A stretch of 59,423 nt of DNA from an uncultured Clostridia bacterium (GTDB lineage Bacteria; Bacillota; Clostridia; Lachnospirales; Anaerotignaceae): positions 1 through 59,423 of the forward strand of contig CALWLF010000115.1 in the NCBI GenBank assembly GCA_944381455.1, in the 5' to 3' direction. Made by a program: the position numbers and the translations under genes. Position 1 is the stretch's first letter. Each line of letters opens with the position of its first letter. This document shows, in pieces, positions 1-59,423 of the stretch. Below the pieces are notes generated by a model. That model did not search any database. It had not been told where the DNA came from and worked only from the letters and a program-made list of their open reading frames with translations.

Positions 1-421
1 TTCTCTTCCAAACATCTTATTATAATTATATAAATCATAGCTTTACTGCTTTGATTCTAAAAATAATATAGCCGTAGCATACGCACAAGGTTCTTCTTCC
101 TCATACCTCTGGAAGAAGAATATCGCCGCAAAACAGATGATAAAACGCCACTTCACATTTTAAGACTCAAACACTTTATTTCGTCATAATTTGCGAAATA
201 TTTTCTCAAAAATAAGGCATTTTTTTCTTATGTAGAAATTTGTCACTATTTTGGGCAACAAAAAACGGTATAAAAATTACCTTTTATACCGTTTTTTCAT
301 CTGTCCTCGCAATTTTATTACTTACACATCTGTCAAAATCAAGGAATTTAAGTGCCTCAAAATCGGCATAGAAAACGTCTGAAAGCCTTGATTTTACTGG
401 GTTTTAAGCCCATGTCATACT
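1..421. other. intergenic region downstream of lepA
   Basis: I see no gene in this stretch. It is AT-rich and holds a strong bidirectional hairpin terminator at 260-297 and a 10-bp inverted repeat (335-344 with 386-395, arm AAAATCAAGG) just beyond the lepA stop codon. The second repeat may fold in the lepA 3' UTR, but it has no U-tract. Confidence 0.6.
260..297. terminator. bidirectional intrinsic terminator
   Basis: Perfect 16-bp inverted repeat: A6-CGGTATAAAA at 260-275 and its complement at 282-297, with a 6-nt loop. The A-run on the left and T-run on the right make it able to stop transcription in both directions. It probably ends the lepA transcript and one coming from outside the window. 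Confidence 0.85.
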
Positions 422-2236
422 TTATGACTCCTCGAGTTTCAGCACACTCATAAACGCTGCCTGGGGCACTTCTACATTGCCCACCTGGCGCATTCTCTTT
501 TTGCCTTCCTTCTGCTTTTCCAACAGCTTTCTCTTTCGGCTGATATCGCCGCCGTAGCATTTGGCCAGCACGTCTTTTCGCATGGCGCTGATGGTGCTTC
601 TGGCCACAATTTTGCTGCCAATGGCCGCCTGGATGGGAATTTCAAACAAATGTCTGGGGATTTCTTTTTTCAGCTTTTCACAAATCTTTCTGCCTCGTTC
701 AATGGCAGAGTCTTTATGAACAATGAAAGACAGTGCGTCCACCACTTCCCGGTTGACCAGAATATCCAGTTTCACCAGTTCGCTTTCCTGATAACCAATG
801 AGGGTATAGTCAAAGGACGCATAGCCCCTGCTGCGGCTTTTGAGCACATCAAAAAAATCATAGATGATTTCATTGAGAGGCAAATGATAATTCAGCTGTG
901 CCCGCGTTTCGTCCAGATATTCCATACTGATATATTCTCCGCGGCGCTGCTGGCAAAGCTCCATAATGGCGCCAATATAATCTTTTGGCAGCAAAATTTC
1001 TGCTTTAACAATGGGTTCTTCCATCTTTTCAATCCGGGCAGGATCTGGCATATTGGAAGGATTGCTGATGTCAAAATGGGTACCATCAGTCAAATATACT
1101 TTATAAATAACGCTGGGGGCCGTGGTCACCAAGTCCAGATTAAATTCCCTCTCCAGCCGCTCCTGGATGATTTCCAAATGCAAAAGACCTAAAAACCCGC
1201 AGCGGAATCCGAAGCCCAGCGCCACTGACGTTTCCGGCTCGAAAAAGAGGGAAGCATCGTTCAGCTGCAATTTTTCCAAAGCGTCCCGCAAATCTGGATA
1301 TTTGGCCCCATCGGCAGGGAACACGCCGCAAAACACCATGGGGTTTACTTTTTTATAGCCGGGAAATGGCTCTGCCGTTGGGTTTTGGCTTTCCGTTACC
1401 GTATCACCCACCCGGGTATCGGCTACATTTTTAATGCTGGCTGTCATATACCCCACATCGCCAGCCTTCAATTCTTCGCAGGGAATAAACCGGCCGGGGC
1501 CAAAGACGCCCACTTCCACCGTCTCAAACTCTTTTTCTGTGGCCATCATGCGCACCTTGGTGCCTTTTTTGATGGAGCCGTCCACCACACGCATGATAAC
1601 AATGACGCCTTTATACGGATCATAAACAGAGTCGAAAATCAAGGCTTTTAACGGTGCATTTTCATCGCCGTTTGGCGCCGGGATATGGGTGACAATCTGT
1701 TCCAACACTTCTTCCACGTTGATGCCGTTTTTGGCCGATATCAAAGGCGCTTCATCGGCAGGAATGCCAATGATGTCTTCAATTTCTTTACGCACATATT
1801 CCGGGTTCGCGCTGGGCAGGTCGATTTTATTGATGACCGGCATAATTTCCAAGTTATTGTCGATGGCCAAATAGACATTGGCCAAGGTCTGAGCCTCAAT
1901 GCCTTGGGCCGCATCCACCACCAAAATGGCTCCTTCGCAAGCAGCCAAAGACCGGGACACTTCATAATTAAAGTCCACATGGCCCGGTGTATCAATCAAG
2001 TTAAAAACATATTCTTCTCCATCCTGGGCCTTGTAAACCAGCCGCACGGCCTGGGCCTTGATGGTGATGCCCCGTTCCCGTTCCAAATCCATATTATCCA
2101 GCACCTGCTCTTGCATTTCCCGCTGGGTGAGTAATCCGGTCATTTGGATCAAACGATCTGCCAAAGTACTTTTGCCATGGTCAATGTGGGCCACAATGCA
2201 AAAGTTTCTGATTTTTTCTTGTCTGGATAACGACAT
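422..2236 (-). CDS. lepA: Elongation factor 4 (LepA), back-translocating GTPase
   Basis: This 604-residue protein is a full-length LepA/EF4, a ribosome-associated translational GTPase that helps stalled or mis-translocated ribosomes. The P-loop (AHIDHGKST), the G3 motif (DTPGHVDF) and the G4 motif (NKIDLP) lie in the first 140 residues. They are followed by the EF-G-like domains and the LepA-specific C-terminal domain, which ends in the typical basic stretch ([15 protein letters not shown]). The start ATG at 2236 follows an AGGAGG-type site. A promoter lies about 70 bp upstream at 2304-2332 and no gene shares its strand nearby, so it is probably monocistronic. In many Firmicutes lepA sits beside hemN and hrcA; that is not seen here. 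Confidence 0.98.
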
Positions 2237-2303
2237 GGTGTTTCCTCCTTACATCCTCTATCGAAATGGCCTATGGCCAAAATCGCACATCATACCAGTT
2301 TCT

Positions 2304-2332
2304 ACTGTATCATATTTTTTGCCAAGGCTCAA
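2304..2332 (-). promoter_or_regulatory. predicted sigma-A promoter of lepA
   Basis: Read on the minus strand: -35 TTGAGC (2327-2332), a 17-bp spacer, -10 TACAGT (2304-2309), about 68 bp upstream of the lepA start. Confidence 0.6.
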
Positions 2333-2555
2333 GAAAAACTTCGTTGTCCATCTGGAAAACAAAAAATAGAATTGGAGCTTTGAAATATCATCATATACTT
2401 CCATTTCAACCGCTCCATCTAAACAAAGGAAATGCCGATTACCCTTTTTCCCATTTTATGGTATATTTAAACTATCAAATTTCTTTTTTTCTACATGTCC
2501 TCTGCCTTCGGGAGCTCTGCCGTTCTTTCTGCCAATCATCAAAAGGAAAAATTGT

Positions 2556-2792
2556 ATGAATTTTAAATTTATTGCTATCCTTTCTATTGTCATCGTGTCC
2601 TTTGGTCCGTATCTCTCTCCCATTCAATCCATTGGAAAATACGGAAGCATTCTCCTGGCTTGCTGCCTTCTCACTGGTGCTGTGTTTTATGATTACAAAA
2701 AAGAACACAAAACTTTTGATCTTGTGTTCTTTTGCATCTGTTTTGTATCAACCATCTGGGTTGCTTACCTGATTTTTTTGGAGATTAGTTGA
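2556..2792 (+). CDS. small hydrophobic membrane protein of unknown function
   Basis: A 78-residue protein. The start ATG is preceded by AAAAGGA at 2541-2547 with 8-nt spacing. It has three hydrophobic stretches (about residues 4-22, 28-43 and 54-76) separated by short polar links; the second link is Lys/Asp-rich (DYKKEH). This looks like a small three-helix inner-membrane protein. It lies alone on the plus strand between minus-strand lepA and a minus-strand secreted protein, and a hairpin with a T-rich tail follows at 2817-2852. I do not recognise a family. The alternative is that the AT-rich frame is open by chance, but the ribosome site, length and segment pattern favour a real gene. Confidence 0.55.
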   Translation: MNFKFIAILSIVIVSFGPYLSPIQSIGKYGSILLACCLLTGAVFYDYKKEHKTFDLVFFCICFVSTIWVAYLIFLEIS

Positions 2793-2815
2793 TCTTATTT
2801 GTTTTGAAGCATTTT

Positions 2816-2885
2816 AAGAAAGCACCTCGCCTTATGAGTGAAATGCTTTCTTTTCTCTTTCACAAATCACACGTCTTTCAGCCGC
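2816..2885. repeat. imperfect direct repeat, left copy (terminator plus remnant gene end)
   Basis: This 70-bp stretch aligns without gaps to 4371-4440 (offset 1555) at roughly three-quarters identity. Shared blocks include GCACCTCGCC, TGCTTTCTTTTCTCTTT and ACACGTCTT. The right copy contains the terminator and last codons (VTARRVIR) of the NlpC/P60 gene; here the same codons are present only as a non-coding remnant. The hairpin (arms 2817-2824 and 2844-2851) can terminate the minus-strand gene that ends at 2902. Confidence 0.7.
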
Positions 2886-2901
2886 TTTTTTTATAACAGA
2901 A

Positions 2902-4290
2902 CTATTTCTCACCAAAAATCACATCCCGCAATGGAATCATTTCTTCGATCCATTGCTGATTTTCTCTGTCATAGAATTTTGTATCAGAGTTGACTGCAAA
3001 AGGAATCCCGCTTTCCTCTAAACTTTCCGTCACAAACTGGGCAAAGACCATTTGTTCTTCGATGCTATAATCATTCCCATCATTATAATTTCCTGGCATC
3101 CATGCGCCAACCCAGGTTCGGATTCCCGTTTGATTTTGCCAAAGGAGAGCGGCTTCTATTTTATCCCGAATCAACTGCTTTTCTTCTTCTGTTCCCGTCG
3201 TCCATTTCTTTCGTTCATTTTCCTTGCTTGGTCCGACGGCATAAAAATGCCATTCTGCCATTAAATACTGATTATGATCCGTCGGGATTTCCAATTCCGC
3301 CAAATAGGCCGCATCCGATCTCATTCTAGGAGAAATAAAAAGAATTCGTTTTGGGTTTGTTTTCCTAATTTCCGTTGTCACTGCTTCATACAGTTCGTTC
3401 AATCGATCCGGCTGTTGATTCAACTGGTCTGTGGCTTCGATCAATAAATCAAAACTTAACAAGTAGGAAACATCTTGGTACCGCTCTGCCACTGTTTTCC
3501 ACCATGCAACTGTTTTTTCCAAATTCTTCTCATTGGGCTTATTTTTAAAATCGTCTGCCTGATAGGCAATGATGGGGATGAGGCCGTTTGCAATACAGTC
3601 TTCTATTTGTTGATCCAAAGCCAAAAGCAATTCTTCCGTGGCATCATCTGCAATCCGGATTCTCACATGAGAAATCCCGGCCTCCAAAAAATCTGTCACC
3701 ATCTTTTCGCAATAAGTTTCTCTGCCTGCTTTTGTTTTGGACCAATCCACATCCATCCCTTTTCCAAGCAAAGCTTGATATTGCTCTGGATAAATGGGCT
3801 GTGTCCCATCGATGGTTCGGATTTGGATTTGGTTTTTTCCTTCCTCCCATTCCACTTGAAACCCCAGTACTTCGCCCAAATCTCTCAGTTTCCAGTACGT
3901 ATACCCATCAATGGAGTAAGAAGGAAGCTGCACTTCTTGTCCATGGACAGAAAGCTTGGTGCTTGAACAAAAAGCTTCTTTCGGTTCTGTGGAAAATTCT
4001 GCCGAAACTCCTGTCAAAAATTCCTCTCTTCCTTCTGAAATAGAAATGATATTTTCCTCTTCACTCCAAGAAACCGAAAACGACGCCTGAGATTCTGCCA
4101 AAATCGAAGCAACGTCCCTCAGTTTAAAATAATGATAGCCATCAATGATGTATGCATTTACCTGAAACGCCCGCCCGTCCACAAGAATAGACTTTGTACT
4201 ACCCACACAGTCCACTGTCTCGGCACCATAACAAGGAAAGCTGAAAAGCAATGATATTATGCTTATGAAAATGACAACTCTTTTTTTCAT
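2902..4290 (-). CDS. Secreted protein: two copper-amine-oxidase-N-like stalk domains plus a GH5/cellulase-like domain
   Basis: A 462-residue exported protein. I place the start at 4290, where a lipophilic signal peptide (MKKRVVIFIS, cleavage near residue 23) follows AAAGGGGA at good spacing; an upstream in-frame ATG at 4317 would add nine residues before the signal. Residues ~30-90 and ~110-160 are paired copper-amine-oxidase N-terminal-like repeats (the YHYFKLRDVA and YTYWKLRDLG motifs), often used as wall stalks. Residues ~175-455 resemble a GH5/cellulase-type barrel: DWSKTKAGR, VRIRIADD, FDLLIEA with Glu285 at the acid/base position, and EWHFYAVG with His348/Tyr350. The strand where GH5 enzymes carry the nucleophile Glu reads WVGAWMPG, with no Glu there. 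It may be a non-catalytic glycan binder or a divergent enzyme. The gene is flanked by ~70-bp direct repeats. Confidence 0.75.
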   Translation of the reverse strand: MKKRVVIFISIISLLFSFPCYGAETVDCVGSTKSILVDGRAFQVNAYIIDGYHYFKLRDVASILAESQASFSVSWSEEENIISISEGREEFLTGVSAEFSTEPKEAFCSSTKLSVHGQEVQLPSYSIDGYTYWKLRDLGEVLGFQVEWEEGKNQIQIRTIDGTQPIYPEQYQALLGKGMDVDWSKTKAGRETYCEKMVTDFLEAGISHVRIRIADDATEELLLALDQQIEDCIANGLIPIIAYQADDFKNKPNEKNLEKTVAWWKTVAERYQDVSYLLSFDLLIEATDQLNQQPDRLNELYEAVTTEIRKTNPKRILFISPRMRSDAAYLAELEIPTDHNQYLMAEWHFYAVGPSKENERKKWTTGTEEEKQLIRDKIEAALLWQNQTGIRTWVGAWMPGNYNDGNDYSIEEQMVFAQFVTESLEESGIPFAVNSDTKFYDRENQQWIEEMIPLRDVIFGEK

Positions 4291-4370
4291 CTCTATCCCC
4301 TTTTTTTCTATTCCCATTAGTCAAATCTTCCTTTTCAATTGTTACTGAATTATTTTTTCCTTCCTACCAG

Positions 4371-4440
4371 AAAAAAGCACCTCGCCCAGCCAGCGAAGTG
4401 CTTTCTTTTCTCTTTAACGAATGACACGTCTTGCAGTCAC
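4371..4440. repeat. imperfect direct repeat, right copy (nlpC 3' end and terminator)
   Basis: Partner of 2816-2885. It contains a strong hairpin (AAAGCAC/GTGCTTT plus TCGC/GCGA, 4371-4408), which on the minus strand is followed by a T6 run and terminates the NlpC/P60 gene. The last codons and stop of that gene follow. Confidence 0.75.
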
Positions 4441-5535
4441 AAATTTCGTGTCGTAATATGGTTCCGACATGCTGTTGATGGTAACACCCCAAGCTGAGCC
4501 GGAAGAGGAATGGATGATGTTGCCATCGCCCATATAGATGCCCACATGGGAAATCTGGCCTTGGTTGGTGGCGTTGGTGGTGTCAAAGAACACCAGGTCT
4601 CCTACCTGCATTTCACTTCTGGAAACTTCCACGCCATTTTTTGCCATTTCATAGGAGCTGCGGTTTAAATTGATGCCAAACTCCTTCATGACAGAATATA
4701 CAAATCCAGAACAGTCCACCCCGCTGGTCAGGCTTGTCCCTGCCCAAGAATAGGGCGTGCCAATGAACTGTTTTGCATAGGCCACAATCTGGTCGCCTTT
4801 GGCAGAGCCGGAAGTGCTTCTGGAAGGCAGCTCGCCATTTCTCGTGACTACAAATTCTGCGCTGACATATCCTTCTGTGCCGTCTACCGTCTGTACCTTT
4901 AACCAGCTGCCATTGCTTTCCAGCACATTCATTACTTCGTTATAAGCCAAAACGCCTTTGGAGCTGCTTTGGGTGGTGGCATCACTGCGCAGGTTCAATC
5001 CTGTAGGAGAAGTCACCATGGCATATGTATTATCAACGCTGGCAAAAGACGCTGATGCAGTCTGTGCCGTGCTGTCCTGGCAGGAAACATACTGTTTGCT
5101 CACATAAGCTACATCGCCATTTAAACGGCGGATGCAATACCAGTCACCAGTTTCATCTGTGATGGTTACGGTATCCCCTTTATTTACAGTACCAACCACA
5201 GCAGAAGAGGTGCTTGCGCCTGCTCTGACATTTACTTTTGAATCGATGACAGTGCCAACTTTTCCAGACACTTGTACATAATCAGCCGAAATGTATGCCG
5301 TTCCAACACCGGCAACATTAACTTGATACCAGCCGTCACTTGCCGAAAGAATTTCCACTTGCTGTCCTTCATTGCCGCTGCCAATGACAGCAGCTGTTGT
5401 TCCAGCAGCAGAGCGTAAGTTGACGCCGCTTCCAGTAATGACACCTTGTGAAGCAGCCAATGCCGGTACAGCCAAACCAAAAACGGCAAATGCCGTAAGT
5501 CCTAATGCAGTTGAAATAAATTGATGTAATTTCAT
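4414..5535 (-). CDS. Secreted SH3b-NlpC/P60 peptidoglycan endopeptidase
   Basis: A 373-residue cell-wall hydrolase expected to cut the D-gamma-Glu to diamino-acid bond of stem peptides. A signal peptide ends near residue 28 (VPALAAS). Three bacterial SH3 (SH3b) domains follow at about 30-90, 92-152 and 172-232, each with the VNLR or VNVR signature. The NlpC/P60 domain spans ~248-373 with catalytic Cys275 (GVDCSGFV), His330 (ISHVGIYMGDG) and a third polar residue, His342 (IIHSSS). The start at 5535 has GGAGG five bases upstream, and a consensus promoter (TTGACA-17-TATAAT) sits at 5576-5604. The strong promoter suggests high constitutive expression. It lies next to another secreted wall-associated protein, and its 3' end is partly duplicated downstream of that gene. 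Confidence 0.95.
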   Translation of the reverse strand: MKLHQFISTALGLTAFAVFGLAVPALAASQGVITGSGVNLRSAAGTTAAVIGSGNEGQQVEILSASDGWYQVNVAGVGTAYISADYVQVSGKVGTVIDSKVNVRAGASTSSAVVGTVNKGDTVTITDETGDWYCIRRLNGDVAYVSKQYVSCQDSTAQTASASFASVDNTYAMVTSPTGLNLRSDATTQSSSKGVLAYNEVMNVLESNGSWLKVQTVDGTEGYVSAEFVVTRNGELPSRSTSGSAKGDQIVAYAKQFIGTPYSWAGTSLTSGVDCSGFVYSVMKEFGINLNRSSYEMAKNGVEVSRSEMQVGDLVFFDTTNATNQGQISHVGIYMGDGNIIHSSSGSAWGVTINSMSEPYYDTKFVTARRVIR

Positions 5536-5575
5536 CTTATCCTCCGTCGATTTATTACAAATTTATTACAATACG

Positions 5576-5604
5576 ATTATACTTTGATTGCAAAGCAGTG
5601 TCAA
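5576..5604 (-). promoter_or_regulatory. consensus sigma-A promoter of the NlpC/P60 gene
   Basis: Minus strand: -35 TTGACA (5599-5604), 17 bp, -10 TATAAT (5576-5581). It is a full consensus match about 40 bp upstream of the start codon, implying a strong promoter. Confidence 0.85.
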
Positions 5605-5802
5605 CCGGATTTTTCCATTCTGCAAAATTTCCCGGATTTTTTGGAGATTTCCACAAAAAAAAGAACCTAATCCAGAAAAAAAGCATCCTTTTTTGTAACA
5701 AAGTTGTAATAATCTCAACTGCCTGTTCTTTATTTCCCGTTGTCTGCCGCCAGCTTCCTGACTGAAAACAGTTCCTGTAAAGTGATTTTTATCTAAAAAC
5801 AG

Positions 5803-5829
5803 AAAAAAACCGCTGCATTTGCAGCGGTT
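5803..5829 (-). terminator. terminator of the tRNA transcript
   Basis: Perfect 9-bp stem AACCGCTGC (5808-5816) / GCAGCGGTT (5821-5829) with a 4-nt loop. On the minus strand a run of seven T follows. It lies directly after the tRNA-Gly 3' end. Confidence 0.9.
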
Positions 5830-5832
5830 AAA

Positions 5833-5903
5833 AGCGGATGACGAGAATCGAACTCGCACGGTCAGCTTGGGAAGCTGAAGTTCTACCACTAAACTACATC
5901 CGC
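5833..5903 (-). tRNA. tRNA-Gly (anticodon CCC)
   Basis: On the minus strand a complete 71-nt cloverleaf: acceptor GCGGATG/CATCCGC, D-stem GTTT/GAAC, anticodon stem TCAGC/GCTGA with loop TTCCCAA (anticodon CCC, reading GGG), T-arm with TTCGATT, and discriminator U as usual for bacterial tRNA-Gly. The CCA end is not encoded. It is the second gene of a two-tRNA transcript. Confidence 0.93.
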
Positions 5904-5913
5904 AAAAGAAAAG

Positions 5914-5986
5914 TGGAAACGACAGGGCTCGAACCTGCGACCTATAGCGTGTGAAGCTACCGCTCTCCCTGCTGAGCTACGTTTCC
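5914..5986 (-). tRNA. tRNA-Val (anticodon CAC)
   Basis: On the minus strand a complete 73-nt cloverleaf: acceptor GGAAACG/CGTTTCC, D-stem GCTC/GAGC, anticodon stem GTAGC/GCTAT with loop TTCACAC (anticodon CAC, reading GUG), T-loop TTCGAGC, discriminator A. CCA is not encoded. It is 10 nt upstream of tRNA-Gly and driven by the promoter at 6006-6034. The phage-like module ends about 70 bp away; I found no duplicated tRNA fragment at that module's other end. Confidence 0.93.
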
Positions 5987-6005
5987 AAATCTTTCGAACA
6001 GTATT

Positions 6006-6034
6006 ATTATAGTACGTTCTTTTTGTGAATGCAA
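6006..6034 (-). promoter_or_regulatory. promoter of the tRNA-Val/tRNA-Gly operon
   Basis: Minus strand: -35 TTGCAT (6029-6034), 17 bp, -10 TATAAT (6006-6011), about 20 bp upstream of the tRNA-Val 5' end. Confidence 0.75.
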
Positions 6035-6050
6035 GAACTTTTTTCTTTTT

Positions 6051-6098
6051 TTAAAAATTGGCGGTCAGCCGTTGTCATTTCACCAACTGGCTGCCGCC
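6051..6098 (-). terminator. terminator at the end of the phage-like operon
   Basis: Stem GGCGGCAGCC / GGCTGACCGCC (one bulge; + strand 6060-6070 with 6089-6098), followed on the minus strand by AATTTTT. It lies 7 bp after the endolysin stop and marks the downstream edge of the module. Confidence 0.7.
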
Positions 6099-6105
6099 CA
6101 GCCTT

Positions 6106-6678
6106 TTACTGATAGAGACCGGCCCGGTCGTTAATAACCAGCACCCGCACAGCCGTTTCTGTCAAAGAAAGAGAGTTTCCATCCCCACTTAAAAATCCTT
6201 TTTCCATCAGTTTTTCTATGGTAGCCCTGCCCCACTGAGGGATTTCTTCTATGGTCTGGTAAACTGTTTCCATTTCTTCTTCCTCCTCTTGTCTTTCCAC
6301 CCAGCAAAAATTTTCGTCCACTTCAAAATGAGGCATATCCGGAGTCTGCCAGCTGCCACCCCAGGTGATGCCAAGCGACATGCCAATCTCTCCTGCCCGC
6401 TGCAAAACGGCAACATCATATAAGTCCTGCGGCGGACTGCAAGCAATATCCCAAGCACGTCTTGAGGTATGGCGGCTATTTTTGGTCCACGTCACCACCT
6501 GGCCCGGTGTCGTTCTTCCTTGGGCATAAAGTGCATTTTGCCGTTCTTGAGAGCGATAGGTTTCTGTCAAAAAAATATCCACGCCGGCTTTTTTACACTG
6601 TTCCAAAAATGCCAGGCAGGCTTTTTGCGCTTCTTTCGTTAAAGCCGAAATATCTCGGCAAGTTTCTGTCTCACTCAT
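6106..6678 (-). CDS. Phage endolysin, M15-type peptidoglycan peptidase (VanY/L-Ala-D-Glu peptidase-like)
   Basis: A 190-residue lysis enzyme. I start it at ATG 6678 (MSETETC), preceded by AAAGGGGGAGG; a longer frame upstream overlaps the previous gene and lacks a better site. Residues ~5-130 form an M15 zinc peptidase domain: SRHTSRRAWDI supplies the HxxxxxxxD metal ligands and DMPHFEV the last His. The C-terminal ~45 residues (PQWGRATIEKLMEKG, then LTETAVRVLVINDRAGLY) match a small module common at the end of clostridial phage endolysins. There is no signal peptide, so release needs a holin, and two small membrane proteins lie immediately upstream. It is the last gene of the phage operon. 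Confidence 0.9.
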   Translation of the reverse strand: MSETETCRDISALTKEAQKACLAFLEQCKKAGVDIFLTETYRSQERQNALYAQGRTTPGQVVTWTKNSRHTSRRAWDIACSPPQDLYDVAVLQRAGEIGMSLGITWGGSWQTPDMPHFEVDENFCWVERQEEEEEMETVYQTIEEIPQWGRATIEKLMEKGFLSGDGNSLSLTETAVRVLVINDRAGLYQ

Positions 6679-6844
6679 GGCCCTCCCCCTTTTCTGCCGT
6701 GGTAACGCCACCCAGATACCCGATCAATCCGCTGCCAATGGCCATCGATAAGTTCTCCTGCCCGTAAAAGACAGCAGCAATCAGGGCAATGCCGCAAATG
6801 CAAATGACTGTCAGCTCCTGAATGTTTAGCATTTCAAATTTCAT
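6671..6844 (-). CDS. Small membrane protein of the lysis cassette (holin-like)
   Basis: A 57-residue protein, shorter than most gene finders report. It starts MKFEMLNIQEL, has one clear membrane segment (LTVICICGIALIAAVFY) and a second Gly-rich weakly hydrophobic stretch (AIGSGLIGYLGGV), and ends with a charged tail (AEKGEGHE). Its ATG overlaps the stop of the upstream gene (ATGA at 6841-6844), and its own end overlaps the endolysin start by 8 nt, so the three are translationally coupled. Size, membrane segment and position before the endolysin fit a small phage holin or holin partner. I do not recognise an exact family. Confidence 0.75.
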   Translation of the reverse strand: MKFEMLNIQELTVICICGIALIAAVFYGQENLSMAIGSGLIGYLGGVTTAEKGEGHE

Positions 6845-7161
6845 ACAATAAACACCTGCCTTTCCGTCGGTAGTTTCCGCAGTTTTTCCATCAATTCGGC
6901 CATTGTGCCCTTTCCGCCCAGTGCACAGTATTGTTCATAAAGCAACTGCAAATTCTCCAGTGCATAAATTGGGCAGTATCCTTTGTCCATATAATGATTA
7001 TAAGACTGGATGATCCTGTCTCGCAACAATGCCTGCACCCCCTGGACAATGGCCTCCTGTTCCCTTACTTTTTTTAATAGTTTTCCATACCCCAGCCCCA
7101 GCAGCAGCATCCCCAGGCTCCAAATCCCCTGTAAATAGTATTCCATGATCGTCTGCTCCAT
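6841..7161 (-). CDS. Phage membrane-anchored protein of the lysis cassette (holin or spanin-like, uncertain)
   Basis: A 106-residue protein with one N-terminal membrane segment (about residues 9-26, LQGIWSLGMLLLGLGYG). A cytoplasmic charged part follows, carrying a motif (RDRIIQSYNHYMDKGYCP, then IYALENLQLLYEQY) that recurs in many clostridial and listerial phage lysis-cassette proteins of unknown role. It lies between the XkdX-like gene and the small holin-like gene, sharing ATGA with the latter. Likely roles are holin, holin regulator or membrane anchor; the sequence does not decide. Confidence 0.7.
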   Translation of the reverse strand: MEQTIMEYYLQGIWSLGMLLLGLGYGKLLKKVREQEAIVQGVQALLRDRIIQSYNHYMDKGYCPIYALENLQLLYEQYCALGGKGTMAELMEKLRKLPTERQVFIV

Positions 7162-7179
7162 CCCACCGCTCTCCTTGTC

Positions 7180-7317
7180 TTATACTGGCATGTTTTCCCC
7201 TGTCAAAGAACAATACTCTTCTGCAGTCAACAGCCCAGCCTTAACGAAATCTTGTAAATGCCTTTTCCCATACAGCCCTTTTTGAAAATAGGCGATGACT
7301 TTTTCCTTTTTATTCAA
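7180..7317 (-). CDS. xkdX: XkdX family phage protein
   Basis: A 45-residue protein starting at TTG 7317 with the strong site GGGAGGGG six bases upstream; it overlaps the end of the preceding gene by 8 nt. The core YFQKGLYGKRHLQDFVKAG followed by LLTAEEYCSLTGE matches the pattern of the short XkdX proteins of PBSX-like phages (a Tyr/Gly motif, then G-x-I/L-T-A-E-E/Q-Y-x-x-I/L-T-G-E). Its function is unknown; in PBSX-type phages it lies between fiber genes and lysis genes, exactly as here. Confidence 0.75.
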   Translation of the reverse strand: MNKKEKVIAYFQKGLYGKRHLQDFVKAGLLTAEEYCSLTGENMPV

Positions 7318-7660
7318 CCCATTCCCCTCCCGTCACAGCTTCATACAACAACACAGCATTTTCTTTTTCCAATGCTTCCATCTCCAGCTCTCTTTCATTT
7401 TTTGCGCTCATACGCACTGTAAACTGCCCGTTTCTCAAATCTGTAATGCTCCCTGCTACAGAATACTGGCTTTTGTCAAAGGTTTCTCCATCCATTACCA
7501 CCGAAAAAGCCGCCCCGTCTGCAAACAGCCTTTTCACTGTTTCATAATCGCATCCGCTCACGGTGATGTCCAGATAAGACCGTTTTTCCAGCCCAAAAAA
7601 CATGGTCCCACCATACACAGAAACCTGTTCCAATTCTGTTCCGTCCGAAAAAAGAATCAT
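7310..7660 (-). CDS. Phage protein of unknown function between fiber and XkdX genes
   Basis: A 116-residue protein that I do not recognise. The N-terminal half is beta-rich (MILFSDGTELEQVSVYGGT, GLEKRSYLDITVSG) and the last 25 residues are a charged helix (MSAKNERELEMEALEKEN). The organisation (a small beta domain with a terminal helix) and the location after the fiber genes suggest an accessory tail or fiber-associated protein. It overlaps the XkdX start and follows the upstream gene by 12 bp. Confidence 0.7.
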   Translation of the reverse strand: MILFSDGTELEQVSVYGGTMFFGLEKRSYLDITVSGCDYETVKRLFADGAAFSVVMDGETFDKSQYSVAGSITDLRNGQFTVRMSAKNERELEMEALEKENAVLLYEAVTGGEWVE

Positions 7661-7672
7661 TTTTTTCCTCCT

Positions 7673-8194
7673 TTATACAATGACACGGTCATTGATCTGC
7701 AATCCGTATAAATACCAAATCACCCAGTTTGCGCCGTTTTCCCCAAGGAAACACTGACACATCAAATCAATATAATTCTCTCCTGCTTTTTTCACATAAG
7801 TCGTATTCCTTTTGGTCAACTTGGTTTCCTTTCCATTATCAACCAACACGCTGTCGAAGTAATCGCCGCAAGTACTCGAGTCTAGATAAATGGTGTCTCC
7901 TTCAAACAGACCATATACCCGGTATCCTGCCTGAGCGTAACCACTTCCGCCATCTTGTGCAATGGAAAGGGAATATTCATACCCATAAAACGGTCCCCAT
8001 GTTAAGTCCACGCCTTTTCCCGTTCCCTCAATGCTCAAAGGAATTTGTTCCAGCTGTACACCGGCAAACAGCTCTCTCACTTCTCCTCCAATGCCTGCAT
8101 ACATCCGATAAAATGGATAAATCGTTCCGCTTACAGAACAATGCATTTCCCGCAGGGGATAAATGGTCCCTGATTTTCCTAAATAAAGCGGCAT
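7673..8194 (-). CDS. Probable tail-fiber/distal tail protein
   Basis: A 173-residue Gly/Tyr-rich beta protein. It begins with a repeat-like stretch (MPLYLGKSGTIYPLREMHCS, then SGTIYPFYRMYAGIG), followed by GKGVDLTWGPFYGYEYSLSI and a C-terminal part ending LYGLQINDRVIV. It shares one base with the upstream fiber-like gene (stop/start overlap). Composition and place suggest a receptor-binding or fiber-tip protein; no family is recognised. Such proteins usually decide target range. Confidence 0.65.
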   Translation of the reverse strand: MPLYLGKSGTIYPLREMHCSVSGTIYPFYRMYAGIGGEVRELFAGVQLEQIPLSIEGTGKGVDLTWGPFYGYEYSLSIAQDGGSGYAQAGYRVYGLFEGDTIYLDSSTCGDYFDSVLVDNGKETKLTKRNTTYVKKAGENYIDLMCQCFLGENGANWVIWYLYGLQINDRVIV

Positions 8195-8556
8195 TAGCTA
8201 TACACCCCCACAATGCATCCCGTTGTCACATAGGTGGGTGTTTCCGTTTCGAAGGAAATGCCGCGATACGCATTGGTCAATTTAGAATCACCAAAACCGA
8301 TTTTACCTGTTCCCCCTTGAGAAATGGGCAGCGGACTTTGGGGCATGCTGTCCCAGGAAGAGTGCTCATGATCTGCTTCTGCTGCCCCCACTTGTGCTGC
8401 CGTCACCTGATGGGGATTATTGGTGTCCGCTTCATGATCCTCTCTTTTTTTCAGCTCTTCATCCAAAATATCGGCATTTTGGTTAAAATCCTCAATGTTG
8501 TAATAATCCTCGCTGTCTGGTTTAATCAAATCATAATTTGCTGTATACGTTGCCAT
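8194..8556 (-). CDS. Short tail-fiber-like protein
   Basis: A 120-residue protein. The N-terminus (YDLIKPDSEDYYNIEDFNQN, then ADILDEELKK) is the baseplate-attachment type found at the start of many Firmicute phage fibers. It is followed by DTNNPHQVTAAQVGA, a motif repeated in long fibers but present here only once, and a short C-terminal beta part. Compared with the several-hundred-residue fibers of related phages this is a stub, which fits a reduced particle. Start and stop each overlap the neighbours by one base, so it is tightly coupled. Confidence 0.8.
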   Translation of the reverse strand: MATYTANYDLIKPDSEDYYNIEDFNQNADILDEELKKREDHEADTNNPHQVTAAQVGAAEADHEHSSWDSMPQSPLPISQGGTGKIGFGDSKLTNAYRGISFETETPTYVTTGCIVGVYS

Positions 8557-9095
8557 TATGCTGCATACGCCTCCTCACTCAACTGCCGGTGCTGCCATGC
8601 CGCCAAGGCGCCATGGGTAAATGCTTCACACTGGCTGTACAAATTATATAGATACTCAATTCTCAGTTCCATATTTGCCGGCACCATATTGCGTCCCGTC
8701 GTTAAAAACAAAGCCGTTCTGGCCTCATACATTTTGTGCAGCGTCAGCTCCACCAAAAATCGGCTGCCATCAATCACCAGCGTATAAGGTGCATCTGCCA
8801 TCATGCTGGCCACCCATTGCCGAAAGGTCTCATCTGTAAAAGGAATGGCCGCATTCCAGTTGCTGAGGATTCTCGTTCTGCGTTCATCCAAAGAAAGGGT
8901 GCTGCCTGGCAATCCCATCATTTTTTCCCGCCGCCGGATGCCTTCCTCATTAGATGTCTCAATCCACTGGTTTTCTTCCACAAAGGAAAAAGCTTCCCAA
9001 AGCGCTTCGATCACATCGTCCTCTACCGCTGCAATGGCCTTGATTTCTTCATATTCCCGTAAAAAAGCAGGAAGATAGGAAAGATAGTTTTTCAC
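8556..9095 (-). CDS. xkdU: Baseplate protein, XkdU/DUF2313 (YmfQ-like)
   Basis: A 179-residue protein with the family's layout: an N-terminal SYLPAFLREYEEIKAI motif, a helical part (EEGIRRREKMMGL, LDERRTRILSNW) and a C-terminal beta domain. Members connect baseplate wedges to fibers in contractile phages (homologues of Mu gp48/YmfQ). It overlaps the upstream baseplate-J gene by 4 nt (ATGA) and precedes the fiber genes, the standard order in PBSX. Confidence 0.88.
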   Translation of the reverse strand: MKNYLSYLPAFLREYEEIKAIAAVEDDVIEALWEAFSFVEENQWIETSNEEGIRRREKMMGLPGSTLSLDERRTRILSNWNAAIPFTDETFRQWVASMMADAPYTLVIDGSRFLVELTLHKMYEARTALFLTTGRNMVPANMELRIEYLYNLYSQCEAFTHGALAAWQHRQLSEEAYAA

Positions 9096-10162
9096 GCCAG
9101 CGACACCTCCTTTAACACAGGGATGGCATAAGCGTCCAGCGTCAAATTGTCAGTGCTGCCATTGACCGTTGTCCCAAACACATCAATGATCCCAGGCAGT
9201 TCCAATACCCTGGTTTCCATTTGACTGATGCGCACCACCAGCTGGGTTTTCTCCTGCCATTGCCTAGCCAAAGAGTCCAGATATTCTTCCAAAAGCACCG
9301 TGACATCATCTGCCACATTGTCCCATCCGACGCCTTCTTCAAAGCTGATCTGCATCGTCACCGTCACTTCTGTCTCATCCACTGACGCCACTGTTACCGT
9401 GTGGCCAATGGGCGCAATGCCAACACCCGTACCCTGGGGCTGTGGATCCACTGCCGCCTGGATTTCTGCCACCAATTCGGCCGATGCCGCCCGGTATCCG
9501 TTGTTGATGATGACAATTTTCACCGTCCCTCCCCCTTGAAACACTGGGATCACCTTGCATCCGCCCACACTATCCAGGCTATTGACCTTTTCTTTGTAAT
9601 CGTCGATATTGCCGCCAAAGGCCATCTGCTGAAAACTGGCAAGATACCGGCTGCGCAGCGTTTCATCGTCCTCTTCTTCTTCTCCGTAAAGCACAAATTC
9701 CACCGTCTCTGCCACAGCCAGCCCTTCCATATAATCGACAGGAATCACCCGCCCCAGATAACTGTTGCCAATTTCCCCTGCCGTTTCGCATGTCAGCTCA
9801 TAAACGCCTGTTTCCAGTTTTTTTGTTGCCACAAAATTGAGCCCGCCGCCGGAAAATCTGGCGCCCAGTGAAATGTCTACCATCTGCTGCTCCAACCCAT
9901 AAAATTTGCCTTTCACAATGGCCTTTACAGCGTCTTTGCGGATGATATTGCGTTCTGCCGCCCGTCTGGTCAAGTCTTCCCCTGTGGCAGTATCTCCAAA
10001 GGTCCGATCCAACAGCAGCTCCATGGCCAAATACAGCTGGGCGCTTTCTGCCGCATTGGGCGCCAGCGTGTCATAGATGATGCTGCCTTGCCGCTTGTCC
10101 ATGGTGCGGTCAATTTGGGCCAGCTTTTCTTCCATCAGTGTTTCAAAGGTTTTCCATTCCAA
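9092..10162 (-). CDS. xkdT: Baseplate J-like protein (XkdT)
   Basis: A 356-residue homologue of the gpJ/gp6 wedge protein that forms the outer baseplate of contractile tails. The typical N-terminus (RQGSIIYDTLAPNAAESAQL, then YLAMELLLDRTFGDTATG) and the central DDETLRSRYLASFQQMAFGG motif are clear, and the C-terminal half is the baseplate-J beta region. The length is normal for XkdT. It overlaps XkdS by 20 nt and XkdU by 4 nt. Confidence 0.95.
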   Translation of the reverse strand: MEWKTFETLMEEKLAQIDRTMDKRQGSIIYDTLAPNAAESAQLYLAMELLLDRTFGDTATGEDLTRRAAERNIIRKDAVKAIVKGKFYGLEQQMVDISLGARFSGGGLNFVATKKLETGVYELTCETAGEIGNSYLGRVIPVDYMEGLAVAETVEFVLYGEEEEDDETLRSRYLASFQQMAFGGNIDDYKEKVNSLDSVGGCKVIPVFQGGGTVKIVIINNGYRAASAELVAEIQAAVDPQPQGTGVGIAPIGHTVTVASVDETEVTVTMQISFEEGVGWDNVADDVTVLLEEYLDSLARQWQEKTQLVVRISQMETRVLELPGIIDVFGTTVNGSTDNLTLDAYAIPVLKEVSLA

Positions 10163-10553
10163 TGCTGCTCACCTCCCATTCCTGTTCCAATACGCCCTCT
10201 TTTGTCACCACCGAAAAAGAGAGGGAAAGATGGTTTCGCTTCCCCATCACTTCCATGTCCCTCACTTCCTTCACCCGGTCATCCACCAGCAGTGCCTCTT
10301 GGATGTAGGAGGCCGCCTTCAGCTCTGCCTCACGAACCCCAATGCCCATCAGCTCATGGAGCTGGCTGCCAAAGGACCAGTCATAGATCTCATAGGCATA
10401 CCGTTCTGTGGTCAGTAAGATCTCCACTGCCTGCTCCATGGCAGCTTGCCCGCTGATAAAGCCCATAATCCGCTTGTTTTCCTTATCCAGCCGATAAGTT
10501 TTGCTCCCATTGGCTGCCGTCGAAACGGCCGATGCCGTCTTTTCTGGTATCAT
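10143..10553 (-). CDS. xkdS: Baseplate protein XkdS (DUF2634, gp25-like)
   Basis: A 136-residue protein of the DUF2634/gp25-like group that anchors sheath and wedge in the inner baseplate. Characteristic features are the central ILLTTERYAYEIYDWSFGSQ motif and ELMGIGVREAELKAASYIQE. Start and stop overlap the neighbours (4 nt with XkdR, 20 nt with XkdT), consistent with coupled translation. Confidence 0.92.
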   Translation of the reverse strand: MIPEKTASAVSTAANGSKTYRLDKENKRIMGFISGQAAMEQAVEILLTTERYAYEIYDWSFGSQLHELMGIGVREAELKAASYIQEALLVDDRVKEVRDMEVMGKRNHLSLSFSVVTKEGVLEQEWEVSSIGMENL

Positions 10554-10915
10554 GGCCTCACCACCCGATCCAATACGAAAAATCTCTGTCCGCCCTGCAT
10601 TCTCAGCATCAATACCTGCTCTCCTTTTTTCAACTCATTGTGTACCACCACCGTTTTGTTTCCTGTGATGCCATGGCTGTGGCTGCCGTCGCCGCAGTTG
10701 GCGCTTTCTGTTTGGTGGTGCACTTCCATCACCATCTCTCGCTTGGCCACTGCCGTCGATAGATATAACAGTTCTTCCGTCAGCAGCAGCCGCTGGTCTG
10801 CCAAAATTTGCAGCGGATTTTCTTCCATCACAACGCCAAACAGCAGCTTCATCGGATAAGTGCTTTCCCCAGCCTCCACCGCCGCCTTTTGCACCAATCG
10901 CAGCAATTCTTCCAT
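10550..10915 (-). CDS. xkdR: Baseplate/spike-associated protein XkdR (DUF2577)
   Basis: A 121-residue DUF2577 protein. The small OB-like fold with HHQTESANCGDGSHSHGITG in the middle and a C-terminal GEQVLMLRMQGGQRFFVLDR is typical. Members cap or complete the central spike in PBSX-type tails. It follows the coiled-coil gene by 12 bp; in canonical PBSX clusters it directly follows XkdQ, so here an extra gene is interposed. Confidence 0.88.
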   Translation of the reverse strand: MEELLRLVQKAAVEAGESTYPMKLLFGVVMEENPLQILADQRLLLTEELLYLSTAVAKREMVMEVHHQTESANCGDGSHSHGITGNKTVVVHNELKKGEQVLMLRMQGGQRFFVLDRVVRP

Positions 10916-10927
10916 CGTTTTTCCTCC

Positions 10928-11551
10928 TTAGTAATGTACGCCGCTGCAGCCGGCGCCCAACGCCTGCTCCAGCTCCTCTGTCAGCATTTGGATCAGCTGC
11001 TGCCATCCTGCCCCTTGCTGCAGCGTGATGTTGTTATAAAATGCCACCGATGACTGCCCCGTCTGTTCGATGGAAGAAACGTGTTTTGTTTCTTTTTCCT
11101 TTTCCAAAAAGAAGCTGCGCACTTCCTGCTCCAGCCGTTCTTTTTGCTGCTCCCTTTGCCGGTCAGTTTCTTGCAGCGTCCGCTCCACCTCATCCTTTCC
11201 CTGCTGTATGTCCAAGAACGACTCCTGTTTCCAAAAGGGGATTTGCTCTTTCGTCCTTTCCCAGATGGAGGGCAAAGCGCTCCTGCGTTCCGTCTGCTCC
11301 CTTTCCTTTCTCCCCCGCCGCTCAAAGGGATTCCAAACCGTAACGTCAGCATATATTGGCAGCCTCTGCTCCACCTCTGCCTCTTTGGCCTGTTGCTTCA
11401 TGGCCTGGATGACGGCCGTTTTCTGTTCCAGCCGTCTTTCTATGGTATGCCATTGCTGCAATATCGTCGTTGGAAATGCCTCAGATGCTTGCGGTTTTCC
11501 CAATAGAGCCAATAGCTCTTCCAACTCCCATTCCTTCAATTTCTCTTCCAT
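10928..11551 (-). CDS. Coiled-coil phage protein between hub and XkdR; candidate miniature tape measure
   Basis: A 207-residue, very Glu/Lys/Gln-rich protein. Residues 1-65 are helical (LKEWELEELLALLG, IERRLEQKTAVIQAMKQQAK), 66-105 are a basic, Trp/Pro-containing link (VWNPFERRGRKE, FWKQESF), 106-155 a strong coiled coil (DEVERTLQETDRQREQQKE, LEQEVRSFFLEKEKETK), and the last 45 residues (VAFYNNITLQQG, then LIQMLTEELEQAL) resemble the terminal segment of some phage tape-measure proteins. It is not part of the standard PBSX order, and the usual tape measure is absent from the cluster. A short ruler or tail-lumen protein is my inference; a chaperone or spike accessory is also possible. Confidence 0.55.
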   Translation of the reverse strand: MEEKLKEWELEELLALLGKPQASEAFPTTILQQWHTIERRLEQKTAVIQAMKQQAKEAEVEQRLPIYADVTVWNPFERRGRKEREQTERRSALPSIWERTKEQIPFWKQESFLDIQQGKDEVERTLQETDRQREQQKERLEQEVRSFFLEKEKETKHVSSIEQTGQSSVAFYNNITLQQGAGWQQLIQMLTEELEQALGAGCSGVHY

Positions 11552-11562
11552 TGGACTCCCCC

Positions 11563-12531
11563 TTATTCTGCCAGGTTAATGCGTCCGCCCTTGACACAAA
11601 GGTCCATCCGGTGCCCCTTCTCCCCAAACCGGTGCTGCACCCATTCCACCATCATCGCTTGATTGTAAAGCACATCTCCCGTCTGTTCTATGGTCACCGT
11701 AATGGTGGTACCGCCCCGGATGGCACAGTCGCCCAAGGCGTCATAAAACACCAGCTTTCGCCAGACCACGGCACTTTCTTCCAGCAATACCTGGGCCTTT
11801 TGCGCCCCGTTTTCCTCTTCCTGCACCGTTCCTGTCAGCTGCAATACACCCCAGCGGGCAATGGCGTCTTCCTGCTTGGCCAAATATTCTGTTACATTTT
11901 CCTTCTTTGCGGAGCTGGTCAGACGCACCTGGTTATATGTGCCCCGGTCAATGGTGCTTTCGTAAGTGAAATTTTCCGCGTTGGCCTCTGTCAGCAAATA
12001 ATCGCTCCAAAGTTCTTCTGCCTGCCGCAAACAAATGGCGCCCCCGTCATCATAAAGCACATACTGCCGCCCTGTGTTGGCATAGGTGTCATCAATGGCC
12101 CTTTGTAAAATATCTAACAGCGGCATATCATCTTCCACTCGAATGCCAAACAAAAATCCGCTGTCGGAAATGGTCCCCGTTTTCAACCGGTAATCGCCGC
12201 AAACTTCTTTTACCATGTCAGAGGCTTTTTTGTTTTGAAAGATATAGCTGGCCTTGTTTTTCAAATACCGCAGCTGATCATAGGCGCAGACGGCAATATG
12301 CTCCTCCTTGTCCCTCTTTTTAGAAAACACATAGCCCAAAAAGCAGAGCACTTCTCCCCAGTAAATCCGCACTTCGTTTCCTTCCTGAAAGGAGATCACA
12401 TCGTCCTTTGCCACCGTAAAGACGGCCTTCGTTGGCGCTCCCACCCGGTACCTGGTGATGACGGCTTCTCCCACCACCACCGGTTGGTACGTCACACCGT
12501 CACAATCCAGCTCCACCAACAGCTCACTCAA
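11563..12531 (-). CDS. xkdQ: Tail hub protein XkdQ-like
   Basis: A 322-residue protein of the XkdQ/YqbQ family, related to the gpD/gp27 hub that joins tail tube to spike. Recognised by an N-terminal beta domain (APTKAVFTVAKDD, FQEGNEVRIYWG), the AYDQLRYLKNKASYIFQNK motif, and a C-terminal beta barrel ending in GHRMDLCVKGGRINL. The length is normal. It overlaps the LysM gene by 8 nt. Confidence 0.93.
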   Translation of the reverse strand: MSELLVELDCDGVTYQPVVVGEAVITRYRVGAPTKAVFTVAKDDVISFQEGNEVRIYWGEVLCFLGYVFSKKRDKEEHIAVCAYDQLRYLKNKASYIFQNKKASDMVKEVCGDYRLKTGTISDSGFLFGIRVEDDMPLLDILQRAIDDTYANTGRQYVLYDDGGAICLRQAEELWSDYLLTEANAENFTYESTIDRGTYNQVRLTSSAKKENVTEYLAKQEDAIARWGVLQLTGTVQEEENGAQKAQVLLEESAVVWRKLVFYDALGDCAIRGGTTITVTIEQTGDVLYNQAMMVEWVQHRFGEKGHRMDLCVKGGRINLAE

Positions 12532-13156
12532 ACAATATCACCTGCCCTGGATAAATCAAATTGGGATTGGTAATGCCGTTGGCCTTTGCAATATCATAAC
12601 AGCGGCTGCCATCGTTTAGCTTCGTTTTGCAAATCCCCCAAAGGGTATCGCCGCTTTTTACCGTATAGCTGCTGGGTGCCTCCCTTTGGCTTTCCCGTTC
12701 TGTTTTTGTTTCCGTCGAAAGAGCAGTGCGCATGGTCTTTGCCTCTTTGTATTCCCGCAGCATAAGATCCACCACCAGGTCATAGCCATGGGCCGCCTCT
12801 TCTGTCACCGTAAATTGCTCAATGGTCACCATCAGCTGTGTCACCTGCCTGCTTCTTTCATAGGGCAAATGGTCCCGCACCACCTGAAATAACACGGCCT
12901 TTTGGGCTTCCGCCATCACTTTCAGCTGTTCCAGTAAGAAAAACGGCTCCTCCATCTGTCCGTCCTGGCTGTAAAACGGCGTTTTCATACCGGGAAATAC
13001 CGTCTGAAATTGAATTTTTGTCAGCTGCATGGGATTGATTTTGCTGCATTGCTCCATGTTCACCAGCTGAAACTGGCGGTTTTGCCCCTCCGTTTTCCAA
13101 ACCACTTTTTCCGGCGCCACCGGCAGCAGCAGTCCGCCTAAATAAAACAAATACAT
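12524..13156 (-). CDS. xkdP: LysM tail/baseplate protein, XkdP-like
   Basis: A 210-residue protein with an N-terminal XkdP-type domain and a C-terminal LysM module at about 160-209 (YTVKSGDTLWGICKTKL, ITNPNLIYPGQVILF). XkdP sits under the hub and links it to the tube. In PBSX, phage Mu relatives and other contractile phages the tape-measure gene lies between the chaperone and this gene. Here only 11 bp separate its start from the end of the frameshifted chaperone frame, so the tape measure is precisely missing. Confidence 0.92.
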   Translation of the reverse strand: MYLFYLGGLLLPVAPEKVVWKTEGQNRQFQLVNMEQCSKINPMQLTKIQFQTVFPGMKTPFYSQDGQMEEPFFLLEQLKVMAEAQKAVLFQVVRDHLPYERSRQVTQLMVTIEQFTVTEEAAHGYDLVVDLMLREYKEAKTMRTALSTETKTERESQREAPSSYTVKSGDTLWGICKTKLNDGSRCYDIAKANGITNPNLIYPGQVILFE

Positions 13157-13167
13157 GGCCTCCCCCC

Positions 13168-13320
13168 TTACTGTACCCTCTTTTTCAACTCAATGGCAGC
13201 AATCAAAAATGCCCGTTCCCGCCTGGACATCTGCAAAAATGCCCGTGGCGTAATGGAGAAAAAATGGAGGGCGAAACAGGCGTATACCGCCAGGTAATCG
13301 CCCTCCAAAATCAGTTTTTT
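13168..13320 (-). CDS. -1 frameshift extension of the tail assembly chaperone
   Basis: The upstream chaperone frame ends GCA AAA AAC TGA. The heptamer A AAA AAC at 13314-13320 is a canonical -1 slippery site directly before the stop. Slipping back one base opens a 48-codon frame to TAA at 13168-13170. The added peptide (LILEGDYLAVYACFALHF, then SITPRAFLQMSRRERAFLIA) has the helix and R/K-R-E-x-A-F-x-I/L-A-A pattern of the extensions seen in phage gpG/gpGT-type chaperones. The fused product would be about 177 residues. Confidence 0.8.
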   Translation of the reverse strand, partial: KKLILEGDYLAVYACFALHFFSITPRAFLQMSRRERAFLIAAIELKKRVQ

Positions 13321-13700
13321 GCCTCATCGGCCAGCTGCCGCTCCGTCTCTCCAAACCCATTGACTTCCTCTGCCTGGCGCACCAAAAAAGCATATTCGCC
13401 GCCGTTTAACATGGCCTTCAGCAGCGCAGCGCCGCCCATCACGCCATAACTGTCTTGTAACGCTGCGTCTTTCAAATCTGGATACACCACCGTCTCTTCG
13501 CATAACCTGCCATAATAGCGAAACACATCCAGTGCGCCGCCTTCTGTACAGCTGCGGCGGATCTCCTCTTCCTTTGCCGCCGTCATCGGTCTTAACACCC
13601 ATGCCACCGGCGCTCCGTTTTCTACAAACCGCTGGCTGATGACCACAGTTCTTTTTTCTGCCCTCTGGCAGTTCTCTCTTAAAAACAGTTCCAATCCCAT
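13311..13700 (-). CDS. xkdN: Tail assembly chaperone XkdN-like (short product)
   Basis: A 129-residue XkdN-type chaperone that binds tape measure and tube protein during tail assembly. Start ATG 13700 with GGAG seven bases upstream. The core WVLRPMTAAKEEEIRRSC and VYPDLKDAALQDSYGVMG is typical. It ends exactly at a -1 slippery heptamer, so a longer gpGT-like form is expected from the same start. The usual partner, a tape-measure gene immediately downstream, is not there. Confidence 0.9.
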   Translation of the reverse strand: MGLELFLRENCQRAEKRTVVISQRFVENGAPVAWVLRPMTAAKEEEIRRSCTEGGALDVFRYYGRLCEETVVYPDLKDAALQDSYGVMGGAALLKAMLNGGEYAFLVRQAEEVNGFGETERQLADEAKN

Positions 13701-13753
13701 GCTCGTTCTCCTTTTTTGGCGGCGGCATCGAAGGCCGCCGCCCCATGCTCGTT
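13696..13753. repeat. GC-rich hairpin flanked by a 12-bp direct repeat between tube and chaperone genes
   Basis: A perfect 9-bp stem GGCGGCGGC (13718-13726) / GCCGCCGCC (13734-13742) with a 7-nt loop, lying in the 51-bp gap. The 12-mer CCCATGCTCGTT occurs on both sides (13696-13707 and 13742-13753). No U-tract follows on either strand, so it is not a classical terminator. It may set the tube:chaperone ratio by RNA processing or partial termination, which is inferred. Confidence 0.5.
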
Positions 13754-14219
13754 ACATTCCGGCCAGCGCCGTAAACCGTTCTGGCATTTCCCAATCTTCA
13801 AAGGTAAATTCCAGCTCTTCTTCCAGATACTCGGCGTTGGCATCAAATTTTGCCAGCACACCGCCGTTTAAATTGCAGTCTTTGAGCACAATGGTCTGCC
13901 GCCCCACGCTGCTGGAAGGATCTTCGTTTGTCACCTGAATGTCAAAATAAAGGTCCTCCCCCTTTTCTTTAAACTGATACAACACTTCCCGAAAAATAGA
14001 GGTGTTGTAGTGGAAGGTGGCCTTGCCGGTGCCCTTCCAGCCAACGGCCTTGTTCCCCTTTCCTGTTTTGCCCAAAATAGGCACTTCCTGCTTTGTCTTT
14101 TCCATCTTTGCTTCCAAAGAGATGGCCTGCATCAAGTGATGCCGCTTGCCATCCATGGTTACATAACAATCCGCCAAGGATGCACAAATGGCATCTCTGG
14201 CATTCATCATCTGCCCCAT
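13752..14219 (-). CDS. xkdM: Phage tail tube protein XkdM-like
   Basis: A 155-residue tube subunit (XkdM/YqbM family). Features are the N-terminal ARDAICASLADCYVTMDGKR, a central ILGKTGKGNKAVGWKGTGKA loop and the C-terminal beta strand with LEEELEFTFEDWEMPERF. Start ATG 14219 has AAAGGAGGG four bases upstream, the strong translation expected for a major tail protein. It follows the sheath gene by 15 bp, the order found in all contractile tails of this class. Confidence 0.95.
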   Translation of the reverse strand: MGQMMNARDAICASLADCYVTMDGKRHHLMQAISLEAKMEKTKQEVPILGKTGKGNKAVGWKGTGKATFHYNTSIFREVLYQFKEKGEDLYFDIQVTNEDPSSSVGRQTIVLKDCNLNGGVLAKFDANAEYLEEELEFTFEDWEMPERFTALAGM

Positions 14220-14234
14220 AAAACCCTCCTTTCA

Positions 14235-15521
14235 TCACTGCACAATGACGGTCATATAAAGCTTGCTCATGGCACAAACGGGTGTGATGGGATTGGTCAC
14301 TGCCACACTTTTTTTGTCTTTTCCAAGCTGCACCACCACTTCATCTGCCACCACGTCCTCAATGGCGCCCAGTGCCGCCAGCTGCCGGTCATAGGTGATA
14401 ATGTCGTTCCAAAACGCAATGCGGCCGCTGTTGTTGTTTTGCACCTTACCCAAATAGCCTGTGTTAAACAGCACTGCAATGTCATTGCCAATCTGGTCCA
14501 GCACCCGTACCACCTGGTTGGAAGAAAAATCTTCGCCTTTGTCCTGGCTAAACTCCGTAAAGGAATTGATGTCCTCCAGCACCCGGATTTCTTCTCCCAC
14601 CCGGTGCAGCACAAAGCCTCCGTCTTTGACGGTGTCCTCCAGTTCTTTCTGTGTCAAATCGCACACCGGCGTATAACTGCCGTCGTAAATCATGTTGGTG
14701 TTGCTTTTGTTGATTTCGCATCCGGCGCTGGCGCCAACTACCCAAGGCACCAAGGCCGCATCGCCTTCTTCTGCTTTCGTTTCCAGCCGGATGATGCCTT
14801 CGTGGTTGCCTTCCGCCTTGTAAAGCACCGTTTGAAACTTTCTGCCATAGTCCTCTCGCATCTGCTTGGTATAAGTGATATATAACTGGCAGATGTCTGC
14901 CTCTGTAGAAAGGCATCCCAGGGTGTTGAACCCATAGCTTTCCAGTGCGCCCAGCATGGCGCTGTGTTCTGCCGCCGTCACCGTTCCGTCGCTGCCGCCG
15001 CTTAATGGCTTTGTTCCGGCTGCCAAAGTTGTTTCTTTGTCAAAAACAACAAAATCGTTTTCCTTTAACTCCTCGTAAGAAGTGACTGCTTGGCTGTCGT
15101 ATTTTTTGCCGTCCACCATGGTTTCCACCACGAAACTGCCGCTGCTGCCTGTCACCACAACAGAAATGGCGTTTCCCCGCACCCCGGGATATTTTGCCGT
15201 TGCCCAGTCGCAGCTGGCCTTTGCACCGCCTTGATTCAATCGGTATACATAGGCCTCTTTTGCGTGCAAAAACAGTTCCCGCAATGGCCGCATTTCCTCT
15301 GCCGCATAGTCATACCCAAATACGGCCATGGTGTCCGTCAAAAATGTGTTGCCATCCACATATTGCACCTGTTCTTCCGGTCCCCATCCCAGGCTGATCC
15401 CCAACGCCGCCACACCGCGGTCGCTGAGGGTTGCTGTGGCCTTTGCTGCGCTGACAAAGTTGATGTAACTGCCAGGCAGCACCTTGTTTTCCGTAATAAA
15501 TGTTCCTCCGCCTAATGCCAT
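14235..15521 (-). CDS. xkdK: Phage tail sheath protein XkdK-like
   Basis: A 428-residue contractile sheath protein. The N-terminus (GGGTFITENKVLPGSYINFV) and the domain around LPVPG-like SDRGVAALGISLGWGP match XkdK, and the C-terminal part with GRIAFWNDIITYDRQL and an acidic handshake strand is complete. The presence of an intact sheath means the encoded tail is contractile rather than a plain siphophage tail. The length is close to PBSX XkdK. Confidence 0.97.
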   Translation of the reverse strand: MALGGGTFITENKVLPGSYINFVSAAKATATLSDRGVAALGISLGWGPEEQVQYVDGNTFLTDTMAVFGYDYAAEEMRPLRELFLHAKEAYVYRLNQGGAKASCDWATAKYPGVRGNAISVVVTGSSGSFVVETMVDGKKYDSQAVTSYEELKENDFVVFDKETTLAAGTKPLSGGSDGTVTAAEHSAMLGALESYGFNTLGCLSTEADICQLYITYTKQMREDYGRKFQTVLYKAEGNHEGIIRLETKAEEGDAALVPWVVGASAGCEINKSNTNMIYDGSYTPVCDLTQKELEDTVKDGGFVLHRVGEEIRVLEDINSFTEFSQDKGEDFSSNQVVRVLDQIGNDIAVLFNTGYLGKVQNNNSGRIAFWNDIITYDRQLAALGAIEDVVADEVVVQLGKDKKSVAVTNPITPVCAMSKLYMTVIVQ

Positions 15522-15525
15522 CCTT

Positions 15526-15927
15526 TCACCTTTCTTTCCATTCCAACTGCTCCATCCAGTCGCTTTCTTCTTCTGCTCTCCATCCCATCAGCAAAAAGCT
15601 GCCTTCCCAGTGGACTGTCTCCTCTTCCACCCAGGTTTTCACATTGCCTGGCCGCACCGGCGCCCCTTCCAGGTCCACCTGTGCCAGCGCCTGCCGCATC
15701 TTCTCTTCTGCCAGTTCCCCCTCTCCCATTTTGCCATAATGGGAAACCCGGTAGAAAAACCGCAGCTGCACACGCCGCCCCAACAGCGGCTTTTCCTCTG
15801 TCCGCTCCCAAAGGAGGAAAAGACAAGGCCGCTTGACGGTCGTCTCCTGCCATTTCGTGTATAGGGGTAATGATGGATACGCCTGATGGAGGGCCTTGGC
15901 CAATGCCTGCGTCAATGCTTCTTTCAT
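15526..15927 (-). CDS. Tail terminator/completion-type protein (DUF6838/YqbJ-like)
   Basis: A 133-residue protein directly upstream of the sheath gene. The sequence pattern (LTQALAKALHQAYPSLPLYT, RPCLFLLWERTEEKP, GRRVQLRFFYRVSHYG) fits the small alpha/beta proteins that cap the tail and join it to the head in PBSX/skin elements. It overlaps the head-closure gene by 4 nt. The family name is from gene order and pattern; the capping role is inferred. Confidence 0.75.
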   Translation of the reverse strand: MKEALTQALAKALHQAYPSLPLYTKWQETTVKRPCLFLLWERTEEKPLLGRRVQLRFFYRVSHYGKMGEGELAEEKMRQALAQVDLEGAPVRPGNVKTWVEEETVHWEGSFLLMGWRAEEESDWMEQLEWKER

Positions 15928-16274
15928 GCCTGCTCCTCCCCGTATGGAACCAGCACCGTTTCCCGGTGGGTTTGGTATCTCCTGCTTTCTCCTGCTTGGC
16001 GGTACTGCTTACTGTCAATCCGCACCACCGCTCCCAGCGGCATCTCCACCTCCGCTGCCGTAAACAGCACCACCGTTCCTTTGGGAAACAATAAGTCCCC
16101 TCCCTTGTTTCCTTCTCTCAACCCGGCATAAGAAATCCGGCAGGGCACCTGCCCTTCCAGCAGCACTTCTTTTTGTTCCACCACGCCGTTTTCCCCCAGC
16201 ACTTCTTGCCAGCCGTAAATATCACACCGCTGCTCCATCCATCGCTCCAACTGCCGCTTTGCTCTTGTCACCAT
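15924..16274 (-). CDS. Head closure/neck protein (YqbH/XkdH-like, DUF3599)
   Basis: A 116-residue protein with a beta-barrel pattern (RCDIYGWQEVLGENGVVEQK, then VLLEGQVPCRISYAG and LFPKGTVVLFTAAEVEMP). This is the shape of the SPP1 gp16-like head-closure group as represented by XkdH/YqbH. Such proteins form the ring beneath the connector and hold DNA in. It overlaps the connector gene by 7 nt. Confidence 0.8.
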   Translation of the reverse strand: MVTRAKRQLERWMEQRCDIYGWQEVLGENGVVEQKEVLLEGQVPCRISYAGLREGNKGGDLLFPKGTVVLFTAAEVEMPLGAVVRIDSKQYRQAGESRRYQTHRETVLVPYGEEQA

Positions 16275-16573
16275 TTTCCTCTCCTAAATAACTGCAGCTG
16301 CTCTAAAAAAGGGGTGGCCCATGTGCCTTCGGCCGTTTCAAATTCCACCGTGGCGTCTCCTTCTGTCAAACGCTTCACACCGCCTTGCCCGGCTCGCTCA
16401 CAAAGGGAATGGGCCATTTCCACACAAACTTCCAATAGCTCCTCTGGAACGGCAGTCAAACGGCAGTAGTTTTTGATGTAGGCCATCGCTTCCTCCACTG
16501 CAAACTCTGCCAGGTTCTCATCCTCTTTGGGGCACAGCACCTTCAGCCGCTGCAATACCTGCTCTTTATCCAT
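16268..16573 (-). CDS. Head-tail connector protein (YqbG/gp6-like)
   Basis: A 101-residue alpha-helical protein (VLQRLKVLCPKEDENLAEFA, then VEEAMAYIKNYCRL and LLEVCVEMAHSLCERA) of the gp6/gp15/YqbG adaptor class that docks on the portal ring. It lies 15 bp after the capsid gene and overlaps the head-closure gene, as in PBSX and SPP1-like phages. Confidence 0.85.
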   Translation of the reverse strand: MDKEQVLQRLKVLCPKEDENLAEFAVEEAMAYIKNYCRLTAVPEELLEVCVEMAHSLCERAGQGGVKRLTEGDATVEFETAEGTWATPFLEQLQLFRRGKW

Positions 16574-16588
16574 GCCATTCCCCTCTTC

Positions 16589-17467
16589 TTACGCCGTCTT
16601 TGGACTGACATAAATGCCCTTTGCCTTGTTTTCATATACAAAGGCATCATGGTACAGCCGAAACTGGAAAAGCCAAGCATCCAGCTTCTGGTTTTCATCG
16701 GGAGAAAACACCTTCGGTAAAATAAATTTCTTTGCCTGCACCAGCGCCTGGGGATATACCACCATAAAATTCATTTCTTTGCCTGAAGTATCTTTTGTAT
16801 ATCCCCAGGTGGTGGAACCATCATTTAAGGTAATGGCCGTGTAAAATCTGGACTTCGGCACATAAATCACCTTCATGTTGTTGTAGCCGTTGACCACGGC
16901 ATTGATGATGTCATCGCTGCCCCATTGCCGGTTCAGCGCTTTGTTGAGGGCCGGCTTTAAGTCGCTGTTGACAAACAGCACACGCCCTTCCTGGGGCACC
17001 TCGTTTTCGTCCAGCACAGCCACTGCCTCGTCAATGGCTTCCAAAATCGTGTCCTTGGTCAGCGCAGCCGCATCGCCCACCGTCACACCGGTGCTGGAGG
17101 CATATTTTGCAAATCGATAGGCGTCCAGCTCTGGAATCACCCATTCTCGCATGAAGTTTCCCGTCACAGAACCAAATACCACGCCCAGCATTTCCTCATC
17201 ATCCATCCGGTCAATGGAAATTTCTTTGCCTCGTTCCTGGCTCAAACGCATGGTTTCCCAGGTGGCCGTGATATCGCCTTTGGGATATCCTGCCGTTCTG
17301 GAATAATTGCCAAGGCCGGTGGTTGCCACCTTCAGCACCTTCACCTCTGCACTGTTGGTAAAATCCACCATGGTGTTGGTGTCCAACAACTCCGTTACGC
17401 TTTCGCTCCGGTAAATGTCATCAATTACCGGTAAAAATTTTGTTGCCAAATTCACTGTGTTTGCCAT
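16589..17467 (-). CDS. Major capsid protein (HK97 fold)
   Basis: A 292-residue major head protein of the XkdG/YqbE type. The N-terminus is short (ATKFLPVIDDIYRSESVTE), with no long prohead delta domain, and then come the E-loop region (SRTAGYPKGDITATWETMRL) and the P/A domains (VLFVNSDLKPALNKALNRQW, KVIYVPKSRFYT). An ordinary-length intact capsid indicates that the element still makes heads, unlike tailocins. It sits 89 bp after the scaffold gene, with its own good ribosome site. Confidence 0.95.
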   Translation of the reverse strand: MANTVNLATKFLPVIDDIYRSESVTELLDTNTMVDFTNSAEVKVLKVATTGLGNYSRTAGYPKGDITATWETMRLSQERGKEISIDRMDDEEMLGVVFGSVTGNFMREWVIPELDAYRFAKYASSTGVTVGDAAALTKDTILEAIDEAVAVLDENEVPQEGRVLFVNSDLKPALNKALNRQWGSDDIINAVVNGYNNMKVIYVPKSRFYTAITLNDGSTTWGYTKDTSGKEMNFMVVYPQALVQAKKFILPKVFSPDENQKLDAWLFQFRLYHDAFVYENKAKGIYVSPKTA

Positions 17468-17556
17468 CTCTTTCCTTCCTCCTTTTTCCTAAGCCACCTG
17501 TCGTTTCCCGCCCATCCCAAAAGACGCCCTGGCTCCCTGCCTCTTTTCCCTTTTTC

Positions 17557-18132
17557 TTATCCTCTCAGCTTTGCCCCCCTTCTGGCCCCGGCCACAAACC
17601 GGTCATTTTCCTGTTTTCTGGTGCCCCATTGCATTCCTGTGCCTTCCACCTTTGCCTGTCCTTTTAAAAACTGCCCCAATGCCTCTCTGGCCCCAGTAAA
17701 ATCCACTGCCAGCAGCGTTCCGTTTTCATCTCGAAGCAAGTCCTTTTCTTCCAAAAAGAAGAGCACCCTGCTTCCTTCTTGACTGCCGTACCGTTTCTTT
17801 GCCATCTGCATCAGCAGCGCTTCTTCCTCTTTTGCCTCTTCTTTTGGCTGCACAGCGCCATGTTTTTCGCCTATCTCCAATGCCGCATCTTCTTTCTCCT
17901 TTTCTGCCTCTAAAAAGCCGGTCTCTTTTGGCCCTTCCTCTTTTGCTTCTCGTTCCATTGGCCGTCTTGTTTCTTTTTCTTCTTCTTTTGGAAACACAGT
18001 CCGCTCTTCTTCCCTGGGCAAATATCCTTCCCAGTCTCCCTCTTCTTCCACCAAAATCCCAATCATGGCCTCAAAGGCGCTTTTGGCTGCCTGTAACTGT
18101 GTGATCCATTGTTCCATCTGCGCTTGCTTCAT
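17557..18132 (-). CDS. Putative capsid scaffolding protein
   Basis: A 191-residue, extremely charged protein. I start it at ATG 18132 (MKQAQMEQW), preceded by AAAGGGGA; the reading frame extends further upstream, but inside the portal gene. Residues 1-30 are helical, ~45-125 a Glu/Lys-rich low-complexity region (REEERTVFPKEEEKETRRP, AKEEEALLMQMAKKR), and the last 60 a compact domain (VLFFLEEKDLLRDENG, AREALGQFLKG). Position between portal and capsid plus acidic coiled-coil character fit a scaffold. It overlaps the portal 3' end by 62 nt. In PBSX this slot is XkdF, which also has a protease domain; none is visible here. Confidence 0.7.
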   Translation of the reverse strand: MKQAQMEQWITQLQAAKSAFEAMIGILVEEEGDWEGYLPREEERTVFPKEEEKETRRPMEREAKEEGPKETGFLEAEKEKEDAALEIGEKHGAVQPKEEAKEEEALLMQMAKKRYGSQEGSRVLFFLEEKDLLRDENGTLLAVDFTGAREALGQFLKGQAKVEGTGMQWGTRKQENDRFVAGARRGAKLRG

Positions 18133-19591
18133 CTTCCATTTCCCCTTTCTCTTCCTCCATCTCCGACAATTCCCCTTCTCCGCTGATTTCTTCCACAAAG
18201 GGATGCTTGCTGATCAGCGTCTCTCTGCCCAGCAGATCTTTGCTCATTTCAATCATCTGCACCGTTTCATAATCGTTGGTAATCATGTTCTTTCTCAGCT
18301 CCACCCGGATGTCTTTGGCATCAAAGGATGTTCCGTGCTCTCGGTTCCAGTCCTCCACCAAAAACGAGAAAAACTCCCGCATGGCTTTTTTCAGCCTGGC
18401 AGCCACACTGTCGGCCTTCAAATCCAGCAGCGTGTATTGATACCGTAACGATACGCCGCTGGGCGCATTGCCCAGCCGGTCCAAATCCGTATCCACCCCC
18501 TGCCCAAACTGAAAAATATCCCTGCGCAGCATCTTCAAATATTCCAGCCTTCCTCCCATGGAAAGGTCCGTCTGCTTTGCCTCTACGCTGCCGTTGGCGT
18601 CGGAAATATGCACGGCTTTATTGATTTGCAGCTTTCTTGTAATGGCCGATGCCGTCTCTCCGCCATAGCCTTGGATCACCCAGTAGAGATCCACCAAATC
18701 CAGCAGATTGTTCACGCCTTCGCTGCTGATAAAGTCATAAGCGTCAATCAGCCCCTTGACTGCCTCCAAATCTGTCGTGCCTCGAATGTTGTTTTTTAAC
18801 AATAAAAACGGAACTCTTCCCCAGCTGTGCCGCTCTCTTTTTTTCTCAAACTGCTCCTCCCCGCCCACAGTCCACCAATGGGGCGCCGGATTGTACCGCA
18901 TCGAAGCATCCACCACCAGCCGGTGCTGATCATTTTCTGTAAAATAAGTCACCTCTTTGTCCGTCCACCATTCCACCTTCTTTCGCACAAACCGGCTGCC
19001 CTGCTCGTATTCCACCACGTCATAATAGCGGATGACCTGCTCCAGCTTGTCCTGCTTGTTGTCATCAAAAATGGGAATGATTTCATTGGCCGGCACAATG
19101 CAGTAGCAAAGTGTCCCATCTTCCTGATAATAAAAATGGATGCACTCAAACCCCTTGTTGCTGGCCCCTGTCAGCAATTCCTGAAACAATGCCTGAAACT
19201 CTTCTCCTGCCCATTCTTCCAACAGCGCCGCAAAGGCACGATCCTTGTTTTTCACCTGCAACACCGGCTTTCGTCCCAGTAAATAGCTGACTTTCTGGTC
19301 CACCAGCAGCCGGTGGAACCCGTTTGTCACATGATGGTTGCTCCGGTTGGGATTGGTAAAAACAGAAACCTGTTCCTGCTCTGCCTCATTGGTCTCCGAA
19401 ATTCTGCTGCGCCGAAAATCATGGTTTAAAATATCCTGCTCATATACATAATACCGCTCCCCCTCCTCCATCTTTCCCCGCCTGCCGCTTTCTTCCTCCT
19501 GCCAAATCAGCTTCATCAGCACATCGCCATCCTCCAATGGCTTCCCCGCCGAAAGCTTGGCATTTTCCCAGTCTCTCTTTGTCAAAAACAT
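18071..19591 (-). CDS. Portal protein, SPP1 gp6-like
   Basis: A 506-residue portal that forms the dodecameric DNA channel and docks the terminase. Diagnostic stretches are YLLGRKPVLQVKNK, ASNKGFECIHFYYQEDGTLC, PFLLLKNNIRGTTDLEAVK, the helical stem NLLDLVDLYWVIQGYGG and APSGVSLRYQYTLLDLKAD. The length is normal for SPP1/PBSX portals. The acidic C-terminus (EEISGEGELSEMEEEKGEME) overlaps the scaffold start. It follows the large terminase by 4 bp. Confidence 0.95.
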   Translation of the reverse strand: MFLTKRDWENAKLSAGKPLEDGDVLMKLIWQEEESGRRGKMEEGERYYVYEQDILNHDFRRSRISETNEAEQEQVSVFTNPNRSNHHVTNGFHRLLVDQKVSYLLGRKPVLQVKNKDRAFAALLEEWAGEEFQALFQELLTGASNKGFECIHFYYQEDGTLCYCIVPANEIIPIFDDNKQDKLEQVIRYYDVVEYEQGSRFVRKKVEWWTDKEVTYFTENDQHRLVVDASMRYNPAPHWWTVGGEEQFEKKRERHSWGRVPFLLLKNNIRGTTDLEAVKGLIDAYDFISSEGVNNLLDLVDLYWVIQGYGGETASAITRKLQINKAVHISDANGSVEAKQTDLSMGGRLEYLKMLRRDIFQFGQGVDTDLDRLGNAPSGVSLRYQYTLLDLKADSVAARLKKAMREFFSFLVEDWNREHGTSFDAKDIRVELRKNMITNDYETVQMIEMSKDLLGRETLISKHPFVEEISGEGELSEMEEEKGEMEDEASADGTMDHTVTGSQKRL

Positions 19592-19595
19592 TGCC

Positions 19596-20837
19596 TTACC
19601 TCACTTTCACCAAATCCATGTCAAACTGCCTGGAATAACGCACTGCATCAATGGCATGGTTGTCCTTGTCTGGAAACCGCCCCAAAAATGCACCGTTTTG
19701 GTCGCTTTCCAAATGGTATCCCAAAAACTCCTCTGCCGTCTTTGGGCAGCGCACCGGATCAATGACAATTTCCTCCATATCCTGTAACCACCGAATCCCA
19801 TATTCCACACTGCGCGGTCCCTTTCTGGCCCCAATGGCCGCAATGCCATAGCTGCAAAATTCTCCAATGCTTTTCGGCTCTGCGCTGTCGCAAATCACAA
19901 CACCGTTCTCTTTGTTTTCTTCTTGAATCAGCTTTGCCGCCTTCCGGTTGCTGAGTCCTGCCTGATGGATTTCATAAAAAATATAAAGCTTTCGCTTCTT
20001 CTTGTCGTAGTGGTTGACTGTGTAATGCAGAGGATCCACCGCATACCCCCAATCCAGCCCCCGGCTGATGTTCCAAAATGAGGCAATTTCCTCCTCAGAT
20101 AGTTCCCTCGTCACCACATTGGTAAATACCTGCCCCCGGCTTCCCGTCACTTCTCCCAAATATTCGTGCCGGTACACCATCTCGTCTTTTTTCTTCCATC
20201 GCTCCGCTTCCAGGAAAAACTGTTCTCCAAGCCAATGCCTCGGCACCTCCAAATAGGTGCTGTGATGGACCAGCCGCCCTTCCTCCGTTCCCACCAGCGC
20301 CCGGTTTACCCAGCTCATGGTGCTCCTTGGCGGATTAAAGGTGTAAAACACGGCAAAGGCATCGCCTCCTCGCATCAGTGTCTGGTTTAAACTGCGGATT
20401 TCTTCCATCCCCGAAAACTCATCCACTTCCTCATACCAAATCCATTTGGCATATCCCTTTGGAAACTTCAAGCTTTTTAACTTCTGCGGATTGTCTGCCC
20501 CCCGAAACAAAATCTTCTGCCCCGTCGGCCGGTAAATGAGCGCAGGCTCGCTCATTTTCTCCTCCCAGTACGCTTCCACCCCCAGCATTCCAATGGCCCA
20601 TCGCATCTGTTCCACCACCGAGGCCCGCAAATGTGCGCCCACCTTCCGCAGCACCACCGCATGGGTATTGGGCTGACGCATCATCCCCACAATCAGCTCC
20701 AGCGACACAAAAGAGCTTTTGCAACTGCCCCTGCCTCCTTTCAGCCAAAAATGGGTTGCTTTTTGCTGCTTCACCTGTTGGTGAACGGGAAAAAACGCCG
20801 GTGCCATCACCTCCTGCAGCCTAATCATTGCCGTCAC
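19596..20837 (-). CDS. xtmB: Terminase large subunit (XtmB-like)
   Basis: A 413-residue DNA-packaging motor. The ATPase domain has a terminase-type Walker A (GGRGSCKSS) and Walker B (IWYEEVDEF). The nuclease domain has the expected acidic positions in LDWGYAVDPLHY, VICDSAEPKSIGEF and DNHAIDAVRYS. All catalytic signatures look intact, so packaging should be functional. It overlaps the small subunit by 17 nt. The type matches PBSX/SPP1 headful-packaging enzymes, which can package host DNA; that is relevant for the possible GTA-like nature. Confidence 0.96.
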   Translation of the reverse strand: MTAMIRLQEVMAPAFFPVHQQVKQQKATHFWLKGGRGSCKSSFVSLELIVGMMRQPNTHAVVLRKVGAHLRASVVEQMRWAIGMLGVEAYWEEKMSEPALIYRPTGQKILFRGADNPQKLKSLKFPKGYAKWIWYEEVDEFSGMEEIRSLNQTLMRGGDAFAVFYTFNPPRSTMSWVNRALVGTEEGRLVHHSTYLEVPRHWLGEQFFLEAERWKKKDEMVYRHEYLGEVTGSRGQVFTNVVTRELSEEEIASFWNISRGLDWGYAVDPLHYTVNHYDKKKRKLYIFYEIHQAGLSNRKAAKLIQEENKENGVVICDSAEPKSIGEFCSYGIAAIGARKGPRSVEYGIRWLQDMEEIVIDPVRCPKTAEEFLGYHLESDQNGAFLGRFPDKDNHAIDAVRYSRQFDMDLVKVR

Positions 20838-21168
20838 CTGCCGGAATGTCGTCTAAAATCTGAATCAGCCCCAAAGCCGCCACATTGGTGTCTGCCTTGT
20901 ATTTTCCCTTCAGTTCAAAATACAGCTTGATGGCCGGAATGTTTCCCTTGCTGCATTGGTCAATCAGCGCCTTCCATACCACGGAAATTTCGCCGTACGT
21001 CCTCTTTTCCACCATGGTTTCCAAGTACTTGCGAAACGGCGCCTCACCCATCCATTTGTAAAACACCGTCATCCCAATGCCCACTTCACTGCATAGCCGC
21101 TCAAAATCCCCGTCAAAATTTTGGTCAAGCAGCTTCTGTGCCAATTTCTTTTGCTTTGGATTCACCAC
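20821..21168 (-). CDS. xtmA: Terminase small subunit, with an apparent frameshift at its 5' end
   Basis: A DNA-recognition subunit of phBC6A51-type: VNPKQKKLAQKLLDQ, a helix-turn-helix around LCSEVGIGMTVFYKWM, then a helical oligomerisation part. In-frame translation can begin at GTG 21168, which has no Shine-Dalgarno. A perfect site (AAAGGAGGTC) instead precedes ATG 21205, whose frame closes after 26 codons. Removing one G from the G5 run (plus-strand C5, 21192-21196) would join the ATG to this frame, giving MAKGETAAAERYVVNPKQKK, a natural terminase start. So the gene carries a 1-nt homopolymer insertion (real, phase-variable or a sequencing error) or uses a weak GTG. Confidence 0.85.
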   Translation of the reverse strand: MVNPKQKKLAQKLLDQNFDGDFERLCSEVGIGMTVFYKWMGEAPFRKYLETMVEKRTYGEISVVWKALIDQCSKGNIPAIKLYFELKGKYKADTNVAALGLIQILDDIPAGDGND

Positions 21169-21267
21169 ATATCGCTCTGCCGCTGCCGTCTCCCCCTTTC
21201 GCCATTTTTTTGACCTCCTTTCCCCCTTCGTTCTGCTGAAATCCTATCAAAAAAAATGTTCCCTCGG

Positions 21268-21663
21268 TTACCCTTTTTCTAGTCCCCTCTTCTTTTCATA
21301 CAAAATCAAAAAAAATTTCCGTCGCATCTCATAAAACTGCCGCCTGCCGCAGGGTACCTCCATATACTCATACCTGATTTTTTCCGTCACGTTTTTCAAT
21401 AAAAAAGGAGCCAGTTGCCGTCCTGCCTCCTCAGCTGCTTCTTCTATGATTCTCAGCTGTGCCTTCAGTGCTCGAGATCGCAGCTCATTTTGTTTTGCAG
21501 TGACACTGCTTTGTTGTTCTCTTTGTGCCAGATTCATCTTCTTGTGCGTTTTTATTGCTGCCTCTGCCAGTTCTTGCTTTTTTTGTCTGTATTGATAGCA
21601 AAAATATTCCAGCTCTTTGTACGCTTCAAAGGAGAGGAACCCCGCCTTTTCTCTCCTTGGCAT
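21268..21663 (-). CDS. Phage late-gene regulator-like protein (RinA/ArpU type, uncertain)
   Basis: A 131-residue protein starting at ATG 21663 (MPRREK) with GAGGAGGG upstream. The N-terminus (LSFEAYKELEYFCYQYRQKK) is a helix; the middle is a long coiled coil; the C-terminus (YEYMEVPCGRRQFYEMRRKF, FLILYEKKR) is a short helix-turn-helix-like segment. Proteins with this C-terminal motif sit directly before the small terminase in many clostridial prophages, the place of RinA/ArpU-type late activators. Function is inferred from place and pattern. It lies 11 bp from the upstream XRE gene. Confidence 0.65.
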   Translation of the reverse strand: MPRREKAGFLSFEAYKELEYFCYQYRQKKQELAEAAIKTHKKMNLAQREQQSSVTAKQNELRSRALKAQLRIIEEAAEEAGRQLAPFLLKNVTEKIRYEYMEVPCGRRQFYEMRRKFFLILYEKKRGLEKG

Positions 21664-21674
21664 AACATCCCTCC

Positions 21675-21980
21675 TCAAAAAACATGCATTCTTTCATGCA
21701 GCAGCACAATTTCTGGCAGTATGGCTTGTTCCATCGGCTCTTTTTGTTGCGAAACGCAACAAGAGGGGAAAAAATAAAAATTGATTTCCTCAGGCCGCAG
21801 CTGCAACACTTCTGCCAAGCGTTCCACTTCGTTGCTTTTAAAAACGGAATACCCATTGAGCTTGTTGTTCAGCGCATCGGTACTTATGGCAATCAGCTTT
21901 GCCAGTTTCCGATAGGATAAATGTTTCTTTTGCAATAATTTTTTCAGTCTCTCCAGCTCCTGATATTTTTTCACCTTCAT
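21675..21980 (-). CDS. XRE-family regulator, first gene of the phage operon
   Basis: A 101-residue DNA-binding protein. Start at ATG 21980 (MKVKKYQELERLKKLL) with AAAGGAG seven bases upstream. Helix-turn-helix at about 12-65 (LSYRKLAKLIAISTDALNNK, ERLAEVLQLRPEEIN), followed by a Phe/Cys-rich link (FYFFPSCCVS) and a short tail. This architecture is common for Cro- or antirepressor-like proteins of small clostridial phages. It is transcribed from the TTGACA-17-TAGGGT promoter at 22008-22036, which faces the divergent repressor gene. Confidence 0.85.
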   Translation of the reverse strand: MKVKKYQELERLKKLLQKKHLSYRKLAKLIAISTDALNNKLNGYSVFKSNEVERLAEVLQLRPEEINFYFFPSCCVSQQKEPMEQAILPEIVLLHERMHVF

Positions 21981-22007
21981 ATCCAAGCTCCTTTCTCTTT
22001 TTTTCCT

Positions 22008-22036
22008 ACCCTAGCACAGAACAAAAACAGTGTCAA
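22008..22036 (-). promoter_or_regulatory. promoter of the phage structural operon
   Basis: Minus strand: -35 TTGACA (22031-22036), 17 bp, -10 TAGGGT (22008-22013). The operator palindrome begins 2 bp upstream of the -35, so a bound repressor could block or touch polymerase. Confidence 0.7.
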
Positions 22037-22037
22037 C

Positions 22038-22078
22038 ACGAATTGCAAAAATTCGTCATAAACTTCACGCTTCGTCAT
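22038..22078. promoter_or_regulatory. operator region between the divergent XRE genes
   Basis: A perfect palindrome ACGAATT-GCAAA-AATTCGT lies at 22038-22056. The half-site TTCGTCAT occurs at 22052-22059 and again at 22071-22078, 19 bp apart (about two helical turns), the second abutting the -35 of the repressor promoter. This is the layout of a cooperative phage switch operator. Confidence 0.65.
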
Positions 22079-22106
22079 TGAAAATCAGAACAGGCCATGG
22101 TATAAT
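22078..22106 (+). promoter_or_regulatory. promoter of the XRE repressor gene
   Basis: Plus strand: -35 TTGAAA (22078-22083), 17 bp, -10 TATAAT (22101-22106). The -35 overlaps the end of an operator half-site, suggesting autoregulation. Confidence 0.75.
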
Positions 22107-22200
22107 GACCACAGCAGCGCATCAGCAAATTCCATAACCCCGTTTGATTTTCCTCATCCATTTTCTCTCAACAAAATTTTCTCAATGGAGGTGAAAACAA

Positions 22201-22548
22201 ATGAAATCTGTCAACAAAGAATGTTTTGGAACCCGGCTGAATCAGCTGATGCAGGCACACAATTACACCATGCGCACCTTAGGCGAAGCCGTACAGTTAA
22301 ATTCCAGCACCATTTTTCGCTATATCCATGGCCAAATAGCCCCAAAGGTCACCACCATTGCTGCCTTTGCCCGTCTTTTTGGAGTCAACCCAACCTGGTT
22401 AATGGGATATGATGTGCCAATGTTTCTTTCGGAGCAAGCAGAACAAGCAGCCAGTTTGTCACAACAATATCTTCTGCTCACCCCTTCCCAACAAGAACAG
22501 ATACAACAGCTGCTCTGCTGCTTTTTGCGGGAAAACAAAAAATCCTAA
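22201..22548 (+). CDS. XRE-family phage repressor
   Basis: A 115-residue protein with an N-terminal XRE helix-turn-helix (residues ~9-68: FGTRLNQLMQAHNYTMRTLG, then EAVQLNSSTIFRYIHGQIAP and the common end LFGVNPTWLMGYDVPM) and a short C-terminal helical part rich in Gln. There is no LexA/CI peptidase domain, so induction by RecA self-cleavage is not expected; an antirepressor or another signal would be needed, as with PBSX Xre. Start ATG 22201 has GGAGGT eight bases upstream. It is divergent from the phage operon and is the only plus-strand gene of the module. A terminator follows at once. Confidence 0.92.
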   Translation: MKSVNKECFGTRLNQLMQAHNYTMRTLGEAVQLNSSTIFRYIHGQIAPKVTTIAAFARLFGVNPTWLMGYDVPMFLSEQAEQAASLSQQYLLLTPSQQEQIQQLLCCFLRENKKS

Positions 22549-22590
22549 AAAAAGAACGGGTTTTGTAAAAAACAAAACCCGTTCTTTTTT
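22548..22590. terminator. bidirectional terminator between repressor and mazF
   Basis: Perfect 19-bp inverted repeat (22548-22566 with 22572-22590; core GAACGGGTTTTGT) with a 5-nt loop and A6/T6 flanks on both strands. It ends the repressor transcript on plus and the mazF transcript on minus, and marks the upstream edge of the phage-like module. Confidence 0.95.
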
Positions 22591-22596
22591 GATGTA

Positions 22597-22947
22597 TCAG
22601 CGCTTCACCAGCTCCAGACTAACGGCCAGTGCATGACCAATCAGTCCCATCGTCTGGCTGTCTAAATGGGATACTTTTTCCCGCAATCTTTTTTTATCAA
22701 TGGTGCGAATTTGCTCCAGCAGCACCACGCTGTCTTTGGCCAGTTGGTGCCGGCTGGCTGAAAGGGCAATATGGGTGGGCAGTTTTGCCTTGTTCAGTTG
22801 ACTGGTAATGGCGGCGCAGATCACTGTTGGGCTGTAGCGGTTTCCCACATCATTTTGAATGATCAGCACTGGCCTGATGCCGCCTTGTTCGCTGCCCACC
22901 ACTGGGCTTAAATCTGCATAAAAAATATCTCCGCGTTTGACTACCAT
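22597..22947 (-). CDS. mazF: MazF/PemK-family endoribonuclease toxin (EndoA-like)
   Basis: A 116-residue MazF-type mRNA interferase. Start ATG 22947 ([16 protein letters not shown]). Conserved motifs are [27 protein letters not shown], the [10 protein letters not shown] strand and the [17 protein letters not shown] segment; all are intact. It is the last gene of the acpS-nnr-gerS-alr series, as in Bacillus where alr precedes the ndoAI-ndoA pair. The antitoxin gene is absent: only 116 bp separate it from alr, too short for one. Either a distant antitoxin controls it, or the protein has been co-opted. The transcript ends at the hairpin at 22548-22590. Confidence 0.95.
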
Positions 22948-23063
22948 TTCTCTCACACTCCCAATCTCTCATTTCAAGTGTGATGATTGCAGCCGCCGTA
23001 AGCACCTGTTATGTATTGCTTCTTCACACTTTGGTACTTTCATCATTTCCCAAACTGTTGTTT

Positions 23064-24263
23064 TTATACTCCTTCCGGAAAAAAACCTTTCTCAAAACTC
23101 ATCTGCTTTACACCGCAGATTTTTCCGCCTTTGCAGTACCACCGTGGCACCCGGCGTGCAATCAAGCAAGTCACTTCATAGGCAATGGTTCCCAGCCATC
23201 CAGCCATTTCATCAGCCGAAATAACGTCGTTTCCGCTGCTGCCCAGCAGCACCACTTCCTCTCCCACCGCCACATCTTCCAGCTCTGTCACATCCACCAT
23301 CATCTGATCCATGCAGATGCGGCCCACAATGGGTGCCCGTTTTCCTCCAATCAATACCTGCCCTCTGTTGGAGAGGCTGCGGCTGTATCCGTCGGCATAG
23401 CCCACCGGCACCGTCGCAATGCGCCTTACCCCTTCTGTCACATAGGTGCAGCCATAGCTGATGGGTGTCCCTGCCGGCACTTCCTTCAAAAAAGATACCT
23501 GGCTTTTCCAGCTTAATACAGGCCGCAGCGGCAATTGTTCCTTTTTCACTTCGTCTGATGGGTAAATGCCATATAAAATGATGCCAGGGCGCACCAAGTC
23601 ATAATATAAATCATCACAGTCCATCAATGCCGCACTGTTGGCGCAATGGCAAAACGGCACTTCCACGCCGTTTTCTTTTAGCTTTTTGAGCACAAAATCA
23701 AACCGCTCCTCTTGCTGCCTGGTAAAATCTTTGTCCGCCGCATCGCTTTTGGCAAAATGGGTAAAAATTCCCTCCACCGAAAGATACGGCAAGGATGTCA
23801 TCTGCACCATTTCTTCCACCGCTTCTTCCGTTGGAAAAAACCCAATGCGTCCCATACCCGTATCCACTTTCCAGTGAATCCGCACTTTTTTGTTCTGTTT
23901 TTCTCCTTCTTTGGAAAGCATTTTGCCCACCGCATAAGACGGCACAGCCGCTATGATGTCATATTGCACCAATAGCGGCGCATCCACCTCAGAAACATAC
24001 CCCAGCAGCAGCACATCGTCTTTGATTCCCTGCTGGCGCAAATAGACGCCTTCTTCCACCGTGGCCACCGAAAAAATGTCCACACCATTTTCCTTCAGCA
24101 CACGATGCACTTGCTCGGCCCCATGACCGTAAGCGTCTGCCTTCAGTGTCCCCAATATGCGCACACCTTCCGGCACCCGCTTTCTAATTTCCCTGATGTT
24201 TTCTTCCAAGGCGTCCAAATCAATTTCTGCTATAGTTCTTCCGTATTGTGCCATTTTTTCCAT
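23064..24263 (-). CDS. alr: Alanine racemase
   Basis: A PLP enzyme that makes D-alanine for peptidoglycan and, in spores, affects alanine germination. Residue numbers use the start at ATG 24263 (MEKMAQYGR); ATG 24254 or an upstream start inside gerS are also possible. The PLP lysine is Lys41 (LGTLKADAYGHG). Other motifs are the TGMGRIGF helix, the VPVGYADGYSRSLSNRG segment and ICMDQMMVDVT. The C-terminus carries about 20 extra residues after the usual RRVPRWY end. The start overlaps the gerS-like gene, a pairing also known in Clostridioides difficile (gerS-alr2). Confidence 0.95.
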   Translation of the reverse strand: MEKMAQYGRTIAEIDLDALEENIREIRKRVPEGVRILGTLKADAYGHGAEQVHRVLKENGVDIFSVATVEEGVYLRQQGIKDDVLLLGYVSEVDAPLLVQYDIIAAVPSYAVGKMLSKEGEKQNKKVRIHWKVDTGMGRIGFFPTEEAVEEMVQMTSLPYLSVEGIFTHFAKSDAADKDFTRQQEERFDFVLKKLKENGVEVPFCHCANSAALMDCDDLYYDLVRPGIILYGIYPSDEVKKEQLPLRPVLSWKSQVSFLKEVPAGTPISYGCTYVTEGVRRIATVPVGYADGYSRSLSNRGQVLIGGKRAPIVGRICMDQMMVDVTELEDVAVGEEVVLLGSSGNDVISADEMAGWLGTIAYEVTCLIARRVPRWYCKGGKICGVKQMSFEKGFFPEGV

Positions 24264-24891
24264 CTCCCGTTTTCTCACCATATTCCGGTGTAAATATTCC
24301 TTCCGGAAAAGAATCTGTATATTGGAATGCTTCATATTCTGTCACATACCGCTCCTGCCCCTGGTTATCATAAATCACCAGCTTCACCGGCAATCCCGTT
24401 TCCGTATCCAGCCAAAGCTTTTCCGTCGCCGTATAGGCAAAATCTCCCGGAATCACAGCCTCCAGCACGATGCAGTCCCTTTGCCCCACCGTCGCATTGG
24501 CCATGCTTACGCCTTCGCTTTGTAAGTAATTTTTCACGAATTGCCCTAAAAACAATTCATTTCTCGCCTGGTCCGGCGTCACTTCCACCGCCATATCCGT
24601 TCCCGTGCGAGGGTTAAACTGATAGACCTTTTCTCCGTCGTAAACCGTAAAATTCCCCTTCACTTCCTCCGGCTCCACCATCTCCAAACGGTACTTTCCA
24701 TCTTCCATGTCAAAATACTGCATCGTGGTGTAACTGTTTTCTCCATGGTCCGTCTTTCGTGTCACCACTGCTTCTGCTTCGTATCCTTTCATTTCCAATA
24801 ACTGTTTTTGCGGATCTGTGCTGCTGGCTGCTCCTTGGCATCCGCTGAATAATAAGATCGTGCAGCATACCAGTAGGGCTGTTTTTCGCAT
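24220..24891 (-). CDS. gerS: GerS-like germination/outer-layer lipoprotein (LolA-like fold)
   Basis: A 223-residue lipoprotein. The signal peptide with lipobox (LLFSGCQG, Cys18) is clear. The rest resembles the LolA/GerS beta fold: YDGEKVYQFNPRTGTDMAVE, a substrate-binding-like YTATEKLWLDTETGLPVKL, and a C-terminal YVTEYEAFQY. In C. difficile GerS is needed for cortex hydrolysis during germination and its gene forms an operon with alr2; the same gene pair here supports the call. Start ATG 24891 follows AAGGAG. The C-terminal 20 residues (TGDGKNGTIRKNYS) overlap the alr start and may be operon-specific. Confidence 0.8.
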   Translation of the reverse strand: MRKTALLVCCTILLFSGCQGAASSTDPQKQLLEMKGYEAEAVVTRKTDHGENSYTTMQYFDMEDGKYRLEMVEPEEVKGNFTVYDGEKVYQFNPRTGTDMAVEVTPDQARNELFLGQFVKNYLQSEGVSMANATVGQRDCIVLEAVIPGDFAYTATEKLWLDTETGLPVKLVIYDNQGQERYVTEYEAFQYTDSFPEGIFTPEYGEKTGDGKNGTIRKNYSRN

Positions 24892-24945
24892 ACCAAAAAC
24901 TCCTTCTCCTTTTTTCTTTTCAGTATACGAATCAGTGCCCGTCTC

Positions 24946-26469
24946 TTATTCCTCCACCTTCTCGATGGCTTTTCCTATCATCTCTGCCAGATCTCTGGCC
25001 AAAACGCTGTATCTGCCCTTTTTCCTTTCTGCCTCTTCTCCTGCCAGACCGTGCAAATAAACGCCCAGCACGGCTGCCTCCTGGGCAGAAAGCCCCTGGG
25101 CCAGCAGTCCTCCAATGATGCCGCTTAATACATCGCCGCTGCCGCCCTTTGCCATGGCCGCACAGCCGGAACAGTTGATAAAGTATTGACCATCGGGCAT
25201 GGCAATGATGGTCCTGGCATCTTTCAGCACCACAATCACGCCGTATTCTGCCGCAAAGGCCGTCGCCGTCCCAATGGTGTCTGCCAAAATCTCCGAAACC
25301 GGCTTGTTGCATAGCCGGCTCATTTCCTTTGGATGCGGCGTCAGTATGGTGTCCTTTGTACGCCCCTTGAGCACTTCCACCTGGCCAGAAAGCACATTCA
25401 GTCCGTCTGCATCCAGCACCACCGGCCCCGTGGCCGCCTCCAGCACTGCTTTGACCACAGTGGCTACCTGCTCTCCCTGTCCAAGCCCCGGCCCCATGAT
25501 GACCGTTTCGCCTCTGCCCATCTTTCCTTCCAGCTCTTTTGCTGCATCAGAAGAAATCTTCCCCTGTTCATCGTTCACCGAAAAAAAGACGGCCTCCGGC
25601 GCCAGCTGGTGCATCACCCCAGCGCAGGCTTTTGGCATGGCAGCCGTCACCAGTCCGCATCCAGCCCCATAAGCGCCCAACGCCGCAAACACTCCAGCGC
25701 CCGTCATCTCCTCGCTGCCTGCCACCAGCATACAGCGCCCAAAGGTGCCTTTGTTGCTTCGTTTCGGCCGCTTTGGCAGCAGTCGTTTTGCTTCTTCTTT
25801 TGTCAACACGTTGCCTTTGATGTCCAGCTTGTCTTCCTGCCCCTTTGGGATGGAGATATCAGCCAGCTCCACCTCCCCGGCATATTCTGCCCCGGGGTAA
25901 AGCAAAAGCCCCACCTTCGGCAGATGGAACGTCACCGTCTTGTCTGCCCAAACGGCTGCTCCTTCCACTGCTGCCGTATCAGCATTGACGCCGGAAGGAA
26001 TGTCCACCGCCACCACCAAAGCCTTGCTTTCATTGATGGCTCCAATCAGCCTTGCCTCCTGCTGCCTTGGCACACCATGAAATCCAGTTCCAAAAATGGC
26101 GTCAATCACCACATCTGCCTGCCCAATGGCTTCCAGCGCCGCTTCTTCCTCCTGCAAAAAAGGAATCTCCATCTTCCGGGCCACTTTTGCATTGGCCGCC
26201 GCATCGGGCGGCAGCTTTTCTTCCTTGCCCAAAAAAACAATTTGCACCTCAAAACCGCCGTTTTTCATCAGCCGGGCAACGGCAAACCCGTCTCCGCCAT
26301 TGTTTCCGCCGCCGCAAACCACACAGCATTTCTTGCCCTTTGCCGCCCGCTTTGCCGCCTGCGCCACCGCCTGAGAGGCATTTTCCATCAGCACAATGCC
26401 GGCAATACCCGTTTCTTCTATGGTCATGCGGTCAAGATTGCGCATCTCTTCTGCCTTTGCCGCTTTCAT
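24946..26469 (-). CDS. nnr: Bifunctional NAD(P)H-hydrate epimerase / ADP-dependent dehydratase
   Basis: A 507-residue repair enzyme that restores NAD(P)H from its hydrated forms. Start at ATG 26469 (MKAAKAEEMRNLDRM) with GGAGGAG six bases upstream. The N-terminal ~215 residues are the epimerase (YjeF_N: GGGNNGGDGFAVAR, DAIFGTGFHG, DIPSGVNADT); the rest is the dehydratase (carbohydrate-kinase-like: GTFGRCMLVAGSEEMTGAGV, DADGLNVL, LTPHPKEMSRL, GSGDVLSGIIGG). It overlaps acpS by 38 nt, the usual acpS-nnr pairing in Firmicutes. Confidence 0.97.
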   Translation of the reverse strand: MKAAKAEEMRNLDRMTIEETGIAGIVLMENASQAVAQAAKRAAKGKKCCVVCGGGNNGGDGFAVARLMKNGGFEVQIVFLGKEEKLPPDAAANAKVARKMEIPFLQEEEAALEAIGQADVVIDAIFGTGFHGVPRQQEARLIGAINESKALVVAVDIPSGVNADTAAVEGAAVWADKTVTFHLPKVGLLLYPGAEYAGEVELADISIPKGQEDKLDIKGNVLTKEEAKRLLPKRPKRSNKGTFGRCMLVAGSEEMTGAGVFAALGAYGAGCGLVTAAMPKACAGVMHQLAPEAVFFSVNDEQGKISSDAAKELEGKMGRGETVIMGPGLGQGEQVATVVKAVLEAATGPVVLDADGLNVLSGQVEVLKGRTKDTILTPHPKEMSRLCNKPVSEILADTIGTATAFAAEYGVIVVLKDARTIIAMPDGQYFINCSGCAAMAKGGSGDVLSGIIGGLLAQGLSAQEAAVLGVYLHGLAGEEAERKKGRYSVLARDLAEMIGKAIEKVEE

Positions 26470-26854
26470 GCAATTCTCCTCCTTCCCGTCTCTCCAGTAT
26501 GGCCACTGCCACTGCCGCCGTCTTGTGGTGGGAAATGGATAGGTGGAATCCGCCTCCACCTTTGGCCTCATATTGTTCTTTGGCGCCGCCTCTCAGTTCC
26601 AAATACGGCGCGCCATTTTCCCCATGAAAAATCACCACATCCTTTGGCCCAAAACCAAAAAACCCAGTGCCCAGCGCCTTGGCTGCCGCCTCCTTGGCCG
26701 CAAATAGGCCAGCCAGCGTTTCTCCCCGGCTTCCTCTTTGCATCCAGTAGTCAATTTCTTCTTTTGCAAAATATTTTTCCAAAAACTGCCGTTTCTCTGC
26801 TGCCAAAGCCACCCGTTCAATTTCAATGATGTCCGTTCCAAGGCCAATGACCAT
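26432..26854 (-). CDS. acpS: Holo-acyl-carrier-protein synthase
   Basis: A 140-residue AcpS that transfers phosphopantetheine from CoA to ACP. Both signatures are present: GLGTDIIEIERV with the Mg-binding Asp8 and FAAKEAAAKALGTG with the catalytic Glu. The last 20 residues (RREGGELHESGKGRRDAQS) exceed the usual length because the frame runs into nnr. Twelve bp separate it from the upstream DUF2461 gene. Confidence 0.96.
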   Translation of the reverse strand: MVIGLGTDIIEIERVALAAEKRQFLEKYFAKEEIDYWMQRGSRGETLAGLFAAKEAAAKALGTGFFGFGPKDVVIFHGENGAPYLELRGGAKEQYEAKGGGGFHLSISHHKTAAVAVAILERREGGELHESGKGRRDAQS

Positions 26855-26866
26855 GTTCCCACCTTC

Positions 26867-27538
26867 TCACTCTGCCACCACTTCTTCCATCCATTTGCAC
26901 ATGGGCAGCAGCGCCAAAAAAGCATCCATACACCAGTCCAGCAGTTCCCGGCTGTATAACAGTTCGTCAATGCCCCGCTCTGCCAGAAAAGAAATCTCTT
27001 TTTTCTGCATCCAAAACCCCATCTGCCAGTCGGTCCAGTTGCCCATCTTCTTTTTATAATCTTCTCCCCGCACCGTAAACGGAAAGGCCTCCAGCCCTTG
27101 GGCCAGCCGCAAAAATAAGGCCGGGTTTGCCTCCACTTTTTTCCGAAATGCCTTCATATAGGCCGGCAGCCGCTCATAAATGCCAAGCCCTGCCATATAA
27201 TAATCTGCTCCCACCTCAAAAAACAATACCGGCTTGTCCTTCCAAAGCCCTTCTCCTCTTTTGAGCACCAGCCATTTGTGGTCCCGATAGGGTGATTTGT
27301 CCTTGGAAAAACGCACATCCCTGTTAATACGGGAAACAGAGCATAAAAACGTTTCCCCTGTCCGTTCCTTCACCTGACGCACCAGCTCAGCCGCCAGCGC
27401 ATCCATCGGCTCTTTGAGCACCCGCTGATAACGGTTTCTGTTTTCATCAAACCATTGTTTATAATTGTTAAACCGCAGTTCCCATAAAAAATCGGTCAAA
27501 TCTTTGGAGAACCCTTCAAAAACGTTGTTCTGTTTCAT
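26867..27538 (-). CDS. DUF2461 domain-containing protein
   Basis: A 223-residue protein of the DUF2461/TIGR02453 family, soluble and of unknown function. Family landmarks are FLWELRFNNYKQWFDENRN, SRINRDVRFSKDKSPYRDHK, FFEVGADYYMAGLGIYERLP and the terminal helices. It appears to head the acpS operon. No catalytic residues are known for the family, so nothing more can be assigned. Confidence 0.9.
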   Translation of the reverse strand: MKQNNVFEGFSKDLTDFLWELRFNNYKQWFDENRNRYQRVLKEPMDALAAELVRQVKERTGETFLCSVSRINRDVRFSKDKSPYRDHKWLVLKRGEGLWKDKPVLFFEVGADYYMAGLGIYERLPAYMKAFRKKVEANPALFLRLAQGLEAFPFTVRGEDYKKKMGNWTDWQMGFWMQKKEISFLAERGIDELLYSRELLDWCMDAFLALLPMCKWMEEVVAE

Positions 27539-27660
27539 GTTGTCTCCCTGCCTTTCTCATACCTGCTTATTATAACAAAATTCCCCCAAAGAAGCAATGT
27601 TCCTTCCCCTTGTCTTTGGCCATAAAAAGGGCCCTTTACCGCCGTTTCCCATCAAACATA

Positions 27661-27706
27661 AAAAAGGCCGAAATTCCAGAAATAAACTGGATTTCAGCCT
27701 TTTTAT
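27661..27706. terminator. terminator downstream of hppA
   Basis: Inverted repeat AAAAAGGCCGAAATTCCAG / CTGGATTTCAGCCTTTTT with one bulge and one wobble and a 7-nt loop. On the minus strand it stops hppA transcription 110 bp after its stop codon; the 250-bp stretch 27539-27815 holds no gene that I can see. Confidence 0.75.
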
Positions 27707-27815
27707 TTTTTATCCGATCTCTTTTCTTTTCAAGCCTGCTGTCGCAGTTTTCAAGAAAAAGTCAAGAAAAACGTGTCTTTTTAAGATATCGCTGTTTGCG
27801 AAAGTCTTTTTCTTC

Positions 27816-29813
27816 TTATAAAATGCTGCCCACCATCAAAAACAGTGGCGCAAATACCAGCGATACCACCGTCATCAATTTAATCAAAATATTGATGGAT
27901 GGCCCCGACGTATCCTTAAATGGATCGCCAACCGTATCGCCAACCACAGCCGCCTTGTGGGCTTCGCTGCCCTTGCCGCCATGATTTCCTTCTTCGATAT
28001 ATTTTTTCGCATTGTCCCAAGCGCCGCCGGCGTTGGACATAAAGATGGCCATCAGCACACCTGTCACCAGCGAACCGGCCAATAAGCCGCCCAAAGCGCC
28101 TGTGCCAAGCAAAATGCCAACCAGCAATGGTGCAACCACAGCCATGATGCCAGGCACCAGCATTTCTTTCAATGCCGCCTGTGTGGAAATAGCAACGCAG
28201 CTCTTATAATCCGGCCGTCCCTTGCCTTCCATAATACCAGGAATCGTTCTAAACTGCCGACGCACTTCTTCAATCATCTGGAAGGCAGCCTTGCCCACCG
28301 ACTGCATCGTGAAAGCCGAGAACAAAAATGGCAGCATCCCGCCGATGAAAAGCCCGATAATGACTTTGTAATTTAAAATATCAATGCTGGTCAGACTAAC
28401 TGCCTGAGCATAGGATACAAACAGCGCCAGCGCCGTCAATGCAGCCGAACCAATGGCAAACCCTTTGCCCATGGCTGCCGTCGTATTGCCAACTGCATCC
28501 AGCTTGTCCGTAATATTACGCACCGAATGATCCAGTCCGGCCATTTCTGCAATACCGCCTGCATTATCTGCAATAGGCCCATAAGCATCCACTGCCACTG
28601 TGATGCCTGTGGTAGAAAGCATCCCAACAGCCGAAAGCGCAATGCCGTATAATCCTGCAAACTGATAGGCAATAAAAACGCCAATACAAATCAAAATCAC
28701 TGGCACTGCCGTCGATTCCATCCCCACAGCCAAGCCGGAAATGATGGTCGTTGCCGGTCCTGTTTCCGATTGTTCCGCAATTTTTTTCACCGACTTGTAA
28801 TCACCAGATGTGTAGACTTCTGTAATCACGCCAATGATCACACCTACAATCAGCCCGGCAATCACAGAGATGGCTTCGTTCATCCGTCCAAATAATACAC
28901 TGCTTAATACAATCGAACCAATCACCACCAGCGCACTAGACACATAAGTCCCTGTTTTTAACGCCTTGTGCGGATTGGCATTGTCATTGCCTTTAACAAA
29001 GAAGGTCCCAATAATGGCCGCCAAAATACCGATTGCAGAAAGCACCAGCGGATAGATAAACCCTGCGCCAGTCACTTTTTCTCCCACCACGGCACCGGCA
29101 ACGCCCAGCGTCACTGCCGAAACAATGGATCCTACATACGATTCAAATAAGTCAGCGCCCATGCCAGCCACGTCGCCCACATTGTCGCCCACATTGTCTG
29201 CAATCACTGCCGGGTTTCTAGGATCGTCTTCCGGAATCCCAGCTTCCACTTTCCCCACCAAGTCTGCCCCAACGTCAGCAGCCTTGGTATAAATCCCGCC
29301 GCCTACACGGGCAAATAACGCAATGGAAGAAGCGCCTAAACTAAAGCCGGAAAGCACTTCTGCATTGCCAGTTACAATAAAAATCACGCTGGCACCCAGT
29401 AATCCAAGACCAACCACAGACATCCCCATAACAGCTCCGCCGGAAAAAGCCATGGATAATGCCTGATTCATGCCGCCCGTTCTAGCAGCATTAGCCGTGC
29501 GTACATTGGCCTTTGTTGCCACATTCATCCCAAAGTAACCAGCCAATGTAGAAAATGCAGCCCCAATCACAAAACAAATGGCCGTTACCCAACTGATTGC
29601 AAATCCAATTAAAATGAATAATACAATGGCGAAAATAATCAGAATCTTGTATTCTGCCGTCAAAAATGCCTGTGCCCCTTCATGGATGGAAGCAGCAATT
29701 TCTTTCATTCTCTCTGTTCCTGCATCTCCTTTGCTGACCTTGCCAGCCAAAGCAAATGCGAACAAAAGAGCAAGCACCCCCATCACGGGAGCAAAATAAA
29801 TCAGTTGTTCCAT
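27816..29813 (-). CDS. hppA: Membrane-bound ion-pumping pyrophosphatase (K+-dependent type)
   Basis: A 665-residue integral membrane enzyme with about 16 helices that couples PPi hydrolysis to pumping of H+ and/or Na+. Start ATG 29813 ([12 protein letters not shown]) with GGAGG seven bases upstream. The substrate loops are intact: [20 protein letters not shown] with [19 protein letters not shown], and the C-terminal [19 protein letters not shown]. The sequence [16 protein letters not shown] has Ala rather than Lys at the position that distinguishes K+-dependent from K+-independent enzymes. Clostridial members of this type often pump Na+; which ion is used here cannot be read safely. It is monocistronic, with its own promoter and terminator. 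Confidence 0.97.
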
Positions 29814-29925
29814 TTCCTTTCCTCCAATCTTTTTCCGGTTTGGACCATCTGCCGTTTTTCCGCATTCCGGCAAATGCAGATTTCCCCGTGCGCCAGCCCC
29901 AAAACCATAAACTCTTTACTCGCTC

Positions 29926-29954
29926 ATTCTAACATAGTGTTATTTTAAATTCAA
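29926..29954 (-). promoter_or_regulatory. predicted promoter of hppA
   Basis: Minus strand: -35 TTGAAT (29949-29954), 17 bp, -10 TAGAAT (29926-29931), leaving an unusually long leader of about 105 nt before the start codon. Confidence 0.6.
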
Positions 29955-29976
29955 CTGTTTTTCAAAAGATTTTTGT

Positions 29977-30015
29977 AAAAAAAGCCCGGAAATCTGTCGA
30001 TTTTCCAGGCTTTTT
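29977..30015 (-). terminator. terminator of the FadR-type regulator gene
   Basis: Stem A5-GCCCGGAAATC / GATTTTCCAGGC-T5 (29978-29994 with 29999-30015) with a 4-nt loop and minor mismatches, just after the regulator's stop codon. Confidence 0.75.
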
Positions 30016-30023
30016 GTCGAATG

Positions 30024-30722
30024 TCACAAGGAACTGTGCACAAAGTTAAAATGATTTTCCATTGCTTTTTCAGCCATTTTTTCATCGCCTTTGGCAATAG
30101 CTTCATAAATTTTTGTATGGTACTCCAGCAATAAAGTTGCAGTATTTGGCTTTGTTAGGATTGCATTACGGTTGAACTTGACAGTCCGCTCTAAAATAAA
30201 GCCCAAATATTCCAGTACTTTTTCCAGCACCTCATTCTTGCTCATCGAAAACAAAATCCGGTGAAACTGGACGTCTAATTTTGCTCCCATTTCCGCATCA
30301 TTTAAATGTTTTTCCATTTCTTCAATGGTTTCTTTCAGCTGTGCCAATAAAGCACCGTTTTCATCTACCCGTTTGCAAACCAGTTTCATTCCTGCCGTTT
30401 CAATCAACTGACGAAATTCCAGTAAATCATCTTCAAACCCGCCATCTTTTAACAACAGCGGCAGCACCAGTGCAATAAAAGGCTGCACATCCAAATTGGA
30501 GACAAACGAGCCTTCTCCAGGCCGAATATCCACCACACCCATGATCTCCATCACACTCAGCGCCTCCCGCAAAGAGGCCCGGCTCACATCCAGCATCTCC
30601 GCAAGCGTCCGTTCCGGCGGCAGCTTGTCCCCGCTTTTTAAACTTCCCTCGCGGATCAAAAAAATAATCTGCTCCACAATGTTTTTATATATTTTTTTTG
30701 TTTGAATCGATTTGATTTCCAT
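30024..30722 (-). CDS. FadR-subfamily GntR transcriptional regulator
   Basis: A 232-residue regulator. The N-terminal winged helix (residues ~8-75: IFLIREGSLKSGDKLPPERT, LAEMLDVSRASLREALSVME) is followed by the all-helical FCD ligand domain (~90-225) with the metal-ligand-like positions D/H (LDVQFHRILFSMS) and a terminal His in the last helix (AMENHFNFVHSSL). FCD regulators usually sense small carboxylates such as sugar acids, lactate or fatty acids. It is divergent from an HpcH/HpaI aldolase, so sugar-acid control of that gene is a fair inference. Confidence 0.93.
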   Translation of the reverse strand: MEIKSIQTKKIYKNIVEQIIFLIREGSLKSGDKLPPERTLAEMLDVSRASLREALSVMEIMGVVDIRPGEGSFVSNLDVQPFIALVLPLLLKDGGFEDDLLEFRQLIETAGMKLVCKRVDENGALLAQLKETIEEMEKHLNDAEMGAKLDVQFHRILFSMSKNEVLEKVLEYLGFILERTVKFNRNAILTKPNTATLLLEYHTKIYEAIAKGDEKMAEKAMENHFNFVHSSL

Positions 30723-30865
30723 CCATTTCGCCTCCCACAGGCCCTCACCCTCTCCCTGTCGTGCAAAGGCCGTTTTTCGTGCTTATTACAGAACCTGTAA
30801 AAACCACAAAGTCACCAAATCTTCTGCATTTTTTCCCTCAGCTTCTGTTATAATCACTATCTATT

Positions 30866-30894
30866 ATCTTACCCTTTTGCCTAAGTCTTGTCAA
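30866..30894 (-). promoter_or_regulatory. promoter of the FadR-type regulator gene
   Basis: Minus strand: -35 TTGACA (30889-30894), 17 bp, -10 TAAGAT (30866-30871). The start codon is about 140 bp downstream, leaving a long leader of unknown purpose (30723-30865, no gene seen). Confidence 0.6.
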
Positions 30895-30961
30895 TACACC
30901 GAAGTTAGGAATTTCTTTTGCCGCTTTGTCCGTAAAAAAAACGAGGTTTTTGCTTTTTTCG

Positions 30962-30990
30962 TTGGAACAGCGGAAAAAACGTGTTATAGT
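30962..30990 (+). promoter_or_regulatory. promoter of the HpcH/HpaI aldolase gene
   Basis: Plus strand: -35 TTGGAA (30962-30967), 17 bp, -10 TATAGT (30985-30990), 30 bp upstream of the aldolase start. Its distance to the divergent promoter is about 70 bp, so one regulator could act on both. Confidence 0.7.
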
Positions 30991-31020
30991 AAAAAGAAAA
31001 CGACCAAAGGAGGCTTTTTC

Positions 31021-31791
31021 ATGATACAAAATCCACTCAAACACCAGCTTTATGCAGGCAAGCCCTGTTTTGGCACTTTCATCGCCATCAATAGTCCTGA
31101 TATTGTGGAAATCTGCGGCCTTTTGGGCTTTGATTTTGTGGTTTTAGATGGAGAACATGGCTATATCTCTCCCGAAAGCAGCCTGCCCCTTTTGCGCGCC
31201 GCCCAGGCCACCGGCATGACGCCTCTGGTCCGTGTCTGTGAAAACAGCGAATCCTTGATTCTGCGTACCCTTGACATCGGCGCCTGCGGCATCCATGTGC
31301 CTCAAATCAATACACCCGAGCAGGCAAAGCAGGCCGTTTCTGCCGTCAAATATTTTCCTTCCGGCACCCGGGGCATTTCCTTTCATCGAGCCTGCGGCTA
31401 TGGCATTGATAATTTGAATCAGTACATGGAACAAGAAAACCAGGAAACCTTTGTCGTTGGCCACTGTGAAAGCGTCGAAGCACTGGACCATATCGAAGAA
31501 ATTGCCGCCACTGACGGCCTGGACTGCCTGATTTTTGGCCCCTTTGATATGAGCCAGTCCATGGGTATCCCAGGCCAGGTGCAAGATCCCAGGGTAGAGG
31601 CAGCCGCCCAAACCATGCTTGCTGCCTGCAAAAAATATGGCAAAATCCCCGGCATTTTCACCTCCTCTGTCGCTGCGGCCAAAGAGCGGATGGAGCAGGG
31701 CTTTCTCTATCTTCCCGTCGGCGTCGATTGTAAGGTTTTGGCCGATGCCTACGGCGCACTCATCCAGCCCTTGCGGCAGCTGCGCCCATAA
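31021..31791 (+). CDS. HpcH/HpaI family class II aldolase
   Basis: A 256-residue TIM-barrel aldolase. Start ATG 31021 after AAAGGAGG (7-nt spacing); the frame is open further upstream but without a start site. Motifs are GTFIAINSPDIVEICGLLGF, VVLDGEHGYIS (metal-binding Glu/His region), the catalytic-type VPQINTPEQAKQAV with GTRGISFHRACGYG, and IFGPFDMSQSMGIPGQ. The family splits 2-keto-3-deoxy acids or 4-hydroxy-2-oxo acids into pyruvate and an aldehyde using a divalent metal; the exact substrate is not decided by sequence. It is divergent from a FadR-type regulator. Confidence 0.92.
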   Translation: MIQNPLKHQLYAGKPCFGTFIAINSPDIVEICGLLGFDFVVLDGEHGYISPESSLPLLRAAQATGMTPLVRVCENSESLILRTLDIGACGIHVPQINTPEQAKQAVSAVKYFPSGTRGISFHRACGYGIDNLNQYMEQENQETFVVGHCESVEALDHIEEIAATDGLDCLIFGPFDMSQSMGIPGQVQDPRVEAAAQTMLAACKKYGKIPGIFTSSVAAAKERMEQGFLYLPVGVDCKVLADAYGALIQPLRQLRP

Positions 31792-31829
31792 AAAAGCAAA
31801 TCGTTTTCATGCCATTTCAAAAACAGTAA

Positions 31830-31871
31830 AAAACAGCTGGAATCCAAAAAACAAAGGATTCCAGCTGTTTT
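31830..31871. terminator. bidirectional terminator after the aldolase
   Basis: Perfect 16-bp stem AAAACAGCTGGAATCC (31830-31845) / complement (31856-31871), 10-nt loop, T-run after. It can also stop the convergent surface-protein gene. Confidence 0.9.
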
Positions 31872-31930
31872 GATTCAAAAGATTTTTGCAGGCAGTTTCC
31901 TGTCTTTCTTCTCACCTTGCCGCGTTGTTT

Positions 31931-33919
31931 TTATCTCGTTTCTGCCATTTCTTCCAAGGTGGATTCTGCCTGTTTTCTGTTGTCTTCCACACGGACTTCT
32001 CCATCTGATATGCTGCCTGTCACCAACACTCCATCCAACATGACTCCCGTTGGCGTCTCGTTTTCTTTTCCCGGTTCACCCAGCATCACATCTTTCTCAT
32101 TGCCGCTAAAACGACAGTCTCTGATGGTCACTCCATCCAGCGTGGCCGGCCGGCTGCTGTAACTTCCGTCATCTCTGGCTTTCACCAGCAGTGCACCGCC
32201 CTGGTTCATCCCATTTCTTTCAAAACCACAGTCGAAGAATTGAATGCTGCTGTAATCTCCATACTTCAAGTTGATGTCAATCCCTGCCAGGAAATTTTTT
32301 GCATATTCCGGCAAGCCGCTGGCCTCCTCTGCTCCGTTTTGGATAAACAAACAGCTTTCAAACCGAGAATCGGTCAGATTTTCCGCATACAGCCCCTTTG
32401 TCACACAGTCTTTGATTTCCACCGTCAAAAACTCTAACGAAGTCGTTGCCATTTTCTCTGCGCTGCTGTCCAGTCCAAAATACAGCCCAAAATTAAATCC
32501 AATAATCTTGCTGTTTTCCATCGTCAGATGCACATTTTTATTTTGATTATAGGTACCAATACCCATCCAGGCCGTGCCCGTTTCCGCACCATCGGCGCCT
32601 TCGCCTGTCAGCGTCAAATCAGTAATTTTCACATTCGCATCATCCATAATATAAAATCCGGCTGCGTTGGTGGTGATGCTTTTTCCATTGCCGTCAATGG
32701 TCACATCTTTCGTAATGACAAAAGCGCTGTTGTTGCTCGGCGCATCCACCATCACCGTCAAATCATCCAGTAATGTAATCTCTGCCCCTGCGTCAGCTTC
32801 TTCCAACACAGTTTCCAAGCTTTCTGCATCTGCCACCGCATATCTGTTTCCTGTGGCGTCTTTGCTGTAAATAAACTTGCTGCCATCAGCGCTGACAAAG
32901 GCATCTGCTTTCCATGCTTGTCCGCCAACTTCCACTACGGCTGCTGCTGCTCCATCTTCCACAATGGCATATTCTTCCAACTGAGAAGCATCATCTAGCA
33001 CCAGCTTCGATGCAGCATCCACCTTAGAAGTTACGTCAATGCTCTGTTTCCAGCCGCTGCCGCTAATCGAAAGGCCAGCTGCCTCCAAAATAGAGCCGTT
33101 GACTGTGATGCCGGAGCCTTTGCTGTCCAAAATCTCCACTTGTTCCATCTTGCAGACGCCTGCTTGGTTATCATAAATATTCACGCCATAAGCATTTCCG
33201 CCGCAGTCCAATCGTACATCGCTCAGTGTCACATCGGCGCCGTTTCCAATGCCGATCAAGTGTTTATCTTCGTTGGAGGTGCCTGTCCAGTTTTCCGTAA
33301 AAATGGTATGTCCTTTTCCATAAAGCACAAAATCCTCGTAGACATTCAGCCTTGTACTCAGCGCAATGTCAGATCCCAGCACCACTTCGCCGCCTTTGGC
33401 CGCTGCATCAATCAATTCCTGTGCCGTTGTCACCACCGCGCAGTCGTCTGAAATTCCTTTTGTATACCGAATCACTGGTGTCGTCCATCTGGTGGTATAA
33501 TTGTCGCCAAAAGTTTTGGAATTAAAGATAACATCCCGTGGTGCCGTCATGGTTTCCGATAATGTATAACTTTGCACCAGCACCCCGTCAATATATTGGG
33601 TTAATGTGCCTTCGTGAAACTGCATTTTCAATGCATGGGTCCCCAAAGAAGCATCCAAACCGTCCACATTCACCCATTGTCCTTCTTTCGTATAAATCTG
33701 GAAAACAGGTTCTTTCACCGGCTCTGTGGTGTCATCTTCTCCCGATGTTTCTCCCAAACTATACTTGTATTGTAAAATGGAGTAATTATCAATTTCACCT
33801 GCGGCATCCGTTACCGTTACCCAAATGGACGAACGAATCCCTGCCCCATTTTGCAGTTCTTTCGTAACATCAATGGCTGTTTCCACTGTCCAATCTGCCG
33901 TGCATTCCGCACCTGTCAA
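31931..33919 (-). pseudogene. C-terminal part of the SLH surface protein, out of frame with its N-terminal part
   Basis: A ~660-codon frame without a credible start (TTG 33919, no ribosome site) that continues the protein of the next entry in the -1 frame. It begins within a concanavalin/LamG-like domain (ECTADWTVETAIDVTKE, GTHALKMQFHEGTLTQYIDG). Right-handed beta-helix repeats follow (AKGGEVVLGSDIALSTRLN, ITVNGSILEAAGLSISGSG, SLEFLTVEIKDCVTKGLYAE) and the C-terminus is acidic (EEMAETR). This is the passenger or adhesin half of a large wall protein. It is either translated only by frameshifting, or silent. Confidence 0.8.
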
Positions 33920-35670
33920 AGCTTTTTCCCTTGCCAGTCATACCAGCTGTTATCATTTTGTTTTTCCGATGTGGTGTTTAAAATCCAGCCGCCTTCCACA
34001 ACCCAGTTTTCCGGCTCCGTTCGATCCTTGGTCCATTCCACCGTTTCGTCCAGTGTCGTTTTTTCGCCCCAAATGGCTTTCAGTGTCATGTCGCCTGTCA
34101 CAGGCAATCCAAATTGATATGGTGCTCCTTCATAAAACCACCCGTAAAAGGCCACGCCATCTTTTGCCGGTTCTTGTGGTATGGACACTGTGCCGTTTTC
34201 TTTCACCTGCTGGCTGGCCACTTCGCTGCCGCCATCTGTGTCAAACGTTATGGTATACTTCGTTTTAGCATCCTCATCATCTTCGTCATCGGAAGAGCCG
34301 CTGCCGCCAGAGGAACTGCCGCCGCCGGAGGAACTGCCGCCGCCGGAGGAACTGCTGCCGCCGGAGGAACTGCTGCCCGTCTCCACATCTACCGTTTTTC
34401 CGCCTTCCACCTCATCGCCATTGATGGTGGTGCCTGCGGCATTTTCCTCCACTGTCACCGTTCCGCTTTCCAATTCCACCTTGGCATCGTTGCCGCTGAT
34501 TCCCACTTGGTCTACAGCACCGCTGATGGAAGCGCCGTTTCCAGCCACAGCAGCCTGTTCCACATTGCCTTTGGCCACCACAGTTGTTTCATTGCCAATC
34601 AAGTCCAAATTCTGTACCGTAGCATCTTCCAAAACAGTGGCGCTGGCCAAATCTGCTGTCAAAGTGATGGATGGGAAGGATCCATTTTGAAACACCACCG
34701 GCACCCCGGCAGCCACATCTGTCTTTTGAATGGTTCCTTCCAATACCACATCTTCCCCGCCATCAGTCACAGTCACCTGCCCAATGGAAGAGCCGTCTTC
34801 TGCTGCCAGGCGTACATTGCCATTGACTTTTGCCACAATCACTTCCTTGGCCTCAGAATTTCCTGTCAGCTTCACTGTGTTAACACCGCCGCCGCGAACC
34901 AGGATGCGTCCAGCCACCTTCACATCATCCAGCGTTACATCACCGTCGCCAACGCCGTCCCCCACAATCAAATCGCCTTCCACCGTCACGCCTTGCAGTC
35001 TCACATCTGGTGCGCTGATCATCACCGTTCCGGCATTGACCGCATCATAGGTACCGCTTTCGTTGATGTATTGTTTTAAAATCTGATCCATCACCACAGC
35101 AAAATCAGCTCTGGTGATGGTTTCTCCGCCATACAAATATCCATCGTTGCCGTGAATATAGCCGGCCTCAACCATGGCGGCAACTTCTCCCCTGGCCCAT
35201 GATGGAATGTCTGCCCCATCAATAAAGCTGTCTAATACATGTTCGTCTCCCATTGGCAGCACCAGCAGCCTGGCCAGCACGGCAAAAGCTTCCTGTCTGG
35301 TGATTGGCTGATCCGGTTTCATGGCGCCATCGCTGCCATAAAATGCTTTGCGGTATACAGCCATCGCCAATTCCTGTTCATACCAAGCGCCTTCTTCCAC
35401 ATCAGAAAATGCGGTCAAATCAGCTTTTTCGCCATCTCCAAAAGCGCGCACCAAAATGGCCGCCATTTGGGCCCTTGTCAATTTCTCTTTTGGCATTAAC
35501 TGTCCGTCCACACCATAGAGCAGCCCGTTTTCCAATGCAGCTTCCAGTGCCTGTGTAGAATAGTCCATAGGCATGTCAGCAAAAGCGGCCATTGCTGCAG
35601 ATGGCATGGCCGATGAAATCATAGTTGCTGCCAAAACCATTGGTAATACACGTTTTACATTCCGTTTCAT
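33916..35670 (-). CDS. S-layer-homology surface protein, N-terminal part (frame broken at 33923-33927)
   Basis: A 584-residue exported protein. Start ATG 35670 (MKRNVKRVLPMVLAATM) with AGGAGG upstream and a signal peptide to about residue 28. Three SLH domains (~30-80, 93-145, 155-210; for example LTRAQMAAILVRAF, ITRQEAFAVLARLL) bind secondary wall polymer. Then come a beta-helix region (~215-430), a Ser/Gly spacer coded by four tandem 18-bp repeats, and an InlB/Flg_new-type repeat (YTITFDTDGGSEVASQQV, GVAFYGWFYEG). The frame ends in mid-domain at DWQGKKL followed by TGA. Adding one A to the A5 run restores QGKKALTGAEC into the downstream frame, so one ~1245-residue protein is the likely ancestral product. 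Confidence 0.88.
   Translation of the reverse strand: MKRNVKRVLPMVLAATMISSAMPSAAMAAFADMPMDYSTQALEAALENGLLYGVDGQLMPKEKLTRAQMAAILVRAFGDGEKADLTAFSDVEEGAWYEQELAMAVYRKAFYGSDGAMKPDQPITRQEAFAVLARLLVLPMGDEHVLDSFIDGADIPSWARGEVAAMVEAGYIHGNDGYLYGGETITRADFAVVMDQILKQYINESGTYDAVNAGTVMISAPDVRLQGVTVEGDLIVGDGVGDGDVTLDDVKVAGRILVRGGGVNTVKLTGNSEAKEVIVAKVNGNVRLAAEDGSSIGQVTVTDGGEDVVLEGTIQKTDVAAGVPVVFQNGSFPSITLTADLASATVLEDATVQNLDLIGNETTVVAKGNVEQAAVAGNGASISGAVDQVGISGNDAKVELESGTVTVEENAAGTTINGDEVEGGKTVDVETGSSSSGGSSSSGGGSSSGGGSSSGGSGSSDDEDDEDAKTKYTITFDTDGGSEVASQQVKENGTVSIPQEPAKDGVAFYGWFYEGAPYQFGLPVTGDMTLKAIWGEKTTLDETVEWTKDRTEPENWVVEGGWILNTTSEKQNDNSWYDWQGKKL
34303..34374 (-). repeat. four tandem 18-bp repeats coding a Ser/Gly spacer
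   Basis: Four head-to-tail copies of GCCGCCGGAGGAACTGCC (plus strand; single-base variants) code GSSSGG-like hexapeptides between the beta-helix and the acidic DDEDDED segment. The unit is in frame, so gain or loss of copies would change only spacer length. Confidence 0.9.
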
Positions 35671-35764
35671 CGTTTCCTCCTTCGGTTGAGCTTCCCACCG
35701 CTCTTCCCATTTGATTTTGAAAATACCACAAAATTCAACATTTTTTCTTTTTTGTCCGTTTGCT

Positions 35765-35793
35765 ATTATAGTGATTTTGTTGCAAAAAATCAA
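35765..35793 (-). promoter_or_regulatory. promoter of the SLH surface protein
   Basis: Minus strand: -35 TTGATT (35788-35793), 17 bp, -10 TATAAT (35765-35770), with a ~90-nt leader. Confidence 0.7.
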
Positions 35794-35888
35794 TGAAAAT
35801 GCAATAGAAATCTTTTCCATTCATTTTTTCTCTATTTTCAACGCATATTCTTTTGCTGTAATTTTTTTTCTTTGCTAAAATGACAAAA

Positions 35889-35923
35889 GAAAAAAACATC
35901 CGTCAGCCAGCGGCCAACGGATG
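35889..35923 (-). terminator. terminator of the gdpP-rplI-dnaB operon
   Basis: Stem CATCCGT (35897-35903) / ACGGATG (35917-35923), extendable with TGGCC/GGC pairing in the loop, followed on the minus strand by T6. It lies 5 bp after the dnaB stop. Confidence 0.75.
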
Positions 35924-35927
35924 CTCC

Positions 35928-37262
35928 TTAAAACGCTTTTAGTAAATTTGCAAACTTCGTATATTGACCAAGCCATGCCAGACTGACTGTCCCCGTCGGG
36001 CCGTTTCTCTGCTTGGCAATGATCAGCTCTGCCTGATTTTTTGCTTCCGTATCGGGGAAATAATACTCATCCCGATATAAAAATGCCACCACATCGGCGT
36101 CCTGTTCAATGGCCCCCGACTCTCTTAAGTCGCTGAGCATCGGCCGGTGGTCCGATCTTGTTTCACAGGCACGGCTTAGCTGGCTTAAAGCTATCACCGG
36201 CGCCTCCATTTCTCTGGCCAGTGCCTTCAAAGCCCTGGAAATATTGGAAATTTCCTGCTGCCTGCTGTCCGATTTTCCATCGCCGCTCATCAGCTGCAAA
36301 TAGTCAATGAGAATCAGCCCCAGCCCTTTTTCCAGCTTCAGCCTGCGGCAGATGCTGCGAATGTCCATGGGCGAAATACCAGGCGTATCATTGATATAAA
36401 TCTCCGACTGTGTCAGCGGCCCAATGGCTTGAATCAGCTTCACCCAGTCTTCCTCTTCCAGCTCGCCCGTTCTCATTTTCTGGGCGTCAATCATGGCCTC
36501 GGAACAAAGCATACGGTTCACCAGCTGTTCTTTGCTCATTTCCAGAGAAAAAATGGCCACAGGCACGTGATGCCGGATGGCGGCATTTTGCGCAATGTTT
36601 AACGCAAAGGCCGTTTTCCCCATGGAGGGACGGGCTGCAATCAAAATCAGGTCCGATTTTTGCAGTCCTGCCGTTTTTGCATCAAAATCAGAAAACCCGG
36701 TGGGCACACCTGTCAGTTTCCCCTTGTTTTTAAAAATATCTTCAATGCGGTCAAAGGCCGAAACGGCAATGTCTTTCACATGGGTGACGTTGCCGCCGGC
36801 CCGGTTTCCCATGATATCAAAAATGCCTTTTTCCGCCTGGTCAATGATATCGTTTAAGGGCTGCTGTCCTTCGTAGCACTGCTTGGAAATATCTTGGCTG
36901 GTTTGAATCAGCCGCCGCAGCACAGCCTTTTGCTCCACAATTTCTGCATATTGCTTGACATGCACCGAGCTGCCGGCCGCCGCCGAAACTTGGGCCAGAT
37001 AGGCCAGCCCGCCCACCTGTTCAAAGACGCCTTTTTCTTCCAGCCGGTTTTTGATGGTAATCAGGTCAATGGGTTTTCCGCTGTTGAATAAATCCACAGC
37101 CGCTTCAAAAATCAGCTGATTGTCCCGGCGGTAGAAATCTTCGCTATTGACAATTTCCACCACCACCGCCACCGCATCCTTGTCCATAAACATGGCGCTT
37201 AATACGGCCTGCTCTGCCTCGGCGTCATGGGGCATGGTTTTCCATAAGCCGTTTTCCTCCAT
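35928..37262 (-). CDS. dnaB: Replicative DNA helicase DnaB
   Basis: A 444-residue hexameric replicative helicase. The N-terminal primase-interacting domain (HDAEAEQAVLSAMFMDKDAV) is followed by the RecA-like motor with Walker A ARPSMGKTAFALN, the Walker B region GLILIDYLQLM, motif H4 (SRQQEISNISRALKALARE) and the arginine-finger region (KQRNGPTGTVSLAW). It is the last gene of gdpP-rplI-dnaB, the conserved Firmicute order. No intein or insertion is present. Confidence 0.98.
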   Translation of the reverse strand: MEENGLWKTMPHDAEAEQAVLSAMFMDKDAVAVVVEIVNSEDFYRRDNQLIFEAAVDLFNSGKPIDLITIKNRLEEKGVFEQVGGLAYLAQVSAAAGSSVHVKQYAEIVEQKAVLRRLIQTSQDISKQCYEGQQPLNDIIDQAEKGIFDIMGNRAGGNVTHVKDIAVSAFDRIEDIFKNKGKLTGVPTGFSDFDAKTAGLQKSDLILIAARPSMGKTAFALNIAQNAAIRHHVPVAIFSLEMSKEQLVNRMLCSEAMIDAQKMRTGELEEEDWVKLIQAIGPLTQSEIYINDTPGISPMDIRSICRRLKLEKGLGLILIDYLQLMSGDGKSDSRQQEISNISRALKALAREMEAPVIALSQLSRACETRSDHRPMLSDLRESGAIEQDADVVAFLYRDEYYFPDTEAKNQAELIIAKQRNGPTGTVSLAWLGQYTKFANLLKAF

Positions 37263-37286
37263 TGCCTTTTCCTCCTGTCCTTTGGC

Positions 37287-37733
37287 TTAGCTTTCCGCAA
37301 TCACCACTTTCAGCTCCGCCGTCACCTGTGGGTGCAGCTTCACTGCCACTGTTTTTTCGCCCACCATTTTGATCTGGTCATCCAAAACAATTTTCTTCTT
37401 ATCCACTTTCAATCCTGTTTGTTCTTCCAGCGCTGCTGCAATTTCCTTGTTGGTCACAGAGCCAAATAACTTGCCATTATCGCCTGTCTTTACAGCCACC
37501 TTCACCGTTTTTTGTTCCAGCGCTTCTTTCAGCTCTTTGGCCGCCTGCAATTCTTCTGCTTTGCGTTTTTCTTCCGATTGTTTTTTCAGTTTTAAGTCAT
37601 TCATGTTGGAATTGGTGGCTTCCACGCCCAGTTTTCTTGGAATGATAAAGTTTTTTGCATATCCTTCGCTGACGTTTACCATTTCCCCTTTTTTCCCAAC
37701 ACTTTTTACATCTTGTAATAAAATCACTTTCAT
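37287..37733 (-). CDS. rplI: 50S ribosomal protein L9
   Basis: A 148-residue L9. The N-terminal rRNA-binding domain (MKVILLQDVKSVGKKGEMVN, then VSEGYAKNFIIPRKLG) is joined by the long connecting helix to the C-terminal domain (LFGSVTNKEIAAALEEQTG). Length and motifs are canonical. It lies 3 bp after gdpP and 24 bp before dnaB. Confidence 0.98.
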   Translation of the reverse strand: MKVILLQDVKSVGKKGEMVNVSEGYAKNFIIPRKLGVEATNSNMNDLKLKKQSEEKRKAEELQAAKELKEALEQKTVKVAVKTGDNGKLFGSVTNKEIAAALEEQTGLKVDKKKIVLDDQIKMVGEKTVAVKLHPQVTAELKVVIAES

Positions 37734-37736
37734 GTG

Positions 37737-39695
37737 TTATGCCTCCTCAAAATATTCATCTACGGCTTTTTTCACCGCTGCAATCACTTCCGGCACCGAA
37801 AGGGCCGTAAACTGCGCCCCGGCCATGGTCCTGTGGCCGCCGCCGCCTGCTTTTTCCATTAACATCTGCACATTGATATCGCCATAGCTTCGGGCCGATA
37901 CATAAGTTTTTTCGCCCACAGTGCAAAGCACAATGGCTGCCTCCACATCCAGTACATTTAAAAGCTCATCGGCTGCCTGGGCTGCAATCACCGTCGCCCG
38001 GCTGCTGGTGTCAGGGCAGACAGAAATCACAACGCCGTCCCGGTACAGCACAGCACGGCTGATGGTCGTTGCCCGCATTTTCAGCTCATTTAATTCACTG
38101 CGGAACAGCTGCTGCACCCTCGTAGCATCGGCATTGTTCCGCCGCAAATAGGCTGCCGCCTCAAAAGTCACAGCTCCCGTCTTCACAGAAAACCGCTTTG
38201 TATCCAGCATCATGCCGCTCAACAGCCCGTCTGCCTCCATGGGACGTAAATTCACCTTATCGTCTAAATTGCGAATAATTTCCGTCACCAGTTCACAAGT
38301 GGAAGAGGCATATGGCTCATGGTAGGTCAACACAGCATTTTGGATATAGTCAGCGCTTTTTCTGTGATGGTCAATGACAAACACCTTTTCCGCTTCTTCC
38401 AGCACTTCCCTGGCGTCCACCAAGGCATTGACAAATGTGTCCGTCACAATCAGCAGCGAATTGGCAGTAATTTTTTCCAACGCCTGGCTTTCCTCCAAAA
38501 AAATCCCGGCATAGGTCTTGTCTTCTGAAACCACCCGGTAGAGATTTTCTATCCCTGCCGAAACTTCCGTCAGCACAATCCACGCCTGTTTGTCCAAGTC
38601 CGTAGCAATGCGGTAAAGCCCCAGCGCAGAGCCAAAGGCATCCATGTCCGGGTTTTTATGCCCCATGATAAACACTTCGTCTGCCCCCCGAATCAGCCCT
38701 TCCAGCGCATCGGCCTTCACTCTTGCCCGGATTTTCGTATTGTGGGACAGTTCGCTGCTTTTTCCGCCAAAGAAATGATATTTGTCTTTTTCTTTGACAA
38801 TAGCCTGATCGCCGCCTCTGCCCAGCGCCAGATCAATGGCTGCCTTGCCAAGCTTTGTCGCTTCGTCTAAGTTTTCATCGCTGACGCCAAGGCCAATGCT
38901 CACCGTCACCGGAATGTGGTTGCCTGCTTTTGTGTTTTTAATATCGTTTAATATCTCAAACTTCTTTCGCATGGCCTCCTGCAGCGCCTTGTGGGAGAGC
39001 ACCAATAAATAGCGCCCCCGTTCAAACCGCTTGATGATGCCGCCCATATCGGCCACATATACATTGAGCTTGCGCTCCAACAGCGCCGTCAAAATAGAAA
39101 TTTGGCTGTCATCCAGCCCCTCTGCCACTTCGTCATAATTGTCGATATATAAGTAACCGCAGACAGACTGTTCTTCTTGCAGCTGCCGTTTCAAATCCTC
39201 TTTTTCCTCTGCCCCTGTTAAGGACAGATAATACACATAGGCGCCGTCTCTGCGCTGAAACGCCTTGCTGCAAAAGCCATCAAACAACCGGCCGTCAATG
39301 CAAAGCTCCTGCTTCCTTTTTTGAAAGTCAAAATCGGGGAAAAAATCCCAAATCCGTTTCTCTTTCCCGTCGGTGCGCAGAATTTGCGCCATATCCTCGT
39401 TGATGCCCAGGATGGTCCCGTCTTCTTCCGCAGCAAGAAACGGCAATGGAAAATCGGAAGAATAGTTTAACACCAGCTCTTCTTCTGTCTGGTTCATATC
39501 CTCCCAGTCTTCTTCCCAATCCTCCTCCATCTGCTCTGCCCCAAAATAGAGCACAATGTATCCAATCAGCACCGAAAGCAGCGCCGTCAAAAGCATCCAT
39601 AGCGCAATCCATGGCGTCAGCCAAATGGAAATTGCCGCCAATACCGCCAGAAAAACACCAACGATACTCAGCAAAATTTTTTTCTTTCCGTTCAT
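37737..39695 (-). CDS. gdpP: Cyclic-di-AMP phosphodiesterase GdpP
   Basis: A 652-residue membrane enzyme that hydrolyses c-di-AMP and so affects K+ and wall homeostasis. Two membrane helices lie at ~8-27 and ~30-52, then an acidic linker, a PAS domain (~80-160), a degenerate GGDEF domain (~175-300; catalytic GGDEF lost), and the DHH/DHHA1 phosphodiesterase with metal motifs GHKNPDMDAFGS (345-356), VTDT (Asp419) and IDHHRKS (441-447). The C-terminus has GGGHRTMAGAQF of DHHA1. All DHH metal ligands look intact. Confidence 0.97.
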   Translation of the reverse strand: MNGKKKILLSIVGVFLAVLAAISIWLTPWIALWMLLTALLSVLIGYIVLYFGAEQMEEDWEEDWEDMNQTEEELVLNYSSDFPLPFLAAEEDGTILGINEDMAQILRTDGKEKRIWDFFPDFDFQKRKQELCIDGRLFDGFCSKAFQRRDGAYVYYLSLTGAEEKEDLKRQLQEEQSVCGYLYIDNYDEVAEGLDDSQISILTALLERKLNVYVADMGGIIKRFERGRYLLVLSHKALQEAMRKKFEILNDIKNTKAGNHIPVTVSIGLGVSDENLDEATKLGKAAIDLALGRGGDQAIVKEKDKYHFFGGKSSELSHNTKIRARVKADALEGLIRGADEVFIMGHKNPDMDAFGSALGLYRIATDLDKQAWIVLTEVSAGIENLYRVVSEDKTYAGIFLEESQALEKITANSLLIVTDTFVNALVDAREVLEEAEKVFVIDHHRKSADYIQNAVLTYHEPYASSTCELVTEIIRNLDDKVNLRPMEADGLLSGMMLDTKRFSVKTGAVTFEAAAYLRRNNADATRVQQLFRSELNELKMRATTISRAVLYRDGVVISVCPDTSSRATVIAAQAADELLNVLDVEAAIVLCTVGEKTYVSARSYGDINVQMLMEKAGGGGHRTMAGAQFTALSVPEVIAAVKKAVDEYFEEA

Positions 39696-39715
39696 GTTGC
39701 CATCCCCTATTGTGC

Positions 39716-40543
39716 TTAAAGCCGCAGCGTATAATATGTGCCAAAATAGCGGAAGAAATGGGTTTTTCTCTCCATCATCTTCAAAGCATCCCGCATATCG
39801 GCAGCGTTTTCGCTTTCCATATCAATAAAGAACACATACTTGCCCAAATGGTCTTTGCGTGGTCTGGACTCAATTTTCGACATATTAAGTCCCCAAATGG
39901 CAATGATGTCCAAAATTCGGTATAATTCTCCCGGCTTATTGTCTGTTCCAAAGGCCAGGCTTGTTTTCCCTTCATATTCCGGCAGAATGCTTCCTTTTTT
40001 TGCCACCACCAAAAACCTGGTTTCATTGTCATTTTCGTCCTGCAAATCTTCTTCCAACACTTCCAGTCCGTACAGCTGTGCCGCTTCTTTGGTGCAAATG
40101 GCGCCCCAGAAAGGTTCTGCTTCTGCCACATGTTTGGCTGCCGCAGAAGTGGAGCCAAAGGGCAGCGCTTCAATGCCGCCATAGCGCTCTTCCAAATGCT
40201 TATGACACTGGGCCAACGCCTGGGGATGGGAAATAATTCTGGTCAGCTGTTCTTTTTTTACACCAGGCCGCACTGCCAAAAAATGGCGGATAGGCAGCAC
40301 CATGTCTGCCGCAATGGAAATATCCACATCAAAAATCAGTGCGTCAATGGTAAAAGTCACTGTGCCTTCCGTGGAATTTTCAAAGGGCACAATGCCTCGG
40401 TCCACTTCGCCTTGCTCCACTGCATGCAGTACATCCAAAATGGTTCTGTATGCCGTCAAGTCCTCGCTTCCCACATATCTCCCATATTTTTTGGCCGCCT
40501 GAAACGTAAAGGTTCCCGCCGGACCAAAATACCCAATTTTCAT
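39716..40543 (-). CDS. pheA: Prephenate dehydratase
   Basis: A 275-residue enzyme converting prephenate to phenylpyruvate for Phe synthesis. Start ATG 40543 (MKIGYFGPAGTFTFQAAKKY) after AGGGG. The catalytic domain includes GIVPFENSTEGTV and IISHPQALAQCHKHLEE, and TRFLVVAKKG carries the conserved Thr-Arg-Phe. The ACT domain begins at ~195 (KTSLAFGTDNKPGELYRILD) with the Phe-binding ESRP motif (SKIESRPRKDHLGKYVFFID), so feedback inhibition by Phe is expected. Two promoters and an internal terminator lie upstream (see 40589-40803). Confidence 0.96.
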   Translation of the reverse strand: MKIGYFGPAGTFTFQAAKKYGRYVGSEDLTAYRTILDVLHAVEQGEVDRGIVPFENSTEGTVTFTIDALIFDVDISIAADMVLPIRHFLAVRPGVKKEQLTRIISHPQALAQCHKHLEERYGGIEALPFGSTSAAAKHVAEAEPFWGAICTKEAAQLYGLEVLEEDLQDENDNETRFLVVAKKGSILPEYEGKTSLAFGTDNKPGELYRILDIIAIWGLNMSKIESRPRKDHLGKYVFFIDMESENAADMRDALKMMERKTHFFRYFGTYYTLRL

Positions 40544-40588
40544 GCTCAAAGGCCCCTCTCATTTCCAAAAATGTGTTTCTGGCATATT

Positions 40589-40617
40589 ATTTTACCATAT
40601 TCTCAAGCCGTTGTAAA
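40589..40617 (-). promoter_or_regulatory. proximal promoter of pheA (P2)
   Basis: Minus strand: -35 TTTACA (40612-40617), 17 bp, -10 TAAAAT (40589-40594), downstream of the leader terminator, allowing expression that bypasses it. Confidence 0.6.
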
Positions 40618-40628
40618 ATATTTTGGAA

Positions 40629-40667
40629 CAAAAAAAAGCCTTCAGCAACCCGCACTGGCTGAAGGCT
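40629..40667 (-). terminator. leader terminator upstream of pheA (possible attenuator)
   Basis: Stem AAGCCTTCAGC / GCTGAAGGCTT with an 11-nt loop, then T8 on the minus strand. It lies between the distal promoter P1 and pheA, so transcripts from P1 stop here unless antitermination occurs. Confidence 0.75.
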
Positions 40668-40774
40668 TGGAAAGCGAAACATCATTCTACCAAAAACGCG
40701 TTTCTCCTTCGGTTTCCACAAACCAAAAAAACCAAAACCCCTTTTCGACTGAATATCGTTTCTCTTTCTCTTTC

Positions 40775-40803
40775 ACTTTACTCCATCTTCCTTTTTCTGT
40801 CAA
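40775..40803 (-). promoter_or_regulatory. distal promoter of the pheA leader (P1)
   Basis: Minus strand: -35 TTGACA (40798-40803), 17 bp, -10 TAAAGT (40775-40780). About 110 nt separate it from the leader terminator. The reading frame in between contains GFWFFWFVETEGETRFW then stop (about 40770-40690), rich in Phe and Trp, but no convincing start codon was found for it. Confidence 0.6.
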
Positions 40804-40877
40804 CCATTCCCACAAAAAAGCAGAAAACAGAGCTGATTTGACTCTTTTTTGATCAAACTCTATGTAACATGGAGCTT

Positions 40878-41315
40878 TTAATCAAACAGCTGATCCAAAT
40901 CTGCCTGATTCAACAGCTTCACGCCGTTTTTGGAAAGCACATCAATGGCTTTTTCATTGTCCTGCACCCGAAAGACCATATAGGCCCAATCTTTCTTTGG
41001 TGCCGTAAAAGCATAGAGATATTCCAAATTCACATCTCCTTGGCCCATGATGTTTAAAATCTTGCCCAAGCTGCCCGGTTCATCGGGAATGGCAACAGCC
41101 AGCACCGGCGTAATGGAAAACACATATCCTGCCTCGCGAATAACACAAGCCGCATTATAAGAGTCATTGACAATAATCCGCAGCACCCCAAAATCCGGCG
41201 TTTCTGCAATAGACATGGCCCGCATATCAATGTTGTTTTTGGAAAGGATGTCAGTAAATTCTGCCAGTTTCCCTGGCTTGTTTTCAATGAAAACAGAAAT
41301 TTGATTGATAGTCAT
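40878..41315 (-). CDS. Tandem ACT-domain amino-acid-binding protein
   Basis: A 145-residue protein made of two ACT domains (~4-68: QISVFIENKPGKLAEFTDIL; ~72-140: VLAVAIPDEPGSLGKILNIM). Start ATG 41315 with GGAGGAG six bases upstream. Stand-alone double-ACT proteins of this type are typically encoded beside phenylacetate-CoA ligase genes and are thought to sense aromatic or branched amino acids. It follows paaK by 19 bp, and pheA lies next downstream, so an aromatic-amino-acid role is likely. Confidence 0.92.
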   Translation of the reverse strand: MTINQISVFIENKPGKLAEFTDILSKNNIDMRAMSIAETPDFGVLRIIVNDSYNAACVIREAGYVFSITPVLAVAIPDEPGSLGKILNIMGQGDVNLEYLYAFTAPKKDWAYMVFRVQDNEKAIDVLSKNGVKLLNQADLDQLFD

Positions 41316-41334
41316 GGTGTTCTCCTCCTTCCAA

Positions 41335-42636
41335 TTAGTACAATTTTCTCTTGTCGATGACGCGCACAGCCTTTCCTTCGCTTCTGGCAATGGATTTTGG
41401 CGCCACCAGACGCACCTTGGCATAAATGCCCAGCATTGCTTTCATGGCGTTTACCAGTTCTTTTTCTTTGGCTGTCACTTCGCTCACCGAGTCAGAGAAC
41501 ATTTCCGGCGTCATTTCCACCTGCACTTCCAGCGTATCGCTGTTGTTGACACGGTCCACAATCAGCTGATAGTTGGCTGCATAGCCTTTGTTGAGCAAAA
41601 TCGTTTCAATCTGAGATGGAAATACGTTGACACCTTTGATGATCAGCATATCGTCGCTTCTGCCCATTGGCTTGCTCATTTTCACATGGGTGCGGCCGCA
41701 GGAACATTTTTCCCGTTTCAGCACACAGATGTCTCTGGTGCGGTAGCGCAGCAGAGGGAAGGCTTCTTTTGTAATGCAGGTAAACACCAGCTCGCCTTTT
41801 TCTCCTTCCGGCAGCACTTCTTCTGTCACAGGATCGATAATTTCTGCAATAAAATGGTCTTCGTTGATATGCATCCCTGTCTGGGCGCTGCACTCGAAGG
41901 AAACGCCCGGGCCGGAAATTTCTGTCAAGCCGTAAATATCATATGCCTTAATGCCCAATCCTTTTTCAATATCCCGGCGCATTTCTTCTGTCCAGGCTTC
42001 TGCTCCAAAGATACCGGCTTTCAGATGAATTTGGTCTTTTAAGCCGCGTTCATTGATGGATTCCGATAAATATGCAGCATAAGAAGGGGTGCAGCAAAGG
42101 ATCGTGGAACCCAAGTCACACATAAACTGGATCTGGCGGTCCGTATTCCCGGAAGACATGGGCAGCGTCAGTGAGCCCACTTTGTGGCTTCCGCCATGCA
42201 GCCCGGCCCCGCCGGTAAATAAGCCATAGCCATAGGAAACGTGCACCACATCGTCTTTCGTTCCGCCTGCTGCCATAATGGCTCTTGCACAGCAATCTTC
42301 CCACAAATCCAAGTCATGCTGGGTATAAAAAGCCACCACTCTTCGTCCCGTGGTGCCGGAGGTGGATTGAATGCGCACTGCTTCCGATACAGGTACAGCG
42401 CACAAACCATAGGGATAGGCATCACGTAAATCTGCCTTTGTCAAAAAAGGCAGTTTATGTAAATCAGCCACCGACTGCACATCAGCAGGTGTCACACCCT
42501 TTTCCTCCATTTTTTTTCTGTAGTATGGTACGTTGTCATACACATACTGCACCTGTTTTACCAGGCGTTCATTCTGCCATGCCAAAATCTGTTCTCTGGA
42601 TGCGCATTCAATCTCTGGTTGGTAATACCGCTCCAT
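41335..42636 (-). CDS. paaK: Phenylacetate-CoA ligase family enzyme
   Basis: A 433-residue AMP-forming ligase. Start ATG 42636 (MERYYQPEIECASREQI) after AAGGAGGAA. Motifs are the P-loop-like IQSTSGTTGRRVVAFYTQHD, the YGLTEISGPGVSFEC A5-type motif, RTRDICVLKREKC, and a C-terminal ligase domain ending GKAVRVIDKRKLY with the catalytic Lys. The four-Cys zinc-like site (C-x-C around KCSCG) of the family is visible in part. In fermenters these paaK/ACT pairs accompany oxidative breakdown of aromatic amino acids to aryl-acetates, with ATP from the acyl-CoA; here the partner oxidoreductase is not in the window. Confidence 0.94.
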   Translation of the reverse strand: MERYYQPEIECASREQILAWQNERLVKQVQYVYDNVPYYRKKMEEKGVTPADVQSVADLHKLPFLTKADLRDAYPYGLCAVPVSEAVRIQSTSGTTGRRVVAFYTQHDLDLWEDCCARAIMAAGGTKDDVVHVSYGYGLFTGGAGLHGGSHKVGSLTLPMSSGNTDRQIQFMCDLGSTILCCTPSYAAYLSESINERGLKDQIHLKAGIFGAEAWTEEMRRDIEKGLGIKAYDIYGLTEISGPGVSFECSAQTGMHINEDHFIAEIIDPVTEEVLPEGEKGELVFTCITKEAFPLLRYRTRDICVLKREKCSCGRTHVKMSKPMGRSDDMLIIKGVNVFPSQIETILLNKGYAANYQLIVDRVNNSDTLEVQVEMTPEMFSDSVSEVTAKEKELVNAMKAMLGIYAKVRLVAPKSIARSEGKAVRVIDKRKLY

Positions 42637-42793
42637 GGTTTTGTTCCTCCTTCTTGATTGCAAAACTTTTCTTTTGCAATACGATTATTCCTATTGTATT
42701 GTATCATTTTATGGACTGCTTGAAAAGGAGAATTTTGAAAAAATAACAATTTTTTTCATTTTACAACACAATATCAAACTTACCATTGCCAGC

Positions 42794-42828
42794 AAAAAAC
42801 CGCAGCTCCTTTTTGGGGAAACTGCGGT
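42794..42828 (-). terminator. terminator of the secreted stalk-domain protein
   Basis: Stem ACCGCAG (42799-42805) / CTGCGGT (42822-42828), extended by CCCC/GG(A)G pairing, then T6 on the minus strand. Confidence 0.8.
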
Positions 42829-42860
42829 CTTGCTCTTTTCCTATTTTCAATTTTAGTTTC

Positions 42861-43802
42861 TTATTTCATATAGTCTGCCACATCAGAAGAAACCATCATG
42901 GTGTCTTTTTCCAATTTGGTGTTCAAATCCAGTGTAATGGCTTCGCCGTTGACACGGATTACATTGCTGCCCTGTAAAAATTCCAACACCAGGCCTTCTT
43001 TATTCCAAGTAATGGGGGCATCGTTGGATACCCATTCCACCGTAAAGCCAGCTTCTTCTGCCGTCGCTCTCATGGGAACATAGGTGGAAACGGCTTCCGG
43101 CATTGCCTTTGCTTCTGGATCTGCTGTTGCTTCTGTTTCTTCAGCCAAAATCACCACTTTAGAAGGTGTGGTCTGGGCTGGAATGCTTCTGGTGGTAATG
43201 GTGTAAAATACCAATGCTTCGCTGTTTTTCAAATCCTCTGCACCATAAATTCTCTTGTTGCCAGTCACAGAAGAAATGGCCGTTTCTTCTCCAATGTTCA
43301 GCTGCAGCATCGCTTCTGCACAAACCAGGTTTTCATCGAATGTACCCACCGTAAAGGAACCGTCTGCACTGTGCAGCACCACTGCTTCCACGCTGCTTGT
43401 TTGTGGCGGCAGGCTCATGGTCATTGGAGAAAGAGATGGCAAAAGGAAGGTCACTTCCATGCCTTTTTCCACATCTTCCACCGACTTGCTTTCTTCTGGG
43501 GCCCCAGCGTCAAAAACCTGCACCCCTGGCATCAAATTGGCCACCAGCGTAGGGCCTTCTTCGTTGCCAATGGTAACACGCCAAGCGCCGTCTTGTCCTT
43601 CTTCTTTTTCCAGCACCGTTCCCGTATACGTTACATAAGCTGCCTGCTGGGTTTGCTGATCTTCGCTGGCGTCAACTTCTACTGCCGCCAACGGAGTAGC
43701 TTCTGTCGTAACGGCCGTTTCGTTTTGGGCAAACGCCGTCGTTCCCAGAATCATGGCACCAGCCATTGCACTTACCAATACTCTCATACTATTTTTTTTC
43801 AT
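42861..43802 (-). CDS. Secreted protein with copper-amine-oxidase-N-like C-terminal domain
   Basis: A 313-residue exported protein. Start ATG 43802 (MKKNSMRVLVSAMAG), eight bases after AGGAGG; an ATG two codons earlier is too close to the site. Signal peptide to about residue 26 (LGTTAFAQ). Residues ~50-220 form a beta-rich region (VTYTGTVLEKEEGQDGAWRV, EGMEVTF-type strands) seen in clostridial stalk proteins. Residues ~235-310 form an amine-oxidase-N-like repeat (STYVPMRATAEEAGFTVEWV, VIRVNGEAITLDLNTKL). Such proteins are wall-linked or secreted, with unknown function. No catalytic domain is present. Confidence 0.8.
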   Translation of the reverse strand: MKKNSMRVLVSAMAGAMILGTTAFAQNETAVTTEATPLAAVEVDASEDQQTQQAAYVTYTGTVLEKEEGQDGAWRVTIGNEEGPTLVANLMPGVQVFDAGAPEESKSVEDVEKGMEVTFLLPSLSPMTMSLPPQTSSVEAVVLHSADGSFTVGTFDENLVCAEAMLQLNIGEETAISSVTGNKRIYGAEDLKNSEALVFYTITTRSIPAQTTPSKVVILAEETEATADPEAKAMPEAVSTYVPMRATAEEAGFTVEWVSNDAPITWNKEGLVLEFLQGSNVIRVNGEAITLDLNTKLEKDTMMVSSDVADYMK

Positions 43803-43983
43803 TGTCATATCCTCCTTGAAATCTCAAAATCATTTCGTGTTCTTTTGTATTGACGAAAACCAATCAGAAAAGTTCCCTGCTGTTCCAAACTTTTTCTCTG
43901 TCTTTTGTTTTTCTTCTGTTTTCTCGCCAGATATCTATTGAGACGAAGGGAGCAAAATAAAGTTCCCGCTTTTTTAAAAAATT

Positions 43984-44535
43984 TTATTCTTTCTTTCCAG
44001 CCGCGCCATAACAATATCCGTCCGGCCCGCTGCCATCAGAAATCAAAATAAAGCAGCCGCGTCGTTGCCTTAGCATCTGTTCCACCTGGGGCACACTTTT
44101 GGGATTGGGCAGCGCCGTCAGCTGCTCCATCTTTCTTTCCAGCTGCACCGCCTCTTCCTTTTCCGCCGTAAACACAGCGCCAAAACGCCCCGGAAAGGCA
44201 CAAACCCAAAGCCCGTTTTTCATCTGCTCCAATGCCCCCTCGGCCGATTCCCCTTCATCCATGGGATCTCCAATGATGCCGCCGCTGCGGCAGGGTACGC
44301 CGGGCCACTGCGCACTGGCACCCATGGCCAAAAGTCCTTCCACCGGCCCGCCCATGCAAAACCGCAGCAGCTGTTCATCCAGTTTCACCACATGGGTTCG
44401 CCCGCAAAAGACATTCCCTTCCAAATACTCCTGCCAAGTCTGTGCTGCAAGCCTTCCCTGCCCGTCTTTTGTAATGCCTGCAAAAGCATATGGTACGCCG
44501 TTTTTCGTTTTTCCCCGAATTACAAAAGGTTCCAT
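43984..44535 (-). CDS. Hypothetical protein of unknown function, Gly/Cys-containing
   Basis: A 183-residue soluble protein, ATG 44535 (MEPFVIRGKTKNG) after GGAGGG. I do not recognise a family. It has a beta-rich N-terminus (GVPYAFAGITKDGQGRLAAQ, then TWQEYLEGNVFCG), a Gly-rich middle (SAQWPGVPCRSGGIIGDPMD) and a C-terminus with CFILISDGSGPDGYCYGAAG. Four Cys occur at scattered positions. No signal peptide or membrane segment is seen. The aminotransferase gene ends 43-58 bp upstream on the same strand, so both may share a transcript. Confidence 0.75.
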   Translation of the reverse strand: MEPFVIRGKTKNGVPYAFAGITKDGQGRLAAQTWQEYLEGNVFCGRTHVVKLDEQLLRFCMGGPVEGLLAMGASAQWPGVPCRSGGIIGDPMDEGESAEGALEQMKNGLWVCAFPGRFGAVFTAEKEEAVQLERKMEQLTALPNPKSVPQVEQMLRQRRGCFILISDGSGPDGYCYGAAGKKE

Positions 44536-44593
44536 TTCCATTCCCTCCAAAAAACGGCAAAGAAAAGCTTGCCTGCCTCCTTTGCCGTCGTCT

Positions 44594-45763
44594 CTATTTC
44601 TGATGTTTTTTCACAAATACTTCAATGCGCGCCAGTGCTTCTTCAATATTTTCAATGGAATAGGCATAAGAACAACGGATAAACCCTTCGCCGCACTGCC
44701 CAAAAGCCGTTCCCGGCACCACAGCAACTTTTTGGTCATATAATAATTCCCGGCAAAAATCCTTGCTGCTCATGCCCGTCGATTGAATGTTGGGAAAGGC
44801 ATAAAACGCCCCCCGCGGCTCGAAACAGCTTAGTCCCATCTGCCGAAACCCATTGACAATCACACGCCGCCGCTCGTCATACGCCTCCCGCATGATATCA
44901 ATTTCTTCGTCTCTCGACTCTCCTCGCAGCGCTTCAATGCCTGCAAACTGGCTGGGCGTTGGCGCGCACATGGCAATGTATTGATGGATTTTTGTCATGT
45001 GGAAGATAAATTCCTCCGGTCCTGCCGCATACCCAAGGCGCCATCCCGTCATGGCAAAGGCCTTCGAAAAACCGTTTAATACAATGGTTCTCTCGTACAT
45101 CCCCGGCAGCTCCGCAATGGAAACGTGCTGGCCGCCATAGGTCAGTTCCGAATAAATCTCGTCGCTGATGACAATGATGTCGTGCTCAATAATCACCTTG
45201 GCAATGGCCGATAAATCATCCAGTTCCATGATGCCCCCCGTGGGGTTATTGGGATAGGGCAAAATCAGCGCCTTTGTCTTTGGTGTGATGGCCCTTTCCA
45301 GTTCTTCCGCCGTCAACCGAAACTGGTCCTCTTCCTTTGTCACAATTTCCTTTGCCACACCGCCGCACATGGTAATACATGGCTTATAGCTGACATAGGA
45401 AGGCTCCACCACCAAAATTTCATCGCCTGGGTTAATCAGCATCCGCAGCGCCAAATCAATGCCTTCGCTGGCGCCCACGGTCACCAAAATCTGGCTTTTC
45501 GGATCATAGCTGATGTGAAACCGTTCCTCCAGATAGTCGCCAATGGCTTCTCTCAGCTCCATCATGCCTGAATTGGAGGAATACGACGTAATCCCCTTTT
45601 CCAAAGAAGAAATGGCCGCCTCCCGCACATGCCAGGGTGTTTCAAAATCCGGTTCCCCCACGCCAAGCGAAATGGCATCTTTCATCATGTTGGCCACATC
45701 AAAAAATTCCCGGATGCCGGAACTTGGCATCGCTTCAATGCTTCTTGCAATATAGTTTGACAT
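44594..45763 (-). CDS. Class I/II PLP-dependent aminotransferase
   Basis: A 389-residue enzyme of the AspC/PatA group (fold type I). Start ATG 45763 (MSNYIARSIEAMPSSGIREF) after GAGAGG. The PLP lysine lies in LNGFSKAFAMTGWRLGYAAG. Other motifs are LGVGEPDFETPW, YPNNPTGGIMELDDL, VISDEIYSELTYGG, and EGFIRCSYAYSIENIEEALA with the substrate-binding Arg. It could use aromatic or branched amino acids; exact donor and acceptor cannot be told. Next to paaK/ACT/pheA an aromatic aminotransferase role is attractive. Confidence 0.94.
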   Translation of the reverse strand: MSNYIARSIEAMPSSGIREFFDVANMMKDAISLGVGEPDFETPWHVREAAISSLEKGITSYSSNSGMMELREAIGDYLEERFHISYDPKSQILVTVGASEGIDLALRMLINPGDEILVVEPSYVSYKPCITMCGGVAKEIVTKEEDQFRLTAEELERAITPKTKALILPYPNNPTGGIMELDDLSAIAKVIIEHDIIVISDEIYSELTYGGQHVSIAELPGMYERTIVLNGFSKAFAMTGWRLGYAAGPEEFIFHMTKIHQYIAMCAPTPSQFAGIEALRGESRDEEIDIMREAYDERRRVIVNGFRQMGLSCFEPRGAFYAFPNIQSTGMSSKDFCRELLYDQKVAVVPGTAFGQCGEGFIRCSYAYSIENIEEALARIEVFVKKHQK

Positions 45764-45883
45764 TTGTTGTCCTCTCCATCTCAAAATTGCTTGGCTGTCA
45801 CTGTGCCGTCTGTTTTTTCATCATATCATATTCTGCCAGCCATCAGCCATTCTTTTTTTCTGTTGTATCGGAAAAAGAACAAC

Positions 45884-47209
45884 TCAGCCAATGCCGCCAA
45901 AAAAGATACCCAACACATAAACTGCCAACGTTATGCCCACAAACAGATACTTGGTCATCGGTTCAAACCAAGCTCCAAGTTTTTTCTTTCTGCCCAGCTG
46001 CACCTGGCTTCTGGCAAAGCCGTCGGGACAAACCCAGTAAAACATCACCGCCGCCAGCAATGCACCCAGCGGGATGATATAAATGGATACCACATCCATC
46101 CAGCTGCCCACCATGTCGCCGCTTTCAATCAACACACCCACGGCCGCTGCCACCACTGCAATGATGGCCACCGCCGCCTTGCGGCTTAAACCAAGGCCAT
46201 GCTGCAAAGCTTCAATGGGCGTTTCAAATAAATTCATCAAACTGGTCACTGCCGCAAACAACACTGCCAAAAAGAAAATGATGGCAAATAACCGCCCAAA
46301 TGGCATCTGCTGAAATACGCTGGGCAATGTGATAAACATCAGCGGAGGCCCGGACGAAACGTCTAACCCAAAGGCAAACACCGCTGGAATCACCACAACC
46401 CCTGCCAGCAACGCGGCACAAGTGTCAAAAAACGCCACATTTTTTGCACAGCTGATGACATCCGTCTCTTTCGATAAATAACTGCCATAAACAATGGTGC
46501 CGCTGCCTGCTAAACTCAGGGAAAAAAACGCCTGCCCCAAGGCATACACCCATGTTTTCAAATTGCCCAAATATTCCCATCTAGGCACCAATAAATAGCT
46601 GTATCCTTCCACAGCGCCTGGCAGCGTTGCCACCCGTACCATCAAAATCAAAAAGAATACAAAAAAGACAGGCATCATCACCTTGTTCATTTTCTCAATC
46701 CCTTTGGAGATCCCAAAGGCCATAATCACAAACGTCAGCAAAAGCCCCAGCAAATGCCAGCCCACACTGCCAAAAGACACCGCCAGCGCGCCAAAATAAG
46801 CGCCGGTGTCTGCTGCCGCCAACAGTTCTCCCGTCAAAGTGGCCCATAAATATTTTAAAAACCAGCCAACCACCACCGAATAGCCGATGGCAATGCCCAA
46901 AGAGCCAATCACCGGTATGATCCCAATGATGCCAAGCCCTTTTTTGCCTCCCATCTTTGCCGCCTTGGAAAATGCGCCCAACGGCCCCGTCTCCATGGCG
47001 CGCCCAAAGGCCATTTCGCCCACAACGCCGCAAAATCCAAGAAAAATCACGAAAATAAAATAGGGAATCAAAAACGCCGCACCGCCATACTGCCCCGTCC
47101 GGTACGGAAAAAGCCAGATGTTGCCCATCCCCACCGCCGAACCGATGCAAGCCATAATAAACCCCATTTTGCTGCTGAAAAAATCTCTGGAATCAGATTT
47201 TTTTCCCAT
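45884..47209 (-). CDS. Sodium-dependent amino acid transporter, SNF/NSS family
   Basis: A 441-residue membrane protein with about 11 helices. The first helix (MACIGSAVGMGNIWLFPYRT) carries the Na+/substrate-binding unwound segment found in LeuT and MhsT; helix 6 (FSLSLAGSGTIVYGSYLS) carries the second. Bacterial NSS proteins with 11 helices usually carry aromatic or hydrophobic amino acids (MhsT, TnaT types). It lies 6 bp from the U32-family gene and upstream of the aminotransferase, which may give uptake and breakdown of the same amino acid. Confidence 0.95.
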   Translation of the reverse strand: MGKKSDSRDFFSSKMGFIMACIGSAVGMGNIWLFPYRTGQYGGAAFLIPYFIFVIFLGFCGVVGEMAFGRAMETGPLGAFSKAAKMGGKKGLGIIGIIPVIGSLGIAIGYSVVVGWFLKYLWATLTGELLAAADTGAYFGALAVSFGSVGWHLLGLLLTFVIMAFGISKGIEKMNKVMMPVFFVFFLILMVRVATLPGAVEGYSYLLVPRWEYLGNLKTWVYALGQAFFSLSLAGSGTIVYGSYLSKETDVISCAKNVAFFDTCAALLAGVVVIPAVFAFGLDVSSGPPLMFITLPSVFQQMPFGRLFAIIFFLAVLFAAVTSLMNLFETPIEALQHGLGLSRKAAVAIIAVVAAAVGVLIESGDMVGSWMDVVSIYIIPLGALLAAVMFYWVCPDGFARSQVQLGRKKKLGAWFEPMTKYLFVGITLAVYVLGIFFGGIG

Positions 47210-47215
47210 CCTCTC

Positions 47216-48478
47216 TTACACCCTTTCCTCTTCCTGCTGGCTGCTTTTTTTGCGCAGCATATCGTATGTCTGTACTGGCTTTGGAAATTTCACCCAAAGC
47301 ATCTGCTGCGGATGGGGTGCGCTGTCCACCGGAGCCCCGTCTTCTGTGTACAGTTCTTCCACCACCATGGAAAACGACTCTCCCACGGCCGGCATCACTT
47401 CAATTTCATCGCCCACCGAAAACTTGTTTCTTTGCATCACTTTCGCTAAACCCGTCTCTTCGTTCCATTCGCTTTCCACCATGCCAATGAAGTCATATTC
47501 CCGGATATAGCTGTTGTTGGTGTATACCTGTTCGTTTCCGTCTGGCTTGCCGTAATAAAAGGCCGTGGTATAGTCCCGATGGCTGGCCTTCGAAATTTCT
47601 TCCAAATAATAAGGCAGTTTTTTCTCGTACAACGCCGGATCTTTCAAATAATCGTCGATGGCCTCCCGGTAAGCTTTCACCACCGTACCCACATAAAACG
47701 GCGTCTTCATGCGGCCTTCAATTTTAAAACTTTGAATCCCCGCCGCAATCAAATCGGGAATATGGGTAATCATGCAAAGGTCCTTGGAATTATAAATATA
47801 AGTGCCCCGCTCGTTTTCTTCAATGGGCATATATTCTCCCGGCCGGCTTTCCTCCACCAAATGATATTTCCAGCGGCAAGGATGGGCACAGGCCCCCTTG
47901 TTGGCATTCCGCCCGGCCATATAATTGCTTAATAAGCACCGCCCCGAATAGGAAATGCACATGGCCCCATGAACAAATGCCTCAATGTCCATGTCTTCTG
48001 GAATCTTTTCCCGAATCTCTTTGATTTCGCCAAGCGAAAGCTCTCTGGCCACCACCACACGTCTGGCCCCCAGCTGATACCACATCTTGGCGCTTTCAAA
48101 GTTGGTGTTGTTGGCCTGGGTGGAAACATGAATCTCCATGTTGGGCACAGCCTCCCTGGCCACGGCAAAGACGCCCAGGTCGCTAATCAAAAGCCCGTCG
48201 GCCCCCAGCGCTTCCACTTCTTTAAAATAATCGGCCATCCCCGCAAAATCCTGGTTGTGGGCATAGATATTGGCCGTCACATACACCTTTTTCCCTCTTT
48301 CGTGGGCAAAGGCAATGCCTTCAGCCATCTTTTCTTTCGTAAAATTTTTGGCCTTGGCCCGTAATCCATAGGCTTCCCCGCCAATATAAACGGCATCGGC
48401 GCCATAAAGCACCGCAATTTTCAGCTTTTCCAAATCGCCAGCCGGCGCCAACAGTTCCAGTTTATTCTTCCCAATCAT
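47216..48478 (-). CDS. U32-family protein, TrhP-like tRNA hydroxylation factor
   Basis: A 420-residue U32 peptidase-family protein. Start ATG 48478 (MIGKNKLELLAPAGDLEKLK). The family signature is complete (EAFVHGAMCISYSGRCLLSN, then NANKGACAHPCRWKYHL), including the Cys cluster that can hold an Fe-S centre. B. subtilis YrrN and YrrO (TrhP1/2) use prephenate to hydroxylate U34 of tRNAs, and TrmR then methylates it. Here the gene overlaps trmR by 17 nt; only one U32 copy is present. Confidence 0.93.
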   Translation of the reverse strand: MIGKNKLELLAPAGDLEKLKIAVLYGADAVYIGGEAYGLRAKAKNFTKEKMAEGIAFAHERGKKVYVTANIYAHNQDFAGMADYFKEVEALGADGLLISDLGVFAVAREAVPNMEIHVSTQANNTNFESAKMWYQLGARRVVVARELSLGEIKEIREKIPEDMDIEAFVHGAMCISYSGRCLLSNYMAGRNANKGACAHPCRWKYHLVEESRPGEYMPIEENERGTYIYNSKDLCMITHIPDLIAAGIQSFKIEGRMKTPFYVGTVVKAYREAIDDYLKDPALYEKKLPYYLEEISKASHRDYTTAFYYGKPDGNEQVYTNNSYIREYDFIGMVESEWNEETGLAKVMQRNKFSVGDEIEVMPAVGESFSMVVEELYTEDGAPVDSAPHPQQMLWVKFPKPVQTYDMLRKKSSQQEEERV

Positions 48479-49157
48479 CGTCAAATTCTCCTTCTTTTGG
48501 GGTATATTCTTTCGTTTTCACGCAAAGCACCACCCCGTCCCCAATGGGAATGATGCTGCTTTCCAAACAATCCAAATGGGAAATATCCCATAAAAAATTC
48601 CGCAGCCGCTTGTGGATGGTCCGCTGCCGGCGCGGCACCGAAAACCGGGATTTCACAATATCCCCGCTTTGCAGCACATCATCGGCAATCAAAATCCCCC
48701 CAATGGGCATCAGCCGCAGCAAATGGGGCAGAAATTGCGCATACTGCCCCTTGGCCGCATCGAGAAACACCAAGTCATACGGCCCCGTCAAGTTGGGCAA
48801 TACATTGGCTGCATCATCCTCAATCAGTGTGATCACATCAGAAAGCCCCATCCGCTTGATGTTTTTTCTGGCTTCCACCCGCATCAGTTCATACCGGTCA
48901 ATGGTGGTGATGTGGCCGCCTTCGGCTAAATACCGGCTGATGAGCCCTGCCGAAAAGCCCACAGCCGTCCCAATTTCCAGCACATTTTTCGGCGGATGAA
49001 TGGTCAATAACACGCTGAAAAACCGCGCCACCTCATGGGGAATGATGGGCACCAGCTTTTCTTCCGCCTCTTCTTGAATTTCTCCCAGCACTCCGTCATA
49101 CCTGGGCTGAATCAGCCGCAAATAAGCGCAGATGTCGCTGTCAACTGCATATTTCAT
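48462..49157 (-). CDS. trmR: TrmR-like SAM-dependent O-methyltransferase
   Basis: A 231-residue methyltransferase of the CCoAOMT/YrrM family. The SAM site is VLEIGTAVGFSAGLISRYL with the acidic THTIDRYE-like TTIDRYELMR; metal ligands lie in FLDAAKGQYAQFLPHLLRL and IADDVLQSGD. In B. subtilis TrmR (YrrM) methylates 5-hydroxyuridine at tRNA position 34; the adjacent U32 gene makes the substrate. The order mltG-trmR-U32 equals yrrL-yrrM-yrrN/O. It starts 12 bp after mltG. Confidence 0.93.
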   Translation of the reverse strand: MKYAVDSDICAYLRLIQPRYDGVLGEIQEEAEEKLVPIIPHEVARFFSVLLTIHPPKNVLEIGTAVGFSAGLISRYLAEGGHITTIDRYELMRVEARKNIKRMGLSDVITLIEDDAANVLPNLTGPYDLVFLDAAKGQYAQFLPHLLRLMPIGGILIADDVLQSGDIVKSRFSVPRRQRTIHKRLRNFLWDISHLDCLESSIIPIGDGVVLCVKTKEYTPKEGEFDDDWEE

Positions 49158-49169
49158 GGTTTTCTCCCC

Positions 49170-50267
49170 TTAGTTTCCACTGTTTTGATAGGCTGCCTTA
49201 GCCGCCAAAAACTCGTCGTATGTGGTGCAGAACACATGGTTGCTGCTGCCCTTCGCCTCCACCACATAATAAAGGTAGTCGTTATCCTCCGGCGCCATGG
49301 CTGCCGCCAAAGCCTCATCTCCAGGGTTACAGATAGGCCCCACTGGAAGCCCTTGGTATTTGTATGTATTATATGGCGAATCCACTTCCAAATCGTCATA
49401 TGTCACCACTTCGTTTCTCGTCCCCAATGCATACTGGACACAAGAGTCAATTTGCAGTAACATGCCCTGCTCCAGCCGGTTTATCATCACGCCTGCTGCC
49501 ACAGCCCGCTCTTGCGGCACCTGAATTTCGCTTTCAATGAGCGATGCCAAAATCACCACTTCGTCAGCCGAAAGGCCCGATTGATTTCCCGTTTCTATGT
49601 TGGCATAAGAAAGGGCAAACCGGTCCAGCATTTGAGCCAGAATTTCGTGCGCCGTCACCTTGGTGCTAAATTCATAGGTGGCCGGGAATAAATACCCTTC
49701 CAGCCGGTATTTCCGCTCGCCTTTTTCTGCCGGCAAAAACCCATAATCAAACTCTCCGCTTTCTGCCTCTGCCAGCATTTCTTCTGCCGTCACCAGACCG
49801 TTTTCTTCCACCCTGGCTGCAATTTGTTCTAATGTATACCCTTCTGGGATGGTAATGCGCACCGATTCCAAATATTGCTGTCCGCTCTGTAAGATCGCCA
49901 CAATCTGTTCTTCCGTCATCCCTTGGGCCAGTTCATAAGTCCCAAAATGGAACGTTCCGTCATACCCGTTAAGCTTGCTGTGGATGCGGAACATGGTCAC
50001 ACTGTCAATCAAGCCGTTTTCTTCCAATACTTCTGCCACATCTTTTGTCGATGCGCCTTCTGGTATGGTCACCAAAACAGTTTCTCCCAATGTGGCTTCC
50101 TGCTGGCTGCCTTCTTCCTTCACCATCTGGTTTCCAGCCGAAAAGGCATACTGAAACGCAACATAAGCAGCCAAAATCACAACGACAGCTGCGATCACAT
50201 ACACCAGCGCCATCCAAATTGGTTGTTTTTTCTTTCTCCTTTTACTCATTCTTCTGTCTTGTTCCAC
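49170..50267 (-). CDS. mltG: Endolytic murein transglycosylase MltG
   Basis: A 365-residue protein with one membrane anchor (~22-43, MALVYVIAAVVVILAAYVAF) and a basic cytoplasmic tail (SKRRKKKQ). A LysM-like domain (VTIPEGASTKDVAEVLEENG) precedes the YceG catalytic domain, with the active Glu in ILASLIESEIQVP and downstream INRLEQGMLLQIDSCVQYAL. The enzyme cuts nascent glycan strands and limits their length. The start is GTG 50267; an ATG at 50249 is possible. In this order (yrrL) it precedes trmR. Confidence 0.95.
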   Translation of the reverse strand: MEQDRRMSKRRKKKQPIWMALVYVIAAVVVILAAYVAFQYAFSAGNQMVKEEGSQQEATLGETVLVTIPEGASTKDVAEVLEENGLIDSVTMFRIHSKLNGYDGTFHFGTYELAQGMTEEQIVAILQSGQQYLESVRITIPEGYTLEQIAARVEENGLVTAEEMLAEAESGEFDYGFLPAEKGERKYRLEGYLFPATYEFSTKVTAHEILAQMLDRFALSYANIETGNQSGLSADEVVILASLIESEIQVPQERAVAAGVMINRLEQGMLLQIDSCVQYALGTRNEVVTYDDLEVDSPYNTYKYQGLPVGPICNPGDEALAAAMAPEDNDYLYYVVEAKGSSNHVFCTTYDEFLAAKAAYQNSGN

Positions 50268-50503
50268 TTTATCACTCTTTCTTTTTTGTTTCGTGGCCGT
50301 TTTATTTACAGTGTTTCCATTATACCGTTTTCACGCCATTTTCTCAACCGCTTTTATGGGAAAAATAAAAAACCGTAGGGAAAATGTAAGAAAAACCCAC
50401 TTTTTTGTTCCAAATCTCCCTGTTTTCCATACCATTTTTTTCTCTTTTCGTATATCATAAGAACAGAAACCTGCAATACATTCCACTACGGGAGGGGAAA
50501 CCA

Positions 50504-51940
50504 ATGACGACAAAAAACACAGACCTTGGTACGGCCCCCATGGGAAAACTGCTTTTCACCATGGCGGCCCCTGCCATTGCTGCACAGTTAATCAATGTTT
50601 TATATAATATGGTAGACCGAATGTATATCGGTCATATCGATCAAATCGGCCCCACAGCCCTTACCGGCGTTGGCGTCACTATGCCTATCATCACCCTCAT
50701 TTCTGCCTTCAGCTATTTCATCGGCATGGGCGGCGCCCCTCAAGCTGCCATTTCCATGGGAAAAGGCGACAATCAAAAGGCAGAACAAATCCTCGGAAAC
50801 TGTGTTACTGGTGTTATTTGCATTTCCATTTTGCTCACTGCCATCCTTTTGCTTTTTGGCCGCCCCATTTTGCTTTCTCTCGGCGCCAGCACCGATACAC
50901 TGCCCTATGCTTTGGACTATCTGACCATCTACGCCATCGGCACCATTTTTGTCCAGCTGACCTTGGGCCTCAATCCCTTTATCTCAAGTCAGGGCTTTGC
51001 CACCACCAGCATGCTGACCACCCTCATTGGTGCACTGCTCAATATTGTGCTGGATCCTATTTTTATCTTTGTTTTTCATCTGGATGTCCGTGGCGCCGCC
51101 TTGGCCACCATTCTTTCCCAATGCGTTTCTGCCCTTTGGGTGATGAAATTTCTCACCGGTAAAACGACCATTTTAAAAATCAAAGCCCGTAACCTTCGTC
51201 CCAATTTTTCGCTGCTGCTGAGCATTATGGCGCTGGGCATTTCTCCCTTTGTTATGCAGTCCACCGAAAGCCTGCTTTTCATCTGCTATAATACCTCTCT
51301 GCAAACCTATGGCGGAGACTTGGCCGTGGGCGCCATGACCATTCTCTCCAGCTGTATGCAGTTTGCCATGCTGCCCATCATGGGACTTACCCAAGGAGCC
51401 CAGCCCATCACCAGCTATAACTTTGGCGCCGGAAATGTCCAGCGGGTAAAGCAGTCGTTCCGGCTTCTGCTCACCTGCTGCTTCGTCTTTACGTTTGGCC
51501 TCTGGGCCGCCGTCATGGTGGTGCCGCAGCTGTTTGTGGGGATGTTTACAGCAGAAGAAAATTTGAGCACCATTGGCATCTGGGCGCTGCGTATCTATAT
51601 GGGCACCAGCTGCCTTTTTGGCATCCAGACAGCCTGCCAGCAGACATTCATCGCTCTAGGCGAGGCAAAATCTTCCGTTTTCTTAGCCATACTGCGAAAA
51701 ATCATTCTGCTTATTCCGCTTATTTATGCGCTGCCCGTTCTCCTGCCTGACAGCATCACACAATTTTTCCTTTCCGATGCCGCCTCCCAGCTGCTGCCCC
51801 AGCCAAATCAGGTGACTTCCGTCCTGCTGGCCGAACCCATCGCTGATTTTTTGGCCGTCTGTGTCACCTCTTTGCTCTTTGCCAATCGTTTTCCAAAAAT
51901 TTTGAAAACCATTGCGCCTGCTTCTTCTCAGCAGCAATAA
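50504..51940 (+). CDS. MATE family efflux transporter
   Basis: A 478-residue multidrug or metabolite antiporter. Start ATG 50504 (MTTKNTDLGTAPMGKLLFTM) with GGGAGGGG six bases upstream; the frame is open before this but has no site. Twelve membrane helices are predicted with the two MATE halves (NVLYNMVDRMYIGHIDQIGP, TQGAQPITSYNFGAGNVQRV). It is divergent from mltG and ends before a strong terminator shared with the convergent PBP gene. Substrates cannot be told. Confidence 0.95.
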   Translation: MTTKNTDLGTAPMGKLLFTMAAPAIAAQLINVLYNMVDRMYIGHIDQIGPTALTGVGVTMPIITLISAFSYFIGMGGAPQAAISMGKGDNQKAEQILGNCVTGVICISILLTAILLLFGRPILLSLGASTDTLPYALDYLTIYAIGTIFVQLTLGLNPFISSQGFATTSMLTTLIGALLNIVLDPIFIFVFHLDVRGAALATILSQCVSALWVMKFLTGKTTILKIKARNLRPNFSLLLSIMALGISPFVMQSTESLLFICYNTSLQTYGGDLAVGAMTILSSCMQFAMLPIMGLTQGAQPITSYNFGAGNVQRVKQSFRLLLTCCFVFTFGLWAAVMVVPQLFVGMFTAEENLSTIGIWALRIYMGTSCLFGIQTACQQTFIALGEAKSSVFLAILRKIILLIPLIYALPVLLPDSITQFFLSDAASQLLPQPNQVTSVLLAEPIADFLAVCVTSLLFANRFPKILKTIAPASSQQQ

Positions 51941-51975
51941 TTTTCTCTCCTGCTCATTTTTCCCTCAGCAGTAGT

Positions 51976-52014
51976 AAAACCCCCTCTCATTCAATCAGAA
52001 TAAGAGGGGGTTTT
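51976..52014. terminator. bidirectional terminator between MATE and PBP genes
   Basis: Perfect 12-bp stem AAAACCCCCTCT (51976-51987) / complement (52003-52014), 15-nt loop, T-run after. It also lies 26 bp after the PBP stop on the other strand. Confidence 0.92.
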
Positions 52015-52040
52015 TTGATTGTTGTTTTACAATTAGGAAC

Positions 52041-54773
52041 CTATTGTCCGCCAAGGCCCGGCAGTCCTGTCAAACCTGGCAGTCCACCGCTTTCTTGTCC
52101 CTGAGATGGCTGGTTTTGTTCATCCGAACCCGTCGTTTCCTCATCCGGCGTCTCAGTAGATGGCGTTTGAGGCAGCGGATCTGTGGTATTTCCCCCAATG
52201 ATGCTTTCTCCATCATTGCCTCCAAGTCCAGGCAAGGAAGCGTCAGAATTTTCCACTGGTTCCGGCTGGTGATCAAAGGTGCATGTCTTGCTCAAATCGA
52301 TGCCGCCTTCTTCCGGATTATTCATCACTTCTCCCGTATCGGGATCAATGGCCAGCACCACTTCAATGATGCTGTCTGCCGGACAATGATCGCCAGGCTT
52401 ACACAACCCATCTTTACAAATGGTTACTTTCTGGTGTACCGTACAAACGCCCCCGGCGTTTGGTGCATCGGCTGCACAAATATCTGTCGATACCGTGCTG
52501 CCAAAATAATCTTGAGCACAAAGACTGCTGGGCTGCGCCCCAGAAACGGAGCAGAGGCTTCTGGTTACTATGCCGTTTGGCTGTGTAAACTGCTTCACTT
52601 CCAGCCCTTCGTGCACTTGCTCCATCACATCTTTCCATAACAGCAGGTGATAACTCTTGTCATAACTCATCCGTTTTGGATTATCATAGCCCATCCAGAT
52701 GCCGCCCACATAATACGGCGTGTATCCTGCAAAGCTCAAGTCTTTGTCATCGGTGGTGGTACCAGTTTTCCCTGCCACCGGCATGGAGGACAGTCTAGCC
52801 AGCGTACCTGTCCCGCTGGTGATAACATCTTCCATCATATCTGTCAGCAAATAAGCCGTCGTTTCTTTGATAACACGATGACTGTCTTTGTTTTCCGTGT
52901 TGTCAATCAGTACGTTGCCGTTATGATCCAGCACTTTCGTATAGAATACCGGCTCGTTATAAACGCCGCCATTGGCAATGGCGCCATAGGCTGCCGTCAG
53001 TTCCAATACACTAACACCGTCTGTCACACCGCCCAAGGAAATGGCCGGCGTAATATCAGAATAGATTTTTCCATCCACTTCTCTGCTTTCTACCAGGGAT
53101 GTAAATCCAAAGTTGAGCAGATAGTCATAGGCCGTCTCTTCTCCCACCATGGCAATGGTTTTTGCCGCCAGAATGTTCATGGAGTCTCTGACGCCTTCCC
53201 GCACCGTACACCAGCCGCGGTAACCGCTGTACCAGTTGTTGGGCGACCAGCCTTTATAGGTGTATGGCTCGTCTTTGATCAGCGTGCCCGGCATCACCAG
53301 TCCCAAATCCACTGCCGGCGCATAAGCTGCCAGCACTTTAAAGCAGGAACCAGGCTGCCGCAGCGCCTGGGTGGCCCGGTTAAAGACCATATCCCCGGTT
53401 TTTTCCCGGCCGCCTACTATGGCTTTCACTTGACCGTTATGATAATCCATAATCACCATGGCTGCCTGTAACGAGCGTGCCATAGAAAGCCGGTCGGCCA
53501 CCAAAGTGTTGGTGTCGTTTAACAACTCTGCCTGGACTTCCTGGGCAAAGGCTTCCGCTTCTTCATAGGTGCTCACTTCTTTTGTTCTGGTATAGTGTGT
53601 CTGCTCCTCTGTGCCGTTGGTCAAAATGGAAATCACATACGTCGCCGTGTAGCCTGTGCCGGACGGCGGGAACAGCTCGTCTTTTTTAAACGATTCTTCC
53701 ATAATGTCCTGCATGGAGGAATCCATGGTCAGATAAATCTGTAAGCCGCCGCTGTAAATGAGGTCATAGGCTTGTTCTTTGCTCATTTTTTTGCTGCCCA
53801 TCACTGTCTCATCTTGCAGCTGCTCTGCCAAAGCAGAGATGGCACTGTCCACAAAATAGTTATGGGTGGCGCCGCCCATGTCATCTTCTGTTGTCGTTTT
53901 TCCAACCAGTTTGGAATAAATATCTTCCGCTATGGTCTCATCGTACTGCGCCTGGGAAATATATCCCTGTTCCAGCATATTATTTAATACGAGAGTTTGC
54001 CGCTGCTTATTGTTTTCTGGGTTAGAAATGGGGCTGTAGGCCGAAGGATTTTTTGTAATCCCGGCAATGCTGGCACATTCAGCCAGCGTCAGCTCTGAAA
54101 CATCTTTGCCAAAATAGAATAATGCTGCCGACTGTACGCCGTTTAACCCATGGTTTAAGGCAATGGTGTTTAAATAGAGTTCCAAAATATAATCTTTGGC
54201 CGCCTTTTTGCTGCCCAGCGACTCTGTCAGACTTTTTTCAAACGTCACCGCCAGATACTGCTCCTGAATTTTACGGGTAAAGGTCTTGTCGGCCGTCAAC
54301 GCTTCGTTTTTCATCAGCTGCTGGGTAATGGTGCTGGCCCCTTGGCTCAAATCCATGTTTTTGATGTTTACCACCAATGCACGGAACATCCCCCGGATAT
54401 CAATGCCATTATGTTCGTAAAACCGCTCATCTTCAATGGCAATGACTGCATGCTGCAAATCCAGCGGAATTTGGCTCAGCTTCACATATTCCCTGTTTTC
54501 TTCATAATGCAGCCGGTCCACCTCGTTGCCATCCTGGTCATAAAGGATGGAAGTATATTCTTCCGGCACAATGTCTTCTGTGTTGAGTGTTGGTGCACTT
54601 TCGATGATGCCAAAGTAAGCGCCCAAAACAGCGCCGCCCACAGCAAAACAACCGACAATGCCCAAAATAAGAATCAGCCGTACCAAAAACATCCCAATGG
54701 TGTTTTTTCTCCTGCGCCGTTTTCTGCGCCTTTGGTTTGTTTTTTTGGCATTGGCCCTTTGTGAATAATCCAT
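52041..54773 (-). CDS. Class A penicillin-binding protein (PBP1a-like)
   Basis: A 910-residue bifunctional peptidoglycan synthase. N-terminal basic tail (KKTNQRRRKRRRRKN) and one membrane helix (~28-50), then the GT51 transglycosylase (AIEDERFYEHNGIDIRGMFR, GASTITQQLMKN) and the transpeptidase with SxxK (RQPGSCFKVLAAY), SxN (RDSMNILAAK) and KTG (GKTGTTTDDKDLSFAGYTPY) motifs. The last ~110 residues have a Cys-containing segment (CKDGLCKPGDHCPADS), then an acidic Gly/Ser/Thr-rich tail ending in GLPGLTGLPGLGG repeats, probably spanning the wall. Start ATG 54773 follows AGGAGG. Confidence 0.97.
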   Translation of the reverse strand: MDYSQRANAKKTNQRRRKRRRRKNTIGMFLVRLILILGIVGCFAVGGAVLGAYFGIIESAPTLNTEDIVPEEYTSILYDQDGNEVDRLHYEENREYVKLSQIPLDLQHAVIAIEDERFYEHNGIDIRGMFRALVVNIKNMDLSQGASTITQQLMKNEALTADKTFTRKIQEQYLAVTFEKSLTESLGSKKAAKDYILELYLNTIALNHGLNGVQSAALFYFGKDVSELTLAECASIAGITKNPSAYSPISNPENNKQRQTLVLNNMLEQGYISQAQYDETIAEDIYSKLVGKTTTEDDMGGATHNYFVDSAISALAEQLQDETVMGSKKMSKEQAYDLIYSGGLQIYLTMDSSMQDIMEESFKKDELFPPSGTGYTATYVISILTNGTEEQTHYTRTKEVSTYEEAEAFAQEVQAELLNDTNTLVADRLSMARSLQAAMVIMDYHNGQVKAIVGGREKTGDMVFNRATQALRQPGSCFKVLAAYAPAVDLGLVMPGTLIKDEPYTYKGWSPNNWYSGYRGWCTVREGVRDSMNILAAKTIAMVGEETAYDYLLNFGFTSLVESREVDGKIYSDITPAISLGGVTDGVSVLELTAAYGAIANGGVYNEPVFYTKVLDHNGNVLIDNTENKDSHRVIKETTAYLLTDMMEDVITSGTGTLARLSSMPVAGKTGTTTDDKDLSFAGYTPYYVGGIWMGYDNPKRMSYDKSYHLLLWKDVMEQVHEGLEVKQFTQPNGIVTRSLCSVSGAQPSSLCAQDYFGSTVSTDICAADAPNAGGVCTVHQKVTICKDGLCKPGDHCPADSIIEVVLAIDPDTGEVMNNPEEGGIDLSKTCTFDHQPEPVENSDASLPGLGGNDGESIIGGNTTDPLPQTPSTETPDEETTGSDEQNQPSQGQESGGLPGLTGLPGLGGQ

Positions 54774-54917
54774 AAGTGCCTCCTTTCAGAGTAAAATTAT
54801 ACCAGAATCGGCCTCCTGAGAAAAGCATTTTTGTTTCTTTTCTTCAAAAAAAGTCATACGTTTTTCTTAAATCCATCAAAATCTTGATATGATTCCATTT
54901 TTTAGGAGGAATTTGCA

Positions 54918-55523
54918 ATGTTTTCTCTTCGTCAGCTCCGCCGTTTTTTCCTTATTTTATTTTTCCTCTCCCTCCTCTTTTTTTTCATGCATCTTGCAGA
55001 AACAAAGTGGATGCCCACCATTATTGCCATCTCCCATATGAATGCTCAATCCATCTCCAACCGTATCATCGATGAGTCTGTCAATGAAACATTGGACCAG
55101 TGGCAGCTGGATGCCGCCGACCTCATCACCACCACAAACCATATCACCACAGCCGATACCCTCACCATCAATGCCCTCACCAGCGCCATCAGCCAAAAAA
55201 TCAATCAAAAGCTTCATTCTCTCCCTCAGCCCACCGTCTCCGTTCCCCTGGGCATCCTCACCGGATTGGACCTTCTTTCTAACCAAGGCCCCTGTGTCAC
55301 CTTTCGCCTCATGGAGCTGGGCCAAACCCAGGTGGACTATGAGACTTCCTTTTCCTCTGCCGGCATCAATCAAACCCACTATCAAGTGTATCTCACCGTC
55401 CACCTTCAGCTTTGTCTGGTCAATCCGCTCCAAAAACAGATGGTAGCCACAGAGCGAAAAATCATGCTCATCGATGCCGTGATGGAAGGCGATGTCCCCC
55501 AGGGTCTGTTTCCTTTTCAATAA
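54918..55523 (+). CDS. yunB: Sporulation protein YunB-like
   Basis: A 201-residue protein with one N-terminal membrane helix (LRRFFLILFFLSLLFFFMHL) and an extracellular domain. The YunB pattern is visible: AISHMNAQSISNRIIDESVN, the central PTVSVPLGILTGLDLLSNQG, and the terminal NPLQKQMVATERKIMLID. In B. subtilis yunB is made under sigma-E in the mother cell and affects spore formation. Ribosome site AGGAGG ahead of ATG 54918. It is upstream of larE, but a separate promoter lies between. Confidence 0.92.
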   Translation: MFSLRQLRRFFLILFFLSLLFFFMHLAETKWMPTIIAISHMNAQSISNRIIDESVNETLDQWQLDAADLITTTNHITTADTLTINALTSAISQKINQKLHSLPQPTVSVPLGILTGLDLLSNQGPCVTFRLMELGQTQVDYETSFSSAGINQTHYQVYLTVHLQLCLVNPLQKQMVATERKIMLIDAVMEGDVPQGLFPFQ

Positions 55524-55527
55524 ACTA

Positions 55528-55556
55528 TTGTCCTTCTGCGCAAAAGGCGTTATAAT
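55528..55556 (+). promoter_or_regulatory. promoter of the lar operon
   Basis: Plus strand: -35 TTGTCC (55528-55533), 17 bp, -10 TATAAT (55551-55556), giving a leader of about 100 nt that contains the hairpin at 55574-55618. Confidence 0.75.
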
Positions 55557-55573
55557 ATGGAATGGAATTGGTT

Positions 55574-55618
55574 CTGCTGCTTTTTTTATGTCAGCGAACA
55601 GCATAAAAAAAGCGGCAG
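55574..55618 (+). promoter_or_regulatory. 17-bp hairpin in the leader of the lar operon
   Basis: Arms CTGCTGCTTTTTTTATG (55574-55590) and CATAAAAAAAGCGGCAG (55602-55618) pair fully with one U-G wobble; 11-nt loop. It sits between the promoter and the larE ribosome site (AGGAGGT near 55648). No U-tract follows, so it is not a simple terminator; a regulatory or RNA-stability role is inferred. Confidence 0.6.
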
Positions 55619-55660
55619 CGCCCGTTCCACCATTACAGGCAACTGCCAGGAGGTATCCAC

Positions 55661-56485
55661 ATGGAAAAAACAGACCGCTTATTTCAGCTGCTGCGGCAGC
55701 ACGACGCATTATGTGTGGCCTACTCCGGCGGCACCGACTCTGACTTTTTGCTCCATGCCGCCATCCGCGCCCTGGGCAAAGACCGCGTCACAGCCATCAT
55801 TGCAAAAGGCGAAATGTTAGCCGGCAAAGACTATCAGTCTGCCTTGACTTTGGCTCAGCAAGCCGGAGCAGCCTGTCACACTGTGGAAGTAAACGCATTT
55901 CAAGAAGAAGCCTTCCGCATGAACCGCAAAGACCGTTGTTATCATTGCAAAAAAGCCATCATGGGCGCCATTTTGGCCAAAGCGGCACAACTGGGTTTTT
56001 CCGTTGTGGCCGACGGCAAGAATGCCGATGACCAAAAAGTCTATCGCCCCGGCGCGCAGGCAGCGGCCGAATTGGGCATCGTAAGCCCCCTTGCAGAATC
56101 TCAATTCACCAAAGACGAAATCCGTAAGACGGCAAAGGATTGGGGCCTTTCCACCTGGAACAAGCCTTCCAACAGCTGCCTTGCCACCCGCTTTCCTTAT
56201 GATACCCCATTAAGCACAGAAAAGTTTCGTCTGGTGGAACAAGCAGAGCTGCTGCTGGCAGAAGCCGGCATTCCCAGTGGACGAGTCCGCCTCCACGGCG
56301 CCATCGCCCGCATTGAAATCCCCAAAGACTATTTTCTCTCGTTTATGAAAAACGATGAGTTGATCCGCACGATCAAAGCAATCGGCTTTCCATACATTAC
56401 GCTGGACCTGGAAGGATTCCGCAGCGGCAGTATGGATGTAGAAGGAGGAATCAACAATCGTGAATTTGGAAAAACTGCTGACTGA
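55661..56485 (+). CDS. larE: ATP-dependent sulfur transferase LarE (nickel-pincer cofactor synthesis)
   Basis: A 274-residue PP-loop enzyme that puts sulfur into the nicotinate-derived nickel-pincer nucleotide. The PP-loop is AYSGGTDSDFLLHAA (21-35). Three Cys are notable: Cys93 and Cys96 (DRCYHCKKAI) and Cys173 (KPSNSCLATRFPY), the last at the position of the sulfur donor in Lactobacillus LarE. Some homologues with three such Cys carry an Fe-S cluster and act catalytically rather than by self-sacrifice; which applies here is unknown. It overlaps larB by 26 nt. Confidence 0.95.
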   Translation: MEKTDRLFQLLRQHDALCVAYSGGTDSDFLLHAAIRALGKDRVTAIIAKGEMLAGKDYQSALTLAQQAGAACHTVEVNAFQEEAFRMNRKDRCYHCKKAIMGAILAKAAQLGFSVVADGKNADDQKVYRPGAQAAAELGIVSPLAESQFTKDEIRKTAKDWGLSTWNKPSNSCLATRFPYDTPLSTEKFRLVEQAELLLAEAGIPSGRVRLHGAIARIEIPKDYFLSFMKNDELIRTIKAIGFPYITLDLEGFRSGSMDVEGGINNREFGKTAD

Positions 56486-57209
56486 TTTTAAAAACGGCGC
56501 CATTTCCCTGGAAGAGGCCTCTCAGCACCTGAAATTTGCCCCCATCGAAGATGTGGGCTATGCCGTCATCGACCACCAGCGGGCGCTGAGAAACGGCTGC
56601 CCGGAAGTAATCTACTGCGCCGGCAAAACTGTGGAACAAATTGTCGGCATCACCGAGCACATGCTCTCTGCCGGCACCAAAAACATCCTGGGCACCCGCG
56701 CCAACGAAGCCATGTATGAAGGCGTAAAAAAAGTCTGCCCCGATGCAGTATATCACCCTTTGGCCAAAGTTATCCTCATTGAACGGGAGCCTGTGGAAAA
56801 AACAGGCGGTAAAATCCTGGTGGCCACCGGCGGCACCAGCGATATCCCCGTGGCAGAAGAAGCTGCCTTGACGGCTGAATACCTGGGCAACGAAGTCATT
56901 CGGATGTACGATGTGGGCGTGGCCGGGCTCCATCGGCTTTTAAGCCATCTGGACTTGGTGGCAGAGGCCAATGTGGTCATTGCCGTGGCCGGCATGGAAG
57001 GCGCCTTGGCCAGTGTCATTGGCGGCCTCACCGATAAACCGGTCATCGCCGTGCCCACCTCTGTCGGCTATGGCGCCAATTTCCATGGCCTCAGTGCCCT
57101 GCTTTGCATGCTCAACAGCTGTGCCAACGGCGTTGTCACCGTCAATATCGATAATGGCTTTGGCGCCGGCTACACCGCCAACAGCATCAATAAATTAAGT
57201 GCAAAATAA
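56460..57209 (+). CDS. larB: Pyridinium-3,5-biscarboxylate mononucleotide synthase LarB
   Basis: A 249-residue carboxylase/hydrolase acting on nicotinate adenine dinucleotide in the first step of NPN synthesis. Start GTG 56460 after AGGAGGA, inside larE. It is related to PurE: VATGGTSDIPVAEEAALTAE, DVGVAGLHRLLSHLDLV, VAVAGMEGALASVIGGLTDK and PTSVGYGANFHGLSALLCML. Full length. It is followed 32 bp later by larC1. Confidence 0.96.
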   Translation: MNLEKLLTDFKNGAISLEEASQHLKFAPIEDVGYAVIDHQRALRNGCPEVIYCAGKTVEQIVGITEHMLSAGTKNILGTRANEAMYEGVKKVCPDAVYHPLAKVILIEREPVEKTGGKILVATGGTSDIPVAEEAALTAEYLGNEVIRMYDVGVAGLHRLLSHLDLVAEANVVIAVAGMEGALASVIGGLTDKPVIAVPTSVGYGANFHGLSALLCMLNSCANGVVTVNIDNGFGAGYTANSINKLSAK

Positions 57210-57241
57210 AACAACAATAAAAACGAGAGGAAGAAAAATAG

Positions 57242-58171
57242 ATGAAAGCTTTATATTTTGATTGTTTTTCCGGCATCAGCGGCGATATGACCTTGGGTGC
57301 CTTGCTGGATTTGGGTTTGGACCAGGAAGCATTCCTGGCTGAAATGGCGAAAGTGCACGTGGACGGCTTTGAAATCAAAATCGGTCGTGTCAATAAAAAT
57401 GGCATCGATGCCATGGATGTGGATGTGATTTTGGCAGAAGAAGAACATCATCACCATCATGACCACGAACATCCTCACACCCACGATCATGACCATGAAC
57501 ATCCCCACACCCACGACCACGATCATGACCACGAACATCCTCATACCCATGACCATGACCACGAACATCCTCATACCCATGACCATGATCACGCTGCTAT
57601 GCATACCCATGAACATCCTCATACCCATGACCATGGCCACAGCCACGTTCATCGCAACCTCTTCGATGTCAACCACGTCATCGAAGAAAGCGGTATCTCC
57701 GACCATGCCAAAGCATTGGCCAAAGCCATCTTCCTTCGCGTTGCCCAGGCAGAAAGCAAAGTCCACGGCAAACCATTGGAAGAAGTCCATTTCCACGAAG
57801 TGGGCGCTCTGGACTCCATCGTGGATATCATCGGTACTGCCGTTTTGATGGATATGTTAAACGTCGATGCCATCTATTCTTCCGTTGTCAATGACGGCCA
57901 TGGCTTCGTTTGGTGCCAGCATGGCTATATGCCAATCCCGGCCCCTGCCACTGCCGAAATCTTTGCCGCAAGCGATGTGCTCTATCGCCAAATCGATGTG
58001 GAAAAAGAACTGGTTACCCCAACTGGCGCAGTCATCGTGGCCGAGCTTGCCACCTCTTTTGGCACCATGCCTGCCATGAAGATTCTCAAAACCGGCTATG
58101 GCGCAGGCAAACGGGATAACAAAATCCCCAATGTCCTTCGCGTTGTTCTGGGTGAAGTGGTGGAAGCATGA
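57242..58171 (+). CDS. larC1: LarC1, N-terminal part of the nickel-inserting cyclometallase, with a His-rich insert
   Basis: A 309-residue protein. The start matches LarC (MKALYFDCFSGISGDMTLGA). Residues ~69-138 are a His-rich insert with about 36 His, built from near-perfect DHEHPHTHDHD repeats, then the conserved part resumes (FDVNHVIEESGISDHAKALA, EEVHFHEVGALDSIVDIIGT, YRQIDVEKELVTPTGAVIVA, YGAGKRDNKIPNVLRVVLGE). LarC installs nickel using CTP; the insert probably binds or stores Ni2+. The stop overlaps the larC2 start (ATGA). In L. plantarum the two parts are joined by ribosomal frameshifting. Confidence 0.95.
   Translation: MKALYFDCFSGISGDMTLGALLDLGLDQEAFLAEMAKVHVDGFEIKIGRVNKNGIDAMDVDVILAEEEHHHHHDHEHPHTHDHDHEHPHTHDHDHDHEHPHTHDHDHEHPHTHDHDHAAMHTHEHPHTHDHGHSHVHRNLFDVNHVIEESGISDHAKALAKAIFLRVAQAESKVHGKPLEEVHFHEVGALDSIVDIIGTAVLMDMLNVDAIYSSVVNDGHGFVWCQHGYMPIPAPATAEIFAASDVLYRQIDVEKELVTPTGAVIVAELATSFGTMPAMKILKTGYGAGKRDNKIPNVLRVVLGEVVEA
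57444..57652 (+). repeat. tandem repeats coding the LarC1 His-rich segment
   Basis: About six imperfect copies of a ~30-bp unit (GACCACGAACATCCTCACAC plus CCACGATCAT) coding DHEHPHTHDH, with some copies extended or shortened by DH pairs. All are in frame. Synonymous differences between copies (CAT/CAC) suggest the array is not brand new. Confidence 0.9.
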
Positions 58172-58599
58172 TCGAAAAAACACAAGACATCATCTGGGTG
58201 CTGGAAACCAATATTGATGACTGTTCCGGCGAAATTTTAGGCTATACCTTGGAACGATTGCTGGACGCCGGCGCCAGGGATGCCTTCTACCGCCCCATCT
58301 TCATGAAAAAAAACCGCCCTGCCTATCAGCTGACGGTCCTTTGTAAAGAAGAACAGATTTCTGCTTTGGAAGACATCATCTTCACCGAGACCACCTCCAT
58401 CGGCATCCGCCGACGCCAGGAAGTGCGCACCATTCTCACCCGTGCCTTTTCTTCCATCGAAACGCCTTACGGCCCTTTGGAAGTCAAGCAGGTGCAGGTG
58501 GACGGCGTTCTAAGGAACTATCCTGAATATGAGTCTGCCAAACGTTTGGCACAGGCCAGCGGTGTGCCATTACAGGCCATATACCGCTGCTGCCGGTAA
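58168..58599 (+). CDS. larC2: LarC2, C-terminal part of the nickel-inserting cyclometallase
   Basis: A 143-residue protein with the LarC C-terminal domain: VLETNIDDCSGEILGYTLER, AFYRPIFMKKNRPAYQLTVL, TTSIGIRRRQEVRTILTR and YEYESAKRLA-like YPEYESAKRLAQASGV. The ATG overlaps the larC1 stop as ATGA, with a weak GGTGGA site. It is in the -1 frame relative to larC1, as expected if a fused LarC can form by frameshifting, but I see no canonical slippery heptamer in the overlap; coupled reinitiation is the simpler reading. It is the last gene of the operon. Confidence 0.94.
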   Translation: MIEKTQDIIWVLETNIDDCSGEILGYTLERLLDAGARDAFYRPIFMKKNRPAYQLTVLCKEEQISALEDIIFTETTSIGIRRRQEVRTILTRAFSSIETPYGPLEVKQVQVDGVLRNYPEYESAKRLAQASGVPLQAIYRCCR

Positions 58600-58666
58600 A
58601 GATATATTAGAAACTGAAAAACAGAACCCATCGGTGGGACAAATGTCCCTTTGGTTCTCCTAAAAA

Positions 58667-58711
58667 GAAAACTGGCTGGAATCCGTGTAAAAAATTCCAA
58701 CCAGTTTCTTT
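58667..58711. terminator. bidirectional terminator of the lar operon
   Basis: Stem AAACTGGCTGGAAT (58669-58682) / ATTCCAACCAGTTT (58694-58707) with one mismatch, then TCTTTTTG. Before it, 58600-58660 holds a second smaller hairpin (AGAACC...GGTTCT enclosing GGGAC/GTCCC). No gene is seen in 58600-58756. Confidence 0.8.
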
Positions 58712-58756
58712 TTGTCAAACTATCCTGTTCTAACTTTTTCCAGTCCCATGGTGCAC

Positions 58757-59423
58757 TTATTTTGTTTCTGCGAGAGGCACTTTCTTTTTTCCTCCCCTCC
58801 ATTCCGAAAGAATCAGTCCCAGTAATGTCAGCGCCGCTCCGCCAATCATTCCCTTTGTCATGGGCTCCTGTAGCACCAGCGCCGATGTCACCATGGTCAC
58901 CACCGGCGACAAGTATAAATAAACACAGGTTTTCACTGAGCCCAGGATGGCCACCGCATAGCTCCATGTCACAAAACAAAGGGCGCAGGCGCCAAAGCCC
59001 AAAAATAAAAAGTTGGCCACAATCACCCCGTCTGTAAATCGCTCGAACCCCAAATGGAATTCCATCTGGCAAATAGCCGGAATCATAAACAGCATCCCAT
59101 AACAAAAAACCCGCCTGGTTGTTAACAATAAATCATAACCAAAAGAACTGATTTTCTTCGTAAAATTGGAATAAAAAGCCCAAACAATCCCTGCCGCCAG
59201 CGCTAAAAAATCTCCCCTTGGGTTAAGATGCAGCGCCGCCCCTTGCAAATGAATGATGGTTATGCCGCCCATCGCCACCAAAAACCCCAGCAAAAAAAGG
59301 GGACGCAGCGGTTCTTTGGTCCGTTCAAAAAAAAACCGCCGCACAATATCCGTAAAAAAAGGCACCGTTGCCAAAATAATGCCCACATTGGATGCCGTGG
59401 TGTAGGTCAGTGCAATATTTTCC
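58757..59423 (-). CDS. EamA/DMT family transporter, N-terminus beyond the window
   Basis: The C-terminal ~222 residues of a drug/metabolite transporter; the frame stays open to the last base (ENIALTYTTASNVGIILATV at the edge), so the start is outside. About seven membrane helices are visible, with the second EamA repeat (FLALAAGIVWAFYSNFTKKI, CFVTWSYAVAILGSVKTCVY, LALVLQEPMT-like SALVLQEPMTKGMIGG). It is convergent with the lar operon and shares its terminator. Substrate unknown. Confidence 0.9.
   Translation of the reverse strand, partial: ENIALTYTTASNVGIILATVPFFTDIVRRFFFERTKEPLRPLFLLGFLVAMGGITIIHLQGAALHLNPRGDFLALAAGIVWAFYSNFTKKISSFGYDLLLTTRRVFCYGMLFMIPAICQMEFHLGFERFTDGVIVANFLFLGFGACALCFVTWSYAVAILGSVKTCVYLYLSPVVTMVTSALVLQEPMTKGMIGGAALTLLGLILSEWRGGKKKVPLAETK

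Follow-up and report, generated by a model that had tools for sequence, protein, structure and literature searches.

The window, that is, the whole stretch of 59,423 nucleotides that we analyzed from an uncultured Clostridia bacterium of the family Anaerotignaceae (contig CALWLF010000115.1), contains one phage-like block of genes. All of them are on the minus strand, from a probable small terminase through an endolysin. The first gene encodes a helix-turn-helix (HTH) protein (20821-21168, Pfam PF13022), which we assigned as the probable small terminase (TerS) based on its position and conservation. It is followed by the large terminase (TerL; 19596-20837, PF04466), an SPP1 gp6-like portal (18071-19591, PF05133), the major capsid protein (16589-17467, phrog_422), and the head-tail adaptors together with a phrog_525 protein (15526-16573, assigned by phrog matches). 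The tail genes begin with the contractile sheath (14235-15521, phrog_279) and the tail tube (13752-14219, phrog_365). After these come an XkdN-like tail assembly chaperone (13311-13700, phrog_389, E 1e-35), an XkdP-like LysM protein (12524-13156, phrog_380 with E 8e-45, and Pfam LysM), an XkdQ-like hub protein (11563-12531, phrog_400) and a gene for a protein of 207 aa (10928-11551). The block continues with an XkdR/DUF2577-like protein (10550-10915), whose family name is based on its position and on phrog_579, a gp25-like baseplate wedge protein (10143-10553, phrog_120), a Baseplate J-like protein (9092-10162, phrog_6), a Tail protein I-like protein (8556-9095, phrog_521), a collagen-like protein, small genes and the endolysin (6106-6711, phrog_6523).

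Two further genes lie beside the packaging end. One encodes a Cro/C1-type HTH protein on the minus strand (21675-21986, Pfam HTH_26), a possible regulator that is conserved beside TerS in the class 1 loci described below. The other is a divergent small protein on the plus strand (22201-22548), a putative regulator with 86% identity in the congener G002. Genes for tRNA-Gly and tRNA-Val are found at the element's lysis end (window 5566-5986). The open reading frame at 5566-5889, which overlaps the tRNA-Gly gene (5833-5903), is probably spurious.

In PBSX, the tail genes have an order of the xkdM-N-P-Q-R-S-T type (tube, chaperone, LysM, hub and baseplate genes), and the tape measure protein (TMP), XkdO, lies between XkdN and XkdP. 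Based on reading frames and locus comparison, this canonical position is empty in the window (13157-13310, minus strand). The chaperone gene has a slippery site (A-AAA-AAC, in the context GC-A-AAA-AAC) at its 3' end, from which the -1 frame runs on as LILEGDYLAVYACFALHFFSITPRAFLQMSRRERAFLIAAIELKKRVQ until a stop at about 13168. Between the chaperone and XkdP in the window, we found only this -1 extension of the chaperone (13168-13310) and no reading frame that could encode a TMP. An earlier, sequence-only reading had given the same coordinates as ours for the end of the -1 frame (13168) and for the start of XkdP (13156), and had described the TMP as cleanly absent from this spot, with no remnant; on both points our analysis agrees. 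The same gap recurs in both congeners (140-143 bp) and measures 16-162 bp across ten loci of the window's type, and the arrangement is inherited. We rejected an assembly artefact as the cause of the gap because the arrangement is common to the congeners and to many species. The -1 extension is conserved in a congener: over its 48 codons, third positions account for 16 of the 21 base changes, and it looks to be under selection between these two genomes.

The search for a TMP was extended to whole genomes, as the sequence-only reading had proposed. Pfam PhageMin_Tail has no match anywhere in the window's genome, and a profile built from nine canonical TMPs of the family matches nothing in any of the genus's three genomes, the window's included. 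The latter profile does match 30 of the 58 family genomes. Congener G001 has a marginal PhageMin_Tail match (E 0.019, in a 711-aa frame) at a site apart from the element (C23:22516-22920, L031).

The sheath protein is present in 47 of the 58 family genomes, and we read about 50 loci of the family for their gene order. Canonical prophages have the order XkdN, TMP, XkdP, XkdQ, DUF2577. Two arrangements exist without the canonical TMP. Class 1 (genera g1, g9, g11 and g14), to which the window belongs, has the order tube, XkdN, XkdP, XkdQ, short gene, DUF2577. The order in class 2, a sister group (genera g2, g3, g4, g6 and g7), is tube, XkdN, XkdP, XkdQ, second XkdN, short gene, DUF2577. For genus g8 (L038, L039 and L041), XkdN was detected only after XkdQ.

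The presence of the short gene and that of the canonical TMP are mutually exclusive. Via the tube protein we fetched 160 loci, some of them public copies of loci that we had read before, and found the canonical TMP gap in 112 of them. XkdQ abuts or overlaps DUF2577 (gap ≤11 bp) in all 96 canonical-TMP loci where this was measurable. A gene of 195-445 aa separates XkdQ from DUF2577 in all 32 loci that lack the canonical TMP and have a sufficiently long contig. Fisher's test on 32 versus 94 loci gives p ~1e-30, although relatedness makes these loci non-independent. For 37 of the 160 loci, the HMM of the canonical arrangement gave no placement, in most cases because of a contig end. A permuted order is seen in at least four of these (L120, L133, L135 and L143, from Peptococcaceae-like genomes), with XkdQ, XkdP and DUF2577 first and the sheath, tube, gp25 and J genes later. 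DUF2577 is followed in L120 and L143 by a gene of 296-309 aa, whose end motif is like that of the short TMPs, and then by XkdN. These two loci appear to have host flanking genes in common and may represent another host-fixed element with a short ruler.

TMPs in phages are generally accompanied by a frameshifting chaperone. In the class 2 copies that we read, the XkdN at the old place has no slippery site, and the XkdN before the short gene retains the slippery site or a close variant, plus the -1 extension. It is thus the short gene that the frameshifting chaperone accompanies, and the two are adjacent in class 2 and in genus g8. In the window, the frameshifting chaperone is still located after the tube gene, two genes from the 207-aa gene. 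Short TMPs also occur at the canonical spot in two relatives (L034, 164 aa, and L064, 321 aa). The one in L064 (L064:5459-6424) has canonical N- and C-termini and zero hydrophobic segments, and is possibly an intermediate between long and short rulers.

We built an HMM from the last 60 residues of the nine canonical TMPs and ran it on 3237 open reading frames. The canonical TMPs ranked first, followed by the short TMP at the canonical spot in L034 (3e-6) and then by the short genes of L059, L061, L060, L065 and L066 (6e-6 to 5e-4). The class 2 short genes ranked below these (0.02-0.08). For the reverse comparison, we built one HMM each for class 1, for class 2 and for the window's genus, and every time the best outside match was a TMP at the canonical position (L033, 0.0043; L064, 0.0019; and L064, 0.0059, respectively). 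Using hhalign, the short-gene and canonical TMP profiles aligned with a probability of 82.9% (E 9.2e-6); the 45 aligned columns extend to the C-terminus of each. Across the 58 whole genomes, the short-gene profile retrieved only the short genes, five TMPs (at their C-termini) and one fragment at a contig edge (G040:C118), which is also matched by the canonical TMP profile. Outside the ~45 C-terminal residues, the body of the short genes could not be aligned to canonical TMPs. Because the 207-aa protein by itself matches the canonical TMP HMM weakly (E 39), its assignment rests on its orthologues. Through their profile, and over the 45 C-terminal columns, the set to which it belongs is similar in sequence to TMPs.

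The 207-aa protein has no Pfam match at E 0.01 and no hydrophobic segment. None of the 20 short genes tested has a stretch as hydrophobic as a transmembrane helix. Canonical TMPs differ in this respect, with 3-7 such stretches in eight of the nine examined (the exception is the 321-aa protein of L064, at the canonical place). For the 207-aa protein, AlphaFold predicts a chain of helices with low confidence (pLDDT 55), and the model is too uncertain for a fold search. Among the element proteins compared, the 207-aa protein is the least conserved, with 43% identity between the congeners and a saturated dS, which precludes a measure of selection on its gene. Aromatic residues in the short genes showed a weak periodicity in pooled data and none in the window's genus, and we give this feature no weight as evidence. 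One short TMP from an IMG/VR contig (L199:4079-4954) contains tandem repeats of ~12 residues of the type SSFSSVYDNNE, which could be ruler units.

Based on the mutual exclusivity, the C-terminal motif, the pairing with the chaperone in class 2 and the short TMPs at the old spot, we consider it highly probable that the gene at 10928-11551 encodes a shortened and relocated TMP, and that the ruler of this tail was moved and shrunk rather than lost. The 207-aa product would then be the ruler of the tail. It would be anchored by its C-terminus in the hub and spike, the products of the adjacent XkdQ and baseplate genes, and its helical, fast-evolving body would extend up the tube lumen. The frameshifted XkdN chaperone would assist it in templating polymerization of the tube. 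Taking 1.7 Å per residue from the diffocin TMP (PMC10996793), a protein of 207 residues would span about 35 nm, or 31 nm with 1.5 Å as the alternative value. A short tail of about 30-35 nm with a defined length is, in our estimate, a better prediction than one of undefined length.

Alternatively, the 207-aa protein may be an adaptor of the hub or spike that does not measure length and whose C-terminal anchor was borrowed from a TMP or resembles one. The short genes have only the ~45 C-terminal residues in common with TMPs, which another hub-binding protein could also have; no alignment of their body to canonical TMPs was possible, and the 207-aa gene adjoins XkdQ. However, we find this unlikely given that the distribution of the short gene is complementary to that of the TMP, that the frameshifting chaperone is immediately upstream of it in class 2, and that the short TMPs at the canonical spot in L034 and L064 have the same C-terminus.

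The sequence-only reading had instead proposed that there is no ruler. The TMP would have been deleted, the tail length would be undefined or minimal and set by the kinetics of tube and terminator, and the 207-aa gene would be an unrelated accessory. An empty canonical position and a genome without a match to TMP families are what such a loss would leave. However, a gene with a TMP-type C-terminus is found in just those loci that have no canonical TMP, and the frameshifting chaperone is kept under selection. We rate the absence of a ruler as slightly less likely still than a hub or spike adaptor, and the earlier claim of an undefined or minimal length is probably wrong. That reading had named a TMP encoded elsewhere and co-expressed as the finding that would speak against it. 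In a relocated TMP at 10928-11551, which carries the TMP C-terminal motif via the profile of its set, this is most likely what the locus holds, with co-expression inferred from the shared gene block.

The element with its relocated TMP is located at the same site in congener G002, with mazF-alr-lolA-yjeF on one side and NlpC/cellulase genes on the other. Between these two genomes, dS is about equal in the element and in the flanking genes. Where measurable, dN/dS of the element genes is 0.01-0.16 for most, with a maximum of 0.29 (p133). The sites are also conserved across genera. The class 2 and g8 elements of genera g2, g3, g4 and g8 adjoin rnr, plus smpB and the tmRNA gene where the contig allows, and the class 1 elements of g11 and g14 adjoin tRNA-Arg, plus ETF genes where these were read. 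In the tail-gene tree, the relocated elements form two fully supported clades that are largely sorted by host genus, and the canonical prophages of one genus are scattered. Searches found no tyrosine integrase on the window contig, no recognizable replication genes in the block, and no close relative of XkdP among viral contigs. LexA-type boxes are not in excess over chance in the window. Near the packaging end of class 2 elements (L083:6108-6746), we noted by eye a LexA/CI-type repressor-like protein with an HTH and an S24-like half. It is very improbable that the block is a decaying prophage remnant whose TMP was lost through degradation: the lack of a tyrosine integrase on the contig and of recognized replication genes would fit, but the structural genes are open in both the window and the congener, dN/dS is low, the same gene order occurs in >30 loci from many species, and the site is conserved.

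Because of the synteny with the congener, the conserved sites across genera, the dS and dN/dS values, the tree and the lack of a tyrosine integrase, the window cluster fits a host-fixed, PBSX-like phage-like element rather than a mobile prophage. Head, packaging and tail genes are fixed in the host lineage with no tyrosine integrase on the contig, as is expected of a gene transfer agent, and judging from its genes the cluster is perhaps one. More tentatively, and short of an even chance in our judgment, these elements could form a family of contractile-tailed gene transfer agents that were domesticated by their hosts, in ~10 genera of one Clostridia family, with a TMP of ~200-450 residues that has no membrane region and is encoded beside the hub gene. 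A literature search (mostly non-subscription journals) on Anaerotignum prophages and domesticated contractile elements with odd tape measures returned no matching title or abstract.

The finding points to a contractile, host-fixed phage-like element that is widespread in Clostridia, and it suggests that a TMP absent from an annotation may only have moved and shrunk. Natural rulers of ~200 to 450 residues, in contractile tails that are homologous in other respects, provide a series for tests of how length is set. The same series could show on which part of the TMP DNA delivery depends.

A report on FpGTA of Faecalibacterium, which is described as podovirus-like and was shown to package DNA, names no more than two gene-transfer-agent-like systems in Gram-positive bacteria (PMC12946183). 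Like FpGTA, the window element is a host-fixed phage-like cluster of gut Clostridia; unlike it, the window element encodes a contractile tail. The diffocin of Clostridioides difficile is, as we predict for the product of the window element, a contractile particle with a TMP. The diffocin TMP has ~817 aa, a length of ~1388 Å and five predicted transmembrane helices, and it is anchored on the spike through helices at its C-terminus (PMC10996793). Diffocin differs in being headless and in having a long TMP with transmembrane helices, of which the short rulers have zero. The window element resembles PBSX of Bacillus subtilis in its xkd-type tail order, its head and terminase genes and the lack of a recognized integrase on the window contig; it differs in that its TMP candidate is short and located after XkdQ, with no TMP in the slot between XkdN and XkdP. 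The canonical-TMP prophages of its own family (L033, L056, L063 and L067) have homologous tail genes and a related TMP C-terminus. In contrast to the relocated elements, their TMPs are mostly 560-734 aa long with 3-7 hydrophobic segments and are encoded at the usual place, and in the tree these prophages are not sorted by host genus.
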